Source: a virus. Taken from it: a stretch of DNA of 64,000 nucleotides. The stretch covers positions 1-64,000 of IMG/VR virus record IMGVR_UViG_3300017963_002783; one strand, given 5' to 3'. Made by a program: the position numbers and the translations under genes. The notes under the pieces were generated by a model. That model saw only the letters and a list, made by a program, of their open reading frames with translations, made no database searches and was not told where the DNA came from. Below are positions 1 through 64,000 of this stretch, one piece after another (the stretch's first letter is position 1; every line of letters begins with the position of its first letter).

Positions 1-166
1 CTATATCCTGTTTTCACTGGTGATGCCCCTAGGTCCGATATATCTTGCATAGCAATATGCAAGGCGCCGTAAGCCCCGGGCGCCGATCGTCCAGCCCCTA
101 TAAACCCCTCTTACGGGGCTTTGGCCTTTAACTTGATTTCATATCAATTCACTAAGGATTTATAAA
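1..166. other. Left-edge noncoding leader with hairpins
   Basis: No coding frame is supported here. A perfect 8-bp hairpin with a GCAA (GNRA) tetraloop lies at 44-63, formed by CTTGCATA and TATGCAAG. It is followed at once by GC-rich inverted repeats (GGCGCC at 63-68 and again at 79-84) and an AGCCCC/GGGGCT pair at 93-98 and 115-120. The cluster sits upstream of the terminase small subunit gene and could be an upstream terminator, a leader RNA, or part of a packaging signal. The sequence does not decide which. Confidence 0.45.
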
Positions 167-658
167 ATGCCTCCACAGCCAACTTATACAAACCCGGAAG
201 TCATGCAGGCAAAGATTGATGAATACTTCGCAGAGTGTGAGAAGGGAATAGAGGTAATTCACGTCACAGGCAAGGGAGAAAAGGTCCCTCTTATAAAACC
301 CCGTGTCCCAACCGTAGAAGGGCTTTTAAGAGTACTCGGATTTGCTACTCGAAAGAGCCTGATAGATTATGAAGCTAAACCTGCGTTTGTAAACGTCGTT
401 AGGCGTGCGAAGAATAAACTGGCTGAGCTCAACATGGTTTACGGTGCCGCCGGCCTTGCAGAGAGTCGCCTGGTAAGCCTTAACCTGTGTTCTAACTACG
501 GTTACAGCCCTAAGTCCTCCCTGGAGGTCTCCCGGCCTGAAGGACAGGCTTCAGAGGAGCACCAGGGAGAGCTTGACGAGCTGCACGAGCAGTTGATGGC
601 CCGGAGGCGGTCTAAAGAGGATCAGGAGCCGGCAGGCGAAGAAAAGACCCTGCATTGA
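167..658 (+). CDS. Terminase small subunit (P22 gp3-like)
   Basis: 163 residues, the usual length for phage small terminases, which recognise the packaging site and load the large subunit on DNA. The order of conserved segments matches the P22 gp3-type DNA-packaging family: a YF start to a helix (residues 19-20), PTVEGLLRVLGFATRKSLIDYE in the middle, an AKNKLAELN helix, then GAAGLAESRLVSLNL and an NYGY segment. The C-terminal 35 residues are charged and probably disordered. An AAGGAT ribosome-binding site lies about 10 bases before the ATG. Position at the head of the packaging genes and upstream of the large subunit supports the call. Family assignment is by motif reading, not by search. Confidence 0.82.
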   Translation: MPPQPTYTNPEVMQAKIDEYFAECEKGIEVIHVTGKGEKVPLIKPRVPTVEGLLRVLGFATRKSLIDYEAKPAFVNVVRRAKNKLAELNMVYGAAGLAESRLVSLNLCSNYGYSPKSSLEVSRPEGQASEEHQGELDELHEQLMARRRSKEDQEPAGEEKTLH

Positions 659-1061
659 GTTAAAATGGGTTCACATTGATACAATGCCCATTTTGGCATG
701 TCCTAGTAAGCTATGGCTCACTATAACCCAGTCTTTTGCGGTAGGCTAAAACCGGCCTCTTGTAACTCCCTGATATTCCATTTAGTTGACATAATGGGTT
801 TATTATCAGAACCAAGCTGGAGGGCGATTGTATAGCCTTCTCAGAGAATATGGCGGCGAAGGTAAAGGATTAAGGTAAATTGAGTTCAACCTCTATTCTC
901 CGGTGGCCAGCGAGTACAGACGCGCCCATGAGGAGAGATAGAGGGCAAGCCCGGACCCCCCAGGGGGGGGTGTCGGATAAGGGAGGGGGGTATGCCTTTC
1001 AGGGGGCCCCACACACCTACCGCTGACGTAAAAAACCCATTAAGAGGTAAGGAGGTAAGGT
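659..1061. other. Noncoding gap after terminase small subunit
   Basis: About 400 bases without a convincing gene. It opens with the stem-loop at 662-694. A very GC-rich run around 951-972 (C-tract, A, G-tract) can form an imperfect hairpin. The 3' end carries a strong GGTAAGGAGGTAAGG ribosome-binding site for the next gene. A TTGACA occurs near 787, but no well-spaced -10 box follows it. The gap could hold the packaging (pac/cos) site, since it lies beside terS, but nothing in the sequence proves this. Confidence 0.4.
662..694 (+). terminator. Stem-loop after terminase small subunit
   Basis: A two-part hairpin: outer stem AAAATGGG (662-669) with CCCATTTT (687-694), and inner stem CATTG (674-678) with CAATG (682-686) around an ATA loop. 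It starts four bases after the terS stop codon. The trailing T-run is short, so termination may be weak. An RNA-processing or protein-binding role is also possible. Confidence 0.5.
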
Positions 1062-1382
1062 ATGCGCTACATTGTGCTTATAATTCTTTTTATAGCAATT
1101 CCCTGTTTTGGGGAGGAACTTCCGAATTTTTGCAATCTAAGTCCTAATGATCCTGTTGTTTTGGAGGCCAAAGCGCAGCACAAGGATTTTAACAGTCCTT
1201 TAGGGACTCATTATTGGTCTGAGGGTGGTTATTACAGGATTTGCGGACCTTACGCTGATTATTGGACGGCGAGGTGGTGTGTAGAGGTTAAGGGGTGGGA
1301 GAAGGGATTTTTTCAGGTGTGCCATCCGGAGTATTTTAAGGCTGTGGAGTATCCGCAAATAACGGATGAGTGGAAGGAATAG
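1062..1382 (+). CDS. Small secreted cysteine-containing protein
   Basis: 106 residues, not recognised. The N-terminus (MRYIVLIILFIAIPCFGEE) is a typical Sec signal peptide with probable cleavage after CFG, so the protein should act in the periplasm or at the envelope. The mature part has four cysteines (in FCNL, RICG, RWCV and QVCH contexts), enough for two disulfides, and is rich in Trp and Tyr. The start is set by a very strong GGTAAGGAGGTAAGGT site just upstream. Placed between small and large terminase with other small membrane genes, it looks like accessory cargo rather than a packaging component. Function unknown. Confidence 0.65.
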   Translation: MRYIVLIILFIAIPCFGEELPNFCNLSPNDPVVLEAKAQHKDFNSPLGTHYWSEGGYYRICGPYADYWTARWCVEVKGWEKGFFQVCHPEYFKAVEYPQITDEWKE

Positions 1383-1436
1383 GGAACCCCATGCCCCTAC
1401 AATTTTCATAAAAAAACAGGTAAGGAGGTAGGGATT

Positions 1437-1814
1437 ATGAGTCATTGGATGGTGTATTGGTGGGTGATGTTAGATAGGTTTTCGCATGGTGCTTTTGCAT
1501 TTGCATTCTTATCTGCTATGGCGATAGGCGTCTTAATAATCGCATGGATAGGTCTTAAACGCGAAAACAAACCGGCATGGAAGAATTGCCGACTTGCTAC
1601 TTTTTTAATCATTCCATTTTTTATTATTATGGTAGCTATTGCCTCATTTCTCCCTTCCACCAAGCAATTTGCGGTTATCTACCTCGCCCCGAAGATAGTT
1701 AATAACGAGGATGTGCGTGAGATGGCCGGGGACGGGATGAGGCTTATGAAGTTGAAGTTAGGGAAGTGGCTTGAGGAGCAGATGCCCGAGGAGGGGATTT
1801 CTGGTGGGGAGTAG
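1437..1814 (+). CDS. Small membrane protein
   Basis: 125 residues. Two clear membrane segments are visible (about 18-38 and 52-70), with a short basic loop (KRENKPAWKNCR) between them. A soluble C-terminal tail of about 50 residues is amphipathic (VREMAGDGMRLMKLKLGKWLEEQ). The start is supported by a GGTAAGGAGGTAGGG site. A two-helix hairpin with a charged tail is seen in phage holins and in superinfection-exclusion proteins, but no motif separates these options. It forms a small-gene group with the neighbours at 1062, 1861 and 2013. Confidence 0.65.
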   Translation: MSHWMVYWWVMLDRFSHGAFAFAFLSAMAIGVLIIAWIGLKRENKPAWKNCRLATFLIIPFFIIMVAIASFLPSTKQFAVIYLAPKIVNNEDVREMAGDGMRLMKLKLGKWLEEQMPEEGISGGE

Positions 1815-1860
1815 TCTTTAAGACCCCGCTAATTTTGTTCTTAGCGTTATAGGGAACCTT

Positions 1861-1989
1861 GTGCCTTTAATTATTGAAATTATAATTTACCTATTATGGG
1901 CTTGTGCTGTTTTTTGTTTTATAATGGCGTTGAAGGAGCTTATTCCTCTTACGTGGGATATTTTAAAGGGTAAGTATAGGGAACCTTAG
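1861..1989 (+). CDS. Tiny single-span membrane protein (GTG start)
   Basis: 42 residues, starting at GTG after an AGGGA ribosome-binding site. The first 27 residues form one hydrophobic helix (PLIIEIIIYLLWACAVFCFI), followed by a short charged tail. Nothing recognisable. Its support is the good hydrophobic profile, the start signal and its place in a string of small membrane genes. A chance frame remains possible. Confidence 0.4.
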   Translation: MPLIIEIIIYLLWACAVFCFIMALKELIPLTWDILKGKYREP

Positions 1990-2012
1990 CCCCATAGATA
2001 AGAGGTTTTAGA

Positions 2013-2090
2013 ATGTATCTCGGCCTTGATTTTATAATCGGCGTTATAATTTACGCCGGGGTTGTGTGGGTGTGCAGTTTGTTTAGCTAG
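2013..2090 (+). CDS. Tiny membrane peptide
   Basis: 25 residues, nearly all one hydrophobic helix (MYLGLDFIIGVIIYAGVVWV then CSLFS). An AAGAGG site lies upstream. It ends just before the tandem terminators at 2114-2154, so it would be the last gene of this small-gene group. Such peptides are common in phages and usually uncharacterised. Confidence 0.35.
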   Translation: MYLGLDFIIGVIIYAGVVWVCSLFS

Positions 2091-2113
2091 AGAGTTGCCA
2101 TGCTCTCTCCCTG

Positions 2114-2134
2114 GACCCTGCGGGGGTCTTTTTT
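2114..2134 (+). terminator. Rho-independent terminator 1
   Basis: Stem GACCC (2114-2118) with GGGTC (2124-2128), followed by six T. It closes the small membrane gene group and is followed at once by a second terminator. Confidence 0.75.
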
Positions 2135-2137
2135 AGG

Positions 2138-2154
2138 CCCCTGTGGGGTTTTTT
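2138..2154 (+). terminator. Rho-independent terminator 2
   Basis: Stem CCCC (2138-2141) with GGGG (2145-2148) around TGT, followed by six T. A GTG that could extend the terminase reading frame lies inside this hairpin, a reason to reject that longer start. The terminase ribosome-binding site follows directly. Confidence 0.6.
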
Positions 2155-2166
2155 ATTAGGAGGCTC

Positions 2167-3825
2167 ATGTCCAGGATTACCGTAGACAACATGAAGGCGC
2201 ACAGCCCCCAGTATTGGGCCGATGTGAACGGTATTTACCTGGACTCCGGCAAGTTCCGGCTGTCGGGCCTCGAGTTTCAGGACGAGATATTTCTTTCCAG
2301 GGCCAGGAGACAGTGCGCCCGGAAGGGCAGGCAGCTTGGGTTTACCCAGATTTACATCCTGAAAGTCATTCATGCCGGGATTTACCGGAAGATTCCTTTG
2401 GGGTGCATGTACCTGTTTCCTACGGGGGATCGGGTGAGCGATTTTTCCGATTCCAGGTTCGGGCCTCTGATTCAAGCCAATCCCGGCACGATTGGGGCGT
2501 ACATGAAGGGTCCCGACAGGACCAACCTGAGGCGTATAAACGGCTGTCCGCTGTATTTCCGGGGCGCCCGGGCGGGCAAGAAGACGGAAGCGAACGAACT
2601 GTCTTTGCAGGGCGTTAAGGGAACCCCTGTGGACATGGCGGTGTTTGACGAGCTGGACGAGATGGATCAGGTGATGATTCAGCCCGTCCTGGACGGCATG
2701 GCCATGTCGAACGTAAAGCAGGAAGTCTATCTGGGGAACCCCACGATTCCGGATTACGGGATCGACGCGAAGTACCAGGAGAGCGACCAGAGAATCTGGC
2801 TCATCCGGTGTGATTATTGCGGGAAACATACCTGTTTGGAAGAAGAGTGGCCCCAGAGCCTCAAGAGAATCAAGAAGGACGGCAAGTGGGCCGTTATCCG
2901 GGCGTGCAGGAACTGCGGGAGGGAGATTTTCCCCAGGGACGGCCACTGGGAGGCCCAGAAGCCCGAAAACACCGAGTGGATGGTCGGGTGGTGGATTTCC
3001 CAGTTGAATAACGTCAGGGTGGACGTGGAGGATCTTCTGAGACGCTGGGAGGATCCCAAGCTCAAGAAGGGCCAGTTTTATAACCTCGTGTTGGGACTGG
3101 CCTACATTGGCACGGAGGATAGGCTCACCCCGCCTCAGATTCTCGATTTGTGCGACCCGCTGCACCCCATGGAGGCCAATCATCCCGGGCCTTGCGCCGC
3201 GGGGATAGACGTGCAGGGCGAAAAGAAGGGCTTGCACGTCGTTATAGGGGCCAAAACGGGCCTTCGAACTCATAAGTTCGTCTACATCGGCAAAGCCCCG
3301 AACTGGGACGACCTGCACCCCCTCATGAAGCGATACAACGTGAAATGCGCCGTGGTGGACGAGAATCCCGAAACCCGGGACGCTAAGAGGTTCGCCAAGG
3401 ATTCCCGGTTTCCGGTTTATCTGTGCCGGTACAAGGAAAGCCAGCGCAAGAATCCCGCTTACGACTCCAAGGAGCATCTGGTCAGCATCAACCGGACGGA
3501 AATTTGTGACGAGAGCCACGATCTGGTAGCTGACGAAAAGACCCAGCTCATCCTGCCCGCCAGGTCGGAAATAATCGAGGATTTTGCCAAGCAGATGTGC
3601 AACATCGCCAAGGTGCTCGACGAGGATCCCGACACGGGCAACAAGGAGTACACCTACAGAAAGCTGGGCCAGGACGATTTCAGGCATTCGGTGAACTATT
3701 ACCTGCTTGCCAGCCGGCGGGTGAACGTCTCGAGGGAAGAAAGCAGGAAGGCCAGGACTAAGGACGCCTGGGCCAAGGATTTCGAGGACGACGGCTACGA
3801 ACCCGTGAGCTTTATGGCGATGTAA
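2167..3825 (+). CDS. Terminase large subunit (GpA-like)
   Basis: 552 residues. This is the ATP-driven packaging motor and nuclease that cuts concatemeric DNA and pumps it through the portal. It resembles the lambda GpA type: a deviant Walker A region near residues 51-61 (RKGRQLGFTQ), Walker B with catalytic acid at 156-166 (VDMAVFDELDE), a zinc-ribbon-like segment with C215, C218, C223, C247 and C250, and nuclease acids near D348 (GIDVQG) and D398 (VVDEN) plus a late DDFRHS. The ATG at 2167 is preferred because GGAGG stands just before it, whereas the in-frame upstream GTG lies in a terminator hairpin. Confidence in the family is high. Confidence 0.92.
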   Translation: MSRITVDNMKAHSPQYWADVNGIYLDSGKFRLSGLEFQDEIFLSRARRQCARKGRQLGFTQIYILKVIHAGIYRKIPLGCMYLFPTGDRVSDFSDSRFGPLIQANPGTIGAYMKGPDRTNLRRINGCPLYFRGARAGKKTEANELSLQGVKGTPVDMAVFDELDEMDQVMIQPVLDGMAMSNVKQEVYLGNPTIPDYGIDAKYQESDQRIWLIRCDYCGKHTCLEEEWPQSLKRIKKDGKWAVIRACRNCGREIFPRDGHWEAQKPENTEWMVGWWISQLNNVRVDVEDLLRRWEDPKLKKGQFYNLVLGLAYIGTEDRLTPPQILDLCDPLHPMEANHPGPCAAGIDVQGEKKGLHVVIGAKTGLRTHKFVYIGKAPNWDDLHPLMKRYNVKCAVVDENPETRDAKRFAKDSRFPVYLCRYKESQRKNPAYDSKEHLVSINRTEICDESHDLVADEKTQLILPARSEIIEDFAKQMCNIAKVLDEDPDTGNKEYTYRKLGQDDFRHSVNYYLLASRRVNVSREESRKARTKDAWAKDFEDDGYEPVSFMAM

Positions 3826-3845
3826 AAAGATATGGAGATAATTTT

Positions 3846-4703
3846 ATGTTTGCCCATCAAGTTATCGAAGATATCGTAAAACTTTCTAAAGGATCGCCGT
3901 CAGACGCAAGATATAAAGAAGCATTAAAAATGGCTCCTCAAGCTATCAGAGAAGCCCAAAAATTTCACATTGAATCTTATTCGCAATTATTAAAGACCAC
4001 AAAAAACCTAGAAGATTCATCAATGTTTTTAGATTATGCTGATTTTTTGCGACTTCCTTATGATAGCATTTGGGTCGATTACTTATTCAGTGGACACAAG
4101 GCGGGTTATTTAATTAATTCACTAAAAAATGATTTGTGGTTTTTATTTCATTTTCACACAGGAACTACATCAAATACGCCTTTTTGGTTGTTAAATCCTA
4201 TAGCATTTTTGGTTTCTGTAGGTAAAGAGTTTTCAGGCAGAAAAGAGCAAGAGTTTAAAAATAGAAAAGGAAATATTCAAACCATTGATTTGATGGATAT
4301 GAAAGATTTCGATATGAGCTATGAAGATATTAGAATATTCCAAGATGGACATTTGGGTTGCCTCAATTCTTTTCTGCTAGTTTTAAATTGCGCGAATATT
4401 ACGACAGAAACAATACCAACTCCGGTAAACCTGAATAAAAAACGGATAAAAAAAGATAGAGAACCTATAACGGAATACAAGGTTCTCCGGGTTTTATTAC
4501 CCAAAAACAAACAACACAAGAATGCTAATTTTTCTACTGATTTGACCATGAAATTACATTGGCAACGTGGTCATTTTAAGCGTTTTACTCCTTCCAAACC
4601 ATTATTTGGTAAATACACGGGCTTATATTGGTGGCAACCTCATCTTAGAGGTGATCCTGCACAAGGAACTATTCATAAAGAATATAATATTTCTATTAAT
4701 TGA
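3846..4703 (+). CDS. AT-rich accessory protein of unknown function
   Basis: 285 residues, not recognised. The gene is clearly richer in A+T than the terminase and portal genes around it and is followed by a strong terminator, so it looks like a recently gained cargo gene. The N-terminal half is helical, and the middle has a hydrophobic stretch (TPFWLLNPIAFLVSV). The C-terminal 45 residues carry an HWQRGHFKRFTPSKPLFGKY element followed by YWWQPHLRG, a basic and aromatic motif I associate with uncharacterised phage and plasmid proteins without known function. A nucleic-acid role would fit the motif, but this is a guess. Confidence 0.6.
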   Translation: MFAHQVIEDIVKLSKGSPSDARYKEALKMAPQAIREAQKFHIESYSQLLKTTKNLEDSSMFLDYADFLRLPYDSIWVDYLFSGHKAGYLINSLKNDLWFLFHFHTGTTSNTPFWLLNPIAFLVSVGKEFSGRKEQEFKNRKGNIQTIDLMDMKDFDMSYEDIRIFQDGHLGCLNSFLLVLNCANITTETIPTPVNLNKKRIKKDREPITEYKVLRVLLPKNKQHKNANFSTDLTMKLHWQRGHFKRFTPSKPLFGKYTGLYWWQPHLRGDPAQGTIHKEYNISIN

Positions 4704-4708
4704 TTCCG

Positions 4709-4732
4709 CCCATTCCCAAGGAATGGGGTTTT
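4709..4732 (+). terminator. Rho-independent terminator
   Basis: Perfect 8-bp stem CCCATTCC (4709-4716) with GGAATGGG (4720-4727), a three-base loop, then GTTTT. It ends the AT-rich accessory gene. Confidence 0.75.
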
Positions 4733-4755
4733 CTCATAACCTCCTCCTTTCCACA

Positions 4756-4789
4756 TAGGGGAGGTCCCTATCCCTTTCCGGGGGCCTCC
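4756..4789. other. GC-rich hairpin
   Basis: GGGGAGG (4756-4762) pairs with CCTCCCC (4783-4789), with an inner CCC/GGG pair. No T-run follows, so it is not a classical terminator. It may be part of a double terminator or an RNA-processing site upstream of the portal gene. Confidence 0.4.
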
Positions 4790-4811
4790 CCGCCTCCCCT
4801 ATTTATGTATT

Positions 4812-4961
4812 ATGAGACACAATGATTACATAGTTCAAACTCGGTGCAAACGCTGTAATAAGCCGATATTGGTGCCATGTTCATGGTTCGGCAGGGGGAA
4901 GCATCAAATTAATCCCATGCCAAAATATCCAACTTGTAGGCACTTGGAGGCCAAAAAGTAA
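4812..4961 (+). CDS. Small zinc-ribbon-like protein
   Basis: 49 residues, with a CxxC pair near the start (TRCKRCNKP), a third cysteine in VPCSW and a fourth in PTCRH, the spacing of a small treble-clef or ribbon fold binding one zinc. Basic overall. It ends five bases before the portal start. No strong ribosome-binding site precedes the ATG, so translation may be coupled or the start misplaced. Similar tiny zinc proteins at 52758 and 63298 suggest a recurring cargo type. Confidence 0.45.
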   Translation: MRHNDYIVQTRCKRCNKPILVPCSWFGRGKHQINPMPKYPTCRHLEAKK

Positions 4962-4966
4962 AATAA

Positions 4967-6853
4967 ATGCCACAAGACACCATAGAAGAGACCAGCGGAC
5001 CTCCCAGACTTAAGGAGGGCCAGAAATATTACAAGAAATTCCGGGAGTCTACGTACGAAAAGACATATCGGGAAGGCTCCTCGGAGGACTTTCACTATTT
5101 TACCGGGGAGGACCAAGGCTGGGACGACAAGAGCGCCCGGAGCGACCTGGAAGATGTGGGACGGCCCGCCCTTACCCTGAATCACGTGAACTCCATTATT
5201 CGCCTGATTTGTGGCGCCAGACCCCAGACAGAAGCTAAGTATTTGCCCGTAGAGGAGGGGGACACCGAGACGGCCGACATTCTCGGGGCCTGCAAGGACC
5301 ACGTGGAAGACCAGAGCAGGATGGAATTTCTGGCGAATGACATTTTTCTGCACGGATGCGTCCTGAGACGAGCCGTAATAGAGTTGAGGCCGCAGTATCC
5401 CCACAACGAGCCCCAGGGGGAAATAGAACTCGTCTTCCGGGACGGCAGGGAGTTTTACCTGGACCCGAACAGCAAGCGCAAGGACCGGAAAGATATGGAG
5501 CGCATGTTCGAGGAGCTTCACGTCACCCCGGAGCAGGCAAAGCGGGCCTTCCCGAAAAAGAAGAACCAGATTGACGACTATGTGGTGGCCACGAAAGAGG
5601 GGGACGAGAACGAGTCCACCTCCAGGGATTCCGGCGCTCCGGACGAATACACCGATCCGAAGGCGTATTATTACGATAAGGGAAGCGATACGCTCAAGAT
5701 TATCGTCTACTGGTACAAGGATTACGAGTCCGCTACAAAAATCATAGATACCGTATCGGGATCCGTGTTCGACTCCCCGAAGCCGGCGGAGCAGGTGGAA
5801 AAGGAGATTGCGAAACTCAGCAAAGCCCCGGAACGATTCCAGCTTCTGGAGAAGCAGTTCATTCGGGTGCGCTATCTTATATTTTGCGCGGACCTTATTT
5901 TAGAAGAGGGCGTTACTCCATGGGAACGCCCGGACGGGCTTCCTACGGACCTCTCGGAAGACTTCCCGTTCGTAATATTCGAACCGGACAGGCTTTTTGT
6001 GGGCACTCGCCAGGAACTCATCAGCCTCGTAAATCCCCTGAAAGATCCCCAGAAGTATTACAACAAACTCGCATCGGCAGTTCTGGAGATTATCGGCACC
6101 CAGGCGAATAGCGGCACGGACTACGAGGAGGGCGCGGCGGAACCCGATTGGGAAGAGAAGCTCAAGAAGTTCGGCTCGAAGCCCGGGTTCAACATGAAAT
6201 GGAACACGGGGGCTTTGGCGGAAAACAGAGTCCACTACAGGCAGCCGGGAAGCCCCCCTCAAGGCCACATTATAGGCGCCAGGGACCTCTACAAGAGCCT
6301 CCTGGACATCTCGGGCGTGGAGTCTTTAATCAATACCGAAACGCTCGGAAAACAGGCCTCCGGGGTGGCCATCGACCTAAAACAAAGGCAGGGCGGGAAC
6401 ATTATCCAGTGGCTTTACGCATCGTTCCGGTTCTTTCAGCACCTTCTGGCGGACAAGGAGCGGGATGCCATCCAGATGCAATTTGACTACGAGAAGGTGA
6501 TTCGGATAAAGGGCCACAAACCCCGGTACGTGCGGGTCAATGAGGCCGTTTATGACGAAATGGGCGCCATCACGACCGTCCTGAACGATGTGACCACCGG
6601 GCGGTACGATGTCACGGTGTCCGACAAGGAACTCATGCCCACCATGAGAATCGAGCGGTTCAAGTATTTCGTGGAACTGGTCAAATCGGGAGCATTGGTC
6701 CTGCCCCCGGAAGTCATGACTAAAATCGTCTTGACGCTCATGGACGACCCGGAACTCAAGACCATCGTGGAAGACGAGATGGCGGACTTTTATCAGGCGG
6801 CTCAGGCGGCTATGGGTCCCGGTGGGATGCCCATGCAGCAGGCCGCTGCATAA
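4967..6853 (+). CDS. Portal protein (P22-like)
   Basis: 628 residues. The portal forms the dodecameric ring at one capsid vertex through which DNA is packaged and ejected. Length and layout fit the P22-type family: an acidic N-terminal region, an N-x(3)-I-IRL-x(5)-RPQ segment (residues 66-81) typical of the clip/wing transition, a long middle domain with ESATKIIDTV and FPFVIFEP segments, and a helical C-terminal third (NKLASAVLEIIG, SGVESLINTETLGKQASG, FRFFQHLLADKERD) that builds the stem. The last residues are Ala/Met/Gln rich. It follows the large terminase, the usual neighbour, apart from accessory genes between. Confidence 0.85.
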   Translation: MPQDTIEETSGPPRLKEGQKYYKKFRESTYEKTYREGSSEDFHYFTGEDQGWDDKSARSDLEDVGRPALTLNHVNSIIRLICGARPQTEAKYLPVEEGDTETADILGACKDHVEDQSRMEFLANDIFLHGCVLRRAVIELRPQYPHNEPQGEIELVFRDGREFYLDPNSKRKDRKDMERMFEELHVTPEQAKRAFPKKKNQIDDYVVATKEGDENESTSRDSGAPDEYTDPKAYYYDKGSDTLKIIVYWYKDYESATKIIDTVSGSVFDSPKPAEQVEKEIAKLSKAPERFQLLEKQFIRVRYLIFCADLILEEGVTPWERPDGLPTDLSEDFPFVIFEPDRLFVGTRQELISLVNPLKDPQKYYNKLASAVLEIIGTQANSGTDYEEGAAEPDWEEKLKKFGSKPGFNMKWNTGALAENRVHYRQPGSPPQGHIIGARDLYKSLLDISGVESLINTETLGKQASGVAIDLKQRQGGNIIQWLYASFRFFQHLLADKERDAIQMQFDYEKVIRIKGHKPRYVRVNEAVYDEMGAITTVLNDVTTGRYDVTVSDKELMPTMRIERFKYFVELVKSGALVLPPEVMTKIVLTLMDDPELKTIVEDEMADFYQAAQAAMGPGGMPMQQAAA

Positions 6854-6867
6854 AGGGAGATTATGAC

Positions 6868-7293
6868 ATGAAAAAATTGTGTGTTTTCCTAGCCTTGATA
6901 GTTTTTTTTGTGGCCGGGGCCGTTTATGCCGAACCGACCACAACGGAATCGGACACTACGGTAGAAGTCTCGGAAATAGACGCTGATTGGACTTATTCCT
7001 CAAGCTGCATGATGTACGGCAGGGACGGCATGGGAGTCCGCATGGACTGGATTCTGTTCGTCCCGGGCGAAGGCTGGGAAGTGGGAACGCTCGGTTGCTA
7101 CGTTGCGATCAAGAACGGAAGCGATTCGGGTCCCATTATTTATTACGCCCAAGCCTCTGATCTTGCGAGCGGTATGGCTCCTTTTCCCATTTATTACCAC
7201 GGGGCCAAAATCAGGCCCGTGATCGACTTTTCGGCCTCTTCCGTGGGTCATGATAGCTCTAAGGTGATTTTTCAACTCTGGCCACAGCAATAA
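6868..7293 (+). CDS. Exported protein, unknown function
   Basis: 141 residues with a textbook signal peptide (MKKLCVFLALIVFFVAGAVY then AEP). The mature part is beta-rich, with a few Cys (SCMM, LGCY) and many Trp, Tyr and Gly, and looks like a small periplasmic or surface domain. AAAGGGAG stands upstream. It sits directly downstream of the portal gene in the same run, an unusual place for an exported protein, and shares this oddity with the genes at 24891 and 41925. Not recognised. Confidence 0.6.
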   Translation: MKKLCVFLALIVFFVAGAVYAEPTTTESDTTVEVSEIDADWTYSSSCMMYGRDGMGVRMDWILFVPGEGWEVGTLGCYVAIKNGSDSGPIIYYAQASDLASGMAPFPIYYHGAKIRPVIDFSASSVGHDSSKVIFQLWPQQ

Positions 7294-7304
7294 AAGGAGG
7301 ATTC

Positions 7305-7439
7305 ATGACGGCAGTTAGACGCAAGGGTGGTTGGAAAATAAAAAGCCACAAAACGGGTAAAGTTTACCCAAAAACCTACAAGAGTAAAAAGGCGGCAGAC
7401 AAGCGCATCAGGCAAATGAAGGCGCACAGTAAGGATTGA
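7305..7439 (+). CDS. Small basic protein
   Basis: 44 residues with 17 Lys or Arg and a predicted net charge well above +10. It starts with a beta-like KGGWKIKSHKTGKVYPKTYK segment followed by a basic helix (KKAADKRIRQMKAHSK), a pattern seen in small phage nucleic-acid-binding or head proteins. The AAAGGAGG site six bases before the ATG is near perfect, and the stop codon is one base from the next start, so it is translated as part of the portal operon. Confidence 0.6.
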   Translation: MTAVRRKGGWKIKSHKTGKVYPKTYKSKKAADKRIRQMKAHSKD

Positions 7440-7440
7440 G

Positions 7441-7917
7441 ATGGCCAGATTCGGCAAGTCCCAAACATGGGTGCAGGACCTCGAGCAAGACGACAGGGAA
7501 CTTTATTCGTCCATCCTGGTACTGACGGGACCCAAGAGCATTATCCTGTCCGAAGAGATGGAACTGCCCAAGCTGAAAGAAATGTTCGACAAGGTACTCA
7601 CGTTTTTCATCCCGGATGACTACGGAGAGTTTCCCGATACTTCCGGCTATACGGCGGAAAACTGGGAAGAACTGGAGAGTGAGCTGGAAGACCCAGCCCT
7701 TTTCCGGTACACGCAGAAAGCCCTTGATGCTGTGGTAGAGTTCAACGAAAAAAGAATGAAACAAATGGATAAAAGGGGCTACACCGAGATCGAGGGCTTC
7801 TTGCACGTACCGAAGTTCGGCAACCGCGTTTTCGCCGTGGGAGGCTTCGTAAGGGGCTACTCGCCGAAACTTATCATGACTCCATCCCAATATCTCAGGT
7901 CGCAGGTAATTCATTGA
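7441..7917 (+). CDS. Hypothetical protein of the head region
   Basis: 158 residues, acidic, no signal peptide or membrane span. A helical acidic middle (AENWEELESELEDPALFRY) is followed by a basic stretch and a beta-rich end. Not recognised. It starts one base after the stop of the small basic protein and ends near the start of the sugar cluster, so it is the last morphogenesis-type gene before the cluster. Confidence 0.55.
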   Translation: MARFGKSQTWVQDLEQDDRELYSSILVLTGPKSIILSEEMELPKLKEMFDKVLTFFIPDDYGEFPDTSGYTAENWEELESELEDPALFRYTQKALDAVVEFNEKRMKQMDKRGYTEIEGFLHVPKFGNRVFAVGGFVRGYSPKLIMTPSQYLRSQVIH

Positions 7918-7961
7918 AAAATGCTTCTGGTGCCGGATTATTGCTTTGGTTGGAATCCGAG

Positions 7962-8930
7962 ATGAAAAAAGTTTCCATCATTGTCCCCACGAGGAACGAA
8001 GAGGAGTTCATCGGGCCTTGCCTGGACTCCCTTATTCGGAACAAGGGGCTTTATCCCGAAATCGAAATCATCGTGGTGGACGGCCACAGCACGGACCGGA
8101 CAAGGGAGATTTGCGAATCCTACGGTGATGAGATCAAGTGCCTGAGCAACCCGCATAGGATTTTTCCCGCAGCCGTGAACCTTGGGGTTCTCTACGCCAC
8201 GGGTGAGATCGTTATGATCGTGGGGGCCCATGCGGTTTACCAACCGGATTATGTCAAAATCTGTGTTGATATTCTTATGACTTCCAGTTTTCATAATGTC
8301 GGTGGCACGATCAATTACATCCCGCGCAGTCCGGGACTTATCGCCCGGGCCCTTACGATTATCAAGAGCGACAAGTTCGGGGTGGGCAAGTCCGAGTTCC
8401 GGGTAGGGGTTGATTCCGCACAACCCGTAGATACGGTGTTCGGCGGGTGTTACTGGAAGTGGTTGTTCGATAGAATAGGCCCGTTCGACGAAAGACTCCG
8501 GTTCAGTTCCGACCTGGACTTCAACCTGAGACTCAAGAAGGCCGGATATCGGACTGTTCTCCTGCCATGGGTCAAGACGGACTATTGGTGCCGCTCGGAG
8601 TTCAAGCCGTTTATGAAGAAGGCTTTCGAGGACGGCCAGTGGATTATCTACCCGTGGGCCATTACGGGCAGGCCGCTCAGGGGGCGCCATTTTGTTCCCT
8701 TAGCGTTCGTATCGCTCTTACCTGTGTCTATCTGGCCCTACTTGATTCTTAATTTTGCCAGATGCTTTCAGATTGGTTTCGGGAAGCGGGACTGGAAAAC
8801 GGGGCTTGCCCTATCCTTTCTGTTTCCCGCTTATCATGTGTGTTACGGCACGGGATCCCTCATAGCGTTGCTTAAAGCATTCGGAGGTAAACTAGGTGAA
8901 GCACGTTCTGGTACTTGCCCCGCACGTTGA
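7962..8930 (+). CDS. Family 2 glycosyltransferase, membrane-anchored
   Basis: 322 residues. GT-A fold enzyme that would move a sugar from a nucleotide donor to a lipid-linked glycan or other acceptor at the inner membrane. The start MKKVSIIVPTRNEEEFIGPC is the classic GT2 opening, followed by IEIIVVDGHSTDRT (donor site), a VGAHAVY segment in the place of the usual DxD, FGGCYWKWLFDRIGPFDE and a DLDFNLRLKKAGYR acceptor/base motif. Two hydrophobic stretches near the C-terminus (FVPLAFVSLLPVSIWPYLIL and beyond) anchor it in the membrane. I chose the ATG at 7962 because family homology begins there; an in-frame start lies at 7914. First gene of the inserted sugar cluster. It overlaps the next gene by 35 bases. 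Confidence 0.85.
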   Translation: MKKVSIIVPTRNEEEFIGPCLDSLIRNKGLYPEIEIIVVDGHSTDRTREICESYGDEIKCLSNPHRIFPAAVNLGVLYATGEIVMIVGAHAVYQPDYVKICVDILMTSSFHNVGGTINYIPRSPGLIARALTIIKSDKFGVGKSEFRVGVDSAQPVDTVFGGCYWKWLFDRIGPFDERLRFSSDLDFNLRLKKAGYRTVLLPWVKTDYWCRSEFKPFMKKAFEDGQWIIYPWAITGRPLRGRHFVPLAFVSLLPVSIWPYLILNFARCFQIGFGKRDWKTGLALSFLFPAYHVCYGTGSLIALLKAFGGKLGEARSGTCPAR

Positions 8931-9516
8931 CGATGGCGAGATAGGCTGCGGCGGAAGTATTGTCAGGTTGATAGAGCAGAACGATATCGTTTCCTATGTG
9001 ACATTCAGCACGGCGAAGAAGTCCATCCCGAAAGGCTTTTCCCCTGACATTACGGAAAAGGAAGTCCGTAAGGCCACGGCGATACTCGGGGTGCAGAACC
9101 TGTCCATCCACGATTTCGAGGTGAGGGACTTCCCGGCGCACAGGCAGGAGCTACTGGAAATCCTTGTCGAACTGAATAAAGACTTTCAGCCGGACATTGT
9201 TTTCGCGCCCTCACAGCACGACACGCACCAGGACCATAAGGTCATATCGGAAGAGGCGTTCAGGTCGTTCAAGACGAGTACCATATTCGGGTACGAAATT
9301 CCCTGGAACAATAACACCTTCTCGACGGATGCCTTCATCCCGCTTGCGAATCATCATGTCAGAAAAAAGGTCGAGGCGATAAAGGCCTACATGAGTCAGA
9401 AAATCCGGATGTACGGCGGGACGGAGTTCGTCCAGAACCTGGCCGCCGTGAGGGGGGCGTCCATCAGGACGCAATATGCCGAGGCTTTCGAGGTAAACAG
9501 GTTGATATGGAAGTGA
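8896..9516 (+). CDS. PIG-L/LmbE family N-deacetylase
   Basis: 206 residues. Members are zinc hydrolases that remove acetyl groups from N-acetylated amino sugars. The zinc and catalytic motif is at 10-15 (HVDDGE, family pattern HxDDxE) and the second histidine motif at 108-114 (HDTHQDH). The GTG start is set by GGAGGTAAA a few bases upstream and lies inside the preceding gene. In this cluster it probably acts on a nucleotide- or lipid-linked N-acetyl sugar, exposing an amine for acylation or amidation. Confidence 0.85.
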   Translation: MKHVLVLAPHVDDGEIGCGGSIVRLIEQNDIVSYVTFSTAKKSIPKGFSPDITEKEVRKATAILGVQNLSIHDFEVRDFPAHRQELLEILVELNKDFQPDIVFAPSQHDTHQDHKVISEEAFRSFKTSTIFGYEIPWNNNTFSTDAFIPLANHHVRKKVEAIKAYMSQKIRMYGGTEFVQNLAAVRGASIRTQYAEAFEVNRLIWK

Positions 9517-10448
9517 AAATTATCGGCAAGAGGGGCAGCCTTCGACCCACGGGAAACAGCGATATTATTCTGGACCACGCCCTCCAGAACGCCATAGAGG
9601 AAGGGGCCGTCCTAAGCGAAGATTTCGACGGGGTTCTGCTATCCACACCCGTATATTTCGGGCGATACAGCTCCGAGATACGGCAGTTCATCCAGGGAAC
9701 AGATTTGATGGGCAAGGCTGTGGGATGCCTGAGTGTGGGGGCCAAAAGAAACGGGGGTCAGGAGACGACTATCTTGTTTGCCCTTTACGACTGCCTCGTA
9801 AAAGGCGCCATCGTGACGGGGAACGGTTCCCCAACAGGTCAGTTCGGGGGAACTGCCTGGGCGGGAAACGTCGGCGCGGTTAAGGAGGATGAGTTCGGCC
9901 TGGAGACTGTCGCCGGGACGGGCAGGCGTTTAGTGGACCTTGTGCGCCTTATGAACACACCGCAATCGCTCCGGATGCCCAATCTTCTGTTTATCACGAA
10001 GGACACGATTGACGCCCTGGATATAGAGCCTTGCAGAGCGTGTCCCGTTTGCCCGAACGGAGATTTGGATGCAGACTACACCTGCTGCGTTAAGGACGGC
10101 ATGGTGGACTTTCAGGAAAAACTTGCCGAAGCGGACGGGATTATCTTCTACTCGAGCGCGAACGATTCGGACAAGTTCTTTACCTTTCTGGAACGCACCC
10201 GCTTTATCCGCAGAAACCATTTCGAGCTCCAGAACAAAATCGGGAGCGCAATAGGCGACCCTATTTTCAAGATGCAGAGTTTGTCGTTCTTTTTGCGCCA
10301 GAATATGTTCGTGGCTTTTCATCCCATGACGTTCGGGAATGCCGTGTATCGGTCCATGCAGTACAGAACGGAAACGCACTCCAGCATTAAGTACGTCCCG
10401 GTAGGGTATCAAGATGCAAAGGATGGGGCATTATGCTACCGCGATTAA
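9507..10448 (+). CDS. Flavodoxin-like iron-sulfur flavoprotein
   Basis: 313 residues. It looks like an FMN-reductase/flavodoxin fold protein used twice: an N-terminal half with an FDGVLLSTPVYFGRYSSEIR segment and a glycine-rich VTGNGSPTGQFGGTAW loop, then a second half starting near residue 155 with a cysteine cluster PCRACPVCPNG and TCC, which recalls Isf-type iron-sulfur flavoproteins. Such proteins shuttle electrons with FMN. The role in sugar biosynthesis is not clear; it could supply reducing power to another cluster enzyme. It overlaps the deacetylase by ten bases and the ATP-grasp gene by sixteen. Confidence 0.65.
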   Translation: MEVKIIGKRGSLRPTGNSDIILDHALQNAIEEGAVLSEDFDGVLLSTPVYFGRYSSEIRQFIQGTDLMGKAVGCLSVGAKRNGGQETTILFALYDCLVKGAIVTGNGSPTGQFGGTAWAGNVGAVKEDEFGLETVAGTGRRLVDLVRLMNTPQSLRMPNLLFITKDTIDALDIEPCRACPVCPNGDLDADYTCCVKDGMVDFQEKLAEADGIIFYSSANDSDKFFTFLERTRFIRRNHFELQNKIGSAIGDPIFKMQSLSFFLRQNMFVAFHPMTFGNAVYRSMQYRTETHSSIKYVPVGYQDAKDGALCYRD

Positions 10449-11464
10449 CGATTCTCGTATCGGCGGCAGGAGCACCCGGAACCTACACCCTTATTAAGAA
10501 GCTCAAGGAAGACGTTCCGGATATTCGGATTATAGCCTGTGACATGCAGGAAGAAGTGGCGGCGAAGTTCATTGCGGACGCTTACTATCAGGTTCCGCTG
10601 GCAGAATCGGCGCAATATCTTCCAGACCTTTGTGCCATTTTCGCAATGGAAAAGGTAGACGTTTTCTTTCCCACATCGAGTGCCGAGGTGCCGAAGGTAA
10701 GCAGGGAGAAGGACTTCATTGAACAGAGCGGCGTAAAGGTTCTAGTGTCCGACATCTATGGCATCAAAATGGCCACAGATAAAGGCTACCTGTATTCAAT
10801 ACTGGAAAATTATGTCCCTGTCCCCAAGGTTTGTGAATCTGTTACGTGGGGACAGTTCGAAATACTCGCTCATCATTTGGGCTATCCTGACAAGAAAGTC
10901 TGCTTTAAGCCCCCCATATCCAAGGGGAGCCGAGGGTTTCGGATCATAGATGCCAAGGTTGACACGAAAAACCAGATGCTCAGAAAGAAGCCCGGGGAGT
11001 GCCTTTCGGTCAGCATGAATCAGGTCAAGGAGTGGTTCGGGGACGACAGGTTCCTCCCCCAACTGCTTCTCATGGAATACGTCGAGGGTCCCGCTTACGA
11101 CTGCATGGTCTTGGCCCACAACGGCAAGGCCCTCTTGACGACCGTCAAGACCAGGGAAAAGGAACGCTGGGGCATTATTACGGAAGGGGAGTTGATAGAA
11201 AGCCCGTCACATGTGAAGATGTGTTCCGCAATCGTTCGGGAACTCAACCTGTCGTACAACGTCAGCATCCAGTTCATAGGGGACACGCTGATAGAGGTTA
11301 ACCCTCGCACCTCCACCTATATCTACGGGGACGACTTCAACGAGCCGTGGCTTGCCATACAGCTTGCCATGGGCTGGATAACGGAAGAGGAAGTTATGGC
11401 CTATCAGGACAAAGTGCCCATAGGTCGCCGCATGGTCAGGTATATGGACCAAATATTTTATTGA
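10433..11464 (+). CDS. ATP-grasp ligase
   Basis: 343 residues. ATP-grasp enzymes join a carboxylate to an amine or thiol through an acyl-phosphate. Visible parts: an N-terminal Rossmann-like domain (TILVSAAGAPGTYTLIKKL), a VCFKPPISKGSRGF loop in the grasp, a LLMEYVEGPAYDCMVLA segment, and the metal-binding end IQFIGDTLIEVNPRTSTYIYG. This layout is that of PylC/carbamoyl-phosphate-synthase-like ligases found in polysaccharide clusters. The substrate is unknown; an amino sugar plus an amino or short organic acid is likely given the deacetylase and aminotransferase nearby. Confidence 0.8.
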   Translation: MLPRLTILVSAAGAPGTYTLIKKLKEDVPDIRIIACDMQEEVAAKFIADAYYQVPLAESAQYLPDLCAIFAMEKVDVFFPTSSAEVPKVSREKDFIEQSGVKVLVSDIYGIKMATDKGYLYSILENYVPVPKVCESVTWGQFEILAHHLGYPDKKVCFKPPISKGSRGFRIIDAKVDTKNQMLRKKPGECLSVSMNQVKEWFGDDRFLPQLLLMEYVEGPAYDCMVLAHNGKALLTTVKTREKERWGIITEGELIESPSHVKMCSAIVRELNLSYNVSIQFIGDTLIEVNPRTSTYIYGDDFNEPWLAIQLAMGWITEEEVMAYQDKVPIGRRMVRYMDQIFY

Positions 11465-11475
11465 GGTGAGAAGGT

Positions 11476-12585
11476 ATGAGAACCTGTATACGCTGCGTGA
11501 TGGACGAGACGGACCCCGAGATATGCTTTGACGAACAGGGGTTATGTAACCACTGTCGGGCCTACGATAAGCGCATCCAGACCGAACTGCATTACGGTCA
11601 GACGGCACGGGGGGAGCTTTATAAGGTACTTCATACGATACGCACCGAGGGCCACTGGAAGCCCTATGACTGCGTGATCGGCCTGTCGGGTGGTGTGGAC
11701 AGCTCCTACGTGGCCTTGAAACTCAAGGAGATGAAGATACGGCCTTTGGCGGTCATTATCGACAATGGCTGGGACACGGAACTCGGGAAGCAGAACGTCC
11801 GGGAACTGGTCTTCGCGCTCGACCTGAACGCCCTGTACGTCCAGCTTAACGAGGACAGATTCAAGGACTTGCAGTTGAGTTTTCTCAAGGCGGGTGTGGC
11901 GAACGTAGAGATTCCCACCGACCACCTCATCACGGCGGGCCTGTACGAAGTGGCTTATCGGTCTAACATTCGCTGGGTTGTTCATGGGGGCAACATCGTC
12001 ACTGAAAGCATCATGCCCGAAAGCTGGGGCTACGACGCGAAGGACTGGCGGCATATTAAGGCCATCCAGAAGCGATTCGGGCAGTACGACATAGATGGCT
12101 TTGCCCACCTGACCGTCCCGAAATGGTTCTGGCTGACCTTTGTGAAAAAAATCAAGTGGTTCCCCATTCTGAACTACATCAGATACGACCGCAAGAAAGC
12201 GGTAGAGGAACTCAAGGCCAAGATTCCCGGCTGGCAGGATTACGGGCTGAAGCACTTCGAAAGCCTCTATACAAGGTGGATACAGGGCTATTTCCTTCCC
12301 AAAAGATGGAACGTGGATAAGCGCAGGGCGCATTTTTCGACGCTTATCAACTCGCACCAAATGACCCGTAAGGATGCCTTGCTCGAACTGGAAAAGCCCA
12401 TTAACGATTGGTACCCGCAATATCAGGAAGATATGGCCGAAGTACGGGCAGGATTCGGCTTGTCTTTGCCGACATTCGAGCATTACTTGAAGATGCCCAA
12501 GGTGAGGCATGAACAATACCCGAACAACAAATGGCTCTGGAAATTTGCAGGGCACGCAAGAAAAGTTGCGATCATGGCAAGGTAA
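11476..12585 (+). CDS. N-acetyl sugar amidotransferase (WbpG/PseA-like)
   Basis: 369 residues. This PP-loop family makes amidino groups on N-acetylated sugars for lipopolysaccharide or flagellin glycans, using ammonia from a HisH-like partner. Features: two cysteine pairs C4/C7 and C24/C27 that would bind zinc, the PP-loop SGGVDSS at 71-77, and the GGNIVTESIMPESWGYDAKDW region typical of the family. Length is as expected. A GAGGTGAGAAGGT site precedes the ATG. No HisH or HisF partner gene is present in this window, so ammonia would come from a host enzyme or from free ammonia. Function in the family is established; the sugar here is inferred. Confidence 0.88.
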   Translation: MRTCIRCVMDETDPEICFDEQGLCNHCRAYDKRIQTELHYGQTARGELYKVLHTIRTEGHWKPYDCVIGLSGGVDSSYVALKLKEMKIRPLAVIIDNGWDTELGKQNVRELVFALDLNALYVQLNEDRFKDLQLSFLKAGVANVEIPTDHLITAGLYEVAYRSNIRWVVHGGNIVTESIMPESWGYDAKDWRHIKAIQKRFGQYDIDGFAHLTVPKWFWLTFVKKIKWFPILNYIRYDRKKAVEELKAKIPGWQDYGLKHFESLYTRWIQGYFLPKRWNVDKRRAHFSTLINSHQMTRKDALLELEKPINDWYPQYQEDMAEVRAGFGLSLPTFEHYLKMPKVRHEQYPNNKWLWKFAGHARKVAIMAR

Positions 12586-12603
12586 TAAGATAGGAGGTAA
12601 GAA
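12580..12603 (+). repeat. 24-bp direct repeat, copy 1
   Basis: A 24-base sequence beginning AGGTAATAAGATAGGAGGTA is present here and again at 12955-12978 without change. Each copy spans a stop codon (TAA) and a strong GGAGGTAAGAA ribosome-binding site. The two copies bracket exactly one small gene, which suggests that the gene was inserted, or the leader duplicated, by recombination at the repeat. Confidence 0.9.
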
Positions 12604-12605
12604 CT

Positions 12606-12956
12606 GTGTTTTTTGAAGATTGGGAAATTATAGTCAGATATAGAGATTATGATGAAATCTTGGAAATCGTACCTATAAAAAAGAATCTTGATGGTTCTAG
12701 GGTGATAGCTTATCCAGAAAATGGTAGCTGGAGTTGCACGGAAACGCCACATGGACAAAGGTTTCCAGATGATATTAGGGATAAGCTCCTTAGTATGCCT
12801 AGTGCATTGGCAGAAAAACTTTTTATTACATTGGGCAAACGATTCATACCAAAAGGTCCTACTGCGACAGAGAAAGAATTGGAGGCCACAAAATTTCATC
12901 TCAAAGATATGAGAGAAATCGTAAGGGTGCAATTATCGCTAAGAAAATGGTCTTAG
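12606..12956 (+). CDS. AT-rich hypothetical protein between repeats
   Basis: 116 residues from a GTG start two bases after the first repeat copy. No recognised domain. Hydrophilic, with a C-terminal amphipathic helix (TEKELEATKFHLKDMREIVR). Codon use is much more AT-rich than the flanking sugar genes. Together with the next gene it forms an AT-rich island inside the glycan cluster, pointing to a separate origin. Confidence 0.55.
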   Translation: MFFEDWEIIVRYRDYDEILEIVPIKKNLDGSRVIAYPENGSWSCTETPHGQRFPDDIRDKLLSMPSALAEKLFITLGKRFIPKGPTATEKELEATKFHLKDMREIVRVQLSLRKWS

Positions 12957-12978
12957 GTAATAAGATAGGAGGTAAGAA
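12955..12978 (+). repeat. 24-bp direct repeat, copy 2
   Basis: Second copy of the repeat at 12580-12603, 375 bases downstream. It supplies the stop of the preceding frame and the ribosome-binding site of the next small gene. Confidence 0.9.
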
Positions 12979-12980
12979 AA

Positions 12981-13292
12981 ATGGATATTTTTTTTATTTT
13001 GGTTGCTACGCTCCCTATATGGGGAACCGCTTTGATTATGCTTAATGTTTACGCTTTTCCGAAATGTTGGATTTGCGGTAAACGCAGTTGGCATCAGAAC
13101 ATGAGAGAGAGCGGAGGATTTGCGGCATGGGCACTCAGTAAACCATATTTTTATCATCAATCTTGTTTAGAAAAAACAGGATATTCCAGTTTTGTAGAAC
13201 TAGAGATGGCAAACTGGATAAAATGTAACGAGAAAAGAGAGAAGAGAAAAGCTGAACGCGAGGCAAGATGGAATGCCAAACACGCTCAGTAG
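12981..13292 (+). CDS. Membrane-anchored small zinc-finger-like protein
   Basis: 103 residues. One N-terminal membrane helix (residues 2-25) is followed by a CWICGKRSWHQ motif and an FYHQSCLEK motif, giving CxxC and HxxC half-sites as in RING/LIM-like fingers, then a strongly basic helix (KREKRKAEREARWNAKH). The finger would face the cytoplasm if the N-terminus is outside. AT-rich, with the repeat-derived ribosome-binding site. Function unknown; anchoring something to the inner membrane is a reasonable guess. Confidence 0.55.
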   Translation: MDIFFILVATLPIWGTALIMLNVYAFPKCWICGKRSWHQNMRESGGFAAWALSKPYFYHQSCLEKTGYSSFVELEMANWIKCNEKREKRKAEREARWNAKHAQ

Positions 13293-13629
13293 ATTTAAGA
13301 AACGCTACGCCCACCACCGCAACCTACTTGCCAGGGGCCATACGGAGATAAGCCTATTCTACAGCACCATCTCCATGTCCCTCATCGTGTGGCTGGCCAT
13401 CAGGGACTCGGTGACTATCAGACGGGAGTGGGCCTTTGTGGTCATTCCGCTGATTATCCTTGTGGCAGCGACCATCCAGTATCTTGTGGGCTATCTCATG
13501 GACAGGTACAAGGTGATTCAGGATTTGCAGGAGTGGGATTTTTCTCGCAACCCGCTCATTCAATATCTCTACGACAAGGCGAAAAGAGAGGTGGAAGATA
13601 ATGAAGATACTCTACATCGCCAACTTTGA
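13273..13629 (+). CDS. Two-span membrane protein of the sugar cluster
   Basis: 118 residues. A basic N-terminus (RFKKRYAHHRNLLARGH) is followed by two membrane segments (about 28-45 and 53-75) and a cytoplasmic acidic/basic tail. It overlaps the preceding gene by 20 bases and the next glycosyltransferase by 29 bases, so all three are translationally coupled. Base composition returns to that of the sugar cluster here. It could help hold the glycosyltransferase at the membrane; no family is recognised. Confidence 0.55.
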   Translation: MPNTLSRFKKRYAHHRNLLARGHTEISLFYSTISMSLIVWLAIRDSVTIRREWAFVVIPLIILVAATIQYLVGYLMDRYKVIQDLQEWDFSRNPLIQYLYDKAKREVEDNEDTLHRQL

Positions 13630-14527
13630 CGATATCCACTCGGAACGCTGGTGTTCATTCTTTGAACAGTCAGGGCATGAGGTTCACAGGTATCATGCTC
13701 CCCGGTTTTCCCTGAAGGCCATCCTCGGACTCAGGCACATGATTCAGTTCTGGAAGCCGGACGTGCTTCACGCCCAGTATGCAGGGGCCTGGGGACTGAT
13801 GGGGGCTTTGTGTTTTTTTCATCCCTATGTGGTGACCATCCACGGTTCGGAGTTCCTTCTGGCCAGAAGCTGGCGAAGACGGCTTGTGGACTGGGTTCTC
13901 AAAAGGGCCGACCTGATTACCACGGATTCCACTCGCATCCTGAAGCAATTGGATCCCAGAAAAGGCAGGTTGATACGGTTTGGGGTCGATGTGGAGAAGT
14001 TCAAGCCAAATGATGGTACAAAATATCCCCAAACTGTTGCTTATCGGGTTGGTCAAGGGGTTGTATACGATAAAGAAACCGTTATGTCTTGCTTGGAAAT
14101 CCTATTCTTTGAATATAAGCCTATTTATTGGTGGCCCCTTGAGAATATGATAGAAGAGGAAATGATACATCTTTTACAACATATGGATGTTTACATCTCC
14201 ACTACTCTCTCTGACGCTGGCATTGCCTCCACTACCGCGGAAGCTATGGCCTGCGAGTTGCCCTGTGTTGTTAGTGACGTGGCAGAAAACAGCGAATGGA
14301 TAGAACACGGCGTGAACGGGTTTCTCTTCCCAGCGGCCGACCATCAGAGCCTGGCCGCCTATATCAAAATCCTTCTTGAAAACCCGGGCCTCCGCCGCAA
14401 GTTTGGCGAGAGGTCACGGAAGATTATATGCGACCGGAACAACTGGCACACCGAAATGGCCAAGATGGAAAAACTTTACAAGGAGTTAGCCGATGGCAAA
14501 AAAGGACGAAAAGAAAACGCTGTATAG
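13601..14527 (+). CDS. Family 4 glycosyltransferase with shortened middle
   Basis: 308 residues, about 50-70 fewer than usual GT4 enzymes. The N-terminal Rossmann domain is normal (MKILYIANFDDIHSERWCSF, VLHAQYAGAWG, VVTIHGSEF, RFGVDVEKFKP) and the C-terminal nucleotide-sugar site is present (SDAGIASTTAEAMACELPCV with its E-x7-E spacing, then GVNGFLFPA). Between residues about 130 and 195 the expected first strands of the C-terminal domain are missing and replaced by an AT-rich, poorly conserved segment. It may be a damaged or recombined enzyme. It would add a sugar to a lipid-linked glycan. Confidence 0.72.
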   Translation: MKILYIANFDDIHSERWCSFFEQSGHEVHRYHAPRFSLKAILGLRHMIQFWKPDVLHAQYAGAWGLMGALCFFHPYVVTIHGSEFLLARSWRRRLVDWVLKRADLITTDSTRILKQLDPRKGRLIRFGVDVEKFKPNDGTKYPQTVAYRVGQGVVYDKETVMSCLEILFFEYKPIYWWPLENMIEEEMIHLLQHMDVYISTTLSDAGIASTTAEAMACELPCVVSDVAENSEWIEHGVNGFLFPAADHQSLAAYIKILLENPGLRRKFGERSRKIICDRNNWHTEMAKMEKLYKELADGKKGRKENAV

Positions 14528-14852
14528 CTGCAACCTGGAGCTTGTCCGAATCAACGAGTACAACCTGCGCTACAGGGTCGTGAACGAGGAGGGCCTGGAC
14601 CTGGACGTTCATCACTTGGAGTTCGACCGGAAAGGCTTCCCGAGGGATGATAACTTCAATATGGACTTCCTCAATATGAAAATTGTGGATCCCGAACCCG
14701 TGCCCGATCCGAAGGACCCGGAAAACCCAGTACCCGTTACAGATAAGGAGTACGCGGACTATCTGGCGCACAAAAGGGGCGCAGAGATGATGCGTAAGAA
14801 ACAAGCCGAATTCCGAAAACTCCTGAAGTTGAGATTGACCATCACGGAGTAG
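14493..14852 (+). CDS. Hypothetical protein, sugar cluster
   Basis: 119 residues, highly charged, no membrane span. A proline-rich acidic linker (VDPEPVPDPKDPENPVPV) separates a beta-rich N-terminal half from a basic helix (AHKRGAEMMRKKQAEFRKLLK). Its start overlaps the end of the GT4 gene. Not recognised. The composition resembles phage structural proteins more than sugar enzymes, so it may be a virion-type gene stranded in the cluster. Confidence 0.5.
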   Translation: MAKKDEKKTLYSCNLELVRINEYNLRYRVVNEEGLDLDVHHLEFDRKGFPRDDNFNMDFLNMKIVDPEPVPDPKDPENPVPVTDKEYADYLAHKRGAEMMRKKQAEFRKLLKLRLTITE

Positions 14853-14858
14853 AATCCA

Positions 14859-15818
14859 TTGCGAATCCTCATTACGGGTGGGGCGGGCTTCATTGGGTCC
14901 CACCTTTGCGACAAATACGTCGATTCTCCGGCCACGGTAATCTGCTATGACAACTTCCTGAGCGGGGATCTCCGCAATATCCGCCATCTTCTGGACTGCA
15001 ACAACTTCAAGCTCATCAAGGGGGATGTGCGGGATACGGACGCCCTCGAGAAAGTCGTCAGGGATGTGGACGTTATCTTCCACTTGGCGGCCCAGATTCA
15101 TGTGGACAGGAGCTATGTGGAACCCGAACTGACCTGGGGCATCAACGTCACGGGAACCCAGAACGTCCTGGAGCTTGCTAGGCTGTACGATGTTAAGAAG
15201 GTTATTTTCGCATCGTCAAGCGAGATTTACGGCACGGCTCAAAAAGTTCCGATGGACGAGAGTCACCCGCTCGACGCCCCCCACCCTTACGGGGCGAGCA
15301 AGATTGCGGCTGACAGACTTTGCCACTCCTATGTTCAAACTTACGGAATGGAAGTCTGCGTGGTTCGATGCTTCAATGTCTTTGGTCCCCGGCAGCGTGC
15401 TGTCGGGTACGGGGGTGTTATCAGTATCTTCACCAGTAGAGCCTTATCAAATCATCCGCTTGTCATATTCGGGAACGGAGATCAAGTTCGGGACTATACC
15501 TACATCTCTGATGTGGTCAAAGCCTATGACGCCGTGCTTCGATATGACGGGACATTGCGAGTACCCGTCAATTTCGGAACTGGCCAGAAAGTATCCATCC
15601 GGGAACTCGCGGAAAAAATAATCGAGTTATCGGGCTATCTCGCTTGCAGAATAGCTTATGCCGAAAAAAGACAGAGCGAAGTGGATGCTCTTGTCTGCGA
15701 CTACGGTAGGGCGTTCAAGATATTCGGGTGGCAACCGGAAGTGTCCTTAGAGGACGGGCTTTCCCTGTTTATCGAATGGTACGAGAAGTATGGCTTCCAG
15801 GACCCACTCACTTTTTGA
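14859..15818 (+). CDS. NAD-dependent epimerase/dehydratase (TTG start)
   Basis: 319 residues. Extended short-chain dehydrogenase that converts a nucleotide sugar, for example by 4-epimerisation or 4,6-dehydration. Motifs: GGAGFIGSH at 7-15 for NAD, DVIFHLAAQIHVDRSY, the catalytic serine region ASSSEIYG, and YGASK with the Tyr and Lys of the active site near residue 146. TTG is the start because homology begins there and no ATG fits. The next gene overlaps its end. Confidence 0.88.
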   Translation: MRILITGGAGFIGSHLCDKYVDSPATVICYDNFLSGDLRNIRHLLDCNNFKLIKGDVRDTDALEKVVRDVDVIFHLAAQIHVDRSYVEPELTWGINVTGTQNVLELARLYDVKKVIFASSSEIYGTAQKVPMDESHPLDAPHPYGASKIAADRLCHSYVQTYGMEVCVVRCFNVFGPRQRAVGYGGVISIFTSRALSNHPLVIFGNGDQVRDYTYISDVVKAYDAVLRYDGTLRVPVNFGTGQKVSIRELAEKIIELSGYLACRIAYAEKRQSEVDALVCDYGRAFKIFGWQPEVSLEDGLSLFIEWYEKYGFQDPLTF

Positions 15819-16260
15819 GTTCTTTTTTTATCAAGGTACAAGGGTAGGAAAAAATGGAAAACAATTCAAACTTTTCAAGTTCAGAACAATGCATCATGAT
15901 GCAGACGCTAATGGGCCTTTTTCTGTTAGTGAAGAGGATGCGCGGGTCACAAGCATTGGAAGAGTTATTAGAAAAACTCACCTCGATGAACTCCCCAACC
16001 TTATTAATGTTATTAGTGGAGACATGCGATTATTTGGTCCTAGACCTGAAGTTCCCCACTTCATAAATAAGATGCCCCCCACTATCCGAAAGGTCGTCCT
16101 GAGCGTGAAGCCGGGATGCATCGACCTTGCCACCATGAGGAACCTGGACGAAGGCAATAAGCTCAAGGACAGTGACAACCCTGACCTTGTGTACGAAAAA
16201 GAAATCTGGCCTGAAAAGTTGAGGTTGCAATGCCAGAGTATTCTCAAGATTTCCTTATAA
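15790..16260 (+). CDS. Truncated priming sugar transferase
   Basis: 156 residues of the bacterial sugar transferase family (WcaJ/WbaP/PglC type), which transfers a sugar-phosphate to undecaprenyl phosphate. The catalytic core is clear: RVGKNGKQFKLFKFRTMHHDA, ARVTSIGRVIRKTHLDELPN and GDMRLFGPRPEVPHF. The N-terminal re-entrant membrane helix and the early catalytic residues, normally about 40 residues before RVGKNG, are missing; the frame instead reads from inside the epimerase gene. Either the protein is inactive or it depends on another membrane anchor. The join right after the epimerase stop suggests recombination. Confidence 0.75.
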   Translation: MASRTHSLFEFFFYQGTRVGKNGKQFKLFKFRTMHHDADANGPFSVSEEDARVTSIGRVIRKTHLDELPNLINVISGDMRLFGPRPEVPHFINKMPPTIRKVVLSVKPGCIDLATMRNLDEGNKLKDSDNPDLVYEKEIWPEKLRLQCQSILKISL

Positions 16261-17207
16261 GATTATATCGGGAGATGTACCGGATACGGGCTTTCGAAGA
16301 GGCCCTCATAAACCCCATCCTGTCGGGTGAGGTCAAGACTCCCTGCCATCTTTGCTCCGGGCAGGAAGCTGTCGCTGTAGGGGTCTGTCAGGCACTCCAA
16401 CCCACGGATGTTGTTTTTGGCAACCACCGCAGCCACGGCCATTATCTGGCCAAAGGCGGGGATATGAAGGCCCTCGCAGCGGAGATTTGGGGCAAGGAGA
16501 GGGGATGTTCCAGGGGCAGGGGCGGCTCCATGCACATCACGGCCCCCGAAGTGGGCTTCATGGGGGCAACCCCTATCGTTGCGGGAACCGTGGCTTTAGC
16601 TTTGGGTGCGGCCCTAGCCTTCAAGATAAGAGGTGAGAACAGGGTTGCCGTGTCCTTCTTTGGCGACGGGGCCATGGGGGAGGGTGTTATCTATGAAGCC
16701 CTTAATTTTGCAGGACTTCATGATCTTCCTATCCTGTTTGTGTGCGAGAACAATTATTACGCAACCCACATGCCGATTCAGAAATGCATGAGATGGAACA
16801 CGACTGTAACGGATCATGCTTGTGGATTCGGTGTGCCAATTTATACGGTAAACGGCAATAAGGTTCTGGATGTTTTTTGGGCGTTGCGGAATTACCTAAG
16901 AGATGGTCCGTTTTTTTTGGAGTGCAATACGTACCGTCTCCGAGGTCACGTAGGCCCTGACGACAACATCCAGGCTGAACACAGAGACATCAGGCCGCCT
17001 GAAGAAATCGAGGAATGGAAGGCTAAGGACCCCATAGAGACCTTCAGGCAGCACCTTTTCGACAAAACCCACGACTTCATGACGGAGGACAATGCTCTCA
17101 GAAAGGTAGAGCGGGAATCACAGGAAGAGGTTCAGGAAGCCATCGAGTTCGCCCGCACGTCCCCCTATCCCAAGAAGGAAGAATTAATGAGGTATGTGTA
17201 TGCGTAA
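16230..17207 (+). CDS. TPP-dependent dehydrogenase E1 alpha subunit
   Basis: 325 residues, full length for the E1 alpha family (pyruvate, branched-chain 2-oxoacid or acetoin dehydrogenases). Thiamine-diphosphate motif GDG at 145-147 with the Asn at 159 (EALNFAG). Also HLCSGQEAVAVG, GNHRSHGHYLAKGGD and GGSMHI segments. In polysaccharide clusters such pairs probably make a modified sugar or an acyl donor from a 2-oxo acid rather than feed central metabolism. The partner beta subunit lies 0.6 kb downstream after two AT-rich inserts. Confidence 0.88.
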   Translation: MPEYSQDFLIRLYREMYRIRAFEEALINPILSGEVKTPCHLCSGQEAVAVGVCQALQPTDVVFGNHRSHGHYLAKGGDMKALAAEIWGKERGCSRGRGGSMHITAPEVGFMGATPIVAGTVALALGAALAFKIRGENRVAVSFFGDGAMGEGVIYEALNFAGLHDLPILFVCENNYYATHMPIQKCMRWNTTVTDHACGFGVPIYTVNGNKVLDVFWALRNYLRDGPFFLECNTYRLRGHVGPDDNIQAEHRDIRPPEEIEEWKAKDPIETFRQHLFDKTHDFMTEDNALRKVERESQEEVQEAIEFARTSPYPKKEELMRYVYA

Positions 17208-17448
17208 ATCGTATCAGTTTTACATCAGGGTAAAATATCAATTCTGGAAACTTTACTGGAAGGTTCGAAGAACTAAAAGGCCGAAAATATGGCATGAATT
17301 GATGTTCGACCTCACAAACAGAAAAGGGATCGCTGTGGGAAAGATTTATCCTTATGGCAATCCAGTAACCGGAGAAGGTTGCTCCACCAAAGTCATTTTC
17401 AATTCAAAAGACTTTGGCATCGTTGCTTACAAGTCAAAGGCAGAATGA
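17194..17448 (+). CDS. Small basic protein with capsid-like C-terminus
   Basis: 84 residues. The basic N-terminal 35 residues are not recognised. The C-terminal half (KGIAVGKI, then KVIFNSKDFGIVAYKS) matches the extreme C-terminus of the major capsid protein of this same phage (FGIAVGII, then KAVYNSKDFSVVAYRS) in order and spacing, with a short insertion. AT-rich relative to its neighbours. It may bind the capsid by strand exchange, compete with capsid subunits, or be a fragment of a second capsid gene. The similarity is read directly from the two translations; function is inference. Confidence 0.55.
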   Translation: MCMRKSYQFYIRVKYQFWKLYWKVRRTKRPKIWHELMFDLTNRKGIAVGKIYPYGNPVTGEGCSTKVIFNSKDFGIVAYKSKAE

Positions 17449-17459
17449 GGTAAGAAGCT

Positions 17460-17816
17460 ATGCCTAAATGGGACTTTGCATCAGTCAATGCCGAACCAAA
17501 GATGATATTGTGGAGAAACGCAGCTAGAACACGACTCCCTGATTATGATTGCGTTGATTCTCTTGAAACGAAGGAAAAACTATTTGATTTCGGAAACCAA
17601 TTAGGGGTCTTGGCTGCCATGAGTATTCTTACGGAGGACGTCGCAGAGTTAAGAAAACCCCATGATTGGTGGCAAGCGTTCAAAGAACGATGGTTTCCTT
17701 CTAGGGCATTAAAACTTTGGCCCGTTGAATATGATTACGTTGACATAAAAGCACTTTATCCTGAAGCGACCTTCAAGGATGAAACCATCATTTGGAAAGC
17801 CAAAAAACGAAAATGA
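17460..17816 (+). CDS. AT-rich hypothetical phage protein
   Basis: 118 residues with a WWQAFKERWFPSRALKLWPV segment rich in Trp, then a YDYVDIKALYPEATF end. This pattern (KERWFP, LWPVEY, ALYPE) recurs in my memory of small uncharacterised phage proteins; no function is known to me. A GAGGTAAGAA site precedes the ATG, of the same kind as at 12594 and 12969. It and the gene before it split the E1 alpha/beta pair. Confidence 0.55.
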   Translation: MPKWDFASVNAEPKMILWRNAARTRLPDYDCVDSLETKEKLFDFGNQLGVLAAMSILTEDVAELRKPHDWWQAFKERWFPSRALKLWPVEYDYVDIKALYPEATFKDETIIWKAKKRK

Positions 17817-18481
17817 GACAGATAACTTACGTCCAAGCCATTAACGAAACCCTACATCAGCTAATGGAACGAGATAGCAGGGTTTTTCTTATCGGCCAGG
17901 GAGTAACATCTCCGTGGTACGTGGGCGGCACCTGTAACGGTTTGCTCGACCGCTTCGGGCCTGAACGGGTCATTGACACCCCAATCAGTGAAAACGCCGT
18001 GGCAGGCGCGGCGGTAGGGGCTGCCGTTTCAGGTTTGCGCCCCATCCTGGTTTTCCCGCGCATGGACTTCATGCTGTACGCCATGGATCCCATTATCAAC
18101 CATGCCGCCAAGTGGCACTATATGTTCGGGGGCGAGGCGGGTCCCGTGCCTCTTGTAATTTGGACAATCATTAATCGTGGGGGATGCCAGGGGGCACAGC
18201 ACTCTCAGGATTTAAGGTGGCTGTTCAAGAAGATTCCCGGGTTGAAATGGACAAACCCGCAGACTCCCGGTGAAGTAAATGAATCGCTGATAGATGCTGT
18301 TCTGGACGATAATCCTGTGATGTTTTTTGATGATAGGGATAGATACGAAACGGAAGGTGAAGTCTATCCTTATGTTTTAAAGAAGAATCCTGGCTGCCCC
18401 TGTCCATGCTCTTTACCCTTAGAGGAGGAATACTTTGAAAGATTACAAGGTCCCCTTCATCAACTACCCTCGCGCCCATGA
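17813..18481 (+). CDS. Truncated TPP-dependent E1 beta subunit
   Basis: 222 residues from the ATG at 17813, which overlaps the previous stop. Normal E1 beta chains have about 325 residues. The pyrimidine-binding domain is intact (QAINETLHQLMERDSRVFLIGQGV, DTPISENAVAGAAVGAAVSGLRPI, GGCQGAQHSQDL), but the C-terminal transketolase-C domain that closes the heterotetramer is missing. The last 25 or so residues (CPCPCSLPLEEEYFE onward) have no family resemblance and overlap the next gene. The subunit may still complete the cofactor site with E1 alpha, or the pair may be decaying. Confidence 0.78.
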   Translation: MRQITYVQAINETLHQLMERDSRVFLIGQGVTSPWYVGGTCNGLLDRFGPERVIDTPISENAVAGAAVGAAVSGLRPILVFPRMDFMLYAMDPIINHAAKWHYMFGGEAGPVPLVIWTIINRGGCQGAQHSQDLRWLFKKIPGLKWTNPQTPGEVNESLIDAVLDDNPVMFFDDRDRYETEGEVYPYVLKKNPGCPCPCSLPLEEEYFERLQGPLHQLPSRP

Positions 18482-19553
18482 CGCGCACAAGGAGGAATAC
18501 GAGGAAGCCGTTCTCAAGTGCATGAGGAAAGGCTACCTGATTTACCGGAACGACCTCATTAAGTTCGAGGATGAGTTCTCCAGCTATTGCGGCTGTCAGT
18601 ACGGCATTGGCACCGGAAGCTGCACGGGTGCCATGTTCATTGCGCTTAAGGCTTTGGGGATAGGCCTGGGCGACGAGGTAATCACGGTCTCCCACACCTA
18701 CATTGCCACCATAGACGTTATCAAGGCGGTAGGGGCGACACCCGTTCTTGTTGACGTGGAACCGCACAGTATGGTTATGAACCCATGGCATCTAAAAGAA
18801 GCCATTAGCCCGCACACAAAAGCTATCCTTCCTGTCCACTTGAACGGCAGGATGGTTCACATGCCTGAGATAATGGAGATAGCCGACAGGTACAACCTGT
18901 ACGTCATAGAGGATGCCGCCCAAGCGGTAGGGGCCGAAATAGACGGCAAGAAAGCAGGCTCATGGGGCGACATAGGCTGTTTCAGCTTCTACCCTGCCAA
19001 GATACTCGGCTGGTATGGAGAAGGCGGCATGGCGGTCACGAATAATTCATATTTAAAAGATATGATGTTTCCGCTTAGAGACCATGGCGAATTTCCAAAC
19101 TATAGGTATCCCCCAGAGTTTCGCAATGACCCTGAATTGATAGGAATTTGGGGCTACAACACCATTCTGGACAACATGGCCGCCGCCGTGCTCAGGGTGA
19201 AGCTCAAGTATCTACCGGAAACACTTGAGCGCAGAAGACAGATCGCAAGACAATATTTGTCAGCGTTTTGCAGGCCAGAATGGGATTTGCATCAATCGTG
19301 GCAGAACTACGTCCTGAAGGTTCCGGACGGCAAGCGGGACGCTCTCCAGCACTACCTTTACGACCAGGGCATCGAAACGATGGTCCACTGGCGCACCCCG
19401 AACCACAAGCAGAAAGCCCTCGGGCTTCATTTCCACTTGCCCGTAACGGAAAGTTTGTCGCAAGAGGTATTGTCCTTACCCCTTTATCCTGAGTTGGCAG
19501 ATTTCGAGGTAGAGTATGTTATTAAAGCTGTTAAAGCGTTCTTTGAGTCATGA
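18435..19553 (+). CDS. DegT/DnrJ/EryC1/StrS sugar aminotransferase
   Basis: 372 residues, full length. PLP enzyme that adds an amino group to a keto nucleotide sugar. Motifs: GTGSCTGAMFIALKALGIGLGDEV, ITVSHTYIATIDV, the PLP ring-binding VIEDAAQAVGAEIDG and the Schiff-base lysine in CFSFYPAKILGWYGEGG. TTG start, set by GAGGAGG six bases upstream and located inside the E1 beta frame. It works naturally after the NAD-epimerase/dehydratase and before the acyltransferase at 20267. Confidence 0.9.
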   Translation: MKDYKVPFINYPRAHDAHKEEYEEAVLKCMRKGYLIYRNDLIKFEDEFSSYCGCQYGIGTGSCTGAMFIALKALGIGLGDEVITVSHTYIATIDVIKAVGATPVLVDVEPHSMVMNPWHLKEAISPHTKAILPVHLNGRMVHMPEIMEIADRYNLYVIEDAAQAVGAEIDGKKAGSWGDIGCFSFYPAKILGWYGEGGMAVTNNSYLKDMMFPLRDHGEFPNYRYPPEFRNDPELIGIWGYNTILDNMAAAVLRVKLKYLPETLERRRQIARQYLSAFCRPEWDLHQSWQNYVLKVPDGKRDALQHYLYDQGIETMVHWRTPNHKQKALGLHFHLPVTESLSQEVLSLPLYPELADFEVEYVIKAVKAFFES

Positions 19554-20274
19554 TCAGAGAACGGCTATCGTCAATGCCTGCCCGGATTCGTTGTTCGCAT
19601 GGATTACGAATCATAGAAACAATGGGGTCACTATTGAGCGGTCAGGTTTTTATTGGGTGATCTCCTCGGACGGAATTACTCTCAGGTCCCCCACTCCCAA
19701 AATGACGGGCTTTGGCCTAAACTACTTTAAGCACAAATTTCTCAAGTATTTCACCATCGAAAAAGACGATACTTGCTTGGATATCGGGGCCTGCATTGGT
19801 GACACGACTTTGGCTATGGTTAAGCTCGGATGTGGCAAGGTTTGCGCCGTTGAGCCCGACCCCATAAACGCCATGTATTTGCGGTATAATGTTGGACACT
19901 TAGCCGATGTCTACGAAATTGCCATATCGGACAAGCGCGGGCAGGCCACCCTGCATGTTGCCAGAAGCATTGCAGGGCATTCATTGGCGGATTACAGGAC
20001 CAGGCGCTATGACAGCATCGAAGTCGATTGCGTCACTTTGAACCAGTTAAGTTGTGTGACTAATCTTTGGGATTTCGTCAAGATTGATGTTCAGGGCAGT
20101 GAAGAGACAGTTTTCCGGGGGCAGGAAAAGTTTTTAAGTCAAGTCAAGAAGATGGTAGTCGAGACCCATAAATGGCGCGAGGGAGACACTGCGCCATCTC
20201 TTTACCAGTTTTTGGAACCCCACTTTAAAAACGTGAGATTTGATAATAGGCTGTTTTATTGCTGGAATGATTAA
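19516..20274 (+). CDS. FkbM-family methyltransferase
   Basis: 252 residues. SAM-dependent O-methyltransferase family often found in glycan clusters. The SAM site reads DTCLDIGACIGDTTLAMVKLG, followed by VCAVEPDPINAMYLRYNV and the FkbM block LWDFVKIDVQGSEETVFRGQ near residue 190. Start ATG at 19516 overlaps the aminotransferase by 38 bases. Probably caps or modifies a sugar hydroxyl. Confidence 0.83.
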   Translation: MLLKLLKRSLSHDQRTAIVNACPDSLFAWITNHRNNGVTIERSGFYWVISSDGITLRSPTPKMTGFGLNYFKHKFLKYFTIEKDDTCLDIGACIGDTTLAMVKLGCGKVCAVEPDPINAMYLRYNVGHLADVYEIAISDKRGQATLHVARSIAGHSLADYRTRRYDSIEVDCVTLNQLSCVTNLWDFVKIDVQGSEETVFRGQEKFLSQVKKMVVETHKWREGDTAPSLYQFLEPHFKNVRFDNRLFYCWND

Positions 20275-20668
20275 GGGACTTGCAAGATTTCTTCTAACGC
20301 TCTGGAAGTTCAGGGATGTTCAGCTTGCCCTGTGTGCCGATATTCGCAATATCCGCACCATCCCGAAATCGACAGAGTTTGCCCATCACGCTTTTGGCGC
20401 CGTGATTGGCGGGGATGTCATAATGGGTGAGCATTGCATTATTCATCCCGGGGTGCTCATAGGTAATCGGGTCCCAACGGATGTACCCATGCAGCCGATT
20501 CTTGGCGACAATGTGGTGGTTTATCATCAATCTACCCTTCTGGGCAATATTCGGATAGGGAACGGCGCGAAAATCGGGGCGCACAGTCTTGTACTGAAGG
20601 ATGTTCCCGAAAACACCACGGCTTATGGAGTGCCAGCGAAGGTAAATGTGGCGAAACATGAAAGCTAG
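20267..20668 (+). CDS. Hexapeptide-repeat acyltransferase (CysE-like)
   Basis: 133 residues from the ATG at 20267, which overlaps the previous stop by eight bases. Left-handed beta-helix repeats are visible (VIGGDVIMGEHCIIHPGVLIG, LGDNVVVYHQSTLLGNIRIGNGAKIGAHSLVLKDVP) ending in the AYGVPAK closing motif typical of serine O-acetyltransferase and sugar O-acetyltransferases. It most likely acetylates a sugar or an amine using acetyl-CoA. Confidence 0.8.
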   Translation: MIKGLARFLLTLWKFRDVQLALCADIRNIRTIPKSTEFAHHAFGAVIGGDVIMGEHCIIHPGVLIGNRVPTDVPMQPILGDNVVVYHQSTLLGNIRIGNGAKIGAHSLVLKDVPENTTAYGVPAKVNVAKHES

Positions 20669-21287
20669 GTTTTTCTACAAGGCTGCCATTTTCTGGAAAT
20701 ACAGGCATTTATGGGATGGCAGATGGGGTGCAGGTTATTCAAACAATCAAGCCCTCTATCACAAGCACAGGAAGTTCATCCTGGAGGCTATGGCGAAGTA
20801 TGCGCCCTACTGTGATCTGAACGTCCTAGAGCTTGGTTGTGGCGCGGGCGCCAACTTGAAGCGCATCCAGATTAGATGGCCGTGGGCGCAGGTAACGGGT
20901 ATTGACGTCAGCCAGGAGGCCGTCAATGAGGTGAAAAGTCTCGAGTGGGAAGATGGACCCGCTACGTTTAAGTGCCAGGATATTCGTGAGGGCAAATGGC
21001 GGAACGATCGTTACGACATTATACTCACGGATGCTATGCTGATATCCCTAAGACCGGAAACTCTTAGGAAGGTTTTGGCTTATTGCCTTGAGGCGGCAAG
21101 TATGGCGTTGGTATTTTGCGAGTGGCATCATTATGGCTCAGGTGGATTCATTGATGAAAACCATTGGGTGCATAACTACCTGGAGTTTTTTCCCAAAGCG
21201 GTGATAACGAAAATACCGCCCGAGCTTTGGCCAGGAGGAGGGGGCTGGGAAAAATACGGCAGTATCATAGAGGTTGATTTGCGATGA
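20646..21287 (+). CDS. Class I SAM methyltransferase
   Basis: 213 residues. Motif I is canonical (VLELGCGAGANL, near residues 60-71), followed by VTGIDVSQEAVNEV and FKCQDIREGKW. The N-terminal 50 residues are aromatic and basic, as in sugar or lipid methyltransferases. An alternative ATG lies at 20658. The overlap with the acyltransferase suggests coupled translation. Substrate unknown, likely a glycan. Confidence 0.8.
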   Translation: MWRNMKARFFYKAAIFWKYRHLWDGRWGAGYSNNQALYHKHRKFILEAMAKYAPYCDLNVLELGCGAGANLKRIQIRWPWAQVTGIDVSQEAVNEVKSLEWEDGPATFKCQDIREGKWRNDRYDIILTDAMLISLRPETLRKVLAYCLEAASMALVFCEWHHYGSGGFIDENHWVHNYLEFFPKAVITKIPPELWPGGGGWEKYGSIIEVDLR

Positions 21288-21433
21288 AGCGATCCGAAGC
21301 CGAAGCGTTTGCGCGAACCATTATCAAAAAATGCGAAGAGAGACATATCTGGTACGATGTGCATAAAAGTTCCCGGCCCAAGCTGGGCAAGATAGAGATT
21401 GTCATATCATTAAAAGTAGACTCTGACGACTAA
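21284..21433 (+). CDS. Small hypothetical protein
   Basis: 49 residues, starting in an ATGA overlap with the methyltransferase stop. Basic and acidic residues alternate (KRSEAEAFARTIIKKCEERH), then a beta-like end (LGKIEIVISLKVD). It is the last gene before the strong terminator at 21461. Not recognised. Confidence 0.5.
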   Translation: MKRSEAEAFARTIIKKCEERHIWYDVHKSSRPKLGKIEIVISLKVDSDD

Positions 21434-21460
21434 GTAATACTCAAACGAGCACCGAGGTAA

Positions 21461-21518
21461 AGGGCCGTTGAGGATTGCATCTAGTTCGCTAGGTGTGTTC
21501 CTTGACGGCCCTTTTTTT
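21461..21518 (+). terminator. Strong Rho-independent terminator ending the sugar cluster
   Basis: AGGGCCGT (21461-21468) pairs with ACGGCCCT (21505-21512), followed by a run of seven T. Beyond two non-pairing positions the stem continues with AGGA/TCCT. It separates the sugar cluster from the scaffold and capsid genes. Confidence 0.85.
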
Positions 21519-21549
21519 ATTTCCACGAACACGAAAGGAGAAACATCTG

Positions 21550-22575
21550 ATGGCTAAGGAGACAGACGGAACAGGGGCTCCTGGGAGTGCCGAAGATCAA
21601 GTGGCCGGCGACGAGACTCAGGACGAAAGCCAGGACGTTTGGAACGTAGAGGGTAATTTACCTGACGACATGAAGCCGGACAAGAAGGCAGTTCCGACAC
21701 CCAAGCAAAAGCAGCCGGGGGAAGAACCTCCACCCGCCAAAGAAGAGGGCGAGGAAGAAGAGGAACCGGCAGAAGAAGTTGAGGAAGAAGAGCCGTCTTC
21801 TGAAGAGGCGCAACCTACGGAGCGCGAAATGGAGCTCGAAAGGCAGGTTGCAGAACTGACAGGCCAGATGGGTCAGTTTCAGCAGATGCTGGAATACTAT
21901 CAGGGGCTTGTCAACCAGGGCGTACCCCAGCAGGGGCAGCAGCAACAACCTGGGCAACCGCAACCTCAAACCCCCGTGCCGGGGCAGCAACAACCCGGAA
22001 CGGAAACCCAGATGCAGAAACCCCCGGAGGGAATACTAACTCCGGGCCAATGGGACAGCACCGATTGGGCAAAAGCCCAAGAGGACATGGGGAAATACTT
22101 CGATTGGCACACCAAATCGACCGTTCAGGAAAACTTGCAGAACGCTTATCAGCAAGCCATACAGCCCGTTTTTCAGGCTATCGGCAATCAGTTGAGTGCT
22201 ATTCGGGAGATGGTCGTCAAGGCCCAGCATAAGGACTATGACGACGTTATCAAGGCGGTTCATGACGAACTGTTCTATCTCGACCCGAACGGCAGACCGC
22301 TTGCCGAGAAAAATCCGGCCCTGATTAAGTATTTTCAGCAAGCACCCTTTCCCGAACTGGCCATGTACCAATGGGGCCTATCGAAAAAAGCCCCCGATAA
22401 GATCAAGGAAGCTGCACGGAAAGGCTCAAAGGAAACGGCGAAGAAAATCGCAGCGAAACCCAAAGGCCCTACAAGGCCGAAAGCCTCTGCACCTCCCGGT
22501 GAGGGGCCTGCACTTGATTGGGATTCCGATGAGCAGACCGTTGAGGCGGAACTGGATAAGGCTCACCTCATTTAG
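21550..22575 (+). CDS. Capsid scaffolding protein
   Basis: 341 residues. Scaffolds chaperone procapsid assembly and leave before or during packaging. Evidence: position directly before the major capsid gene, a very acidic N-terminal third (runs of Glu around residues 60-80), a coiled coil (REMELERQVAELTGQMGQFQQ), a Pro/Gln linker, then a helical region with FDWHTKSTVQENLQNAYQQA and a basic C-terminal part that would contact coat protein. The ATG at 21550 has AAAGGAG at good distance; a longer GTG frame would begin inside the terminator. Confidence 0.8.
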   Translation: MAKETDGTGAPGSAEDQVAGDETQDESQDVWNVEGNLPDDMKPDKKAVPTPKQKQPGEEPPPAKEEGEEEEEPAEEVEEEEPSSEEAQPTEREMELERQVAELTGQMGQFQQMLEYYQGLVNQGVPQQGQQQQPGQPQPQTPVPGQQQPGTETQMQKPPEGILTPGQWDSTDWAKAQEDMGKYFDWHTKSTVQENLQNAYQQAIQPVFQAIGNQLSAIREMVVKAQHKDYDDVIKAVHDELFYLDPNGRPLAEKNPALIKYFQQAPFPELAMYQWGLSKKAPDKIKEAARKGSKETAKKIAAKPKGPTRPKASAPPGEGPALDWDSDEQTVEAELDKAHLI

Positions 22576-22627
22576 TAACCGTTCTTCCTTGGTCCTCTTT
22601 TTCACTCATTAAGGAGGAAGAACTGGT

Positions 22628-23656
22628 ATGGCCACTATTAAATTTACAGGACTTGTAAACAACGCACACAGGGTTCAGAGATGGGCCGTGCAGTTGTGGC
22701 ATACGCATCAGAGAGATCAGTTCTTCAAGGGATATCAGGGAACCGGCCCGAACAACATTGTTCAGACCAAGTTGGACTTCACCAAGAAGGCCGGTTATCA
22801 GATGACCGAAGGACTGATTATGCCCTTTGAGGGCGCCGGGGTTGTAAACGACGAAGTGTTGGAAGACCAGGAAGAGGCCCCGGACTTCCATTCCATGACC
22901 TGGACGATTTCTCAGTTGAGAAATGCCGGTCGGGTGGAAGGCGAAGAGACAACCCAGCAGGTGGAATACAACCTGCCTGAAGAGACCAGGATGGGCCTGG
23001 GCGACTGGATGGCCGAAAAGAGAGACGAGGCCATTTTTACCGCCGCTCATGGCTCCTGTACGAAAATCTTTTACGTGAACAACAGGGCAGGCACCGCGAC
23101 AGTCGTTGCGGCTGACCTTTTGACCCTGGCGGATATTATCAAGGCGAAGACTTACGCCAAGTCCACCGCGGACCCGAAGATTCCGCCTTTGAAGATTTCC
23201 AACGTGAACAAGAAGAGTGTCTATCGCTATTTGTTCGTCATGCACGACCACGTAGCGTACGACCTGGCAGTCAATGACGCCACCTATCAGCAGGTGGCCC
23301 GTGAAGCCCGCGAGAGGGGTGGGGGAAACCCGCTGTTCTCGGGTGCCCTTCTGGACTGGATGGGCGTTGTGCTCCAGGAGCATGACAATGTATCCAACTT
23401 TGCCGGATGGGGTGCAAGCGCGGACGTTTATGGGAGTGAATCGCTCCTGATGGGGCGACAGGCCATCATTGTCGGCATTGGTGGATACCGCATGAGGGGC
23501 AAGAACGGCTACCTCAAGTGGGTGGAGAAAAAGTTCGACTATGAGAACCAATTCGGCATCGCTGTGGGCATTATCAAGGGTGAGGCCAAAGCGGTTTATA
23601 ACAGCAAGGACTTCTCCGTTGTTGCCTACCGGTCCGCCAGAACCAACGTGGCTTAA
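22628..23656 (+). CDS. Major capsid protein (N4-gp56 family)
   Basis: 342 residues. HK97-fold coat protein of the N4-gp56 type: the start INNAHRVQRW-like region (VNNAHRVQRWAVQLWHTHQR), VQTKLDFTKKAGYQMTEGLIMPF, a long SQLRNAGRVEGEETTQQVEYNL segment and the C-terminal FDYENQFGIAVGIIKGEAKA with the closing NSKDFSVVAYRS. TAAGGAGGAAG precedes the ATG, as fits a highly expressed gene. A small protein at 17194 copies its C-terminal strands. Confidence 0.88.
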   Translation: MATIKFTGLVNNAHRVQRWAVQLWHTHQRDQFFKGYQGTGPNNIVQTKLDFTKKAGYQMTEGLIMPFEGAGVVNDEVLEDQEEAPDFHSMTWTISQLRNAGRVEGEETTQQVEYNLPEETRMGLGDWMAEKRDEAIFTAAHGSCTKIFYVNNRAGTATVVAADLLTLADIIKAKTYAKSTADPKIPPLKISNVNKKSVYRYLFVMHDHVAYDLAVNDATYQQVAREARERGGGNPLFSGALLDWMGVVLQEHDNVSNFAGWGASADVYGSESLLMGRQAIIVGIGGYRMRGKNGYLKWVEKKFDYENQFGIAVGIIKGEAKAVYNSKDFSVVAYRSARTNVA

Positions 23657-23695
23657 ACCTTAAGTTTTTAACCCTAGATAAGGAGTTTACATAAA

Positions 23696-24595
23696 ATGAG
23701 CGGTGATGAAGAAAGATCACGGGAGGCTCTAAGCCAGCAAGAGGACAAGGATCTCTGGCAATCCTTTTTACGGCTCACGGAGAATGATTTCATGTCGTGG
23801 GCCAAGGATCCGGAGAATCTGGCATCTGTGCAAAGCGCATCAGACCGCACGAAGAAGACTTACATTACGAAGTGGAAGAAGTATTCTGCGGAACCGTGTC
23901 CTCTTGAACCACCGGAGGATAAGCCGAAAGCCCCCGCTGTTATCTCCAAGAGAGAAGAGAGCGAGCCGGAAGCCCCTCCGGAAAGCCAGGATGTCGAATA
24001 CCTCAGCTACGAGGAGTATTCCATGGGCAGTCGAGTAAACACCCTGGAATACTTCCGCGTACCCGACCATGACGTGGACCCCGCGACCCATCCCGGGCCG
24101 TGGACGGAGCGTTGTGTTGGGCGCAATCAGGAGACTGGAAAGCTCCAGATGGTTCGCATCCCCGCACGGGATTTTCCTGTCGAACCCCACATGGTAGTTC
24201 GCTACCGGGGAAGTGTGGTCCAGGACCACCAATCGGTCCACACGAATAGCGTTGTGTATAAGAAGCAGCGCCATGGGTACACTTTTGACAGGTTTTACAT
24301 CAATCCTAGAAACAAGAAGCGGTACGACCGTTGCTGCCTTATCCTGGACCGGATTCATCAGGCCGGCCTGCTCTTTGAAAAATGGGTAGGCAGGGATAGG
24401 AAGGCGCGGGCCAGGCTGCGCAAACAGCGAGGAGCGCACGGGCAACCTTTAGACGAACCGATGTACGAATTGATCGGGGCGACTGAGGGGGATTACCGGG
24501 ACCTGAAGCGGCTGTTCGAGCGGCATTTCCTGAGAAGCATGAAGGACGAGCTGGCTGACGATATTGGCTTACAGCTCCTTATCGGAACGTCATAA
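23696..24595 (+). CDS. Structural-region hypothetical protein
   Basis: 299 residues. The acidic, disordered N-terminal 100 residues (rich in E, P, S) lead to a basic C-terminal half with many Arg, Tyr and His (HGYTFDRFYINPRNKKRYDRC, RDRKARARLRKQRG). Not recognised. Located between major capsid and neck genes, so a head-completion or DNA-binding virion role is likely. Confidence 0.55.
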   Translation: MSGDEERSREALSQQEDKDLWQSFLRLTENDFMSWAKDPENLASVQSASDRTKKTYITKWKKYSAEPCPLEPPEDKPKAPAVISKREESEPEAPPESQDVEYLSYEEYSMGSRVNTLEYFRVPDHDVDPATHPGPWTERCVGRNQETGKLQMVRIPARDFPVEPHMVVRYRGSVVQDHQSVHTNSVVYKKQRHGYTFDRFYINPRNKKRYDRCCLILDRIHQAGLLFEKWVGRDRKARARLRKQRGAHGQPLDEPMYELIGATEGDYRDLKRLFERHFLRSMKDELADDIGLQLLIGTS

Positions 24596-24616
24596 CAATA
24601 GGAGGCATTGACGCTT

Positions 24617-24844
24617 ATGGCCTTGGAACCAACCTACTACGACATTACGGACTTCAAGGAAACTGGTGTCTCCCAGGGCGATCTTGTGAAGGCCGTCTAC
24701 AATCTGTGGAAGGCTATACACGCCATTTGCTACAACATTGACGAGGATACCGGCTCGCCGGGAACGGATTATATGTCCAAGATCGGCACGGACCTCAACA
24801 CGGCAATGGCGAACATTGGCACGCCCCACGGGGCCACCACATAA
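24617..24844 (+). CDS. Small structural-region protein
   Basis: 75 residues. Contains a helix (QGDLVKAVYNLWKAIHAICYNID) and a C-terminal helix (DYMSKIGTDLNTAMANIG). The ATG at 24617 is preferred over a TTG only two bases after the GGAGG. The pattern of short helical segments with an Asp/Gly tail is typical of minor capsid or fibre-adapter proteins, but no family is recognised. Confidence 0.5.
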   Translation: MALEPTYYDITDFKETGVSQGDLVKAVYNLWKAIHAICYNIDEDTGSPGTDYMSKIGTDLNTAMANIGTPHGATT

Positions 24845-24890
24845 CCTACCATAATTCATTAACTCTCTTCATCGAGGAGGATTTTGACCT

Positions 24891-25841
24891 ATGAAGAAAC
24901 TGTTGAAAAAGCTGTTTATTCTTTCGATGGTTGTGGCTTTGTTTGGGATTTTTACTGCTCCGGCAGCTCACGCAGGGTACATCCATTTCACGATTACCGT
25001 TTACAAGGATACGGGTTATGCCACCTCTGCGGGTGGGTATACCCAACTGACAAGCGGGGTCCAGTACATTGTGCTGGAGGATACCGCCGATTCACTTGAA
25101 ACCATCTACAGCGATACTGCCGGGACTGCCATGACGAACCCGGTTACGGCCACCGTGTTCAATACTACGGACGACATTGATTTCTATGTGTCCGACGCGG
25201 AGACTGCCGTTGACATTATCGTTGTGGATAACAGCGGTGGGTACACCGCCATTCTGGACAACTGCACCACGAGCACTCATACTTGCATTATTGATGAAAC
25301 ACCCGGAGTGCAGCACAAAAATATCATCTGGTATTGTATGTACTCTTCGGGTGCCACGCCGCGGGCGAACGCTTTGGACGGCAATATTGATACCGAAGTG
25401 GACCTCCTGGACGGCATGATTGTCCACGATGTGCAGATCGAAGTTGTGCAGGCAAGTGCCGGATCATCCATTGGTCTTTGTGTTGGTGGGGGTTCTACTG
25501 GAGAAGGTGACATTGATGGGTTTGTCGGTCCCCAAGATGTCGATGTCGGTGTAGGTAGAATCGTTGCTACCAAGAACCGTGCTATTCGTACTGCTGTTGC
25601 TTGTCCATATTATGGGGCGTTTTTTACTCATGAAGTCGGAGACAATGCAGCAGCGTTTTGCGACGGCACGGAGGATGTTTCCATTTATTGGGAAGGCCCG
25701 GCATTTCCGTACCAGGTGAACGGGGCTCATTGCCTGAGTTACAGGATTTCCTCTTCCGACAGCACAGCTAATACCGCCCAGTGGTTTAGTTCCAGTGTCG
25801 GCTGGGGCTTTATCCACTATTGGGTGAGCAAGCTCCGCTAA
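24891..25841 (+). CDS. Exported beta-rich protein in capsid operon
   Basis: 316 residues with a strong signal peptide (basic start, then ILSMVVALFGIFTAPAAHA with cleavage before GYI). The mature part is Thr/Ser/Gly-rich beta structure with about ten cysteines, suggestive of disulfide-linked strands in an oxidising compartment. AGGAGG lies before the ATG. A secreted protein between coat and neck genes is odd; it may be a surface-exposed lysogeny factor, or a virion protein assembled from the envelope side. No family recognised. Confidence 0.6.
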   Translation: MKKLLKKLFILSMVVALFGIFTAPAAHAGYIHFTITVYKDTGYATSAGGYTQLTSGVQYIVLEDTADSLETIYSDTAGTAMTNPVTATVFNTTDDIDFYVSDAETAVDIIVVDNSGGYTAILDNCTTSTHTCIIDETPGVQHKNIIWYCMYSSGATPRANALDGNIDTEVDLLDGMIVHDVQIEVVQASAGSSIGLCVGGGSTGEGDIDGFVGPQDVDVGVGRIVATKNRAIRTAVACPYYGAFFTHEVGDNAAAFCDGTEDVSIYWEGPAFPYQVNGAHCLSYRISSSDSTANTAQWFSSSVGWGFIHYWVSKLR

Positions 25842-25865
25842 AACCGTAAACCTTTAAAAACCGAA

Positions 25866-25903
25866 AAGGGGTCTTGGCTTTGTCGTCAAGGCCCCTTCTT
25901 TAT
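25866..25903 (+). terminator. Rho-independent terminator after exported protein
   Basis: An 11-bp stem with one G-T pair, AAGGGGTCTTG (25866-25876) and CAAGGCCCCTT (25887-25897), followed by CTTTAT. It closes the capsid transcription unit. Confidence 0.75.
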
Positions 25904-25921
25904 CAGGAAAGATAAACAGGT

Positions 25922-27055
25922 ATGCCCGAAAACCGCCTGAACTCTACGGTAAAGTTAATGCTGGTCCTGTTCGTGATTCTGCCTTTCGGGATCATATCGA
26001 ACGGTATTCTGCACCAGAGCCATAAGTACGGCATGGTGATTATCGCCCTGGCTTTGTTCGGCTCACTGACGCCCAATCGCTGGTTCCGGTATTTCGTCTG
26101 GTACTGCGCTTTGTGGCAGATCGTGTTGTGCCTGAAATGGATTTACGCCGGAATTCCACCGAAGCAGGCCCAGATAAGCTGGAAGTTCACCTATTTTGCC
26201 ATCATTTTTATTGGCATTTACCTGATCGCAGCTTACAGCCGAATCAAGAAGGAGTGGTTCTACAATGCGATTTGCATAGCGGCGTTGGTGCATTTTGTGA
26301 TCGCCATATTTCAACTGTTCGATTGGGATCCCGTTATGGTCACTCTCCAGGCCATCTACCGGGGGGACGTGCGGTTCGATTTGAAGCCCATATTCTTTTT
26401 GGGCTATCAGATGAAATCCCTCACGGGCATTCTGGCGAACAACAATTTCCTGGCCTGTTTTCTGGTAGTCGCTTTGCCGTTCTTCGTAAGGCCCAGATGG
26501 TGGCCTGTCGGCATCCTCATAGCCATTATGGTGTTGAGGCTGTTTACCGTGACGGCCACATTTGCAGCCTTTGTGGGCGGCATTTACTATTTCCGTAAGG
26601 ACATTATGGCCAAGAAATGGCTCCTGGTCGTCCTGTTAGCCATCACCGCCTTTATTGTCGTCACGAAGCAAAGCCTGACCATTCACCTGTTTTCCTCTCC
26701 CATGCCCGACCGATTCGAGTGGTGGCTATGGGTGTGGAACAACATGCAAACCCGATGGGAGTACATGGTGTTCGGTCTAGGCCAGGGAGCCATCTGGCTT
26801 TACAACTACCCCATCCATAACGAGTTCGTGGAGTTCTTCTATAATTTCGGGATAGTGGGAATGCTGTTCCTTGTGCCTTTCCTGCTTTCCGTGCCCAGAC
26901 GAAACAAGAGGCTTTACACGGCCTTTATTATTTTCTCCATCACCTGCATGGGAACGTATCCTATGCACCTGGCCCAGCACACCTTCATGATTGCCATGAT
27001 TCTGGGCCTCCTAGAGAGGGAGAAACTTACATGCCAATCGAGTCCTACACCGTAA
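25922..27055 (+). CDS. O-antigen polymerase/ligase-like membrane protein
   Basis: 377 residues with about ten membrane spans. Enzymes of this type (Wzy polymerase, WaaL ligase) work at the periplasmic face on undecaprenyl-linked glycans. Signature parts: FLGYQMKSLTGILANNNFLACFLVVALPFF, the large periplasmic loop with RFEWWLWVWNNMQTRWEYMVFGLGQG, and the end HNEFVEFFYNFGIVGMLFLVPF, which matches the Wzy_C pattern. It stands alone between capsid and neck genes, away from the sugar cluster. Phages use such genes for seroconversion; a role in polymerising the cluster product is inferred. Confidence 0.78.
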   Translation: MPENRLNSTVKLMLVLFVILPFGIISNGILHQSHKYGMVIIALALFGSLTPNRWFRYFVWYCALWQIVLCLKWIYAGIPPKQAQISWKFTYFAIIFIGIYLIAAYSRIKKEWFYNAICIAALVHFVIAIFQLFDWDPVMVTLQAIYRGDVRFDLKPIFFLGYQMKSLTGILANNNFLACFLVVALPFFVRPRWWPVGILIAIMVLRLFTVTATFAAFVGGIYYFRKDIMAKKWLLVVLLAITAFIVVTKQSLTIHLFSSPMPDRFEWWLWVWNNMQTRWEYMVFGLGQGAIWLYNYPIHNEFVEFFYNFGIVGMLFLVPFLLSVPRRNKRLYTAFIIFSITCMGTYPMHLAQHTFMIAMILGLLEREKLTCQSSPTP

Positions 27056-28107
27056 CCGGCCTGTTTGAAGGCTATACGTTCTCCGAACTAAAGGAACGCA
27101 CCCTCCAAAAACTCCGCCAGAAATCCGAAAATTACGACCGGTACTCCGAAGCCAAAGTGGAGAATGCCCTGAACGATGCCCTCATTAAAGCTGTGGGCAT
27201 GACGGGATGCCTCCGGGCGTTCGCCATTATCCGCATGAAGGACGGCTTTTCCCAGTACAAACCCCCCACCCAGATGCTCAAGCCCACCAAGGCCTTCTTT
27301 TACCAATCGGCTACAAGCTATTACGAGCTTCCCCAGAAAACCCGCGCATGGCTCGATAAGCACAAACGCGGCTGGAGGGCCATGGACGGCGACCCTTTGT
27401 ATATGTATCCAGGGGACAGCTACGGCAATCTCCGCAAACTCGGGTTCGCGCCTACCCCCGACACGGACGGGAACGATTACGCATCTTCGCCCGACAGCGG
27501 AATTTACGCTTCGGAAAGTTCCATGGAGACTTCCGGGAACGTGGAGGGGGTGAATAACGCTGCCCACGCCACTATCTGCACCGACAGTGACGGGAGAACC
27601 CTATCCGACGAGGGGGTTCAGGTGGGCATGATGGCCGTGAACGTCACGGACGACTCGAGCGGTCAGATTACGGCAGTATCCGGGTCCACGTTTACCGTCA
27701 CGCTGGCAGGCGGGACGAACAATACGTGGGCTGTCGGAGATAGTTTCATGATTCTCGCCGGGGAGTACGGGGTCGTAGTGGACTGGACCAACGAGGAGCA
27801 TTTCCTGTTCACAGCGGATATTGGGGGCATTGCGGACGTGGAGACCCTTGTCGGGAACGTCTACCTGGAGTTCACCAGGCGACCTTTAAAGATGCACCTG
27901 AACAACCACAAACCGGAGTTACCCCCGGAGCTTCATATCTATTTGCCTGACGGTGCGGTGTGGTTTCTGAAGCGGGACGCCCCGCAGGGCTCGAACGATT
28001 ACCAGATGGCTGTTACGGCCTGGCAAGCCTTCGAGAAGGGCATCAAGGGGGACTACATCGATCTCGAGAGCGTTATGGAAGACAGTTGCCTGACGGATTA
28101 TCACTGA
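27031..28107 (+). CDS. Putative head-to-tail adaptor protein
   Basis: 358 residues. The first 80 residues are helical (TFSELKERTLQKLRQKSENYDRY and EAKVENALNDALIKAVG) as in neck/adaptor proteins that bind below the portal; the middle holds a Gly/Ser/Thr-rich beta insert, and the C-terminus returns to WTNEEHFLFTADIG, LYLEFTRRPLKM-type strands and an LPPELHIYLPDGAVWFL helix. Position between coat and stabiliser genes supports the call. The start overlaps the membrane protein by 25 bases. The assignment is by context and fold pattern only. Confidence 0.5.
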   Translation: MPIESYTVTGLFEGYTFSELKERTLQKLRQKSENYDRYSEAKVENALNDALIKAVGMTGCLRAFAIIRMKDGFSQYKPPTQMLKPTKAFFYQSATSYYELPQKTRAWLDKHKRGWRAMDGDPLYMYPGDSYGNLRKLGFAPTPDTDGNDYASSPDSGIYASESSMETSGNVEGVNNAAHATICTDSDGRTLSDEGVQVGMMAVNVTDDSSGQITAVSGSTFTVTLAGGTNNTWAVGDSFMILAGEYGVVVDWTNEEHFLFTADIGGIADVETLVGNVYLEFTRRPLKMHLNNHKPELPPELHIYLPDGAVWFLKRDAPQGSNDYQMAVTAWQAFEKGIKGDYIDLESVMEDSCLTDYH

Positions 28108-28108
28108 T

Positions 28109-29869
28109 ATGCGCGAACCGATCGAAATCAGATTCACGGGCGGGATAAACAATCAGGACACTCCCCTGGACTGTTTTGTCCAGAGACAACTGAAGAGAGT
28201 CCCGGTGCTTATCAATGCCGACACGGAATTGAGCGGCAAGATTATTCCCTTGAGGCCGAAACGTGCCATGAACTCTACCGTTTGCGGGGCCAGCGTTCAT
28301 ACCATTCTCAAGGCTAACCTGACCATCCTGGTAGGGGCGGGGGATAGCCTGTATTACCTGGACAGTGACGATGAACCCGTCCTGCTGAAGTCCGGCCTGA
28401 ACGATTACAACTTTCACATGGCCCAGGTGGGCAACTGGGTGTACGGGACGGACTATTACGAGAATTTCAGCGTTTATATCGGAAGCGACCCGCCTGTTTA
28501 TTGCAGTTGGGGCCATGCCGTGCCGGAGTCTCCCCCTACGGTAGTTGCGGGCGCGGCGGGCAACCCGGACGGCACGTACATCTGCTATTACAGGTACAAG
28601 ATTACTTTGCCTGACGGCACGATACTCAGGACGGGTTTATCGGAAGGGGCGAGCGTAGACGTTACGGGCGGCAAGAAAATCGAGTGGTCGGCTATGGTTC
28701 ACGCCTCTTACACGGGCGCCACGGCGGTTCAGATAGAGCTGTTCAGGACCATGAGCGGCTGGTCGGCTACCTATCTGGTGGCCACTATTGACGAGGGCAC
28801 CACGGCGTACTCGGACAATGTGGCTGACGCTACGGTTCAGGCCAACACGGAGTTCGACGAGACGGGCTATTATCCCCCACCTTCTTCCGCTATCCGGCAC
28901 GTCTTTTACCACGAAGGGGCTGACAGGGTGTTTGTCGCTGTGGGCGGGGATGTGTACTGGTCCGAGCCGGCTCTTTATAACGTATTCGTCTATAACGAGA
29001 GGGCGGCTGAATACACGAACGTCAATAGCGTTTTCCTGGGCAGCCAGCGAGAAATTACCTGCATGGCCCTCCTGGACGAGCAGCTCTATTTGGGCGCAGA
29101 GCACACCTGGCGCCGTCTAAGGGGAACGGATCCGGCATATTGGGCATGGGAATCCGTTGGGGGAGCCATTAAGGGTCCCATGGACGAGCGTAACGCCGTG
29201 GTGACTAAATGGGGCATCATCTACCCGGGAAACGACCATGCCATGTGGATATTCAATGGGTTCGAGACGGACAGGATTATCACGTGGTTCAGGCCCGGGG
29301 GCTACGGTTTTCCCTCCTCAACGTCCTTTGCCATCTTTGACGGCAGGTTCCTGAGCCTCTTCCTTTCGCCTACCGCGGGCCTGTACGACTACCCGGAGTT
29401 CCGGTTCGACTTCCTGAACTATCCGACAGAAGCCCCGCGAGTGGTTGTCAGCAGCCGAAACCCGAGCGCAGCGTTTTACCACAACGATTCGGACGAGATT
29501 TATTTCGGCACGGAGGACGGCTACATCCAGAACGATACTGACGTTACGACCGATGTGACCATGAGTTTCTACACCCCGGAAATTCCAGTAGAGGGTATTA
29601 CGAAATACGGGGACGCTGCGACCATGTATGTCGATTTTTGCAGCGGCGGGGACCAGCTCAGTATCTCCGTGTACCTCGACGAGTCAACCGATGCAGACGA
29701 CCTCACGGCTATCACAGCGGCCACAAGACAGCGGAAAGCCATCCCCCTATTGGAGTATCCTTCCCGGACCATCATGCTTCAGTTCAGCCTCACGACTCAC
29801 GAACTCCTGGCCGAAATTAGGGAACCTTTAATTATCACAGGGGACGAGGATGCCGACCCAGCGACCTGA
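28109..29869 (+). CDS. Putative DNA-stabilisation / neck beta-propeller protein
   Basis: 586 residues, beta-rich with repeating blocks (NLTILVGAGDSLYYLD, YNFHMAQVGNWVYGTDYYEN, RVFVAVGGDVYWSEP, MALLDEQLYLGAEHTWRRL, WGIIYPGNDHAMWIFNG) that look like propeller blades. P22 gp10, the packaged-DNA stabilisation protein below the portal, has such an architecture, and the gene order (adaptor, then this) agrees. The opening IRFTGGINNQDTPL is typical of this group. Assignment is moderate. Confidence 0.55.
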   Translation: MREPIEIRFTGGINNQDTPLDCFVQRQLKRVPVLINADTELSGKIIPLRPKRAMNSTVCGASVHTILKANLTILVGAGDSLYYLDSDDEPVLLKSGLNDYNFHMAQVGNWVYGTDYYENFSVYIGSDPPVYCSWGHAVPESPPTVVAGAAGNPDGTYICYYRYKITLPDGTILRTGLSEGASVDVTGGKKIEWSAMVHASYTGATAVQIELFRTMSGWSATYLVATIDEGTTAYSDNVADATVQANTEFDETGYYPPPSSAIRHVFYHEGADRVFVAVGGDVYWSEPALYNVFVYNERAAEYTNVNSVFLGSQREITCMALLDEQLYLGAEHTWRRLRGTDPAYWAWESVGGAIKGPMDERNAVVTKWGIIYPGNDHAMWIFNGFETDRIITWFRPGGYGFPSSTSFAIFDGRFLSLFLSPTAGLYDYPEFRFDFLNYPTEAPRVVVSSRNPSAAFYHNDSDEIYFGTEDGYIQNDTDVTTDVTMSFYTPEIPVEGITKYGDAATMYVDFCSGGDQLSISVYLDESTDADDLTAITAATRQRKAIPLLEYPSRTIMLQFSLTTHELLAEIREPLIITGDEDADPAT

Positions 29870-30287
29870 TAAGGTAGTTTTCGAACCCATCCGGGAACCC
29901 CACAAGGCTCTTCCCTACTGGGACTGGTTCGCTAATTCTCGCTTCTTTGCCCGCTATCCCATCGGGGCCCTGGAGTCGGCTTTCGGGCAGGTACTCAACC
30001 GGGAAGCTATCGCCATTGTGGGCTTCCTGAACGGGGAGGCAAAAGGGTTCGTTATTATCAAGCCCAAGCAGGAACCCCATCCCACGGAACCCAAACTGAT
30101 AAGCGTATGCGAAGTGGTCCAGATTTACGGGTATCGCTACCTGTATAAGTTCCGGGACGAATTCTTCTCATGGCTCAAGGGCTTCGGGTACGAAAAACTC
30201 AGAGGGTACAGCAATGCCCAGGACAAGGCGTTCGAGAAACTGTTCGATATGACTAAAATCTATTCGGTTTACGAAAAGGAGTTTTAG
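29850..30287 (+). CDS. GNAT-like virion-region protein
   Basis: 145 residues. The end of the sequence (FSWLKGFGYEKLRGYSNAQDKAFEKLF, then YSVYEKEF) matches the last helix-strand pair of GNAT acetyltransferases, and IAIVGFLNGEAKGFVIIKP fits the central strands. T7 internal virion protein gp13 is a similar GNAT-like protein in podovirus virions, so a particle role is reasonable. It overlaps the propeller gene by 20 bases. Confidence 0.55.
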   Translation: MPTQRPDKVVFEPIREPHKALPYWDWFANSRFFARYPIGALESAFGQVLNREAIAIVGFLNGEAKGFVIIKPKQEPHPTEPKLISVCEVVQIYGYRYLYKFRDEFFSWLKGFGYEKLRGYSNAQDKAFEKLFDMTKIYSVYEKEF

Positions 30288-30289
30288 CT

Positions 30290-31093
30290 ATGTGTTTTGG
30301 TGGACCAGGACCAGGGGCAGGAGGCCCCACGGCAAGTCCGGGAGGAGGCATGATGTTCGGCGCGACGCCCGCACAGGGGGGTTTTGTCGCCAATGCGCCC
30401 ACCCCCGCACCCTCTCCGAGCATGTCTTTCGGGGGCGGCGTTCAACAACCCGGATTCGTTACGAACGCACCGCCCGGGCTACCCCCGTCACCCGAGCAGG
30501 GCATGAGTTGGGGAGGCGGTTTGCAGCAGCCGGGATTCGTCACGAACGCTCCGCAACCCCCGGCAGGCATAGGAGACCAGAGCGGGGTACTCCAGAAGGC
30601 TAAAGACTTCCTGCTCAACCTCGTCACGGGACAGGCAGGGGGTGTGCTGGGAAGCCTGACGAGTCACCCGTTTGCCATGACCCCGCCTATCAGCTTGGCC
30701 TTGCAGACAGCGAAGGGCATATTCGAAGGCCAGAACCCGGACCTGGCTCTGGCTAATGCCATCCTGGGTCCCATGACGTTCGGCTTGATGAACCTGTCCG
30801 AACTGACCGGACAAGTGCCGGGGCAGGCGGGCAACCCAGCCCTTGGCGGTCCTGCCGGAACCATGCCGCCCACACCTTCCGGGGGACCCGTAGCGGGCCC
30901 ATCCGTTCCAACTCCTGCACCTCAAATGATGGTCCCCCCTCCCATAGAATCGACACCCACACTTCCGCCTGTATCTACCACTATGCAGTTGCCGAACGTC
31001 CAGCCGAATCTTGACAGCAGCATTATGGCCTTCAAAGGCATACGCGGCAAGGGCAGGATGGCCCCGAAACAAGACTGGCTTAACCTTCGATAA
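30290..31093 (+). CDS. Pro/Gly-rich internal virion protein with repeats
   Basis: 267 residues. The N-terminal third repeats a short unit ending QQPGFVTNAP (two near-identical copies, plus a QGGFVANAP variant). The middle has a hydrophobic helix (LNLVTGQAGGVLGSLTSHPF), the next part is Pro-rich, and the C-terminus carries a GIRGKGRMAPK motif. The same QPGFxTNxP and GIRGKG elements occur in the next gene, so the two are paralogous. Place and composition fit DNA-ejection proteins (compare P22 gp7/gp20), but no direct match is recognised. Confidence 0.55.
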   Translation: MCFGGPGPGAGGPTASPGGGMMFGATPAQGGFVANAPTPAPSPSMSFGGGVQQPGFVTNAPPGLPPSPEQGMSWGGGLQQPGFVTNAPQPPAGIGDQSGVLQKAKDFLLNLVTGQAGGVLGSLTSHPFAMTPPISLALQTAKGIFEGQNPDLALANAILGPMTFGLMNLSELTGQVPGQAGNPALGGPAGTMPPTPSGGPVAGPSVPTPAPQMMVPPPIESTPTLPPVSTTMQLPNVQPNLDSSIMAFKGIRGKGRMAPKQDWLNLR

Positions 31094-31108
31094 AGGAGAA
31101 CGAATAAG

Positions 31109-31840
31109 ATGTGCTTTCAATCCACACAACTTCAGCAACCCTCTCCGCAGGCAGGATTTGGAGGATTTACCAATAATGTGATGCCACCCGTTACGGCTCC
31201 CTCTCCGACTATGGGGAGTTCCTGGTGGGGCAATCAGGCCTCTCCATATACCGGCTCCCCGGTTACGCCCACCGTAACTACTCCTGGCCAAAGCTGGGGC
31301 GGGGGTGCCAATCAGCCGGGATTTATGACCAATCCGCCCGCCACGCAACCTCAAAGTCAGGTGGGTGGGGGTATGAACTGGATGGACCTTTTAGGCAAAG
31401 TGGCGGGTCCCGCAGCGATGGTGGGGGCAAGCATGATCGGGGCGAAGTCCCAATCCGGCATGATGCAGGACCTGTCGGGGGCACAGCAGCAGAGCTACGA
31501 TAAGTACCTCCAGACTATCAATCCCCCGGAAGCGGTCAAGCAAGCCCGGTTTAACGAACTCAAACAGGGTACGCTCAAACAGGCCGGCACCGCCAGGAGA
31601 CGTCTCGGGAGTCAAATGGCTTCCCGTGGTATTCGCGGCAAGGGTGCCGCGGCACCAATAGCCGAAACGGAAGAGGATATCCGGGACGCTATTAACAGGG
31701 CCTACTTCACCGTGTACGGTCAATACAACGTACCGGGGATGCCCCCGCCAGTCAATTACGCCCCCAGCACGGGACAGCTTTTAGGATCCCAGGTGGGCGA
31801 CCTCGGGACCCTTCTAGCTATGAAGCAAATGTTCGCGTAG
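31109..31840 (+). CDS. Internal virion (ejection-type) protein
   Basis: 243 residues. Gly/Pro/Thr-rich N-terminal half with QPGFMTNPP, a hydrophobic helix (GKVAGPAAMVGASMIGAKSQSG), then a long helical region (LSGAQQQSYDKYLQTINPPE, RFNELKQGTLKQAGTARRRLGSQMASRGIRGKG) and a tyrosine-rich end. This order (soluble, membrane-active helix, coiled part) is what ejection proteins use to build the trans-envelope channel. Paralogue of the preceding protein. Confidence 0.55.
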   Translation: MCFQSTQLQQPSPQAGFGGFTNNVMPPVTAPSPTMGSSWWGNQASPYTGSPVTPTVTTPGQSWGGGANQPGFMTNPPATQPQSQVGGGMNWMDLLGKVAGPAAMVGASMIGAKSQSGMMQDLSGAQQQSYDKYLQTINPPEAVKQARFNELKQGTLKQAGTARRRLGSQMASRGIRGKGAAAPIAETEEDIRDAINRAYFTVYGQYNVPGMPPPVNYAPSTGQLLGSQVGDLGTLLAMKQMFA

Positions 31841-31853
31841 GAGATTTTCGCAA

Positions 31854-32786
31854 ATGCCTTACGTCAACCCCTATCAGGTTTTATCCCCGTATCTCCAGCC
31901 CTCCGTTAAGACGGCGACTGCCCTTCTTCCTACGTTCTTGCAGCACAAGCGATGGAAGGAGGAAACCCCCGGGCGGGAAGCTGCAACCAAATACACGCAG
32001 GAACGGGCAAAACAAATCGAGGAAACGCGGCAACGCTGGACGGACATTATGACAGGGGGATTGCCGGGATTTTCCAAACTCCTACCGGAAGGCGTGACTC
32101 CCGAAACCTATCTCAAAGCGAGACAGATAGGGGCTATCAGTCCTATGTCCATTACCCAGCCTTCTTATCAGTTAATAACAGCCCCTGGAGAGGGAGGGAA
32201 GCCCGTACAGCAATGGGTTGAGAAAGGCAAGGGGGGTCCTTTCCCCGCTTATCAGAAGCAAGCCTTACAGAGAAAAACTTACGATTGGTCAGACCCGCAG
32301 GGAAACAAGTGGGCCAGGGATTATGATTACGACTCTACAACGGGTAGTTGGGAATGGTCGGGGCCAGCCCGCATGACTCAGAGAGCCAAAACCCTTGAGG
32401 ATATTTCAGCAGAGGCAGCGGCAAGGGCCAAGGGGACGGAGACAGTCGAACAACTCAGCCCCTCCCAGATGATAAACCAGATGAAACTGGAGGCTATGCA
32501 GAGAGTCCAGGCGAATGTTGCTAACGAAAATGACCTTCTCATCCTTGGTTATCACAAAGACCCCGTGGCGGCATCGCTTATCGGGCAGCTTATGGACGGC
32601 ATATCCATGGGCCTAGTAAGCGTAGAGGAGGGCGGGAAACGTAGGCCGCCCAACCAGGACGAAATCATGGGCATGATCAGGGAACGCCTGGACGTTTACC
32701 AGAAGGCTATCAACGAGAAGTACCTCGGGCCACAGCAGGCCCCTGTCGATCAACCCAATTTGCAGGACCCATTAGGTATCCGATGA
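31854..32786 (+). CDS. Internal virion region hypothetical protein
   Basis: 310 residues, mostly helical: an amphipathic N-terminal helix (REAATKYTQERAKQIEETRQRW), a DWSDPQGNKWARDYDYD beta turn segment, and a C-terminal helical part (SPSQMINQMKLEAMQRVQANV). No known domain. It precedes the giant protein with a four-base stop/start overlap, so the two are coupled and may act together in ejection. Confidence 0.5.
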   Translation: MPYVNPYQVLSPYLQPSVKTATALLPTFLQHKRWKEETPGREAATKYTQERAKQIEETRQRWTDIMTGGLPGFSKLLPEGVTPETYLKARQIGAISPMSITQPSYQLITAPGEGGKPVQQWVEKGKGGPFPAYQKQALQRKTYDWSDPQGNKWARDYDYDSTTGSWEWSGPARMTQRAKTLEDISAEAAARAKGTETVEQLSPSQMINQMKLEAMQRVQANVANENDLLILGYHKDPVAASLIGQLMDGISMGLVSVEEGGKRRPPNQDEIMGMIRERLDVYQKAINEKYLGPQQAPVDQPNLQDPLGIR

Positions 32787-35700
32787 ACCTTGCCGAAATA
32801 AGACAGAAATATCCTCAATATAGCGACATGCCGGATGGAGATTTGGCACAACGTCTTCACTCCAAGTTCTATGCCGATATACCTTTTGAGGAGTTTTCCA
32901 AGAAGATCGGCTACGAACCCGTAAAGGAAGCGACACAACCTTCATGGGTAGGGGAACAAGCTGGCGGGGCATTGGAGACCGCCCAGAATATCGGCAGGGT
33001 CTATCCTGCACTCGAAGCAGGGGCAAGCTGGCTAACGAATCTCTACGGTCTTCCCGCTTCTGGACTTGCCGCACTCGCAGGGTTGCCTTTCGGAAAAGAA
33101 CAGGAATGGGCTGAGAAGACCCGTGAAGCCCTTATCTATCAGCCGCAGACGGAACGCGGTCAGCAGCTCATGGGGCGGACTATGCTGCCTTTTGAGAAGC
33201 TACAAGAGGCCGCTGAATACGCAGGTGGAAAGACTCTTGAGAAAACCGGAAGCCCTGCCCTTGCAACGGGAGTCCATACAGCCATAGAAGCGGCACCCGT
33301 CTTGGTTCCCTTCGGCCCTAAGTTCGTCAAGGGTATCCGCAATAAGATTGTCAACTCAACTACATGGCGTAAGGCGTCTATCCCCGAACGAAACCTTATT
33401 ATTCAGGATTTGGACGATGTTCTCAACAATCCTCAGTCAATAAAAAAGGGCGTTACGGAAGCGGATATTGTCCGCAAATACGGCGGGAAGTATTTTGAGC
33501 AAGCCCTTGAGCGCAGAATCAAAGGGGAAAGCAGACACACTTTTGCGGATATTATAGAGGAAGTGGAACCTACTGGTCCCCCACCCGTTCCCGGCATGTG
33601 GCAGGGGGAACCCCGCGCCGAAATGATGCCATCCAAGGAGTTTGCGACCACCCCTGTACGCGGCCCTATCCCGCAACCCCGGAAACCCATGGCAGGCCCG
33701 GGAGGTGGATGGGTAGAAGGTGCAGGGGAGATTAAAAAGCCCTACCCCGGCCAGAAAGCAATCCCGGTGCCTATCCCGAAGCTGGGGCCTCCACCTGAAG
33801 CACCTGTACCGTCAGGGCCTCCTATCCCTATGACGCAGGGCATAGGAAGCCAGGTGCCTTTCCCCGAAGGGTTTACGCAAGCAGGGGCGCCGCCTCCGGA
33901 AGAAATCGCCAAAGCCCTCGAAACCGAGCGGGAGACAGCGGCGGCAGAGGAGTTTGAGAAGGCAAAGGTAAAGGAAAAGCCAGAGAAATTCTCTAAGCAA
34001 TGGTTAATGAGAACTTTTAAGGGTGATGTTTATAACCAAACTGGAGATTTTCTTGGAAGCGTTTATCTGGACGGAGAGGAAGCGCATCTTTTAAAGATTG
34101 ATGATGGTAAGGTAGTTGAGAAACTAGGCGTTTACAAACCTACCGATTTTGAAAAGGCCGGGAAACTTCAACTGAGTGCTAGGCAATCCGTTCAGGAATG
34201 GAAACTGAAACAGCCCCCCCGTATCGAGAAAGGAGAGGTACGAAAAGCCGCTGCCTTCAGCCCCGACACTCTCCTGAAAGCCGCCACGGAAATCGACCCT
34301 GAGCTTGTCCATGTGGGCGTTAAGGAACTCCGCAAGAAGTTCCCCGATGTGTCTAAGGATGAGTTCGACAAGGCCGTCCTGAACCTTAGAGACAAGGGCG
34401 AGGTATGGCTCCAGAGAAGCGCAGCATCCCCCAAGGTGGCTGAAAAGATGGGCCAGGAGGTCGTAGTCGAAGGCGAGGACACCTATTCCTCTTTGAGTAA
34501 GAGGAAGCCTACTCCCCGTGAAGCGAAGGGGAAAGAGCCGTGGGAAAAAGCAGAAATTAGGGCAGAACAAATTGATGATGCTGAAAAAATAGCCAAAGCA
34601 CTTATCAAAGACAAGATTTCACGCAACAAAGCGTTCGACAGGTATGTGGCTCAACAACTAGGTCGTCCCGATTTAACTGAGGGAGAGTTTTTAGAAATTT
34701 ATGATAGATATAAAGCCGAATACCCCGACCTGAAGCCCGTTAAGGAGGAGAAAGCCCACATCCTTGCCCCCGACACGGTAGAGGGGGTAGAGGGGAACAT
34801 CCTTTGGGAAGATAAGAACGGTGTGGTTTACGAGTCCTCCAAGCTGGGTTCGAAGCATCATGGTGACATTCCCGAAGGAGTGCGTCTCAAGATTGAAGAT
34901 GTTGCTAGGCGGGGTTTTATATCGGAAGGGAAAGAAACGTGGCTAGAGAAGCCCATTCCGTTGCCGAAGAAGAAGCCTGTGCCCTTGAAAAAATCGGAGA
35001 AGGCTAAACCTAAACGAGTAACTGCCCGAGATTATTTAGAAGAAAAAGTTGTTGCTGGTGGAATTGAAACGACTAGGGGTCAACTCATTAAGGAACTGCA
35101 GGCGCAAGGGGCAAATCGACAACAAATAGATATGTATTTGATGGGCTTGGAAACAGGGAAAGAAGCTAGGGAAAAGGCTAAACCAGAGAAGGCAAAGGGG
35201 AAGAAGGCTGAGAAACTACCAGAAGGTGCAGAACTCGTAGCGCGACACATGAAAAAGCCTGAATATAAAGGGGATTCGGAAATAGTTACAGAATATTATG
35301 TTACCAAAGCACCATCTGGTAAATATGAAATGTATCGAAGGCGATACAAAGATCAGGAAAAGGTTTCAGAAGATTTATTAACCCAAGAATGGACGAAAGA
35401 AAAAGCCGCAACAAGCTCTGAGACTGTTTTTTTGAATGCAGAAAAGTTTAATATCGGAAAAGAGTTGCAGAAACAGAAAGATGCCGAAGAAGAATTTAAT
35501 AAGCAAGAGTATAAACTTCGTTCTGAACTTCAAGATTTGATTGATAAAGGAACAGAAGAATATCATAAAGAATTAAAAAAAGCCCGAATATACGGTAAGG
35601 CAGAAAAGGGTGAAGCCCCCCAAGAAAAGATAGATGCTATCGCGGCCAAACTAAAGCCCAAATGGGAGCCTCAAATTGAAGTAAAAAGGGCCGAACTAAA

Positions 35701-38593
35701 AGAATTTCGAAAAGGTAAAAAGAAGTTTATCGCTGATTTCTTAAAACCCCCCTCCAAGCCCTCTACTGAACCACAAAAGTTCGGGGAACCTGATAGAGCC
35801 ATAGGCCGTGCCTACATAAAAGACCGCTGGCGACCCATTGTAGGGCAAAGGGAAATCAAGAAGGGCAAGAACAAAGGGAAACTGGAGGTAAGACTTCCTG
35901 ACGGCAAAAAGGCCATAGTGGAAAAAGACGCTATCAGGGAAATGTGGAAGCCCGAAGAGACGGGCAAGAAATCCCTGAAACAGCTTTCCAAGAAGTACCT
36001 CGGCTCCGAGGAGGGCATGGTGGACCTCGGAGAAATCCTGGACGTTCTCAAGAAGGCCCAGATCAACCTACCCAAAGACGATATAGGGGTTCTTCAGCAA
36101 TTTCTCCGTATCCCCGATTGGCTCACCGAGTCCCATCCCAAGGAGTTGAAGTTCGTCCGCGAGAACCTGAAAAAGAGGGACTTGCACCGGAACCTGCTCA
36201 GGCACGACCTCATGGGAGCCGTGAAGCCCTTCCTGGACCTCAAGGGGAAGTCTTTCGAAAAGGTGGCCGAAGCTCTCATCAAAGGCGACCAGATAGGGGC
36301 CACCCTGCCGGATAAAGTCCTCAAGAAGAAGTTCACCCCGGAAGAGGCCAACGCCTACCGTGCCGTCAGGGAAGTCCTCAACTACATTTGGTTCGAAGAC
36401 CTGCCTCAGCTCATGAAGGACCTCGGGCACAAGGAATCCGAGATTCAGGAGAAAATGAAGCAGTATGGGAAGCTGGGGGCTTACTTTCCGAGACGAAGGA
36501 TAGGGCGGTACTTCATTAAGGCCACCCGAAAGGAAGTGACTGAAGACCCGGAAACCTTTGTTCTGTGGCGGGAGCATTTTGACGACATTATCCTGACAGC
36601 CACCAGGGGCAAGATAGGCATAAAGTCAGCCTTCAAAAAGAAAAAGCTCGAAGATATGTTCCCCGATGCCATTATAGAAGGTCCCAAGGAAGTTACCCGC
36701 TACCCGGAGAGTATGTACTTTGAAGTGTCCCCCGCCGTTACCCAGGAACTCCTCGACTATGCCATGAAGCACGTTGAAGGCACCAAGGCCGAGAAGAACG
36801 CCTTCAAGAAGGCCATGGAGCAAGCCGTAGCCGATGTGTTCAAGGTCAGGGGTTTTATGGAACACGCCAAGGGCAGGAAGGGCATCCCCGGCTATGAACT
36901 CGCTCCCAAATACGCCAAGGAAACCCTGATAAACTACATAAACGGCTACGCGGGATTCAAGAGCAAGATGCTTGCCGCAAGGGAGTTGTGGCACGAATGG
37001 CCTAAAGTGAAATGGGAAGGCAAGCCGGGGCTGAGAACGTGGGCGGACAACTACGTCAAGGACACTTACTCCAACATGGATCGCCTCGACCTTGCTGTTG
37101 ACAAGGCGCGGGGCATTTTCTTCTATCAGTTTCTCGGTGCGGTTATCAAGTCCGCCATGCTCAATGCTACGCAGAACTTCATCTCTGCCACACCGATGCT
37201 CAGTACGGAAACAGGCTGGGCGGGTACAAAGGTATCCGCAGAGATGGTCAAAACCATGGGCGACATTGTGCGCCAAACATGGACCAAGAAGCCCAAGACT
37301 ACGGGCATTGACTGGCCTATGAGCAAGCGGGAAACCGCCACGTCCAAGAGGCTTTCGCCCGAAGAACAAAGGGCCATCACCAGGGCAAGGCTGGACGGCA
37401 CGGTTGCCGACAAGCTCACCGAAGAACTCATGGGAATAGCTTTCGGCAAGTATGGTGGGTATTTTCGTAAACTCCAAAGCGGCATGAGGTTCATGTTCGG
37501 AAGCGTAGAGCGCATGATGAACCGGGAGCCTACTTTTATGGTGGCTTTCCGGGTGGCCAAAAAGAAGGGCATGGGCTTCGAAGAGGCGTACACTTTTGCC
37601 CAGCGCATGGTGGAAAAGAGCCATTACAACTACGGCAAGACGAACCTGCCTAAGCTTGTCAGGGGCGAAAACCTGAAAGCCTTGCGTCCTGCCTGGACGT
37701 TCAGGACGTACACCGCCAATCTGGTAGAGGAAATGGGCTACCTCTGGAACCTTGCCGAACGGGAGCAAATGAAGGCTGGGCAAAAGCCATCCATCCCGGT
37801 AGGTAAGGAGAAGTTTACCCGGAATGTCAAGGGCAAGATGGCTCTTGCCAGAATGTTCGCCGCCCTGCTTGCTTTTGGGGGACTGGCAGGAATTCCTTTA
37901 TTTAACGATCTGATGGATTTCATTGCGAAGCGCACGGGGGAGGATCCCCGGAGCAAGATTGCGGAGATTGCTGGCGATTGGGCTGACATGGTGTTCTACG
38001 GCGGCCCGGGACTCGTTGGGGTGGACCTGACAGGTTCCATATCCATAGAAGTTCCGAGGAGCGCAGCGGAGCTTATCGGCATCCCTTACGAGTACGCCAA
38101 GCGCACCAAGAATTTCATGGACGACATTTACGTTCAGGACTGGCAGAGAGCAGCCGAGGATTTTCCGCTTACGCCTCAGTTTGCCAAGTACCCTATCCAG
38201 GCTTATCGCTATGCCACTGAAGGTTTCAAAACCCGAACGGGTGTTGACATTGTAGACGATGATTTTCAACCCATCAAGCTCACCCAGTGGGAAGCCATGA
38301 GAAAAGCGGCAGGCTTTCAACCCACCCGCATATCGGAGCACTGGCGCAAGGAGAGAACTAGGGCCATCACAAAGAAGTACTGGGAGGACCGCAAGACACG
38401 GCTCCTGACTGCTCACAGGAACGCCCTGAGCGCGGGCGACTACCAGAAGCTCGCAGAGATAGGCGGCAAGATTCAGGATTTGAACTCGCAGCTTCCCCCC
38501 GAGGTGGCTCCTATCAATATCAGAACCATCAAAACGGGCATGAAGCCCATTAAGAGCAAGCGGGAAGCCATTGGCCGCAAGAGGATAAAGTGA
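32783..38593 (+). CDS. Giant internal virion / ejection protein
   Basis: 1936 residues, the largest gene here. The start (IRQKYPQYSDMPDGDLAQRLHSKFYADIPFEEF) is the short helical module common at the N-terminus of podovirus internal proteins. A hydrophobic stretch follows (SWLTNLYGLPASGLAALAGLPF). Residues about 250-1000 are Lys/Glu/Pro-rich and partly AT-rich, with likely coiled coils and disorder. The last 900 residues are well conserved in style, with long helices and two hydrophobic segments (FFYQFLGAVIKSAMLNATQNF, MALARMFAALLAFGGLAGIPLF). It is probably ejected with the DNA. Enzyme motifs, such as a lytic transglycosylase Glu, are not evident to me. Confidence 0.65.
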   Translation: MNLAEIRQKYPQYSDMPDGDLAQRLHSKFYADIPFEEFSKKIGYEPVKEATQPSWVGEQAGGALETAQNIGRVYPALEAGASWLTNLYGLPASGLAALAGLPFGKEQEWAEKTREALIYQPQTERGQQLMGRTMLPFEKLQEAAEYAGGKTLEKTGSPALATGVHTAIEAAPVLVPFGPKFVKGIRNKIVNSTTWRKASIPERNLIIQDLDDVLNNPQSIKKGVTEADIVRKYGGKYFEQALERRIKGESRHTFADIIEEVEPTGPPPVPGMWQGEPRAEMMPSKEFATTPVRGPIPQPRKPMAGPGGGWVEGAGEIKKPYPGQKAIPVPIPKLGPPPEAPVPSGPPIPMTQGIGSQVPFPEGFTQAGAPPPEEIAKALETERETAAAEEFEKAKVKEKPEKFSKQWLMRTFKGDVYNQTGDFLGSVYLDGEEAHLLKIDDGKVVEKLGVYKPTDFEKAGKLQLSARQSVQEWKLKQPPRIEKGEVRKAAAFSPDTLLKAATEIDPELVHVGVKELRKKFPDVSKDEFDKAVLNLRDKGEVWLQRSAASPKVAEKMGQEVVVEGEDTYSSLSKRKPTPREAKGKEPWEKAEIRAEQIDDAEKIAKALIKDKISRNKAFDRYVAQQLGRPDLTEGEFLEIYDRYKAEYPDLKPVKEEKAHILAPDTVEGVEGNILWEDKNGVVYESSKLGSKHHGDIPEGVRLKIEDVARRGFISEGKETWLEKPIPLPKKKPVPLKKSEKAKPKRVTARDYLEEKVVAGGIETTRGQLIKELQAQGANRQQIDMYLMGLETGKEAREKAKPEKAKGKKAEKLPEGAELVARHMKKPEYKGDSEIVTEYYVTKAPSGKYEMYRRRYKDQEKVSEDLLTQEWTKEKAATSSETVFLNAEKFNIGKELQKQKDAEEEFNKQEYKLRSELQDLIDKGTEEYHKELKKARIYGKAEKGEAPQEKIDAIAAKLKPKWEPQIEVKRAELKEFRKGKKKFIADFLKPPSKPSTEPQKFGEPDRAIGRAYIKDRWRPIVGQREIKKGKNKGKLEVRLPDGKKAIVEKDAIREMWKPEETGKKSLKQLSKKYLGSEEGMVDLGEILDVLKKAQINLPKDDIGVLQQFLRIPDWLTESHPKELKFVRENLKKRDLHRNLLRHDLMGAVKPFLDLKGKSFEKVAEALIKGDQIGATLPDKVLKKKFTPEEANAYRAVREVLNYIWFEDLPQLMKDLGHKESEIQEKMKQYGKLGAYFPRRRIGRYFIKATRKEVTEDPETFVLWREHFDDIILTATRGKIGIKSAFKKKKLEDMFPDAIIEGPKEVTRYPESMYFEVSPAVTQELLDYAMKHVEGTKAEKNAFKKAMEQAVADVFKVRGFMEHAKGRKGIPGYELAPKYAKETLINYINGYAGFKSKMLAARELWHEWPKVKWEGKPGLRTWADNYVKDTYSNMDRLDLAVDKARGIFFYQFLGAVIKSAMLNATQNFISATPMLSTETGWAGTKVSAEMVKTMGDIVRQTWTKKPKTTGIDWPMSKRETATSKRLSPEEQRAITRARLDGTVADKLTEELMGIAFGKYGGYFRKLQSGMRFMFGSVERMMNREPTFMVAFRVAKKKGMGFEEAYTFAQRMVEKSHYNYGKTNLPKLVRGENLKALRPAWTFRTYTANLVEEMGYLWNLAEREQMKAGQKPSIPVGKEKFTRNVKGKMALARMFAALLAFGGLAGIPLFNDLMDFIAKRTGEDPRSKIAEIAGDWADMVFYGGPGLVGVDLTGSISIEVPRSAAELIGIPYEYAKRTKNFMDDIYVQDWQRAAEDFPLTPQFAKYPIQAYRYATEGFKTRTGVDIVDDDFQPIKLTQWEAMRKAAGFQPTRISEHWRKERTRAITKKYWEDRKTRLLTAHRNALSAGDYQKLAEIGGKIQDLNSQLPPEVAPINIRTIKTGMKPIKSKREAIGRKRIK

Positions 38594-38596
38594 TAA

Positions 38597-39271
38597 ATGC
38601 CCGTCACCCAATCTGCAAAACTGACCGCCAGAGGACAGGACTGGCTCGAGGACAAGCCCGCCCTGCTCAGGCAGCTCAACTATATCATAAAGGATATCTA
38701 CTGGTGGCTTGACTACATCCGGGGCATTGAGGGCCACACCTTTGCCCCGTCCAGCATGACCGTCCCGGACCACGACCACACCGCGGCAGATGAGGGTGGG
38801 GACTACCCATGGGCCGATTTAGTAGTGGCGGACGTTACTTATCTTCAAACGCTTGTCGCTGACATCCTGGTCAACAACCTCGTTGACAAAAGTTCCGATG
38901 AGACTATCACCGGGACATGGATATTCCAGAAATACGCCTACGTTACGAAAAGCGGCGCGGGTCCTTTCAATCTCACCTCGGACGACTACGGCAAGAAAAT
39001 CTTTATAGACAACGGCGTGAACAACGTCGTTGTGAACCTCCCGGACATTGACGCTTCAAGCATCGGCTACTGGCTGAGTATCGTCCGGATGGGAACTGGT
39101 ACGCTCAGTATTCAAGCCAAGGCGGGGGATACCATCGGGCCTTCCTCTGCGGGAGGTTATGTTCTATCCATGGAGACGCGAACGTACCCGGAACTCGGCC
39201 TGGAAGTGGAAAGCGCGACTCACTGGTCCCCCGGCGCCATGGGGAGTTACGGAATTTGGAGAGTGTTTTGA
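38597..39271 (+). CDS. Putative tail fibre/adapter protein
   Basis: 224 residues. An N-terminal helix (LLRQLNYIIKDIYWWLDYIRG) leads to a His/Asp segment (VPDHDHTAADEGGDYPWADL) of the type seen near metal-binding fibre joints, then beta-rich repeats with NVVVNLPDID and GYWLSIVRMGTGTLSIQAKAGD, typical of fibre heads that end in a conserved SIQ/ITI pattern. First gene of the receptor-binding region. Confidence 0.6.
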   Translation: MPVTQSAKLTARGQDWLEDKPALLRQLNYIIKDIYWWLDYIRGIEGHTFAPSSMTVPDHDHTAADEGGDYPWADLVVADVTYLQTLVADILVNNLVDKSSDETITGTWIFQKYAYVTKSGAGPFNLTSDDYGKKIFIDNGVNNVVVNLPDIDASSIGYWLSIVRMGTGTLSIQAKAGDTIGPSSAGGYVLSMETRTYPELGLEVESATHWSPGAMGSYGIWRVF

Positions 39272-39272
39272 T

Positions 39273-39833
39273 ATGGCTGGGCTGGATCCCATTATTGTAA
39301 TAGGTATCCCCCGCAGCGGCACGACTAATGTGGCGCGGTTGCTCCATAATCATTTCGGGGTGTTTATGGGTCACAAATTCTGGAACCCGGGATTCGCAGG
39401 GCCTGACGGCACTTATGAGGATTTGCGTCTTATGGAGATGAATCAATTATTTGATTTGGGGCTTATTAAGATCGAGCCCTGGAAGCGGCGATTTAGACGA
39501 TTTGTGAAATCCAGGCAGAAACTACAAAAGCCTTGGGGATTTAAAGACCCGCGTTTAATTCATGTTTTGCCTGTCGCCCTGTCATTTTTTGAACACCCAC
39601 TCATTATCCGCTGCGAAAGGCATAAGGAATACGTGATGCACAGCCAGACGACAAAGCTGGGCTGGAAACGGGAAGATGCCGAAGCGTTTTACGACAATGC
39701 CCAAAAAATTATGGACCACGTTCTAGGGGGTCAGAACTATCTACTAGTGCATTATCCCGAAGGCGTAAGGCACAAAGACGAAAAAATCATTAGTGCTTTG
39801 GAGCAAATAGAATTGAGTTATGGCCTTAATTAA
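39273..39833 (+). CDS. PAPS-dependent sulfotransferase-like protein
   Basis: 186 residues. The 5'-phosphosulfate loop GIPRSGTTN is at 11-19 and the 3'-phosphate-binding region IIRCERHKEYVMHSQTTK near 120 has the expected Arg and Ser. Such enzymes move sulfate from PAPS to sugar hydroxyls, tyrosine or small molecules. It is shorter than most (250-300), so it may be a minimal version. It sits between two fibre genes and overlaps the serine-tract fibre gene by 14 bases, an arrangement that suggests the fibre or its glycan as the substrate. Confidence 0.75.
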   Translation: MAGLDPIIVIGIPRSGTTNVARLLHNHFGVFMGHKFWNPGFAGPDGTYEDLRLMEMNQLFDLGLIKIEPWKRRFRRFVKSRQKLQKPWGFKDPRLIHVLPVALSFFEHPLIIRCERHKEYVMHSQTTKLGWKREDAEAFYDNAQKIMDHVLGGQNYLLVHYPEGVRHKDEKIISALEQIELSYGLN

Positions 39834-41928
39834 TCCATACAAACGACATCTTAAATGGGAATCGACAGGCCGGACATACGAAAAACTGGACGCTGAGGGT
39901 CAACCGACAGGCGAAAAGATTTGGGCCGGTCAAATCGGTGAACAACAGGTCCAGGACGACCAGGGAAATTGGCAACCGTACATTCATGAAAACGATGAAC
40001 TGAGGTTTTCCCATCACGACAGCCGCATTAAGTTTGAATCCGGGCAGCAGGTACTCAAGAAAGTAGCGGATAAGATTTGCGAATCGGTCAAGCTGTTTGT
40101 CGAGAAGGAAACTGCTCCCGGTGTGTGGGAGACACAACCTCATGGTCTGCCTACCCGAAACATTCTCCACAACAAGCGATTCAAGAATAAGGAGATTGTC
40201 GATTATGAGGGGTCGGCTATCGGCTGGCTGGAATTTCCCGACGCCCCGTATGACCTCCAGATCGGGATGCAGGTTGGCCGCCGCAAACATAGCGTGTTCG
40301 GCTTTCGGTTTCGCGCCCCCATTTCCGGCAGGGTGCGGTTTCAGATTGTCAAGGATGGCATTCCGAAAGTTGCAGGAGGCGCTAAACTTATCAAGCGCAC
40401 GATAAATGATGAAGAGCGCATACTCGGCGTCCAGTACAAGGATTGGTATTGGAAATGGACGTATGACGAGGCGGCGTATCATTCGATAGATGTGCAAAAT
40501 TCGAGCGCATATCCCGGCACGTGGAAAGCCGTCATTACTATTGGGCCTTTCGATTATGAGGAAAATACGTGGATTGAGGTCGTACCTGCCACTTGGGGGC
40601 CGACAGATACGAGTGACGATTGTTACGAAGATGCCAGAACAACTTTCAGAGAGGACATTGGTGCCTACAACGACTTAGTACAGGGATACAATTACGCCTA
40701 CATGGAATCAGGTTGGATCTGGAGTAATGTACAGGCATCAGGTACGGCGGGAGATGGGTGCTATATCGAAATATATGTTAGAACGTTAGGTTCCGGCTCT
40801 AACGGCAACGAGTATGGTCGCCTGTATGCTGTTGATGCACGGGATGTGACGGCATGGAGCCAGGACTATAGGCCATACACTCATACCACTCGTCATGCCA
40901 CCTATGTAGCGTGGAATGTAGGCGCAACTGGCTTACAGAAAAACTCCAGCATAAAAACGCTTATCCAAGAGCGATTTGACGACGACCATGTGGCAGGGGA
41001 TGAGATTGGCCTTGTATGGTTGGAAACTAGTCATTCCGGCTTTAAGGACAGGATTTATTATAACTCGGAAGATACTGGCAGTGGCGATCCCCCAGCCCTG
41101 TATATAGTTTATACGGCGGGAAGTTCCTCATCCTCAAGTTCATTTTCCTCTAGTTCTAGCTCGTCAAGTCCGTCAAGCTCATCCAGTTCCAGTTCGCTAA
41201 GTTCCTCCTCGTCAAGCAGTAGCCTATCTTCGTCAAGCAGTTCAAGCTCACCGTCCAGTTCCAGCTCTTCGAGTTCGCCATCCTCCAGTTCATCCTCTTC
41301 GTCACTAAGCTCAAGCTCGTCAAGTTCTTCTCCCTCGTCCAGCAGTTCATCATCGTCGCCCTCATCCAGCTCCAGTTCCTCCAGCCCTTCCAGTTCGTCA
41401 AGCTCCAGCTCACCGTCAAGCTCCAGCTCATCCCCGTCTTCGTCATCCAGCAGCCCATCTTCGAGCAGTTCCTCGTCAAGCCCGTCCAGCTCGTCGTCCA
41501 GCAGTTCACTATCATCTTCTTCCTCAAGTTCTTCGCCCTCGAGTTCCAGTTCAAGCCTTTCCTCATCTTCATCTTCAAGTTCTCCATCATCCTCCAGTTC
41601 CAGCTCGTCATTATCTAGCTCATCTTCCTCTTCATCATTCAGCAGTTCCAGCTCGTCCTTATCGTCCAGCTCTTCTTCTTCGTCTCCATCAAGCTCCAGC
41701 TCTTCAAGCTCCGAATCCTTATCAAGCAGTTCGAGCAGTTCCAGTCTATCAAGCAGCAGCTCCTCTTCTTCGCCATCCTCATCATCCAGTTCCAGTTCGA
41801 ACCCATCAAGCAGCAGTTCCTCTTCTTCTGAGTCCAGTTCATCATCCTCATCTTCGCCAAGCTCCAGTTCGTCCAGTTCATCTATGAGTGCGCTTGAAAT
41901 ACTTTATTTCGGGGTGGCTAACCCATGA
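39820..41928 (+). CDS. Fibre protein with giant serine-repeat stalk
   Basis: 702 residues in three parts. Residues 1-434: a beta-rich globular region (IGWLEFPDAPYDLQIGM, FGFRFRAPISGRVRFQIV, later EIGLVWLETSHSGFKDRIYY) that looks like a fibre or carbohydrate-binding module. Residues 435-688: a serine tract, mostly eight Ser followed by one Pro, Leu or Phe. Residues 689-702: a short MSALEILYFGVANP tail. There is no signal peptide. Serine-rich repeat stalks are known from bacterial adhesins, where the serines carry O-glycans. The neighbours (sulfotransferase, methyltransferases, three glycosyltransferases) make glycosylation of this stalk plausible but unproven. Confidence 0.7.
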   Translation: MALINPYKRHLKWESTGRTYEKLDAEGQPTGEKIWAGQIGEQQVQDDQGNWQPYIHENDELRFSHHDSRIKFESGQQVLKKVADKICESVKLFVEKETAPGVWETQPHGLPTRNILHNKRFKNKEIVDYEGSAIGWLEFPDAPYDLQIGMQVGRRKHSVFGFRFRAPISGRVRFQIVKDGIPKVAGGAKLIKRTINDEERILGVQYKDWYWKWTYDEAAYHSIDVQNSSAYPGTWKAVITIGPFDYEENTWIEVVPATWGPTDTSDDCYEDARTTFREDIGAYNDLVQGYNYAYMESGWIWSNVQASGTAGDGCYIEIYVRTLGSGSNGNEYGRLYAVDARDVTAWSQDYRPYTHTTRHATYVAWNVGATGLQKNSSIKTLIQERFDDDHVAGDEIGLVWLETSHSGFKDRIYYNSEDTGSGDPPALYIVYTAGSSSSSSSFSSSSSSSSPSSSSSSSSLSSSSSSSSLSSSSSSSSPSSSSSSSSPSSSSSSSSLSSSSSSSSPSSSSSSSSPSSSSSSSSPSSSSSSSSPSSSSSSPSSSSSSPSSSSSSSSPSSSSSSSSLSSSSSSSSPSSSSSSLSSSSSSSSPSSSSSSSSLSSSSSSSSFSSSSSSLSSSSSSSSPSSSSSSSSESLSSSSSSSSLSSSSSSSSPSSSSSSSSNPSSSSSSSSESSSSSSSSPSSSSSSSSMSALEILYFGVANP
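41122..41883 (+). repeat. Serine nonapeptide repeat tract (254 codons)
   Basis: Imperfect in-frame repeat: S8-X, where X is Pro, Leu or Phe, with some S6-X units and rare Glu, Asn or Met near the end. All six serine codons are mixed (AGC, AGT, TCA, TCC, TCG, TCT), so the DNA is not a simple microsatellite. This argues that the protein pattern, rather than recent slippage, is conserved. Confidence 0.92.
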
Positions 41929-42296
41929 TGAGGTATGCCTTGAGAATCCTAAGTTTGCTGACTATCGTGTTGTTTGCTGTGTTTCTTACGATGTCCGAGG
42001 CGGATGTTTTTCTTGCGGCTGACCCGGAAGAAAGCGACGAACCGGAAGTCTACATCATTTATTACAACGGCACCACGGAACAATATGAGACAGAGGCAGA
42101 CTACACCATAAAGCACAATATTACCGAGTGGCCGGAAGACACCTACGAAGTCAAGTTAAGGTACGGCGCCACATCTACGGGCCCGTGGAGCGAATACTCA
42201 AGTACGAAATATCTCATCATCAGTTATCAGTCGGGGGCAGACCAGGCAGAAAGTTTTTTTCACCGATTTCAAACATGGAGAATTAAAGACCCATGA
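41925..42296 (+). CDS. Exported/anchored protein of fibre region
   Basis: 123 residues. N-terminal hydrophobic segment (LRILSLLTIVLFAVFLTMSEADVFLAA) works as signal peptide or anchor. The mature part is a small beta domain with aromatic strands (EVYIIYYNGTTEQYETEADY, VKLRYGATSTGPWSEYS) reminiscent of fibronectin-type or carbohydrate-binding modules. It overlaps the serine-tract gene by four bases. Function unknown; exposure on the cell envelope is likely. Confidence 0.55.
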   Translation: MMRYALRILSLLTIVLFAVFLTMSEADVFLAADPEESDEPEVYIIYYNGTTEQYETEADYTIKHNITEWPEDTYEVKLRYGATSTGPWSEYSSTKYLIISYQSGADQAESFFHRFQTWRIKDP

Positions 42297-42766
42297 CCAT
42301 CCATAAACTATACCTCGGAAGCGTGGGACCCTTCCTGTTTAACGATGAGGACGACATAGACGACCCTGAGAATGATTTCCAGAACCAGAAACAGCGGGCT
42401 ATTGTGACCAACTTTCCGCTCGGTGCGTGGACACAGCTTCCCATTGAGGACAGGGTACAGGGCGGTCAACTCACCGATGCCGATTGGTTGAAACTCATCT
42501 GTGTGGACAGCCAGCAGAGCGAAACGCTTATCCTGCCCACCATTACGGCGCAGCACCGGGGGAAATGGATAGGGGTAGCCCGGACGACTTCGTCAGAACT
42601 GATTGTGCAGGCACCCGTAGGGACTAAAATTGCCAGTTCCCCTGTGGGAGGCAAACTGATCTGCGCCAATGACAGTAGGCAAGGGGCATGGCTTGTTTTT
42701 TTCGCCCTCACCTTAAGTCAATACAGTCCGGGCTGGGGCTATGGCAAATGGCAGGTAGCGGCATGA
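42293..42766 (+). CDS. Fibre-region beta protein
   Basis: 157 residues, no signal peptide. Acidic beginning (FLFNDEDDIDDPENDFQNQ) then beta strands with SETLILPTITAQHRGKWIGVAR and ELIVQAPVGTKIASSPVGGKLICAND, a pattern like the fibre protein at 38597. It ends GWGYGKWQVAA, as fibre head proteins often do with Gly/Trp. Start and stop overlap both neighbours by four bases. Confidence 0.55.
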   Translation: MTIHKLYLGSVGPFLFNDEDDIDDPENDFQNQKQRAIVTNFPLGAWTQLPIEDRVQGGQLTDADWLKLICVDSQQSETLILPTITAQHRGKWIGVARTTSSELIVQAPVGTKIASSPVGGKLICANDSRQGAWLVFFALTLSQYSPGWGYGKWQVAA

Positions 42767-43290
42767 ATTACGATCTTGACTATTACGAGAACCTTCTCAG
42801 GCAGTACAGTGCCACGGGGGAGCAGATTGCCAGGCGCAGATGGCAATGGATTACGGACACCATCGACCCTAAGATAGTTCTTGACTACGGTTCCGGTGTG
42901 GGATGGTTCAGGGCATGGAGGCCCAAGGGTGTCGAGGTTCACAGCTATGATATAGGCCCCTTCCCGCAGACGGGCGTTGAGCTTCGCATGTATGACGTGG
43001 TGTGCTTCTGGGACGTGCTGGAACATATTGACAACTTTTCTCAGGTAGAACCCATTCTGGCTTTAAGCCATAATGTGGCCGGGACTGTCCCAATTAAGCC
43101 TGACAAGACGAGGTACGCAACCTGGAAGCACTTTAAAATAGGAGAACACCTTCATTTCTGGAATAAAGAAACCCTGAACGGTTTCTTTGAGCGATACGGC
43201 TTTCAGTTAAGCAAGCATAGCAGGGAAATCGAATGTCCCCCGAGAAAGGATATCCTATCATTCTTTTACCAAAAGGAGATAACAAGATGA
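42763..43290 (+). CDS. Class I SAM methyltransferase
   Basis: 175 residues. Motif I VLDYGSGVGWFRAWRP (near 37-52), then VEVHSYDIGPFPQTGVELRMYDVVCFWDVLEHIDN, the usual post-II pattern of Methyltransf_23-type enzymes, and a HFKIGEHLHFWNKETLNGFF block. Probably methylates a sugar or glycan terminus. ATGA overlap with the previous stop. Confidence 0.8.
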   Translation: MNYDLDYYENLLRQYSATGEQIARRRWQWITDTIDPKIVLDYGSGVGWFRAWRPKGVEVHSYDIGPFPQTGVELRMYDVVCFWDVLEHIDNFSQVEPILALSHNVAGTVPIKPDKTRYATWKHFKIGEHLHFWNKETLNGFFERYGFQLSKHSREIECPPRKDILSFFYQKEITR

Positions 43291-43526
43291 CTAAGGTATT
43301 AAGTGTTCTGGATTTTGACGTAAGAAAAAAGGTTCTCGAAGCCCTTGCTGCGGGTAAATACATAGTGACCGTAAGCACGGTGAACGAAAAGACAGGTAAG
43401 CTCGACCATTATGCGGTCTTCAAGGAGTTCCCAACGGACGATATTTTTCCAGCTTTAGAAGAATGCGTTAAGTTAGTGGCAAATCAATTAGGTAAAATAG
43501 ATGAGGAAGGTCATATTACGCAATGA
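43287..43526 (+). CDS. Small hypothetical protein
   Basis: 79 residues, helix-beta-beta-helix look (LDFDVRKKVLEALAAGKYIVTVSTV ... LEECVKLVANQLGKID). AAAAGGAG ten bases before the ATG at 43287. Sits between a methyltransferase and a glycosyltransferase and overlaps both. Function not recognised. Confidence 0.5.
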   Translation: MTKVLSVLDFDVRKKVLEALAAGKYIVTVSTVNEKTGKLDHYAVFKEFPTDDIFPALEECVKLVANQLGKIDEEGHITQ

Positions 43527-44409
43527 ATTGAGTCCCGGTGATATCCTGACCATGACGAGGGTAGTGGCTGACCTGGCCATGGCTTTCCCTGAGTGGCTTA
43601 TAGATGTCCGGTCTCCCTGCCCCGAAATTTGGGAAAACAATCCCTACATCGTGCCATTAGAGCAAAAAGAAGAGGGTGTCGAATCCTTCACGGTTCATTA
43701 TAACGGCATCCACGAATCGGGCTGGAAAGGTCAGCACTGGACCGATGCTTTCCATGACGATGTGGAACAACAGTTAGGGGTTTCGTTCTCGAAGACAGGT
43801 ATTAAGCCGGAGCTTTATTTATCGGATGAAGAGAAGGGCTGGATTAATCAGGTGGAGGTGGATTGCGGCTGGCCCGGTCCCTTCTGGCTCCTTAATGCCG
43901 GTCACAAGCCTGATAACACGCTGAAGCAATACCATCGCTGGCAAGAGGTTGTGGATCTCTTCAATGACTATTTCAACGGGGCGGTCAGGCTGGCCCAGGT
44001 GGGCCACAAAAGCCACAAGCATCCTCAATTAAAGGATGTCTATAACCTTGTCGGCAAGACGGACCTCCGGCAGCTAATCAGATTGGGATGGTGGGCGCAC
44101 GGCACAATCGGCCCATTGTCTTTTCAGTTTGTCATGAGTGCAGCTTTCGAGCAACCCCATGTAGTCGTAGCGGCAGGCAAGGAAGGGGTGCGGTGGCATA
44201 TCTATCCCCATGGCAGATACCTCTATACTAATGGTGCCCTGGACTGTTGTAAATGGGACGGGTGCTGGAGGGGCGGCACGCAGGGTGAATGTGTAGATTT
44301 GGTTTATGGTGTTCCCAGATGCTTTAGGTTGATTAAGCCGTACATGATCGTAGATGCTGTTAAAATGTATTATGAGGGAGGCAGACTTGGACTTTCAAGG
44401 GGTAAGTAA
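43501..44409 (+). CDS. Family 9-type glycosyltransferase
   Basis: 302 residues. GT9 enzymes (heptosyltransferases and relatives) have a GT-B fold and add sugars to lipopolysaccharide cores. Fits: the opening VILRNELSPGDILTMTRVVADLAMAFPEW, the linker ELYLSDEEKGWINQ, then FWLLNAGHKPDNTLKQYHRWQEVVDLF and DLRQLIRLGWWAHGTIGPLSFQFVMSAA, which is the GT9 donor-site block (usually GPxSGxxHLAAA; here SFQFVMSAA). Family call is by pattern. Acceptor could be LPS or a virion glycan. Confidence 0.72.
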   Translation: MRKVILRNELSPGDILTMTRVVADLAMAFPEWLIDVRSPCPEIWENNPYIVPLEQKEEGVESFTVHYNGIHESGWKGQHWTDAFHDDVEQQLGVSFSKTGIKPELYLSDEEKGWINQVEVDCGWPGPFWLLNAGHKPDNTLKQYHRWQEVVDLFNDYFNGAVRLAQVGHKSHKHPQLKDVYNLVGKTDLRQLIRLGWWAHGTIGPLSFQFVMSAAFEQPHVVVAAGKEGVRWHIYPHGRYLYTNGALDCCKWDGCWRGGTQGECVDLVYGVPRCFRLIKPYMIVDAVKMYYEGGRLGLSRGK

Positions 44410-44986
44410 GGCTATATGGCACGACAAGGGCAAAGGACTCAGGGAAAAAGAAGCCATCTGGCTAATCAATCTGTGTTGTGATTTGAGACCCGACATTGTT
44501 CTTGATATCGGCACGGGATGGGGAGTTACGGGCAGAATCTTTTCCCTGACTGCCAACAAGGTTTACAGTATTGACAAGGGTGCCTGCGGTTATGCCCGTA
44601 AAGCCATTACGGATTATGGACGATTAGACAAAGTAGAATTTATTCAATCGCCTTCGATTGATACTCTCTTGCCAATCTCTTTCCATTCGGCAGACCTGGC
44701 GTTCATAGACGCCGGCCACCCAACCCTTTACGTTATAGCCGATTTTATGAAATATTCCAGGTTTATCAAGGACGGCGGTATTATTTGTTTTCATGACTGT
44801 GACCGTAAAGATGTCGTGGAGGCTCTGGCACTCATAGAAAAGCAGAACCCGAAACTCCATGAGGGGTACGCGCTTAGACAGTTTCATGCTGTAGACATTA
44901 CAAGGGCCTTCTATTGGGAAAAGGAAAACCCATTTAAGGCGGTAGACATAAACCGTGTCGATCCGACAAAGGCGAGCGCCCAATGA
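44387..44986 (+). CDS. Class I SAM O-methyltransferase (TTG start)
   Basis: 199 residues from TTG at 44387, chosen because GGGAGG stands five bases before it while the in-frame upstream ATGs have no ribosome-binding site. Motif I IVLDIGTGWGVTGRIF, then KVYSIDKGACGYARKAI, and DLAFIDAGHPTLYVIADFMKYSRFIKDGGIICFHDC, the Methyltransf_24/CmcI-like pattern of sugar O-methyltransferases. It overlaps the GT9 gene by 23 bases. Confidence 0.78.
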   Translation: MDFQGVSKAIWHDKGKGLREKEAIWLINLCCDLRPDIVLDIGTGWGVTGRIFSLTANKVYSIDKGACGYARKAITDYGRLDKVEFIQSPSIDTLLPISFHSADLAFIDAGHPTLYVIADFMKYSRFIKDGGIICFHDCDRKDVVEALALIEKQNPKLHEGYALRQFHAVDITRAFYWEKENPFKAVDINRVDPTKASAQ

Positions 44987-45744
44987 AAGTGTACCTTCCC
45001 TGGTTGGGAGAGTTTGGCAACGAGCTTCTAAGATGGGTCCCGGCTGTAAGAAATTGCCAGGAGCCAAGAATTGCTTGTTATGAGGAGGGGAAAGACTGCC
45101 TTTACCCGTGTGCTGATGGCAGACATATTGTTCCGAGGGTTAATGAACAAGACAGGGTATGTAGCGGAGCCCTAACTCAAAAAAGCGTTTGGGATGAGGT
45201 AAAGAAAACATTAGGACCAGACCACGAATATATAACCCCCTCCACACTAATGCCACTTTACCCGGAATATCAGCATTTCGAACCATTGACAAAAGACTTC
45301 GGTTTTTCGTGCGATATAGCCGTATTCCCCCGTTGGCGCCACAACACCAAAAGACTGAACTGGGAGAATTGGCCCAAGTTTGTAAGCCTTCTGCAAGCTA
45401 CGGGCTATCGAGTTTTCGCTTGTGGCCATCCTGACAGCTCCTTTAATGTGGATTGCCCTGCCGCTTGGGATTATGACAACCCTTTGGAAGCATCCATTTG
45501 GGCAATTAAGCACAGCAAGATTCGCATAGGAATGATAACAGCTTTGACCGTGATGAGTCTTTATTGCGGTAAGGAACCCTGGGTGCTCGTCAATCAAAGA
45601 GGTATGAAATGTAACACGGGACGTGACGCCCCTAACTTTGCTTACCTCTGGTTTGCAGACTGGCAGGGGGTGGGCTGGCGCGTTTATCCCTACCTGAACC
45701 AATACATCGAAATGATGCCCATTATTGAAAAAAGGCTCTCATGA
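44983..45744 (+). CDS. Putative glycosyltransferase (GT-B type)
   Basis: 253 residues. The opening YLPWLGEFGNELLRWVPAVR resembles GT-B starts that place a Gly loop on the acceptor, and the second half (FPRWRHNTKRLNWENWPKFVSLL, RVFACGHPDSS, ASIWAIKHSKIRIGMITALTVMSLYCGKEPWVL) follows the GT9 or fucosyltransferase-like donor domain. No confident family. It is coupled by ATGA overlaps to enzymes on both sides. Confidence 0.6.
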   Translation: MKVYLPWLGEFGNELLRWVPAVRNCQEPRIACYEEGKDCLYPCADGRHIVPRVNEQDRVCSGALTQKSVWDEVKKTLGPDHEYITPSTLMPLYPEYQHFEPLTKDFGFSCDIAVFPRWRHNTKRLNWENWPKFVSLLQATGYRVFACGHPDSSFNVDCPAAWDYDNPLEASIWAIKHSKIRIGMITALTVMSLYCGKEPWVLVNQRGMKCNTGRDAPNFAYLWFADWQGVGWRVYPYLNQYIEMMPIIEKRLS

Positions 45745-46580
45745 AAAGATATCAGGTAATTGTTCCCGCCTCAGAAGTTTTCATTCCGGGTTTGACGGTC
45801 TTCCTGAAAACTTTCTATCATTATCATCAGGACAAAGATATAGGCGTTACGCTTCTCAACTACGATCTGCCCGAAGATTACATTGCCCGCTGGCCGTTCG
45901 AGCAGATTATTCAGCTCGATACCGGCAGAAGTCCAGGACTTGTCTGTAAACTCGAAAGCTACCGGATTGCCGCAGAACAGGACAGGATAACCATGCTTGC
46001 CGATGCGGACAGTTTCTTTATGGCATCCATGTATCCCTACTTCCGGCTTGCGGAAATGGGCTACATTGTCGGGTCAGCCAATGGGCAGAACATTGTTTTC
46101 AAGCAGGACTACGAGGACTTGACGGGCATTCAGGGCATAGCGGGGAAGTTTGCCTATCGCACCATCGCGGCACCCCTTATTCTGGATCCACGAAAGCACG
46201 GTCAGGTGTTTACGGATGCCGTCAATCAATGGTGGAAAATAGGGGAGAATCATTCAACATCCATCTGGATGCTTATGAATGCTTTCATGTGTATGCACAA
46301 CAAGCAGGAGGATATTGTTCTCCTGCCCGCCCAACAATTAACCAACCTGCACCAGAAGATGCTCAAGCCCGGAACAAGAGTGAGAATGCACGAAGGGAAA
46401 CTTGTAACCGAGGACGGGCTTCAGGTGCTTATGTGTCATGATAAATGGTGGCGGCAAAACTTCCTGGACGGCCTTATGAAGATGGGACAAAAATTTTGCA
46501 AAGGGGATTCCCATTGCTTAAATCAATGGAAAGGCAGCCGTGATTTGCTGAAAGCGGAGTTTGATAAATGGGCACAGTGA
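45741..46580 (+). CDS. GT-A glycosyltransferase (GT8-like)
   Basis: 279 residues. An Rossmann-like start (YQVIVPASEVFIPGLTVFLKTFYHYHQDKDIGVTLLNY), a DADSF metal-binding DxD motif near residue 89 and a C-terminal basic region. GT8-type enzymes add glucose or galactose with a DxD and a divalent metal. The last glycosyltransferase of the region, overlapping the first tailspike gene by 13 bases. Confidence 0.65.
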   Translation: MKRYQVIVPASEVFIPGLTVFLKTFYHYHQDKDIGVTLLNYDLPEDYIARWPFEQIIQLDTGRSPGLVCKLESYRIAAEQDRITMLADADSFFMASMYPYFRLAEMGYIVGSANGQNIVFKQDYEDLTGIQGIAGKFAYRTIAAPLILDPRKHGQVFTDAVNQWWKIGENHSTSIWMLMNAFMCMHNKQEDIVLLPAQQLTNLHQKMLKPGTRVRMHEGKLVTEDGLQVLMCHDKWWRQNFLDGLMKMGQKFCKGDSHCLNQWKGSRDLLKAEFDKWAQ

Positions 46581-47686
46581 CAAAAGAGCCTGCCGGAAAG
46601 CAGGATATTCGATCCTGGTACGACAACGGCGACGGGGATGCCAAGACTTTTAGCCGTCAAACTTCTGAAGGATATAACCTGACCCTCCGGAAGCTGGACT
46701 GGGTAGGCATAGACGCTATGAGCGCCTTTGGCGGAAACGTACTCCAGGACTCCTCCGTTTTGGAAGACCTCATGACGGATGTGGGGGCATCCGACAGGGT
46801 GGCGGTATTTTTGGCTCCCGGTAAATGGCAAATTACTAAAGACCAGACCATTACGGGCAACCTTGTCCTGTTCATGCCCCCCGGCGCGTATTTCGATACG
46901 GACATTACAATCCGCAGTTCGGCTTACAAATGGACGCTCTCAGGTTCCGGCACGAATGAGTATTACCTGGAAGCCTCGGCGGGGGGCGACCCGGGCATTA
47001 ATCAGCCGTCCTCTATTATAGAGAACGGCACGGCCATGACTGCCGGGGCTGTGGGAGGGCTTGCGGCAGGGGAGTGGGCCTGGGACGACAATGACACCCT
47101 TGGGTACGATACGGTCTACGTTAGGTTGTCGGACAATGTGGATCCGGACACCAAGGCGGCAAACTATGTCCTGGCAGGCTACACCCTCACAGTCAACGCC
47201 TGGATAGAGGCGGGACCGTATCAGATCGTGACGGGCTACGGGACGTTCACGTATACCGGGTACGACAACTCGGACAACTCGACGAGCGGAGGCGGGGAGG
47301 ACAATCTCGCTTCGAGTACAATTCCCGCTTACGGTTTGGGAACCAAGCGGGGCATTCTGGTCAAGGCGGCGGGTACCAAAACGGGCCTGAACGGAAACAA
47401 GACTCTCAAGTTCTATTTCGGCACTAAGGAAATCACGGTCAACCTGCCGGCGAACAACGAGCACGATTGGCAGCTCACGGTGGAAATCTGGAACACGGCT
47501 ACCAACGCCCAGCGCATAGCGTGGGAGTACATCGAAAGTCAGGCCGGGGCCGTCATGGAACACCGTGCCGATTACGATACCGCAGCGATTGATACGACAT
47601 CTGCCGTCACGGTGAAAATGACAGGCACTTGTGCCAATGCGAGCGACACGATAACCCAAACTATCTGGAGATGGAACCCGATATGA
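46568..47686 (+). CDS. Tailspike-like protein A
   Basis: 372 residues. N-terminal module (residues about 5-60: EPAGKQDIRSWYD, KTFSRQTSEGYNLTLRKLDWVGID) shared with tailspike B at 47683. A LVLFMPPGAYFDTDITI segment looks like the start of a beta-helix. The later module (YKWTLSGSGTNEYYLEASAGGDPG, NDTLGYDTVYVRLSDN) also recurs in B. No enzyme motif is clear. The protein has no signal peptide, unlike B. It likely binds or trims a surface polysaccharide. Confidence 0.62.
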   Translation: MGTVTKEPAGKQDIRSWYDNGDGDAKTFSRQTSEGYNLTLRKLDWVGIDAMSAFGGNVLQDSSVLEDLMTDVGASDRVAVFLAPGKWQITKDQTITGNLVLFMPPGAYFDTDITIRSSAYKWTLSGSGTNEYYLEASAGGDPGINQPSSIIENGTAMTAGAVGGLAAGEWAWDDNDTLGYDTVYVRLSDNVDPDTKAANYVLAGYTLTVNAWIEAGPYQIVTGYGTFTYTGYDNSDNSTSGGGEDNLASSTIPAYGLGTKRGILVKAAGTKTGLNGNKTLKFYFGTKEITVNLPANNEHDWQLTVEIWNTATNAQRIAWEYIESQAGAVMEHRADYDTAAIDTTSAVTVKMTGTCANASDTITQTIWRWNPI

Positions 47687-49701
47687 AAAAGCGAATAATG
47701 TTAGGGATATTCGGGGCCGTCCTTCTGGCGGCCTTTTTCGTGGTGCATTTTGGTATTGATACCATCATAGCGGGCACGGTTACGAAAGGGATTGTCGGCA
47801 AGCAGGACATCTATTTGGAGTATCAGGTGGATTCCACCAAGACGTTCTCGCGGCAGACTGCTACGGGCTACAACCTCACCCTTAACAAGATTGACTGGGT
47901 AGGCATAGATCTTTGCCAGGTGTACGGCGGGGGGGTCAACCGGACTCGCTCCGTGCTGGTCCAGGCGGCAAGCGATACGGAAAGCGATAAGGTCCAATGG
48001 TGGATACAGCCCCATGAGGATGGCTGGGCCATCACGGACGACCTCGACCTGTCCGGATACGAGGATGTCACCATAGTTTTGCCCGAAGGGGCGTACTTCA
48101 ATATTTCCAACGGCAAGACCTTAAAGCTGTACTCCCCGGCCAACCTGGTGTGTGGACCCCGGCAGCAGATTGTCAGCGGACTTGGTACGCTGGATTTTGA
48201 AAAGGACGGCGATTATCACGTCGCATGGAGGGGCGCGACAGGGGACGGTAGCACGAACGACACTTCGGCCATCCAGACGGCAATAAGCGAAGCTGGGACG
48301 GGTAGGCTGATATTTCAAAGTTGCACCTACAAGGTAGTCTCCACGGCTGGCACTCCCGCCCTGTCTATCGGGGCCTCCCTGGACGTTGAGATGCCCCGGG
48401 ATGCCATTATCGCGGATTACGGTGTGGGTACGACTGTTAAAATCGACACGGGAGCTGTCGAAGCAAAGGCCCAAGTGAATCTCGGTGTTATCCAGAGTGC
48501 AGATACTACGGACGGAACGGTCGGAGTTGACCGCCCAACAACTATGGTGCAGTTCTCAGACGCGAGATACGTTAGCTGCCGTATAGAAAGCATAATAGGC
48601 AAGGCGACGAATGGTCTCTTGTTTTACGCCGGGGCCGGGGAAATAAATTATTGGAACCGGATTGACGGCCCTTACATACCTGCCAATCTGCATGGAGTGG
48701 ATTATATCGTCCCGACAAACGGCGTGAAGTTCAACACGGCGGCTACGGGCTACAACAACGATAATGTCATAGAGAATGCCATTACTTACAGATGCACGAA
48801 CCATTACGTGGTTTACGGAAATAGCGGAACGAATGTCCTTCGGGAATGTGCCTGGAACGCTGGCGATAATGGGGTCATTGTAGGTGACGGCACCTATAAC
48901 GCCGAATATAACGCCTTCATGAATGTCCGGGGCGAAAACAACACAAGCTATTCCTACACTTTCGGCACTACGGGCAATTACAACACGGTCTTTGCAAAAC
49001 AATCCGGGGCGACCGCCTCGGTGATTTCCGACTCCGGGGCGGGCAATGAGGTTAAAACCGCCACCGGCACGGTGGGCAGAAGCCTCGCGGCTTATAAAAC
49101 GTTCAACGGAACCATGAACGGCGCGGGCATAAATATCACTGATGGAGTCACGTATCAATGGACGGCTTCCGGGTCCGGAACGGGGGAATACTATTGCGAA
49201 GCCCTCGGAGGAGGCAACCCGGGCCTGGCCGATCCCGACCATGTGGTCATGAACGGTACGGTCAGAAGCCAGGCTACGCTTGGGAGTTTGACAGCCGGAA
49301 CGTGGAACTATGGCGACAATGATGTGCTTGGCTGGGACACCATCTATGTACGCCTTGACGACGATGCGGATCCTGACAGTAAAGCCGCAGGGTGGCTTCG
49401 GACGGGTGAAAAGGGGTTAATCGCCAGACTTAGCCAGGGGGCGAATCGGCATATAAGAGTTCTGTCCGGTGGCGCCACGGACGAGGACGGTTCCCCAGAC
49501 ACTTTGTATCATATTATTCTTTATAATGTGTCGGATGAAACCGTGGAATATTCCATCAGTAATACGGCAACCAGTAAAGGATATCCCCTTAAGCAAGCCA
49601 ATTATGCCGTTGTGAAGGTTTACGAAATACGCCTTGTATGCTGCCTAGTGGCTGGCGGGGATATGATGGGCTGGATGACCATTAGCATGGACGGGGAGTA
49701 A
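47683..49701 (+). CDS. Tailspike-like protein B with N-terminal membrane/signal segment
   Basis: 672 residues from the ATG at 47683 (ATGA overlap). It begins with a signal-anchor (MKKRIMLGIFGAVLLAAFFV through IIAG), which virion tailspikes normally lack. Then come the shared module (KGIVGKQDIYLEYQVDSTKT, TGYNLTLNKIDWVGIDLC), a pectate-lyase-like opening (GATGDGSTNDTSAIQTAISEAGTGRLIFQSCTYKV), a long right-handed beta-helix region, and the second shared module (TASGSGTGEYYCEALGGGNPG, NDVLGWDTIYVRLDDDADPD). It may be exported and act on the host surface, or be a spike whose leader has another use. Confidence 0.65.
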   Translation: MKKRIMLGIFGAVLLAAFFVVHFGIDTIIAGTVTKGIVGKQDIYLEYQVDSTKTFSRQTATGYNLTLNKIDWVGIDLCQVYGGGVNRTRSVLVQAASDTESDKVQWWIQPHEDGWAITDDLDLSGYEDVTIVLPEGAYFNISNGKTLKLYSPANLVCGPRQQIVSGLGTLDFEKDGDYHVAWRGATGDGSTNDTSAIQTAISEAGTGRLIFQSCTYKVVSTAGTPALSIGASLDVEMPRDAIIADYGVGTTVKIDTGAVEAKAQVNLGVIQSADTTDGTVGVDRPTTMVQFSDARYVSCRIESIIGKATNGLLFYAGAGEINYWNRIDGPYIPANLHGVDYIVPTNGVKFNTAATGYNNDNVIENAITYRCTNHYVVYGNSGTNVLRECAWNAGDNGVIVGDGTYNAEYNAFMNVRGENNTSYSYTFGTTGNYNTVFAKQSGATASVISDSGAGNEVKTATGTVGRSLAAYKTFNGTMNGAGINITDGVTYQWTASGSGTGEYYCEALGGGNPGLADPDHVVMNGTVRSQATLGSLTAGTWNYGDNDVLGWDTIYVRLDDDADPDSKAAGWLRTGEKGLIARLSQGANRHIRVLSGGATDEDGSPDTLYHIILYNVSDETVEYSISNTATSKGYPLKQANYAVVKVYEIRLVCCLVAGGDMMGWMTISMDGE

Positions 49702-49707
49702 ACAACA

Positions 49708-49920
49708 ATGACGGGTTTAGAAGAGGTTCTGTTAGGGGCTGTCCTTCTGCTCGGAGGCGGCATAGGCGGCAAACTGATACTACCGGGAGTTTCGAGGCGC
49801 GACTGCACTAAAACCCATAAAGCCCTTGAAAAACTTATGGACACGAAGTTTGAAGGCATGGAGCAACGGCTCCAACGAATCGAGGACAAAATCGACTCGA
49901 ACAACGGGAAGGGGAAATGA
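49708..49920 (+). CDS. Small membrane protein with coiled coil
   Basis: 70 residues: one membrane helix (LEEVLLGAVLLLGGGIGGKLIL) then a charged coiled coil (HKALEKLMDTKFEGMEQRLQRIEDKID). This layout fits inner-membrane spanin subunits or small anchors. Located where lysis genes are expected. No endolysin was recognised nearby, so the lysis link is tentative. Confidence 0.55.
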   Translation: MTGLEEVLLGAVLLLGGGIGGKLILPGVSRRDCTKTHKALEKLMDTKFEGMEQRLQRIEDKIDSNNGKGK

Positions 49921-49976
49921 CGGTTTGCGCTATTTAGCAACATATCGTCAGGAACGCTACCGCCTGCATCGGGGGT

Positions 49977-50111
49977 GTGTGTAAGTACCTTCACAAAGAC
50001 GGGCGCATGGACGACCAGGAAAGAGTCTATATACTGGTGCAGCTTCGCAAAATAGAGCAAATCCTGGAACCCCAGGAACCCGTTTGTACCGATATCCGAT
50101 GGATAGCCTAG
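49977..50111 (+). CDS. Possible small protein (GTG start)
   Basis: 44 residues (GTG at 49977, or 34 residues from the ATG at 50007). Hydrophilic, with an amphipathic helix (DDQERVYILVQLRKIEQIL). No strong ribosome-binding site. It fills the gap between two exported/membrane genes. Doubtful. Confidence 0.28.
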   Translation: MCKYLHKDGRMDDQERVYILVQLRKIEQILEPQEPVCTDIRWIA

Positions 50112-50166
50112 AAGCTGTCTAAGTACACCGGCTTTAAGCCGGATTAACTTTAAGGAGGCCCAAAAC

Positions 50167-50964
50167 ATGAAGACAAAACTTTTTACAGCAACGTATCGGG
50201 GCCTTATCGTGTTTCTGTCACTATGCTTTTTGAGTGGGAACGCAATCGCATCGGAAAATGAAAAAGAAACCGCTAAGGCTTTTGAATGTCCTTACAGCCA
50301 CATTAGCGACCAGGACAAGTGCTTGACTTGTCATGGGCAGGGTTATCTATTCAAGAAAATCACAGAAGCCCGCATAGAATCTCTTTATAATCCTCCTGTT
50401 TATACAAGAATTTTAGTTGACAGTGCCGGAAACGAAATTGGCTATTTCGACCTTGGCGATGTCACTCACAACTGCACAGGTAAATACTTACGGGAGGGCT
50501 TGAATTATCTGTTTGTGGATCATCAATTGGATAAATGCATAATTGACATTCATTCGCCTGGCGGGTCGCTGTTCGAAGCATGGAAAATTGTGGGCATCAT
50601 CCAGGGATGGCAGGCTAAGGGCAAAATTATTCAAACACAATGTCACGCTTTTGCTATGTCTGCTGGCTTTCTCATTTTCGCTACGGGCAAGCCAAGACTT
50701 GTTTCCCCGATGGCTAACCTGATGTGGCATGAACTTCTCACGTTCTCAATGTTCTCCATCTCAACGCCCAGCTCCAGTGAGGATGAGGCCAAGATCTTAC
50801 GAAAGTTACAGAACGCTGCCAATAGGCACTTGGCTAATGTCAGCAAAATGGCAAAGCAGGAAATAGACGATGCCACACATAAAAAAGAGTTATGGATGAC
50901 GGGCATTGAAGCCGTCAACCAGTACGGCTTTGCAGATGAATTAATAGGAGGTAACACACCATGA
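50167..50964 (+). CDS. Exported ClpP-fold serine peptidase-like protein with CxxCH motif
   Basis: 265 residues. Residues 1-28 form a signal peptide (cleavage after AIAS). At 52-56 stands CLTCH, a c-type-haem-like CxxCH motif, in KCLTCHGQGY. The rest has the ClpP/SppA-type fold signs: DIHSPGGSLFEAWK (oxyanion-loop region, 128-140), HAFAMSAGFLIFATG with the candidate nucleophile S165, and SPMANLMWHE with the candidate His188. So it would be a periplasmic serine hydrolase, outside the usual Clp system. The single haem-like motif could bind haem, a metal, or form a disulfide. TAAGGAGG precedes the ATG. Confidence 0.7.
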   Translation: MKTKLFTATYRGLIVFLSLCFLSGNAIASENEKETAKAFECPYSHISDQDKCLTCHGQGYLFKKITEARIESLYNPPVYTRILVDSAGNEIGYFDLGDVTHNCTGKYLREGLNYLFVDHQLDKCIIDIHSPGGSLFEAWKIVGIIQGWQAKGKIIQTQCHAFAMSAGFLIFATGKPRLVSPMANLMWHELLTFSMFSISTPSSSEDEAKILRKLQNAANRHLANVSKMAKQEIDDATHKKELWMTGIEAVNQYGFADELIGGNTP

Positions 50965-51350
50965 AAAAACTGTTTCTCATTATCCCCTTGCTGGGCCTCA
51001 TAACGGGCTGCGGCATCTTGAACCAGGGCGCCCTTCATGCCACGGACGAGTACGTCGCCTGCGTAGAGACTCAAATGCAGGTCGTGGAGAAGGCTCTGTC
51101 TGTATGGCAGTTTGAGTCCGGCAAGATCAGGACGTTCTGCGGGCCGGAAGGTTGCGCCATGGAGCGGTACGGCGCCCGGGCGATACGGGCCCTGGACACT
51201 TTGGACGAGATAGCCGCCATGCCCGAAAGAAGCCAGGAAGACTTGGGTAAGGCGTTTACCAGTTTCGGTATTATTCTTGAAAGCATGGGCAAGGAGGTTA
51301 TCGAGAACCTGGCTCCCAGAATCTTCGAGCTCATCGGGGAGTTTGTGTAA
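50961..51350 (+). CDS. Lipoprotein
   Basis: 129 residues. Signal peptide with lipobox LITGC (Cys17), so lipid-anchored in the envelope. The mature part is helical with three further cysteines and a C-terminal amphipathic helix (FGIILESMGKEVIENLAPRIFELIG). Coupled to the ClpP-like gene by ATGA overlap and to the next membrane gene by TAATG. An outer-membrane spanin would be shorter and proline-rich, so this is not a clear spanin. Confidence 0.62.
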   Translation: MKKLFLIIPLLGLITGCGILNQGALHATDEYVACVETQMQVVEKALSVWQFESGKIRTFCGPEGCAMERYGARAIRALDTLDEIAAMPERSQEDLGKAFTSFGIILESMGKEVIENLAPRIFELIGEFV

Positions 51351-51520
51351 TGCAAGATTACGACGATAAAGATTTAGTGATTGTGGCAGTCTTTCTGCTT
51401 TGCGCGCTGGCGATTGTGGTCTCTGTTTTTCAGCCCTTGGCGGCTGAGGTGACTCAGCTTGTCCAGAACGGCTTTTCGGGATTGTTTGGTGTAGCGATAG
51501 GTAGAAAGCTCAACCAATGA
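51350..51520 (+). CDS. Small membrane protein (holin-like)
   Basis: 56 residues. One long hydrophobic helix (LVIVAVFLLCALAIVVSVF) after an acidic start (MQDYDDKD), then a second amphipathic segment and a basic end (GRKLNQ). Small size, acidic N-terminus outside and basic C-terminus inside fit a class of holins, yet an endolysin partner is not seen. GGGGAG lies upstream of the TAATG overlap. Confidence 0.5.
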   Translation: MQDYDDKDLVIVAVFLLCALAIVVSVFQPLAAEVTQLVQNGFSGLFGVAIGRKLNQ

Positions 51521-51586
51521 TAAACGGCTCGCCTCGGGACTGCGGGAGATAGGCCCCAAAAAAACTCCACTGAAGTACAGGCTAAA

Positions 51587-51604
51587 GCCCCGTTGTTTCG
51601 GGGC
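51587..51604. terminator. Hairpin between operons
   Basis: GCCCCG (51587-51592) pairs with CGGGGC (51599-51604) around a TTGTTT loop. No T-run follows on the plus strand; on the minus strand it reads into CTTTA. It may be a weak plus-strand terminator or an RNA-stability element. Confidence 0.4.
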
Positions 51605-51631
51605 GTGTCGAAAAAAGTGAGGTAAACACAG

Positions 51632-52636
51632 ATGGCCTTACAATCAAGGGCGTTCTATAAGGCGAGGATCCAGATTGTTCGGGACACGGTGAGGCGGTTT
51701 CATCACCTCGGCAACCGCACCATTGCTAAATACATCCTCGAGAACTATGGGCCGCAGTTTGACAATGACCTGGAGAAAATCCGTAGCTCCGTGAGGCACG
51801 TTGTTGGCAAGAACGGTGAAAGGAATCGCCAGCGCACACCGGATAAAACCCTTTTCCGGGATACGGTAAGCCACATACCGGAAACGTGGCGGAAGATACG
51901 CACCGACTACCAGCTGGCGCCCGGGCTTTGGCTTGTTCTATCCGATCTTCACGTCCCGTACCACGAACCCGCAGCCATAGAAGCGGCGGTCCAGTACGGT
52001 CACACGGAAAAAATAAACGGCATATTCTTCAACGGGGATGTCCAGGATTGCGCCGCCGTATCCTACTGGCCCACGGCTAAAAGGGATTTCCCTCGAGAGA
52101 TAGAACTCACGATTGATTTCTTCGACTTCATTCACAACGAGTTCCCTAAAGCGAAGAAGGTTTACAAGCCGGGAAACCACGAATACCGGCTTCCTAGGTA
52201 CTTCCAGCAGCAGGCAAAGGAGATCGTGGATACCCCGATCGTTTCAGCCATGGAAGAGGTCATGGGATACGAGCAGAGAGGGATTGAATTCCTAGATTAC
52301 TTTCAGAAAGTCATGGCGGGAAAACTTCCCATTATTCATGGCCACGAAATCCCCCATCTTTCCAAAATGGTGAACGCAGCGCGAGGGTTGTATTTGAAGG
52401 CGAAGACGTTCTGTGCCTGTTCTCATTGTCATTCCAGATCAGAGCATACACCCAAAACCATCCACGGAGACCTCCTGACCTGCTGGTCTTTCGGGTGTCT
52501 GTGTGATCTAAACCCGGACTACAACCCCTTTGGGAATGATTGGAATCACGGGTTCGCTCTAGTCAATGTGGATGCTGACGGCCAGTTCGAGGTGGTAAAT
52601 CGCCGCATTCTACCTCATCGCTGGAAGGTGGTTTAG
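51632..52636 (+). CDS. Metallophosphoesterase
   Basis: 334 residues. Calcineurin-like phosphoesterase: LSDLHVPYH (metal ligands D105, H107), NGDVQD near 134-139, GNHE near 170, GHE near 243 and a later Cys/His stretch (CACSHCHSRSEHT) that holds the last His. N-terminal 80 residues are basic and helical (IQIVRDTVRRFHHLGNRTIAKYI), like a DNA-binding lead. Phage members act as nucleases, protein phosphatases or nucleotide phosphodiesterases. Its own transcription unit after the 51587 hairpin. Confidence 0.82.
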   Translation: MALQSRAFYKARIQIVRDTVRRFHHLGNRTIAKYILENYGPQFDNDLEKIRSSVRHVVGKNGERNRQRTPDKTLFRDTVSHIPETWRKIRTDYQLAPGLWLVLSDLHVPYHEPAAIEAAVQYGHTEKINGIFFNGDVQDCAAVSYWPTAKRDFPREIELTIDFFDFIHNEFPKAKKVYKPGNHEYRLPRYFQQQAKEIVDTPIVSAMEEVMGYEQRGIEFLDYFQKVMAGKLPIIHGHEIPHLSKMVNAARGLYLKAKTFCACSHCHSRSEHTPKTIHGDLLTCWSFGCLCDLNPDYNPFGNDWNHGFALVNVDADGQFEVVNRRILPHRWKVV

Positions 52637-52792
52637 ATGAGAGATTGGTTTTTTGTCAAAGACATCGACGAATACAACGCCTACATGGAGGACGTTCTCA
52701 GGCCTTTCGAGCCGGTCTTCCAGGCACACAAAGAACGCCTTGATTGGATTGCTGAAAATGCCATCCCGGACGACGAAATGCCCGAGGTGTAA
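52637..52792 (+). CDS. Small acidic protein
   Basis: 51 residues, acidic (IPDDEMPEV end), one amphipathic helix (QAHKERLDWIAENAI). Starts in an A/TG overlap after the phosphoesterase stop. Not recognised. Confidence 0.45.
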   Translation: MRDWFFVKDIDEYNAYMEDVLRPFEPVFQAHKERLDWIAENAIPDDEMPEV

Positions 52793-52913
52793 AGGAAAAA
52801 AGTTTGTTTATTTACAGCCCATCAGTAAGCTGGAACCTGTAACTTGCCCATTATGTAAAGGAACGGGTGAAAAATGTGAAACTGCCAAAAAGACTCAAGA
52901 TAGGCGGTCATGA
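52758..52913 (+). CDS. Small DnaJ-type zinc-ribbon protein
   Basis: 51 residues, ATG at 52758. CPRCKGKKFVYL and CPLCKGTGEKC are two CxxCxGxG-like half-sites of the kind found in the DnaJ cysteine-rich domain, binding one zinc. Phage proteins of this size with that motif are common and may bind RNA or act as anti-repressors. Overlaps both neighbours. Confidence 0.6.
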   Translation: MPSRTTKCPRCKGKKFVYLQPISKLEPVTCPLCKGTGEKCETAKKTQDRRS

Positions 52914-53229
52914 TTGGAGAATTGTCTTTCCCTATCAGTTTATCGAATCAGACAAGAATTATGGTCTATGCGATTTTGGCATGAAAACGATATACATTTC
53001 CGCTGTGGACACGAATGGGAAGGAACGACCGGAAAGCTCTGTGTGGACTAGCCTGTTTCATGAAACCACTCATGCTATAGATGAAACCTTGTCTATGGGA
53101 GTGTTTGCCGGGGATGGCGAGAAAATGGAAACTATCACAGATGAGTTGAGAGAATCGAGGACGGAAGCCTGGAGTGAGATATGGTTTCAGGTATTGAACG
53201 ATAACGGGCTACTCAAAAAGCCGAAGTAA
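52867..53229 (+). CDS. HExxH zinc metallopeptidase-like protein
   Basis: 120 residues. SLFHETTHAID carries H65-E66-x-x-H69, the zinc motif of metallopeptidases; the region between strands (NYGLCDFGMKTIYI) and the later DELRESRTEAWSEIWFQ helix resemble the small phage ImmA/SprT-like group, whose members cleave repressors or other host factors. GTG start with AAGGAAC before it. Function inferred from motif only. Confidence 0.65.
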   Translation: MKNVKLPKRLKIGGHDWRIVFPYQFIESDKNYGLCDFGMKTIYISAVDTNGKERPESSVWTSLFHETTHAIDETLSMGVFAGDGEKMETITDELRESRTEAWSEIWFQVLNDNGLLKKPK

Positions 53230-53263
53230 TTGATTTAATATCCTACTATTGTGCTAGGATGAC

Positions 53264-54259
53264 CTATTTATAATCTTTCCATGCTTCTTTAATGCTTGAG
53301 TATCTACGATACATCCTAGTATTGACAAATCGCTGAAAGCGCCTTTCTTGCTTGGTACGGTTATACGGCATTATATAGGGGTCATGCCCCAAGTTGTGAA
53401 TCTTTTGACATCGGTAGAAATCTTCCTCCTGGGTAGTGTTGTAGCCGATAAGAACGTAAACAATACCTTTGGGGGCAATCATAAGCCCATCCAGAATTTT
53501 CCGCTCATCTTTCATCAAATCCCAAGCATAGTGAATTTTGCCCTTAAACTTGGTTTTCCTGAGTGCATCAGCTTTTTCTTCATCCATGAAACGTAAGTCA
53601 TAGCCATTTTCATCAATCACGGTTAGATTAGCATCCCATATTTCTTCAAAAGTTTCTTTCCATTGGGGATCTGCAAAAGTATTGTTATTCAGTAACCGGA
53701 TTTTATCATATCGCTTATCATGAAAACTATATATGCTATCATGACTGCGATCCCCTTTATGATACATATTGGGTACTTTACAGAAAGGACAAAGGCGGGG
53801 GCAAAAACGAAAAGTATAGCCAAGGGAATAATCCAAATTAAACAAAGAGTAGTCAGGATACATCTCGTTGGTCTCGCATCGAAATAATCTCTCCACAGAT
53901 TCCATCGAGGCCACTTGTTGTATGGTCCCGCTATGATTGTGGCGTCCGGTAAATCGAGTTCCTTTCTGATGATTATCTCCATAAGTTTCAACAAAATATG
54001 GCCCCCCCTCTATATCGCATGGTACTTTTTCGGTAAAATCAAATAGCCAAGACCCATAGGTTAAATCAAATTTACCAACACCATTTAACCAAACCTGATC
54101 ACCGTTCGCTTTATGCCATGCTGAAATTTTCATTAGTGCTAAGTTATGATATTTGGCATCTGTGCAAAGATTAATGTTCACTTGCCGACCCTTTGGACTC
54201 AGGAAGCCGAAGTAAGACTTGACGGAATTTGGCTTAATGCAGTCAGGTTTTATCCCCAC
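53264..54259 (-). CDS. Radical SAM protein
   Basis: 331 residues. The iron-sulfur cluster motif is C-P-R-L-C-P-F-C (CxxxCxxC) near residue 155, followed by a DKIRLLNNNTFADP segment that commonly binds SAM in this group, and ANLTVIDENGYDLRFM. N-terminal 150 residues are unusual, with no recognised domain. Such phage proteins carry out radical chemistry on an unidentified substrate; a 5'-deoxyadenosyl-based modification of a nucleotide or peptide is possible. It lies convergent with the preceding plus-strand gene and is the last gene of the leftward operon. Confidence 0.7.
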   Translation of the reverse strand: MGIKPDCIKPNSVKSYFGFLSPKGRQVNINLCTDAKYHNLALMKISAWHKANGDQVWLNGVGKFDLTYGSWLFDFTEKVPCDIEGGPYFVETYGDNHQKGTRFTGRHNHSGTIQQVASMESVERLFRCETNEMYPDYSLFNLDYSLGYTFRFCPRLCPFCKVPNMYHKGDRSHDSIYSFHDKRYDKIRLLNNNTFADPQWKETFEEIWDANLTVIDENGYDLRFMDEEKADALRKTKFKGKIHYAWDLMKDERKILDGLMIAPKGIVYVLIGYNTTQEEDFYRCQKIHNLGHDPYIMPYNRTKQERRFQRFVNTRMYRRYSSIKEAWKDYK

Positions 54260-54333
54260 CTATTCATAATTCTTCCTTGACGTTCCGTTTCAAAACCCTG
54301 AAATTTCTCCCCTGTATCGCTACTCTGTGTCAA

Positions 54334-54352
54334 GCGGGGCATCTAGCCCCGC
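54334..54352 (-). terminator. Strong GC hairpin in leftward operon
   Basis: Perfect 7-bp stem GCGGGGC (54334-54340) with GCCCCGC (54346-54352) around a five-base loop. On the minus strand it lies between the 45-residue gene and the radical SAM gene. No long T-run follows, so it may attenuate rather than fully stop transcription. Confidence 0.45.
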
Positions 54353-54382
54353 AGTCAAACTAACGGCAGTCGTCCGCATCTG

Positions 54383-54520
54383 CTAGCCGTTTTCACGATT
54401 ATCACCCCCCTTCTTTATGGGAATTTGTTTACGCTCACATTTACAAACTTCATAGCCACACATTCGCCAGCGAAGTAATTCTAGCAAAATAGATTTCGGC
54501 GTTTCAGTGGAATTTTCCAT
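54383..54520 (-). CDS. Small cysteine-containing protein
   Basis: 45 residues with MCGYEVCKCERK (three cysteines) in the middle. AAAGGAG about five bases before the ATG supports translation. It starts four bases after the stop of the gene at 54524. Unknown role. Confidence 0.45.
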   Translation of the reverse strand: MENSTETPKSILLELLRWRMCGYEVCKCERKQIPIKKGGDNRENG

Positions 54521-54523
54521 CCA

Positions 54524-54946
54524 CTACTCCTTTACCCACTTCTCCCCATCCCATTTCTTGCCGTGGAGTTCATGCATTACGAAGGCAAGCCAGAGTTGTT
54601 CCATTGATTTAAATTGCATCACATATCTTTCCTGTTCGTCTGCTTCTTTAATAGCACAATAATGAGGCATAACTCCTAATGTTTGTCTTTGGAAAGCAAA
54701 ATCATGAAATTCATCAATGTGTCGCCAAAAGGGATCTTCAGGGAATACCATCTCCTGCAATTGATCCTGCCGGGGAAGCCAGATAGCTTGCCAAAAGCCA
54801 ATAATATCATTTAGATAATGTGGAGTGAGCCCTAAAACGACTTTAACTTTATTGCGCGAAAAAACGATGTCTCCAAGTTGTGGATTCCATTGTCTCTGTA
54901 TCTCAGGGCAGTCACACATTTTTATGTAAGTCTCAGGTATATCCAT
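54524..54946 (-). CDS. Phage hypothetical protein
   Basis: 140 residues. Beta-rich start (WNPQLGDIVFSRNKVKVVLG), then a helical part with SMEQLWLAFVMHELHGKKWDGEKWV. This last motif (LWLAFVM, GKxWDGEKWV) recurs in small phage proteins of early operons as I know them; no function is known. Overlaps the next gene by 14 bases. Confidence 0.55.
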   Translation of the reverse strand: MDIPETYIKMCDCPEIQRQWNPQLGDIVFSRNKVKVVLGLTPHYLNDIIGFWQAIWLPRQDQLQEMVFPEDPFWRHIDEFHDFAFQRQTLGVMPHYCAIKEADEQERYVMQFKSMEQLWLAFVMHELHGKKWDGEKWVKE

Positions 54947-55286
54947 AATCTATCCCCTTTGCCTTCAGCGCAGCTCGGCAGATGGCGAGTGGGGCGGATT
55001 TATTCCAAGCCATAGCTAGGTTTTCTCCGTCTAAGCAGAAATGACACTCCCAATATTGTTTCTCCTCTTCCTCATGCCAGAATAGGTTGAATGCGCTTTT
55101 TTCTTTAATGAGCTTCTCCACCACCATCCACGCCTGAGAGATGTCGCGGGTGGGGTAGAACTTCTGGACAAAAAACATGGGATTATTTTTATCATTAAAC
55201 CATATATTAGGGAAATCACCCGATTCTTCTCTATGCAATTCCATCACCTTCTCAGCAATCAGCCTATCTATCTTGTCAAGGTCCAT
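54933..55286 (-). CDS. Phage early-region protein (BC1872-like)
   Basis: 117 residues from the second of two adjacent ATGs (55286), which has GGAGG at a better distance. Contains RDISQAWMVVEKLIKEK, a beta strand run and SAPLAICRAALKAKG, the pattern of the BC1872-type phage sandwich domain. Role unknown. Confidence 0.6.
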   Translation of the reverse strand: MDLDKIDRLIAEKVMELHREESGDFPNIWFNDKNNPMFFVQKFYPTRDISQAWMVVEKLIKEKSAFNLFWHEEEEKQYWECHFCLDGENLAMAWNKSAPLAICRAALKAKGIDYGYT

Positions 55287-55944
55287 CATCCCTCCTGAAC
55301 TCAATCACCCGCACCCACGGGTTAGCTTCCCATTGGAACCCCGGCTTCTTGGCGTAGAGTGAATCCCAATATGTCTTGAATCCATCGATAGCAGCATCAT
55401 GCCATCTAGGATGCCATTCAACGACATAGATACCTTCTTCAATAGCATTACTTGGGTCTATTTCTTGCACCCTCTCCACCCTGACGCCCGTAATCTCAAG
55501 CCAGAGGCGGCAAGCCCATTTAGGCATGTGGATGGAGGGACGCCATTTATCATCGCCAGTAAAATATTTACTAGCCCTATCGTCACGTTTCCATGGTCGC
55601 CATCCCGTCGTTCCAGAAGCCTTCCATGTAACACCGTAGTTAGGTTCATCTCCATCAACCATTGCCATCCAAGTCTCCCTCACCCATAGCCTATCGCCGG
55701 GACCGCCGTAAGGGCAATACTCATCAATGGGTGCCGTTTTGCCTTCTTTTCGCCATGTTTCTGCATGCCAAAAACAACTTTTTGGAGATGATTTTTTTGG
55801 TGCTCCATATTTATAACCCCAATCAAACCACCCATTTCGTTTTTGTATGGGCTGTGGCTTTATTGGCCTTCTTGTCATGGTTTTCCGGCCTTCAAGAATG
55901 GCCCTTACCATTTCGGTGCTGAATATGATCGGGTGGTCTTTCAT
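55276..55944 (-). CDS. ASCH-domain-like phage protein
   Basis: 222 residues. IIFSTEMVRAILEGRKTMTRRPIK, then GDRLWVRETW and WACRLWLEITGVRVERVQEID: the arrangement of phage ASCH-like proteins, a fold of RNA-binding or nucleotide-modification proteins related to PUA. Wide in early regions of phages. Substrate unknown. Overlaps neighbours by 11 and 4 bases. Confidence 0.72.
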   Translation of the reverse strand: MKDHPIIFSTEMVRAILEGRKTMTRRPIKPQPIQKRNGWFDWGYKYGAPKKSSPKSCFWHAETWRKEGKTAPIDEYCPYGGPGDRLWVRETWMAMVDGDEPNYGVTWKASGTTGWRPWKRDDRASKYFTGDDKWRPSIHMPKWACRLWLEITGVRVERVQEIDPSNAIEEGIYVVEWHPRWHDAAIDGFKTYWDSLYAKKPGFQWEANPWVRVIEFRRDDGP

Positions 55945-56291
55945 CCCTTATCCCTCGGCATCCGGCGGAGCCATTTAAACAGCCTACCACTATCAGTTGT
56001 GACGTTTTTATTATTGGGATATTCATTAAGCCACTCCTCCCACTCATCCTCCTCGGCGGGCGGGGAGAGGAGGATTTGTTTGGCTTCCTCTAGGCTTGGC
56101 AGTATAACCATATCTTGTATCGCTCTTAATCGCCCTTCCAAATCCCCTTCGTCCACTATGCGGGATGGGTGGAGCCAAAGAATTTCACTCACCCCATCTT
56201 TCTCGATTGCGCCTACAGGAAAACACCTACAAAAAATACCTTTCCGCAGGATGCTTTTATCAACCTCCAAAATCACATATTTCTTGCCCAT
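55941..56291 (-). CDS. Early-region hypothetical protein
   Basis: 116 residues from the ATG at 56291, supported by GGAGTGAT just before it. Hydrophilic, with a long acidic helix (LEEAKQILLSPPAEEDEWEEWLNE). Nothing recognised. Confidence 0.5.
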   Translation of the reverse strand: MGKKYVILEVDKSILRKGIFCRCFPVGAIEKDGVSEILWLHPSRIVDEGDLEGRLRAIQDMVILPSLEEAKQILLSPPAEEDEWEEWLNEYPNNKNVTTDSGRLFKWLRRMPRDKG

Positions 56292-56292
56292 A

Positions 56293-57513
56293 TCACTCCT
56301 CCCATATCTCGAAAGCCTTGAGGCCCATTTCGAAAAGTGTTTCAGCCTTCCGCTTGAACTCCTGGCGACCATCCTCGGGAATGTCGTCAAGGGCCGTGGC
56401 CCTGTGCAAAGCCAGCAGCTTAGGCCATCCCCCCGGTACGGCCTCCTTTATGGATTCTTTCAGGTCGTACATCTGGCTATACCAGGTTTCGGCTTCGTTC
56501 ATCCCCTGAGAGGCACCAGGATCGTCTTTTGTGTCAGGGTCGCTACCTTGGCCCTCATCTGCCCCTGTTTCAGGCAGAGCCCCCTTGTGGCTCATGGTGA
56601 GATGCTTTTTCAGGCCTCTTTCGCTCTTAGCTATAAATTCGCAGTGGGGACATTTATAAGAAGGCGGAGATTCGTCTATTATAACTTGAGGCTCGGTTTC
56701 TTCCTCGATCTGCCCCGCGTCTTTGCCCCCATTTTCAGGGAACAGTTCTTTGGTCGTTATCCGGCCCTCTTTGAGAGCTGTCGCCATTCCCCTGAGATCG
56801 ACGATATCCTGGGCAGTCCATTCATCCGCTATACTGCCCCGCTCATTTTCAATCTGCCTCTGAGTGACGCCGTATTTCTTGAAGAAGTCCATGGCCTGGG
56901 CTCGGGCCACATGGATATTTTCGGGCTTGATCTTTTTAAGCTCCGCTTCCTTGGCGGCTTCGATCATCCGATCAAGCAACCATCGCGGCATGGCCCGGAC
57001 CACGGCATTTCGGATCGCCTTGCTCTGCCCGATCTGAAAAACAATGTCCTCCTGCCGATCTTTGCCCATTTTGTCACTGAGCCTCTGACTTTTCCTTTGT
57101 CGGAAAAGACGCGGACAGGTGAATCCAGTCTCCAGGTCTATGAAATAGCCCTTGAAAAGATAGTGGGTCAGGCTTTCCTCAACGTCCACATCTATAGCAT
57201 CATTGCCATAGTTTCTGGCAAGGCACATCCCGGCATCAATGCTCGGCCCCTCGACTGGAACCTTTCGGCCTTTATCCTTATCCCAAACCTCCCACCGATA
57301 ATAGAAAGCGGTCCCGGCCAGCTTCGCCTCTTCCAAGACGTTGTTGACAAATTTGGTAAGAGAACGCGGATTCTGCACTGCGACAGCCGTAGTGTATTTG
57401 GTTTCCACTTTCTGGAGTGCCCTACCCTGAGAAAGCATCTCTTGGGGCACGGTGGGAGGGCCTGTAAATGATTGAATGTTGTCCAATACTTCAGGGTCCA
57501 ATGCTTCTTCCAT
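56293..57513 (-). CDS. Recombination (annealing-type) protein with C2H2 zinc finger
   Basis: 406 residues. The first 200 residues (ARNYGNDAIDVDVEESLTHYLFKGYFIDLETGFTCPRLFR, IGQSKAIRNAVVRAMPRWLLDRMIEAA) follow the layout of a widespread phage single-strand-annealing-like group, with GPSIDAGMCLARNYGN as a signature. Residues around 290 hold a C2H2 finger (CPHC, 12 residues later H...H), a rarity in phage proteins, and the last third is acidic. It lies three bases from a nuclease gene, the Red-beta/Red-alpha arrangement. Annealing activity is inferred from pattern and context. Confidence 0.62.
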   Translation of the reverse strand: MEEALDPEVLDNIQSFTGPPTVPQEMLSQGRALQKVETKYTTAVAVQNPRSLTKFVNNVLEEAKLAGTAFYYRWEVWDKDKGRKVPVEGPSIDAGMCLARNYGNDAIDVDVEESLTHYLFKGYFIDLETGFTCPRLFRQRKSQRLSDKMGKDRQEDIVFQIGQSKAIRNAVVRAMPRWLLDRMIEAAKEAELKKIKPENIHVARAQAMDFFKKYGVTQRQIENERGSIADEWTAQDIVDLRGMATALKEGRITTKELFPENGGKDAGQIEEETEPQVIIDESPPSYKCPHCEFIAKSERGLKKHLTMSHKGALPETGADEGQGSDPDTKDDPGASQGMNEAETWYSQMYDLKESIKEAVPGGWPKLLALHRATALDDIPEDGRQEFKRKAETLFEMGLKAFEIWEE

Positions 57514-57516
57514 AAG

Positions 57517-58329
57517 TTATATCTCCCTTCTGTGTTTTGGATTTCCTACATACGGGCAGGTCTCCCAATACCCGCACCACTTGGGATCACACCACCAGGA
57601 GGTAGGATTGGCGGGTATAAAAACTCCTGCCTTCAGCATGTTGATGAACATTTCCAGCTTTGCGAATAGTGCCTCATAGTCCTGCTCGGTCGGAGTCATT
57701 ACTTGGGTTTGTAATTCCTCCGAGGTGGGATTTCCGTTTTTGCCCCGTCGAGCTATAAGGATACTGTATTTAAACTCTGGCCGGATATGGCGGGTCTTTT
57801 CATGGACAAAAGAATAAAGAGCAGGCTGTATCTCTTTTTTGATTCGCCCCTCTTGCCATTTCATGCGAGTGGTTTTCAGGTCTCCTACTTCGGGTTTTTC
57901 CTGATAATCCATCACGCCGGCCAGAGGCAGCTCCAAACCTACATCAAGCTCAAACGGCTCCTCTATAGCGACCGGATTGATTCCAGGGGCAACTTCTTCC
58001 CGATAAAGTTTTGTGCAGCGCAGGGTGTCATTAAGCCCTTCATTTAAGAGGCGATCTTTGGCGGGGCGGTTCGCTTTGGCAAGATAGATGCCACTTGAGA
58101 TTGTCTTGACATACTTGTCGCGGGCGGCATCCTTGAGGTCATTGACGGGCAGGTCGTCCCCCTTCTGGATTTTGTGCTTCAAATTGACTTCATTGGCGCC
58201 ATGTACGCCGGTGCCTCGGGCGGCAGCGATAGAAGGCGGGATGATTTCACCTTCAATAAAGCGACGCCGGAACTGTTCGCCGCATCTAAGGGCCATGTTA
58301 AGGCTGGACTGATGGATCGCGTCGATCAT
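57517..58329 (-). CDS. PD-(D/E)XK nuclease with Fe-S cysteines (Cas4/AddB-like)
   Basis: 270 residues. The nuclease core includes AARGTGVHGANEVN, MDYQEKPEVGDLKTTRMKW (the D-x-K motif) and an IQPALYSF helix. C16 together with the C-terminal CDPKWCGYWETCP gives the four cysteines that hold a [4Fe-4S] cluster in AddB/Cas4 relatives. Functions as the exonuclease half of a recombination pair with the protein at 56293. Full length for the phage group. Confidence 0.82.
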   Translation of the reverse strand: MIDAIHQSSLNMALRCGEQFRRRFIEGEIIPPSIAAARGTGVHGANEVNLKHKIQKGDDLPVNDLKDAARDKYVKTISSGIYLAKANRPAKDRLLNEGLNDTLRCTKLYREEVAPGINPVAIEEPFELDVGLELPLAGVMDYQEKPEVGDLKTTRMKWQEGRIKKEIQPALYSFVHEKTRHIRPEFKYSILIARRGKNGNPTSEELQTQVMTPTEQDYEALFAKLEMFINMLKAGVFIPANPTSWWCDPKWCGYWETCPYVGNPKHRREI

Positions 58330-58489
58330 TGCCGTCCCCTTCCGGAAAGTGATGAATAAGCGACCGGAGCCTCCCGATCTGCTCCCCGATCATTTTTTTG
58401 ACCAATTCGGGATCCTTGCCATTCCTCAAGATGTGGGACATGGCATCGGCGGCCATCTCAAAGTCCTTTTTCGTGCTTGTCCATTTCAT
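58298..58489 (-). CDS. Small early protein
   Basis: 63 residues: a helical KDFEMAADAMSHILRNGKD, then KKMIGEQIGRLRSLIHHFPEG. It overlaps the nuclease by 32 bases. AAAGGAC lies about ten bases before the ATG. Unknown; the size and place suggest a regulator or inhibitor. Confidence 0.5.
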   Translation of the reverse strand: MKWTSTKKDFEMAADAMSHILRNGKDPELVKKMIGEQIGRLRSLIHHFPEGDGNDRRDPSVQP

Positions 58490-58620
58490 GAGTAAATTGT
58501 CCTTTCCCGGATATAGCGGCGTGTGGCCCGGTCCTGAAGTTTAAGGCGAATGTAATTACCCACACACCATCCGACACTAAGCGCACCGATAATTGCCAGT
58601 ATGTGCTCCATCCAAATCAT
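58486..58620 (-). CDS. Tiny membrane protein of early operon
   Basis: 44 residues. One membrane segment (MEHILAIIGALSVGWCVGNY) and a basic tail (RLKLQDRATRRYIRER). AAAGGAGAG seven bases before the ATG. ATGA overlap with the next gene. Confidence 0.55.
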   Translation of the reverse strand: MIWMEHILAIIGALSVGWCVGNYIRLKLQDRATRRYIRERTIYS

Positions 58621-58791
58621 GACACTCTCCTTTGTGCCCCAGATGCTGCCTCCTAGCTCCAAACTTATTCACCGTTTTCTCCACAGTACGGCTTAATCAG
58701 CAGCCCCCATGCCCGTATCCGGGGCGGTTGAGGTTGGTAGGAGGAAAAAGGTTATGCTGAAAATTTCAAGATACGCGCTTTTGTTGATGTT
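58621..58791 (-). other. Noncoding leader before tiny membrane protein
   Basis: No gene supported. On the minus strand it contains a GC-rich hairpin-capable run (CCCCGG...GGGG) near 58708-58733 and ends with the AAAGGAGAG site of the gene at 58486. It separates the RNA array from the coding part of the leftward operon. Confidence 0.4.
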
Positions 58792-58861
58792 GGCGGCACC
58801 CATCACCTCATTTAAGGCATCCCATCCGTTCACCCACCCTTTCGGGTGTACGCCCACCGCC
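58792..58861 (-). ncRNA. Structured RNA element 5 of tandem array
   Basis: 70 bases with a 7-bp closing stem on the minus strand (GGCGGTG with TGCCGCC), containing two G-U pairs that would be A-C mismatches if the plus strand were the RNA. Inside is CACCC-GAAA-GGGTG, a five-pair hairpin capped by a GNRA tetraloop, another RNA hallmark of the minus strand. No T-arm of a normal tRNA is present. Confidence 0.45.
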
Positions 58862-58873
58862 AGCTAAACTGGA

Positions 58874-58963
58874 GGATGAGTGGTAAGCTACACTCTATAC
58901 CCAATCCCGCACAGACCGTTGTCGCAAGCATCGCTTACGCTCTCCCTCGCTTACCACTCATCC
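58874..58963 (-). ncRNA. Structured RNA element 4 of tandem array
   Basis: 90 bases closed by a perfect 15-bp stem, GGATGAGTGGTAAGC (58874-58888) with its complement (58949-58963). An internal hairpin on the minus strand, CGTAAGC-GAT-GCTTGCG, has one U-G pair that would be a C-A mismatch on the plus strand. Spacer AAACTGT follows on the plus strand. Confidence 0.45.
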
Positions 58964-58970
58964 AAACTGT

Positions 58971-59053
58971 GCCCGAGCAGTCCCGATACATGCCGTGGAC
59001 TTTTGACATGCAGAGCGGTGTTGACACCTTGCCACTAGGTCGCTTGCCCGGGC
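58971..59053 (-). ncRNA. Structured RNA element 3 of tandem array
   Basis: 83 bases closed by a 9-bp stem on the minus strand (GCCCGGGCA with TGCTCGGGC, one G-U). Inside are GGTG-TCAA-CACC and TGCATG/CATGTA (one G-U), both favouring the minus strand. A TAGTGGCAA stretch looks like a tRNA D-loop, but no TTCRA T-loop exists, so it is not a standard tRNA. Confidence 0.45.
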
Positions 59054-59062
59054 GTAAACTGT

Positions 59063-59134
59063 GCCGGGAGCCAAATCCAGGTATGCGCTCTTACGGTGCG
59101 CTTTGAACCGACCTATTTATGTTTGACTCCCGGC
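59063..59134 (-). ncRNA. Structured RNA element 2 of tandem array
   Basis: 72 bases closed by a 13-bp stem on the minus strand, GCCGGGAGTCAAA with TTTGGCTCCCGGC, with one U-G pair (C-A mismatch on plus). An internal GCGC/GCGC pair lies within a GGT/ACC outer pair. Length is tRNA-like. Confidence 0.45.
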
Positions 59135-59149
59135 TGTCAAAGAACTGTT

Positions 59150-59326
59150 GGGGGAGCCAGGATTCTCACCTGAACCGCGATCCCAATTAAATGCTCCAGC
59201 AGAACTATACTGCCATGATAAACAGTCAGCTTGATTGCTGGCCTTTTCGGTTACTAGCCTACTAAGGACTTGTCGCGCTCGGAGACCTTGGAGCGCAGGC
59301 TTACTAGACGGCTAAACCACTCCCCC
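59150..59326 (-). ncRNA. Structured RNA element 1 of tandem array (long)
   Basis: 177 bases. Closing stem on the minus strand GGGGGAGU with GCUCCCCC (one U-G). Near the 3' end CAGGTGAGAATCCTG is two bases from a normal T-arm (CAGGTTCGAATCCTG), followed by GGCTCCCCCA, a tRNA-like 3' end. Hairpins inside: GCGCTC/GAGCGC, CAGC/GCTG, GGCAG/CTGCT. It is flanked by a 13-bp direct repeat, TCAAAGAACTGTT (59137-59149 and 59330-59342). It may be a degenerate or interrupted tRNA. Confidence 0.45.
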
Positions 59327-59378
59327 ATTTCAAAGAACTGTTCCCACCCAACCACCCCAGGTCTTTTCCTCCACCGCC

Positions 59379-59648
59379 CTAAAAAAGCAGCGACCGGATA
59401 TCTATAATTAATCCCCGAATCCGTTCAGCTTCCTGCCTGATATCGCCGGATGCTCCCTGCAAAAGGCCACCTAATGGCGGAGCGGGTGGGTCAACACCCT
59501 TTTCTGCTTGACACATCTCATCGTGTTCAATCTTGTCTTTCAATTCAGCTAAACCATCTATTGCATCTCTGAGATTGCCTAAAGCTCTGTGGATCTGCGT
59601 ATGATAAGGTTCACGTTCAGCGTTAGCCGTTGTTGCTTCAAGGTTCAT
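59379..59648 (-). CDS. Small helical early protein
   Basis: 89 residues from the ATG at 59648, which has GGGGGAG seven bases upstream. A long amphipathic coiled coil (HRALGNLRDAIDGLAELKDKIEHDE) and a Pro/Gly linker then a second helix (DIRQEAERIRGLIIDIRSLLF). Not recognised. The reading frame extends upstream but without a start signal. Confidence 0.55.
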   Translation of the reverse strand: MNLEATTANAEREPYHTQIHRALGNLRDAIDGLAELKDKIEHDEMCQAEKGVDPPAPPLGGLLQGASGDIRQEAERIRGLIIDIRSLLF

Positions 59649-59757
59649 TTCTCTCCCCCTTTCTGTTAGATTTATCCTCACCGCCCTCTCTGCCCCGTTC
59701 GCGGCTCGTTTATTGTTGAGTCCGTACCTGGGGGGCATGATGAGGCACGGGGAAGAA

Positions 59758-59856
59758 CTAGACAAAAACCAGCCCTTGGCTCCAAAGCCCCATGAGCATC
59801 AGGGCCACCATGATGCCAAGGCCGATTAGCGTGGTCACTATAGATGTCTGTCTCAT
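59758..59856 (-). CDS. Tiny membrane protein
   Basis: 32 residues, almost all one hydrophobic helix (SIVTTLIGLGIMVALMLMGL). AAGGAAG before the ATG and an ATGA overlap with the upstream gene (59853) support it. Confidence 0.5.
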   Translation of the reverse strand: MRQTSIVTTLIGLGIMVALMLMGLWSQGLVFV

Positions 59857-60125
59857 GATTCTTCCTTGGCTTTTTTTATAGCAGCAACAAGGTTCCAAAA
59901 AACTGTCCGGCCAGGTTCAACAAGGTCGGGTTCAAGGTATTTTTTTGCTGCTTCACAGGCCTGCAACAGATCGGGCACACTGGCGATAAGACGGGCATTC
60001 CCGTCAGTCGTTTCCATTTCTGTCTGCATCTTGATAAACGCTACTGTTTTCGTTGGTCCTTCTATCGAGTACGGATGATTTTGTGCCCCCCTGCTTACTT
60101 TCCACGGTCCCGGTGTGTGTGCCAT
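59853..60125 (-). CDS. Phage early-region protein (HTPGPW family)
   Basis: 90 residues. The HTPGPWKV start and the NARLIASVPDLLQACEAAKKYLE segment with FWNLVAAIKKAKEE are the signature of a very common small phage protein found near early promoters. Function unknown in the family. GGGGGGATGAG leads the ATG. Confidence 0.65.
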   Translation of the reverse strand: MAHTPGPWKVSRGAQNHPYSIEGPTKTVAFIKMQTEMETTDGNARLIASVPDLLQACEAAKKYLEPDLVEPGRTVFWNLVAAIKKAKEES

Positions 60126-60138
60126 CTCATCCCCCCTT

Positions 60139-60219
60139 CTAAATTACCTCCATCCAGACCAGGTAAGCGATCATCCCCCATGCGATCAGCCCGAGGATTT
60201 CAATAGCGTCAAATTTCAT
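60139..60219 (-). CDS. Tiny membrane protein, first gene of leftward operon
   Basis: 26 residues (MKFDAIEILGLIAWGMIAYL then VWMEVI), a single hydrophobic helix. GGAG lies seven bases before the ATG. It begins about 18 bases after the predicted start of the leftward early transcript, so it would be the first gene made. Confidence 0.5.
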   Translation of the reverse strand: MKFDAIEILGLIAWGMIAYLVWMEVI

Positions 60220-60243
60220 AGGGTGCTCCGTTGGATTTGAGAC

Positions 60244-60272
60244 ACGGTATCATTTTGCTACCAGGCTGTCAA
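60244..60272 (-). promoter_or_regulatory. Leftward early promoter (PL) with operator
   Basis: On the minus strand TTGACA (60272-60267), then 17 bases, then TACCGT (60249-60244) as -10. The 17-bp operator at 60246-60262 lies between them and overlaps the -10. Its layout equals that of the rightward promoter at 60557: TTGACA, four bases ending CT, operator, GT. It should drive the leftward genes from 60219 to 53264. Confidence 0.72.
60246..60262. promoter_or_regulatory. Operator site 1 (17-bp dyad)
   Basis: GGTATCATTTTGCTACC, a GGTA-N9-TACC dyad. It recurs at 60281-60297 and 60567-60583 with high identity. It is placed over the leftward promoter, so repressor bound here would block transcription of the early operon. 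Confidence 0.7.
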
Positions 60273-60280
60273 GTTTTTTC

Positions 60281-60297
60281 GGTACCATTTTGCTACC
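60281..60297. promoter_or_regulatory. Operator site 2 (17-bp dyad)
   Basis: GGTACCATTTTGCTACC, differing from site 1 at one base. It lies 35 bases from site 1 (start to start), just upstream of the leftward -35 box, and could allow cooperative repression of that promoter. Confidence 0.7.
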
Positions 60298-60320
60298 AAT
60301 TTCAAGAAAAAATTTTAGGG

Positions 60321-60557
60321 CTATTCTTTAAGAAAATCAGCTGGGGTAACTTTGCGGCCAAGCATTTTGAAAATACTGATGTATTTTTCCATGCTTTTCC
60401 AAGCTATGGCGCGACGGCCATACCAATGATGTTCCACCATTTTTGGGGATGGTTTACCGCTTTCGCCAATATAGAGGTTTTTAAGGGCTTTGAGGCCAAT
60501 ATCGGCCTCGGCCGCTAGTCGCCTCAGATTTCTGGATGTGATTTCTTCCTTTTTCAT
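60321..60557 (-). CDS. Small HTH repressor (CI-like)
   Basis: 78 residues from the ATG at 60557. A small lambda-repressor/XRE-type DNA-binding domain: NLRRLAAEADIGLKALKNLY reads as helices 1-3, then a basic linker, and AWKSMEKYISIFKMLGRKVTPADFL is the closing helix pair of the family (compare ALEKYAKALGVSPADLL). There is no cleavage or dimerisation domain as in lambda CI, so any SOS response would need another protein. An earlier ATG (60593) lies in frame across the operator. Divergent Cro-like gene and flanking operators support the role. Confidence 0.72.
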   Translation of the reverse strand: MKKEEITSRNLRRLAAEADIGLKALKNLYIGESGKPSPKMVEHHWYGRRAIAWKSMEKYISIFKMLGRKVTPADFLKE

Positions 60558-60585
60558 TGACAGACTGGTAGCAATTTGGTACTGT
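60557..60585 (+). promoter_or_regulatory. Rightward promoter (PR) with operator
   Basis: TTGACA (60557-60562), 17-base spacer, TACTGT (60580-60585). The operator at 60567-60583 sits between them and over the -10. The A of the Cro-like ATG is seven bases after the -10, so the transcript may be leaderless. Confidence 0.72.
60567..60583. promoter_or_regulatory. Operator site 3 (17-bp dyad)
   Basis: Third copy of the operator, in inverted orientation: on the minus strand AGTACCAAATTGCTACC. It matches sites 1 and 2 at 13-14 of 17 positions and is set in the same position relative to its promoter as site 1. Confidence 0.7.
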
Positions 60586-60591
60586 ACCTCC

Positions 60592-60783
60592 ATGAAATTG
60601 CAGGATCTCACCCGAAAAGAACTTGAACCTATTGCTGATAAGGCGGGAACGACAGTCGCTTACTTGCTTCAGATCAAATATGGAAAGAGGAAGCCATCAC
60701 GAAAACTGGCTGCCAAAATTGAAGAAGCCAGCGGAGGCATCATAGACAAAGTGGACCTGCTTTATCCTGACCAAGCCGCATAA
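60592..60783 (+). CDS. Cro-like regulator (YdaS-type HTH)
   Basis: 63 residues. LEPIADKAGTTVAYLLQIKYGKRKPSRKLAAKIEEASGG is a compact HTH of the YdaS/Cro type, with AGTTVAYLLQI as the turn and recognition helix. It faces the CI-like gene with 34 bases between starts, over operator site 3. Such proteins turn off the repressor gene in lytic growth. No ribosome-binding site precedes the ATG, consistent with a leaderless message. Confidence 0.75.
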   Translation: MKLQDLTRKELEPIADKAGTTVAYLLQIKYGKRKPSRKLAAKIEEASGGIIDKVDLLYPDQAA

Positions 60784-60786
60784 AGC

Positions 60787-60848
60787 GCGGGCCGAGGCTT
60801 GGCAGACCTCTGGAAACACCCCTTTCCATTCTCTGAGCCGAAGCCCGC
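60787..60848 (+). terminator. Long hairpin after Cro-like gene
   Basis: GCGGGC (60787-60792) pairs with GCCCGC (60843-60848), with further GGCT/AGCC and CAG/CTG pairs inside. A TTAATAA follows but no T-run, so it may be a partial terminator or a cruciform regulating the transcript from PR. Confidence 0.42.
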
Positions 60849-60874
60849 TTAATAATACGATTTTGCTAGTTAAA

Positions 60875-60979
60875 TCAAGCAAAAAGATACCTCGTAATTT
60901 CGGGCAATAACCACACCCCGAGAAAAAAGGCCGCAACGTAAATCAGGACTTTAACCCATTCGCGCCAGGAGGCTTTCAT
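60875..60979 (-). CDS. Possible tiny membrane protein
   Basis: 34 residues (MKASWREWVKVLIYVAAFFL then GVWLLPEITRYLFA), one helix with a charged N-terminus. Its ATG overlaps the start of the plus-strand gene at 60978. The weak ribosome-binding site and overlap make it doubtful. Confidence 0.28.
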   Translation of the reverse strand: MKASWREWVKVLIYVAAFFLGVWLLPEITRYLFA

Positions 60980-61241
60980 GTCTCAGCAGACCTTCCATTT
61001 CCACGGTCCGAATACGGTCACAATCAACCAAAATACGCAGCCTATCATTGAACCCTGTACGGAAACCTTGAGTTTCAAGACCGGGGCCTCGGTTAAGCAG
61101 GAGTGGCTGGAAGATGCAAAAGCTGCTGGGTATTCGAATTTCAGTATCTATTTGAGAGATATGGTCAGCATCGGGAAGGCTCTCCGGCCTTTTCTGAATC
61201 ATACAATTCACGATATTTTGAAGCAAGGTAAAGGCGGTTAG
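60978..61241 (+). CDS. Small possible DNA-binding protein
   Basis: 87 residues. Starts with beta-like TFHFHGPNTVTINQ, then a LSFKTGASVKQEWLEDAKAAGYSNFSIYLRDMVSIG region whose helix pattern resembles ribbon-helix-helix/MobC-like regulators. AGGAGG six bases before the ATG. Place between the immunity switch and integrase suggests an excision or regulatory factor, not proven. Confidence 0.5.
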   Translation: MSQQTFHFHGPNTVTINQNTQPIIEPCTETLSFKTGASVKQEWLEDAKAAGYSNFSIYLRDMVSIGKALRPFLNHTIHDILKQGKGG

Positions 61242-61245
61242 ACGG

Positions 61246-61257
61246 AGGTATACCTCG
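61246..61257. promoter_or_regulatory. Palindrome before integrase
   Basis: GAGGTATACCTC, a perfect 12-bp palindrome four bases after the preceding stop. A half-site ATACCTCGT also appears at about 60893. It could be an operator controlling the integrase or the site of the small protein at 60978; this is inference. Confidence 0.4.
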
Positions 61258-61350
61258 TCACACAGGAGAAAACCAAACAGCCTAATGCTCTTCCCCACTG
61301 CGCCCATATTTGGTAAAACTCCCCTCAAAAACAGAGAGGGGGAAATCAAC

Positions 61351-62409
61351 ATGAAGGGGAATATCTACTGGAGATTCGGGAAGCCGATTGTCAGATTCAA
61401 GGGGGTTTACAAGACTTGCCAATCATTGCAAGAGGCCGAGAGGGTTCTGACGGGCCTGAGATTCAAAGAGGATGAGGGGACATTTGATGTCAGGGATTAT
61501 CAAAAAGACCAGCCGTTGGGGTTTGAAAATCTTGGAAAGCATTGGGTGGATATTCGGAGGGATGACGTGCGCTGCATCCGAAATCTTAACTACCATATCC
61601 GGCTTGCTTCAGCTTTTTTCGGGAATCGGAATGTCAAGGAGATCGGATATGCCGAGCTTGAGGACTTTTTACGGTCCCTGCCGGCCAAACTGTCCGCTAA
61701 GAGCAAAAAAAATATCTTCACAACGCTTCATACCTTTTGGGGATGGGTACACAAAAGATACAAATTTCCCATCCCCGAATTTCCCCAAATCAAATTTGAA
61801 CTCAACTGGCGAAACACGGTTGACAAGGAGACTCAAGCCAGAATCATCGAGGAAGTCAAGCGGATCTCCTACCACATCAACCCGAAAATCTGGATAGGAA
61901 TAAAGTGGCTGGCAACCTATATCAGCATCCGGCCGATAGAGCTTATCAACATCAAGGAGGGGGATTTCGATCTCTCGCTGGGAGTCGTCAATGTTAGATA
62001 CAATAAGGAAAATAAGTCTAAAATTGTTCCTTTATTGGATGAGGATATTGAACTGGCTAAGTCTTTTCCCCAGGCCTTGCCTAGTGTTTACTTTTTTCGA
62101 CATGGGCGCAGAAAAGGCGTCGCTCGTAGGCATAGGCACAGATTCGGAAAAGACTATCTATATTCTTGGTGGAGAATCGCTTGCAAAAATTGTGGAGTGG
62201 ATGGAGTTGACCTGTATGGAGGGACAAGGCATTCCTCAGTACGAGCCCTTAGAGAAAGATTCACACCCGACCAAATAAAGAAGGCCACCATGCACCACAC
62301 CAATGCTGCGTTTGAGCGGTATTACCAGATAGAATTGGAGGACACCAGGAAGGTGTATCGGGGAACGACGCAGAAGGGGGAAGTGGTAGAGATGAGGAAG
62401 GCAAAATGA
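61351..62409 (+). CDS. int: Tyrosine integrase
   Basis: 352 residues from the ATG at 61351 (GAGGGGG nine bases before). Integrates phage DNA at a tRNA gene. N-terminal arm-binding and SAM-like core-binding domains (to about residue 150), then the catalytic domain: Arg194 in ISIRPIEL, Lys region 222-224, H294-x-x-x-R298 in GTRHSSVRAL, His316 and Tyr324/325 in HHTNAAFERYYQ. The att core lies 0.7 kb downstream at 63146. It overlaps the Thg1-like gene by four bases, so the two are translated together. Confidence 0.9.
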   Translation: MKGNIYWRFGKPIVRFKGVYKTCQSLQEAERVLTGLRFKEDEGTFDVRDYQKDQPLGFENLGKHWVDIRRDDVRCIRNLNYHIRLASAFFGNRNVKEIGYAELEDFLRSLPAKLSAKSKKNIFTTLHTFWGWVHKRYKFPIPEFPQIKFELNWRNTVDKETQARIIEEVKRISYHINPKIWIGIKWLATYISIRPIELINIKEGDFDLSLGVVNVRYNKENKSKIVPLLDEDIELAKSFPQALPSVYFFRHGRRKGVARRHRHRFGKDYLYSWWRIACKNCGVDGVDLYGGTRHSSVRALRERFTPDQIKKATMHHTNAAFERYYQIELEDTRKVYRGTTQKGEVVEMRKAK

Positions 62410-63167
62410 AAAAGACCTCTATTGGCAATCGAATGAAAGAAAATTACGAAAATCGGTATCGAATGAAACTAACAAGGCGTACCCCCGTTATCATTCGATT
62501 AGATGGTAAAGCCTTCCATACCCTTACAAGGAGATGTGAAAAACCTTTTGATATTACATTCGCAACTTTCATGCATACAACTGGTCTATACCTTTGCGAA
62601 CATATTCAAGGTGCGAAATGTGCATATATTCAATCAGATGAAATATCAATTCTTTTAATTGATTTTGACAAGCTAACTACAGAGGCATGGTTTGATTATA
62701 ATATCCAAAAAATCGTGTCTATCAGTGCGGCAATGGCATCAGCTATCTTTAGTTCTCGGTTTGGGCATTTAGCTTTTTTTGATTCACGGGCCTTTAACAT
62801 CCCAAAAGATGAACTTTGTAATTATTTCATTTGGAGACAAAAGGATTGGGAGCGCAATTCTATTCAAATGCTTGCCCAAGCGTACTTTTCAACAAAGCAA
62901 CTTCATAAGAAAAGCGGTTCTGATATGCACCAAATGTTACATGAGAAGGGAGCAAATTGGGCTAACTTAGACTTGCTTTGGAAAAATGGGTGGTTTATTT
63001 GGAAAACAAACGAAGAATGGCTTCAAAATGCTGCTCCAATTTTTACCCAAGAAAGACAATATATTGAAAGATATCTTTACCCAAATTCCACACAAGGAAT
63101 TTGTGGGGGAGATAACATGCAAAGCCTTGAAAAAACAGGCATAAGTGGTGCGGAAGGCGGGACTTGA
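62406..63167 (+). CDS. Thg1-like tRNA 3'-5' polymerase
   Basis: 253 residues. Thg1-like proteins add nucleotides to the 5' end of tRNA, either G-1 on tRNA-His or in 5'-end repair. Metal and fingers residues present: RLDG (31-34), QSDE (77-80) with D78 and E79; then FFDSRAFNIPKDELCNYFIW, the NSIQMLAQAYFS helix and KSGSDMHQMLHEKG. The C-terminal 15 residues (SLEKTGISGAEGGT) are read from the att core, which starts 22 bases before the stop. Phage copies are uncommon. Coupled to int. It may repair phage or host tRNAs, including the odd tRNA at 63744. Confidence 0.85.
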   Translation: MKKTSIGNRMKENYENRYRMKLTRRTPVIIRLDGKAFHTLTRRCEKPFDITFATFMHTTGLYLCEHIQGAKCAYIQSDEISILLIDFDKLTTEAWFDYNIQKIVSISAAMASAIFSSRFGHLAFFDSRAFNIPKDELCNYFIWRQKDWERNSIQMLAQAYFSTKQLHKKSGSDMHQMLHEKGANWANLDLLWKNGWFIWKTNEEWLQNAAPIFTQERQYIERYLYPNSTQGICGGDNMQSLEKTGISGAEGGT

Positions 63168-63170
63168 ACC
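63146..63170 (-). other. Integration core site (att) from a tRNA 3' end
   Basis: On the minus strand the 25 bases read GGTTCAAGTCCCGCCTTCCG followed by CACCA, i.e. T-loop, acceptor arm and CCA end of a tRNA with 5' acceptor GCGGAAG, most often tRNA-Leu. Upstream the pairing needed for a T-stem is lost, so it is not a whole tRNA. Standing 0.7 kb from int, it is the likely att core; attP, attL and attR cannot be told apart here. Confidence 0.72.
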
Positions 63171-63263
63171 TGAACGTGCTAAGTAAAACCCTGAAATTAG
63201 AAGCCAAACTTAGATGAAACAGCGAGTTACACAAGGTTTACACAACCCCCACGGGAGGGATGG

Positions 63264-63628
63264 ATGACACCACAACAACGTAAGCAGGGAGGGGTGGATG
63301 AGTAAAGTTTATTGTAAAGATTGCTTGTATGTGACCGATGGATATGGCCAGCATGTTTGCGGTCACCCACAGAATAGGAAAAAGCGGGATACCTCTTATG
63401 AAATGTATGAATATAGGCCATCTATAGCAGATGTAAATGAAAAAAACAATTGCCGCCTATTTGAGTCTAAAATTCATAGTAAGTAACTAGTGGGGAAATG
63501 GTTCATGACACCACAACAACGTGAGCAAGGAGGGGAGATATGTTACCTGAATCATGTGAAGAACTAGAGAAAGAACATCAAGGCGAAGAAACGGAAAAGA
63601 TACCCATGACACCACAACAACGTGAGCA
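63264..63628 (+). repeat. Threefold leader-peptide repeat
   Basis: Three copies of a 23-base unit starting ATGACACCACAACAACGT and ending RAGCA at 63264-63286, 63505-63527 and 63606-63628. Each starts with ATG and encodes MTPQQR(K/E). Copies 1 and 2 go on with RGGAGGGG, which acts as the ribosome-binding site of the next gene (63298 and 63540). Copy 3 lies inside the gene at 63540. Confidence 0.85.
63298..63486 (+). CDS. Small cysteine-rich protein (zinc-finger-like)
   Basis: 62 residues with VYCKDCLYV and HVCGHP, then NNCRLF: four cysteines and a histidine as in small zinc-binding phage proteins. The GGAGGGG of leader copy 1 lies six bases before the ATG. Function unknown. Confidence 0.58.
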   Translation: MSKVYCKDCLYVTDGYGQHVCGHPQNRKKRDTSYEMYEYRPSIADVNEKNNCRLFESKIHSK

Positions 63629-63734
63629 CAAACGGCAGAAGATTAAGGAACTCCGCCAATTAATAGAGCATACAGCAAGTCCAACAGCAAAAATAGTCCT
63701 TCAGGAAATGATAGATGAGATGGAGGAGGAATGA
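63540..63734 (+). CDS. Small acidic helical protein
   Basis: 64 residues: LPESCEELEKEHQGEETEKI, then MTPQQREHKRQKIKELRQLIEH (which starts at the internal ATG 63606) and TAKIVLQEMIDEMEEE. A coiled-coil protein. The longer form is set by AAGGAGGGG of leader copy 2; the shorter (42 residues, 63606) is in frame and carries the same MTPQQRE start as the leader peptides. Confidence 0.5.
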   Translation: MLPESCEELEKEHQGEETEKIPMTPQQREHKRQKIKELRQLIEHTASPTAKIVLQEMIDEMEEE

Positions 63735-63743
63735 CCATAGATA

Positions 63744-63819
63744 GCGGTGATGATGCAAGGGTAGCATATCCTTTGTTCCAAAAGGAATACGGCGGTTCGA
63801 CTCCGACCTCACCGCTCCA
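63744..63819 (+). tRNA. tRNA-Gly (TCC) with irregular loops
   Basis: 76 bases including an encoded CCA. Acceptor GCGGTGA/TCACCGC is perfect, discriminator T73 is typical of glycine, D-arm ATGC/GCAT with GGG in the loop, T-loop TTCGACT. The anticodon stem is TCCTT/AAGGA with an eight-base loop TGTTCCAA (or six pairs with a six-base loop), where TCC is the probable anticodon. The T-stem has a bulged A. It may be a relaxed or frame-altering tRNA. Confidence 0.72.
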
Positions 63820-63820
63820 A

Positions 63821-64000
63821 ATGAAAGTGGTTAAAATTTCTCAAAAGAAGGCTTTGGGACTCAACAAACTATGGCACAGCGTTTTACCTGAGATCGTCAA
63901 TTATTGGCATTGTCGTTGTTATGGTGCATTTTGGGAGAATAAATACTTTGCTGTCGCAATGTGGTCTTTACCGATTGCAAGGCGATTGAATTGGAGTGGG
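63821..64000 (+). CDS. GNAT-like protein, cut by window end
   Basis: First 60 residues visible, no stop before the window edge. VVKISQKKALGLNKLWHSVLPEI, CYGAFWENKYFAVAMWSLPIARRL matches the opening of a phage GNAT acetyltransferase/Mom-like group as I know it (LNKLWHSRLP ... YAVAIWSNPVAR). These modify nucleobases or small molecules. Starts two bases after the tRNA-Gly CCA. Confidence 0.6.
   Translation, partial: MKVVKISQKKALGLNKLWHSVLPEIVNYWHCRCYGAFWENKYFAVAMWSLPIARRLNWSG

What the first reader, a model, noticed from the sequence alone, without database searches (positions are those of the whole stretch)
39273..46580. Serine-tract fibre packed among sulfo-, glyco- and methyltransferases
The 702-residue fibre-like protein at 39820 carries 254 residues of an S8-X repeat. 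Seen: a PAPS-type sulfotransferase overlaps it upstream; methyltransferases (42763, 44387) and three glycosyltransferases (43501, 44983, 45741) follow in the same overlapping run. Known: serine-rich repeat stalks of bacterial adhesins are O-glycosylated by neighbouring glycosyltransferases. Inference: the phage encodes its own decoration line for a fibre stalk (glycan, sulfate, methyl), which would be new for a virion. The mixed serine codons argue that the protein pattern is under selection.
Basis: partly seen in the sequence, partly recalled or inferred. Interest (0 to 1): 0.82.

Follow-up and report, generated by a model that had tools for sequence, protein, structure and literature searches.

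The report
Phage serine-stalk fibre with sugar-adding enzymes
This uncultured phage carries a tail-type protein with a 254-residue, almost pure serine tract, next to genes for enzymes that probably attach and modify sugars on it; the same pairing recurs in unrelated phages that share little else, so it looks like a phage-made glycoprotein coat.

Summary
Residues 435-688 of the 702-aa protein at 39820-41928 form a mixed-codon S8-X tract (224 Ser), inside a run of overlapping genes. Pfam confirms one sulfotransferase and two methyltransferases (MT). Structure models support two of the three glycosyltransferases (GT): 43501 is a GT9-type GT-B fold, resembling WaaF and the serine O-heptosyltransferase TibC; 45741 is a GT8-like GT-A fold. 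44983 stays unresolved.

The decisive evidence is comparative. The fibre head has no detectable relative, but the enzymes do. In IMG/VR, every cluster with an MT42763-GT43501 gene pair (7 of 7 at 85% GT identity) has a serine-tract protein just upstream. Where the GT43501 relative lies in other gene contexts, 0 of 10 clusters do. The nearest usable relative (major capsid protein 80% identical) has, at the same locus, an unrelated head, a (SASE)n tract and a GT2-MT fusion. The tract is the shared feature, so it is the likely substrate.

Most likely: phage-encoded O-glycosylation of a serine brush, with methylated and sometimes sulfated glycans. No chemistry is shown. Virion glycosylation by phages is already known; this architecture appears not to be. 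The main rival is an unmodified polyserine linker beside an unrelated enzyme island.

The parts
38597..39271 (+). 224-aa tail-fibre-like protein upstream of the cassette; its N-terminal ~110 aa is conserved in the relative G004 and marks the syntenic site
   Evidence: 53% identity over 111 aa to L135:10450-11091
39273..39833 (+). sulfotransferase (in-frame upstream ATG at 39159 also possible)
   Evidence: Pfam Sulfotransfer_3, E 1.4e-9, 39 bits against cut-off 27
39820..41928 (+). serine-tract fibre-like protein, 702 aa; head of 434 aa without detectable relatives
   Evidence: no relatives in IMG/VR, cultured phages or MCP relatives
41122..41883 (+). S8-X tract, 254 aa, 224 Ser, all six Ser codons mixed
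41925..42296 (+). small protein with a hydrophobic N-terminus, unknown
   Evidence: ORF and sequence; no significant family
42293..42766 (+). 157-aa protein, unknown, perhaps a small fibre or tip protein
   Evidence: ORF; no family
42763..43290 (+). methyltransferase MT42763, core of the conserved cassette
   Evidence: Pfam Methyltransf_23 5.5e-13; homologues at 51-60% identity beside GT43501 homologues
43233..43526 (+). small gene conserved in the cassette (97-aa ORF; homologues ~70-90 aa), unknown
   Evidence: 15 homologues in the fetched loci, mostly between MT and GT
43501..44409 (+). GT43501: GT9-like glycosyltransferase with a conserved Cys cluster
   Evidence: AlphaFold pLDDT 88; Foldseek WaaF 5.7e-11, TibC from 2e-8; Pfam GT9 in 8 of 18 family members; Cys 249/250/255/264/274 conserved
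44387..44986 (+). second methyltransferase (upstream ATG at 44354)
   Evidence: Pfam Methyltransf_24 1.1e-8
44983..45744 (+). possible GT-B glycosyltransferase, unresolved
   Evidence: no Pfam or PHROGs family; weak colinear hhalign to the 43501 profile, E 0.057; homologue in the L247 cassette
45741..46580 (+). GT45741: GT8-like GT-A glycosyltransferase
   Evidence: AlphaFold pLDDT 86; Foldseek LgtC 9.8e-8, GlyE 4.7e-7; DAD motif invariant

Best explanation
39820-41928 encodes a tail-associated protein whose near-C-terminal serine tract is a stalk or brush. In the host cytoplasm, before assembly, the neighbouring cassette decorates the tract. A GT9-type enzyme (43501) adds the first or an early sugar, plausibly O-linked to serine as TibC does with heptose. 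The GT8-like enzyme (45741), and perhaps 44983, extend it. The methyltransferases (42763, 44387) cap or vary the sugars, and in this phage a sulfotransferase adds charge. The result would be a hydrated, glycan-coated fibre that keeps the stalk extended and protease-resistant, or alters what the virion sticks to. Shown: the tract, the enzyme families, and the recurrent tract-enzyme pairing. Inferred: that the tract is the substrate, the linkage, the sugars, the order of steps, presence in the virion, and the benefit.
For: Pairing: 17 of 54 deduplicated GT43501-family loci have a mixed-codon Ser tract on the same strand within 2.5 kb upstream, against 2.6% expected from 674 kb of the same contigs (binomial p 2e-14). 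Cassettes with an adjacent MT homologue of at least 50% identity: 7 of 7 clusters have a tract just upstream, against 0 of 10 clusters with only a more distant MT homologue (p 5e-5). Heads differ while tract and enzymes persist. The relative G004 has an unrelated (SASE)n protein plus a GT2-MT fusion and an MT at the same site. MT and GT9 are fused in L294, which fits successive steps on one glycan. GT43501 resembles TibC, which modifies serines but not threonines (PMC4358343). Tract neighbours lacking GT43501 are also enriched in GT, MT and sulfotransferase genes, about 8 of 91 against 0 of 91.
Against: No biochemical data and no cultured phage with the cassette. 61 of 67 tract loci found by pattern lack the GT43501 family within the fetched DNA. 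GT43501 relatives also occur in contexts without an adjacent tract, at least one of them a sugar-biosynthesis-like cluster (L254). The Cys region of the model has low confidence. The control segments do not specifically match tail-fibre genes.
Confidence: 0.68

Rival explanations
1. The tract is an unmodified, disordered polyserine linker or spacer, as in the polyserine-linked carbohydrases of Saccharophagus. The enzyme island is unrelated cargo that happens to sit in the tail region.
For: Polyserine linkers separating domains are known in bacteria (PMC2386152). Some viral tracts do lie between folded domains (L052, L028, L056). Most tract loci found by pattern lack the GT43501 family.
Against: It does not predict that MT-GT9 cassettes have a tract gene just upstream in 7 of 7 clusters, the sharp distance pattern, or many tract proteins that end at the tract.
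Confidence: 0.18
2. The enzymes modify the host surface (LPS, capsule) during infection or lysogeny, and the tract is incidental.
For: GT9 relatives such as WaaF and WaaC act on LPS core. The genome encodes an integrase-like protein, so lysogenic conversion is conceivable. Some GT43501 relatives lie in sugar-biosynthesis-like clusters (L254).
Against: None of the confirmed enzymes is of the membrane flippase or bactoprenol-GT type expected of gtr-style serotype conversion (general knowledge; by inspection of the ORFs). The genes overlap the fibre gene. The cassette tracks serine tracts across otherwise unrelated phages.
Confidence: 0.12

Closest known systems
TibC/AAH bacterial autotransporter heptosyltransferases (BAHT)
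   Same: GT-B/GT9-like fold, conserved Cys cluster in the C-terminal half, transfer to serines of a repetitive adhesin encoded nearby (PMC4358343)
   Different: No N-terminal beta-barrel; other Cys spacing (CC-x4-C-x8-C-x9-C here, C-x2-C-x15-C-x11-C in TibC); acceptor is a phage serine tract, not a beta-helix autotransporter; partner methyltransferase in the cassette
Serine-rich repeat glycoproteins (SRRP) of Gram-positive bacteria and their Gtf clusters
   Same: Long Ser-rich stalk encoded next to a set of glycosyltransferases; the relative G004 has SASE/SESA repeats; GlyE is a structural neighbour of 45741 (PMC6973325 as the SRRP review found)
   Different: No Pfam hit to the GT1-type family of GtfA/GtfB and no accessory Sec genes seen; virus, not cell-surface adhesin; methyl- and sulfotransferases present
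Phage virion glycosylation in mycobacteriophages (Che8 and relatives)
   Same: Phage-encoded glycosyltransferases decorating virion proteins (Freeman et al. 2023, cited in PMC12619734 and PMC11256854)
   Different: There capsid and tail tube C-termini; here a long serine tract of a fibre-like protein with a GT9/MT cassette
Polyserine linkers of marine carbohydrases
   Same: Long serine runs next to folded domains (PMC2386152)
   Different: They separate domains within secreted enzymes; here the tract is near-terminal and paired with GT/MT genes

Membership tests
GT9 (heptosyltransferase) family, for 43501 | GT-B fold closest to GT9 enzymes | tested here: met
   Best Foldseek matches are WaaF, a GT9 of Veillonella, TibC and WaaC
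GT9 (heptosyltransferase) family, for 43501 | Match to the Pfam GT9 profile | tested here: inconclusive
   The window protein itself has no hit; 8 of 18 family members do, best 1.1e-7; a fused relative scores 27.2 bits against cut-off 22
BAHT (TibC/AAH) | N-terminal beta-barrel domain | tested here: not met
   The 302-aa protein starts at the first strand of the N-lobe; TibC has residues 1-97 as barrel
BAHT (TibC/AAH) | Iron finger of four cysteines | tested here: inconclusive
   Five (nearly) invariant Cys at a comparable place but other spacing; metal not testable here; model confidence low in that stretch
BAHT (TibC/AAH) | ADP-heptose donor and Ser acceptor | not testable with these tools
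   needs enzymology
SRRP glycosylation loci | Ser-rich repeat stalk next to glycosyltransferase genes | tested here: met
SRRP glycosylation loci | GtfA/GtfB pair and accessory Sec system | tested here: not met
   No such family among the proteins scanned from the run and its flanks; not every ORF of the genome was scanned
Phage-encoded virion glycosylation | Glycan demonstrated on a virion protein | not testable with these tools
   needs mass spectrometry

The most novel reading that the evidence does not exclude
Uncultured phages of many lineages carry a modular serine-brush glycosylation system: swappable lectin-like heads with serine tracts, plus a conserved MT-GT9 core whose GT transfers sugar directly to serine (a phage counterpart of TibC), extended by GT8-like enzymes and capped by methyl and sometimes sulfate, giving virions a mucin-like coat.
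Probability: 0.45. Interest if true: 0.87.

Novelty: new variant of a known kind. Interest (0 to 1): 0.76.

Why it matters
If true, tailed phages build dense O-glycan brushes on fibre stalks with their own enzyme sets, as mucosal bacteria do for adhesins. That would give a function to the serine tracts that recur in environmental viral contigs and are easily dismissed as low complexity. It would predict modified virion surfaces (adhesion to particles or mucus, protease resistance, receptor mimicry), and it provides a set of small, apparently soluble protein glycosyltransferases paired with an unusually simple acceptor. The core claim can be tested by co-expressing two or three genes in laboratory E. 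coli.

Tried and rejected
Fibre-head homology searches in IMG/VR, cultured phages and MCP-related contigs found nothing. Searches for GT43501, GT45741 and the sulfotransferase in 50,697 cultured phage records found nothing; MT42763 gave one weak hit, Enterobacter phage Mulvp2, 25% identity. A portal-based control scan returned only one near-identical contig and could not serve as a control; I used 34 segments of the GT-bearing contigs instead. A first Fisher test compared 20-kb control segments with 2.5-kb windows (p 0.19); that comparison is mismatched and was replaced by a density-based binomial and cluster-level counts. DNA slippage as the origin of the present tract is rejected by codon mixing. 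Many pattern hits are microsatellites and were filtered out by codon diversity. BAHT membership is rejected because the beta-barrel is missing. A search with the GT2-MT fusion of G004 for more relatives found only itself.

Full report
What is there. The window is the first 64 kb of a 69,470-bp virus record. It encodes a P22-like portal, a terminase, a major head protein and an integrase-like protein, so it is a tailed phage with a P22-like packaging module, possibly temperate. Between 38.6 and 46.6 kb lies a run of abutting or overlapping genes. The 702-aa product of 39820-41928 has a 434-aa head, a 254-aa tract with 224 serines (24 exact S8 blocks) and a 14-aa end. All six serine codons are mixed; units match each other in codons no more than independent choice predicts (0.172 against 0.174), and the longest exact DNA repeat is 18 bp.

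Enzymes. The sulfotransferase (39273-39833) and two methyltransferases (42763, 44354/44387) pass Pfam cut-offs. The three proposed glycosyltransferases have no meaningful Pfam match. An alignment of 18 relatives of 43501 gave a confident model (pLDDT 88). Its best PDB matches are heptosyltransferase WaaF (5.7e-11), a GT9 enzyme (3e-10) and TibC (from 2e-8); eight of the 18 relatives hit Pfam GT9. TibC O-heptosylates serines of autotransporter adhesins and carries an iron finger of four cysteines (PMC4358343). The 43501 family has five (nearly) invariant cysteines (C249, C250, C255, C264, C274) at a comparable position, but with other spacing, and it has no N-terminal barrel. 45741 models as a GT-A fold close to LgtC and GlyE. 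44983 remains unresolved.

Comparison with a close relative. The record G004 (IMGVR_UViG_3300028840_002850) has a major capsid protein 80% identical and is broadly colinear up to the gene at 38597. Just after that gene it has an unrelated head followed by about 500 residues of SASE/SESA repeats, then a GT2-methyltransferase fusion and another methyltransferase. Head, repeat and enzymes have all been exchanged, but the combination of Ser-rich repeat + GT + MT is kept.

Comparison through the enzyme. A single-protein search with 43501 found 16 viral loci, two pairs of them near-duplicates; in most with enough upstream sequence a Ser-rich tract gene lies upstream, usually followed by MT42763 and GT43501 homologues. 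One (L247) keeps the order MT-small-GT9-MT-GTx-GT8. A profile search gave 80 loci. After deduplication at 85% GT identity, 54 loci had at least 1.5 kb upstream; 17 of these have a mixed-codon Ser tract on the same strand within 2.5 kb upstream. The density of such tracts in 674 kb taken elsewhere from the same contigs predicts 2.6% (binomial p 2e-14). That control density is, if anything, inflated, because some GT contigs without an adjacent tract carry tracts elsewhere (4 of 8 contigs). Distances are sharply structured: 17 of 18 upstream same-strand tracts lie 0.6-2.2 kb away, and the nine downstream same-strand tracts all lie 5.0-6.7 kb away, as if a ~5-kb enzyme island sits between two tract genes.

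Subfamily test. Where an MT homologue of at least 50% identity sits next to the GT43501 homologue and upstream sequence exists, all 7 independent clusters have a serine tract just upstream. Where only a more distant MT homologue is present, 0 of 10 clusters do (Fisher p 5e-5). The grouping was made after seeing the data, so the p-value is descriptive. Two contigs that failed the strict tract filter (L284, L285) belong to the L290 cluster; L285 encodes a related head with a short Ser tail. In L294 the MT and GT9 domains are one polypeptide.

Reverse test. Of 67 mixed-codon tract loci found by pattern, 6 carry the GT43501 family. Among 91 neighbours of tracts lacking that family, Pfam finds about 8 GT, MT or sulfotransferase proteins (GT1, GT2, GT9, GT11, Methyltransf_24, Sulfotransfer_3), against 0 of 91 control proteins (Fisher p 0.003). 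The count of 8 treats overlapping families as one protein and is approximate; the control proteins come from other genome regions, not from tail regions only. Sulfotransferases occur in 4 of 44 GT43501 contigs, so sulfate would be an optional addition.

Interpretation. The shared element across these loci is the serine tract plus the MT-GT9 core; heads vary. The simplest reading is that the tract is the acceptor and that the phage makes a glycosylated, methylated and, here, perhaps sulfated serine brush. The polyserine-linker reading explains the tract but not the pairing; the host-surface reading explains GT9 but not the pairing. None of the chemistry has been shown, no cultured phage in the collection carries the GTs, and virion incorporation is inferred from the tail-module position.

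Novelty. Phage virion glycosylation exists (Freeman et al. 2023, cited in PMC12619734 and PMC11256854), and Ser-rich glycoprotein stalks and serine heptosylation exist in bacteria. I found no description of a phage serine-tract plus GT9/MT cassette in the open-access library; papers outside that library were not seen. I rate it a new variant of a known kind.

Noticed in passing
L135:11451-13394 (G004): A related phage has a 647-aa protein with about 500 residues of SASE/SESA repeats, the repeat type of Gram-positive SRRP adhesins, followed by a GT2-methyltransferase fusion.
   Followed up: partly
L261:9013-10980 and L262:9031-10941: In Caballeronia and Nitrospira genome contigs a GT43501 relative lies next to a large protein with a Ser-rich stretch on the opposite strand, beside long unannotated proteins; the enzyme-tract pairing may exist in cells too.
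   Followed up: partly
window 41122-41883: Serine codon use in the tract is flatter than in the other genes (TCA 0.21 against 0.06, AGT 0.15 against 0.10) and switches between TCN and AGY more than expected, as if DNA repeats were avoided.
   Followed up: partly
L268, L269, L271, L290 and others: Many viral tract proteins end at the tract (..SSSTST..SASA), so the tract is often a C-terminal brush rather than a linker.
   Followed up: partly
window 62406-63167: Phage-encoded tRNA-His guanylyltransferase homologue (phrog_4717, 8.3e-82), followed by an odd tRNA-like hit at 63744-63819 without a clear anticodon.
   Followed up: no
window 32783-38593: 1936-aa polyvalent-type protein with a DarB-like antirestriction match in its C-terminal part (phrog_10089, 8.2e-20).
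   Followed up: no
window 47674-49701: Tail-spike-like protein with a sub-threshold endosialidase N-terminal motif; its N-terminal part has a relative at another position in G004 (L125:13473-15776, 39% over 223 aa).
   Followed up: no
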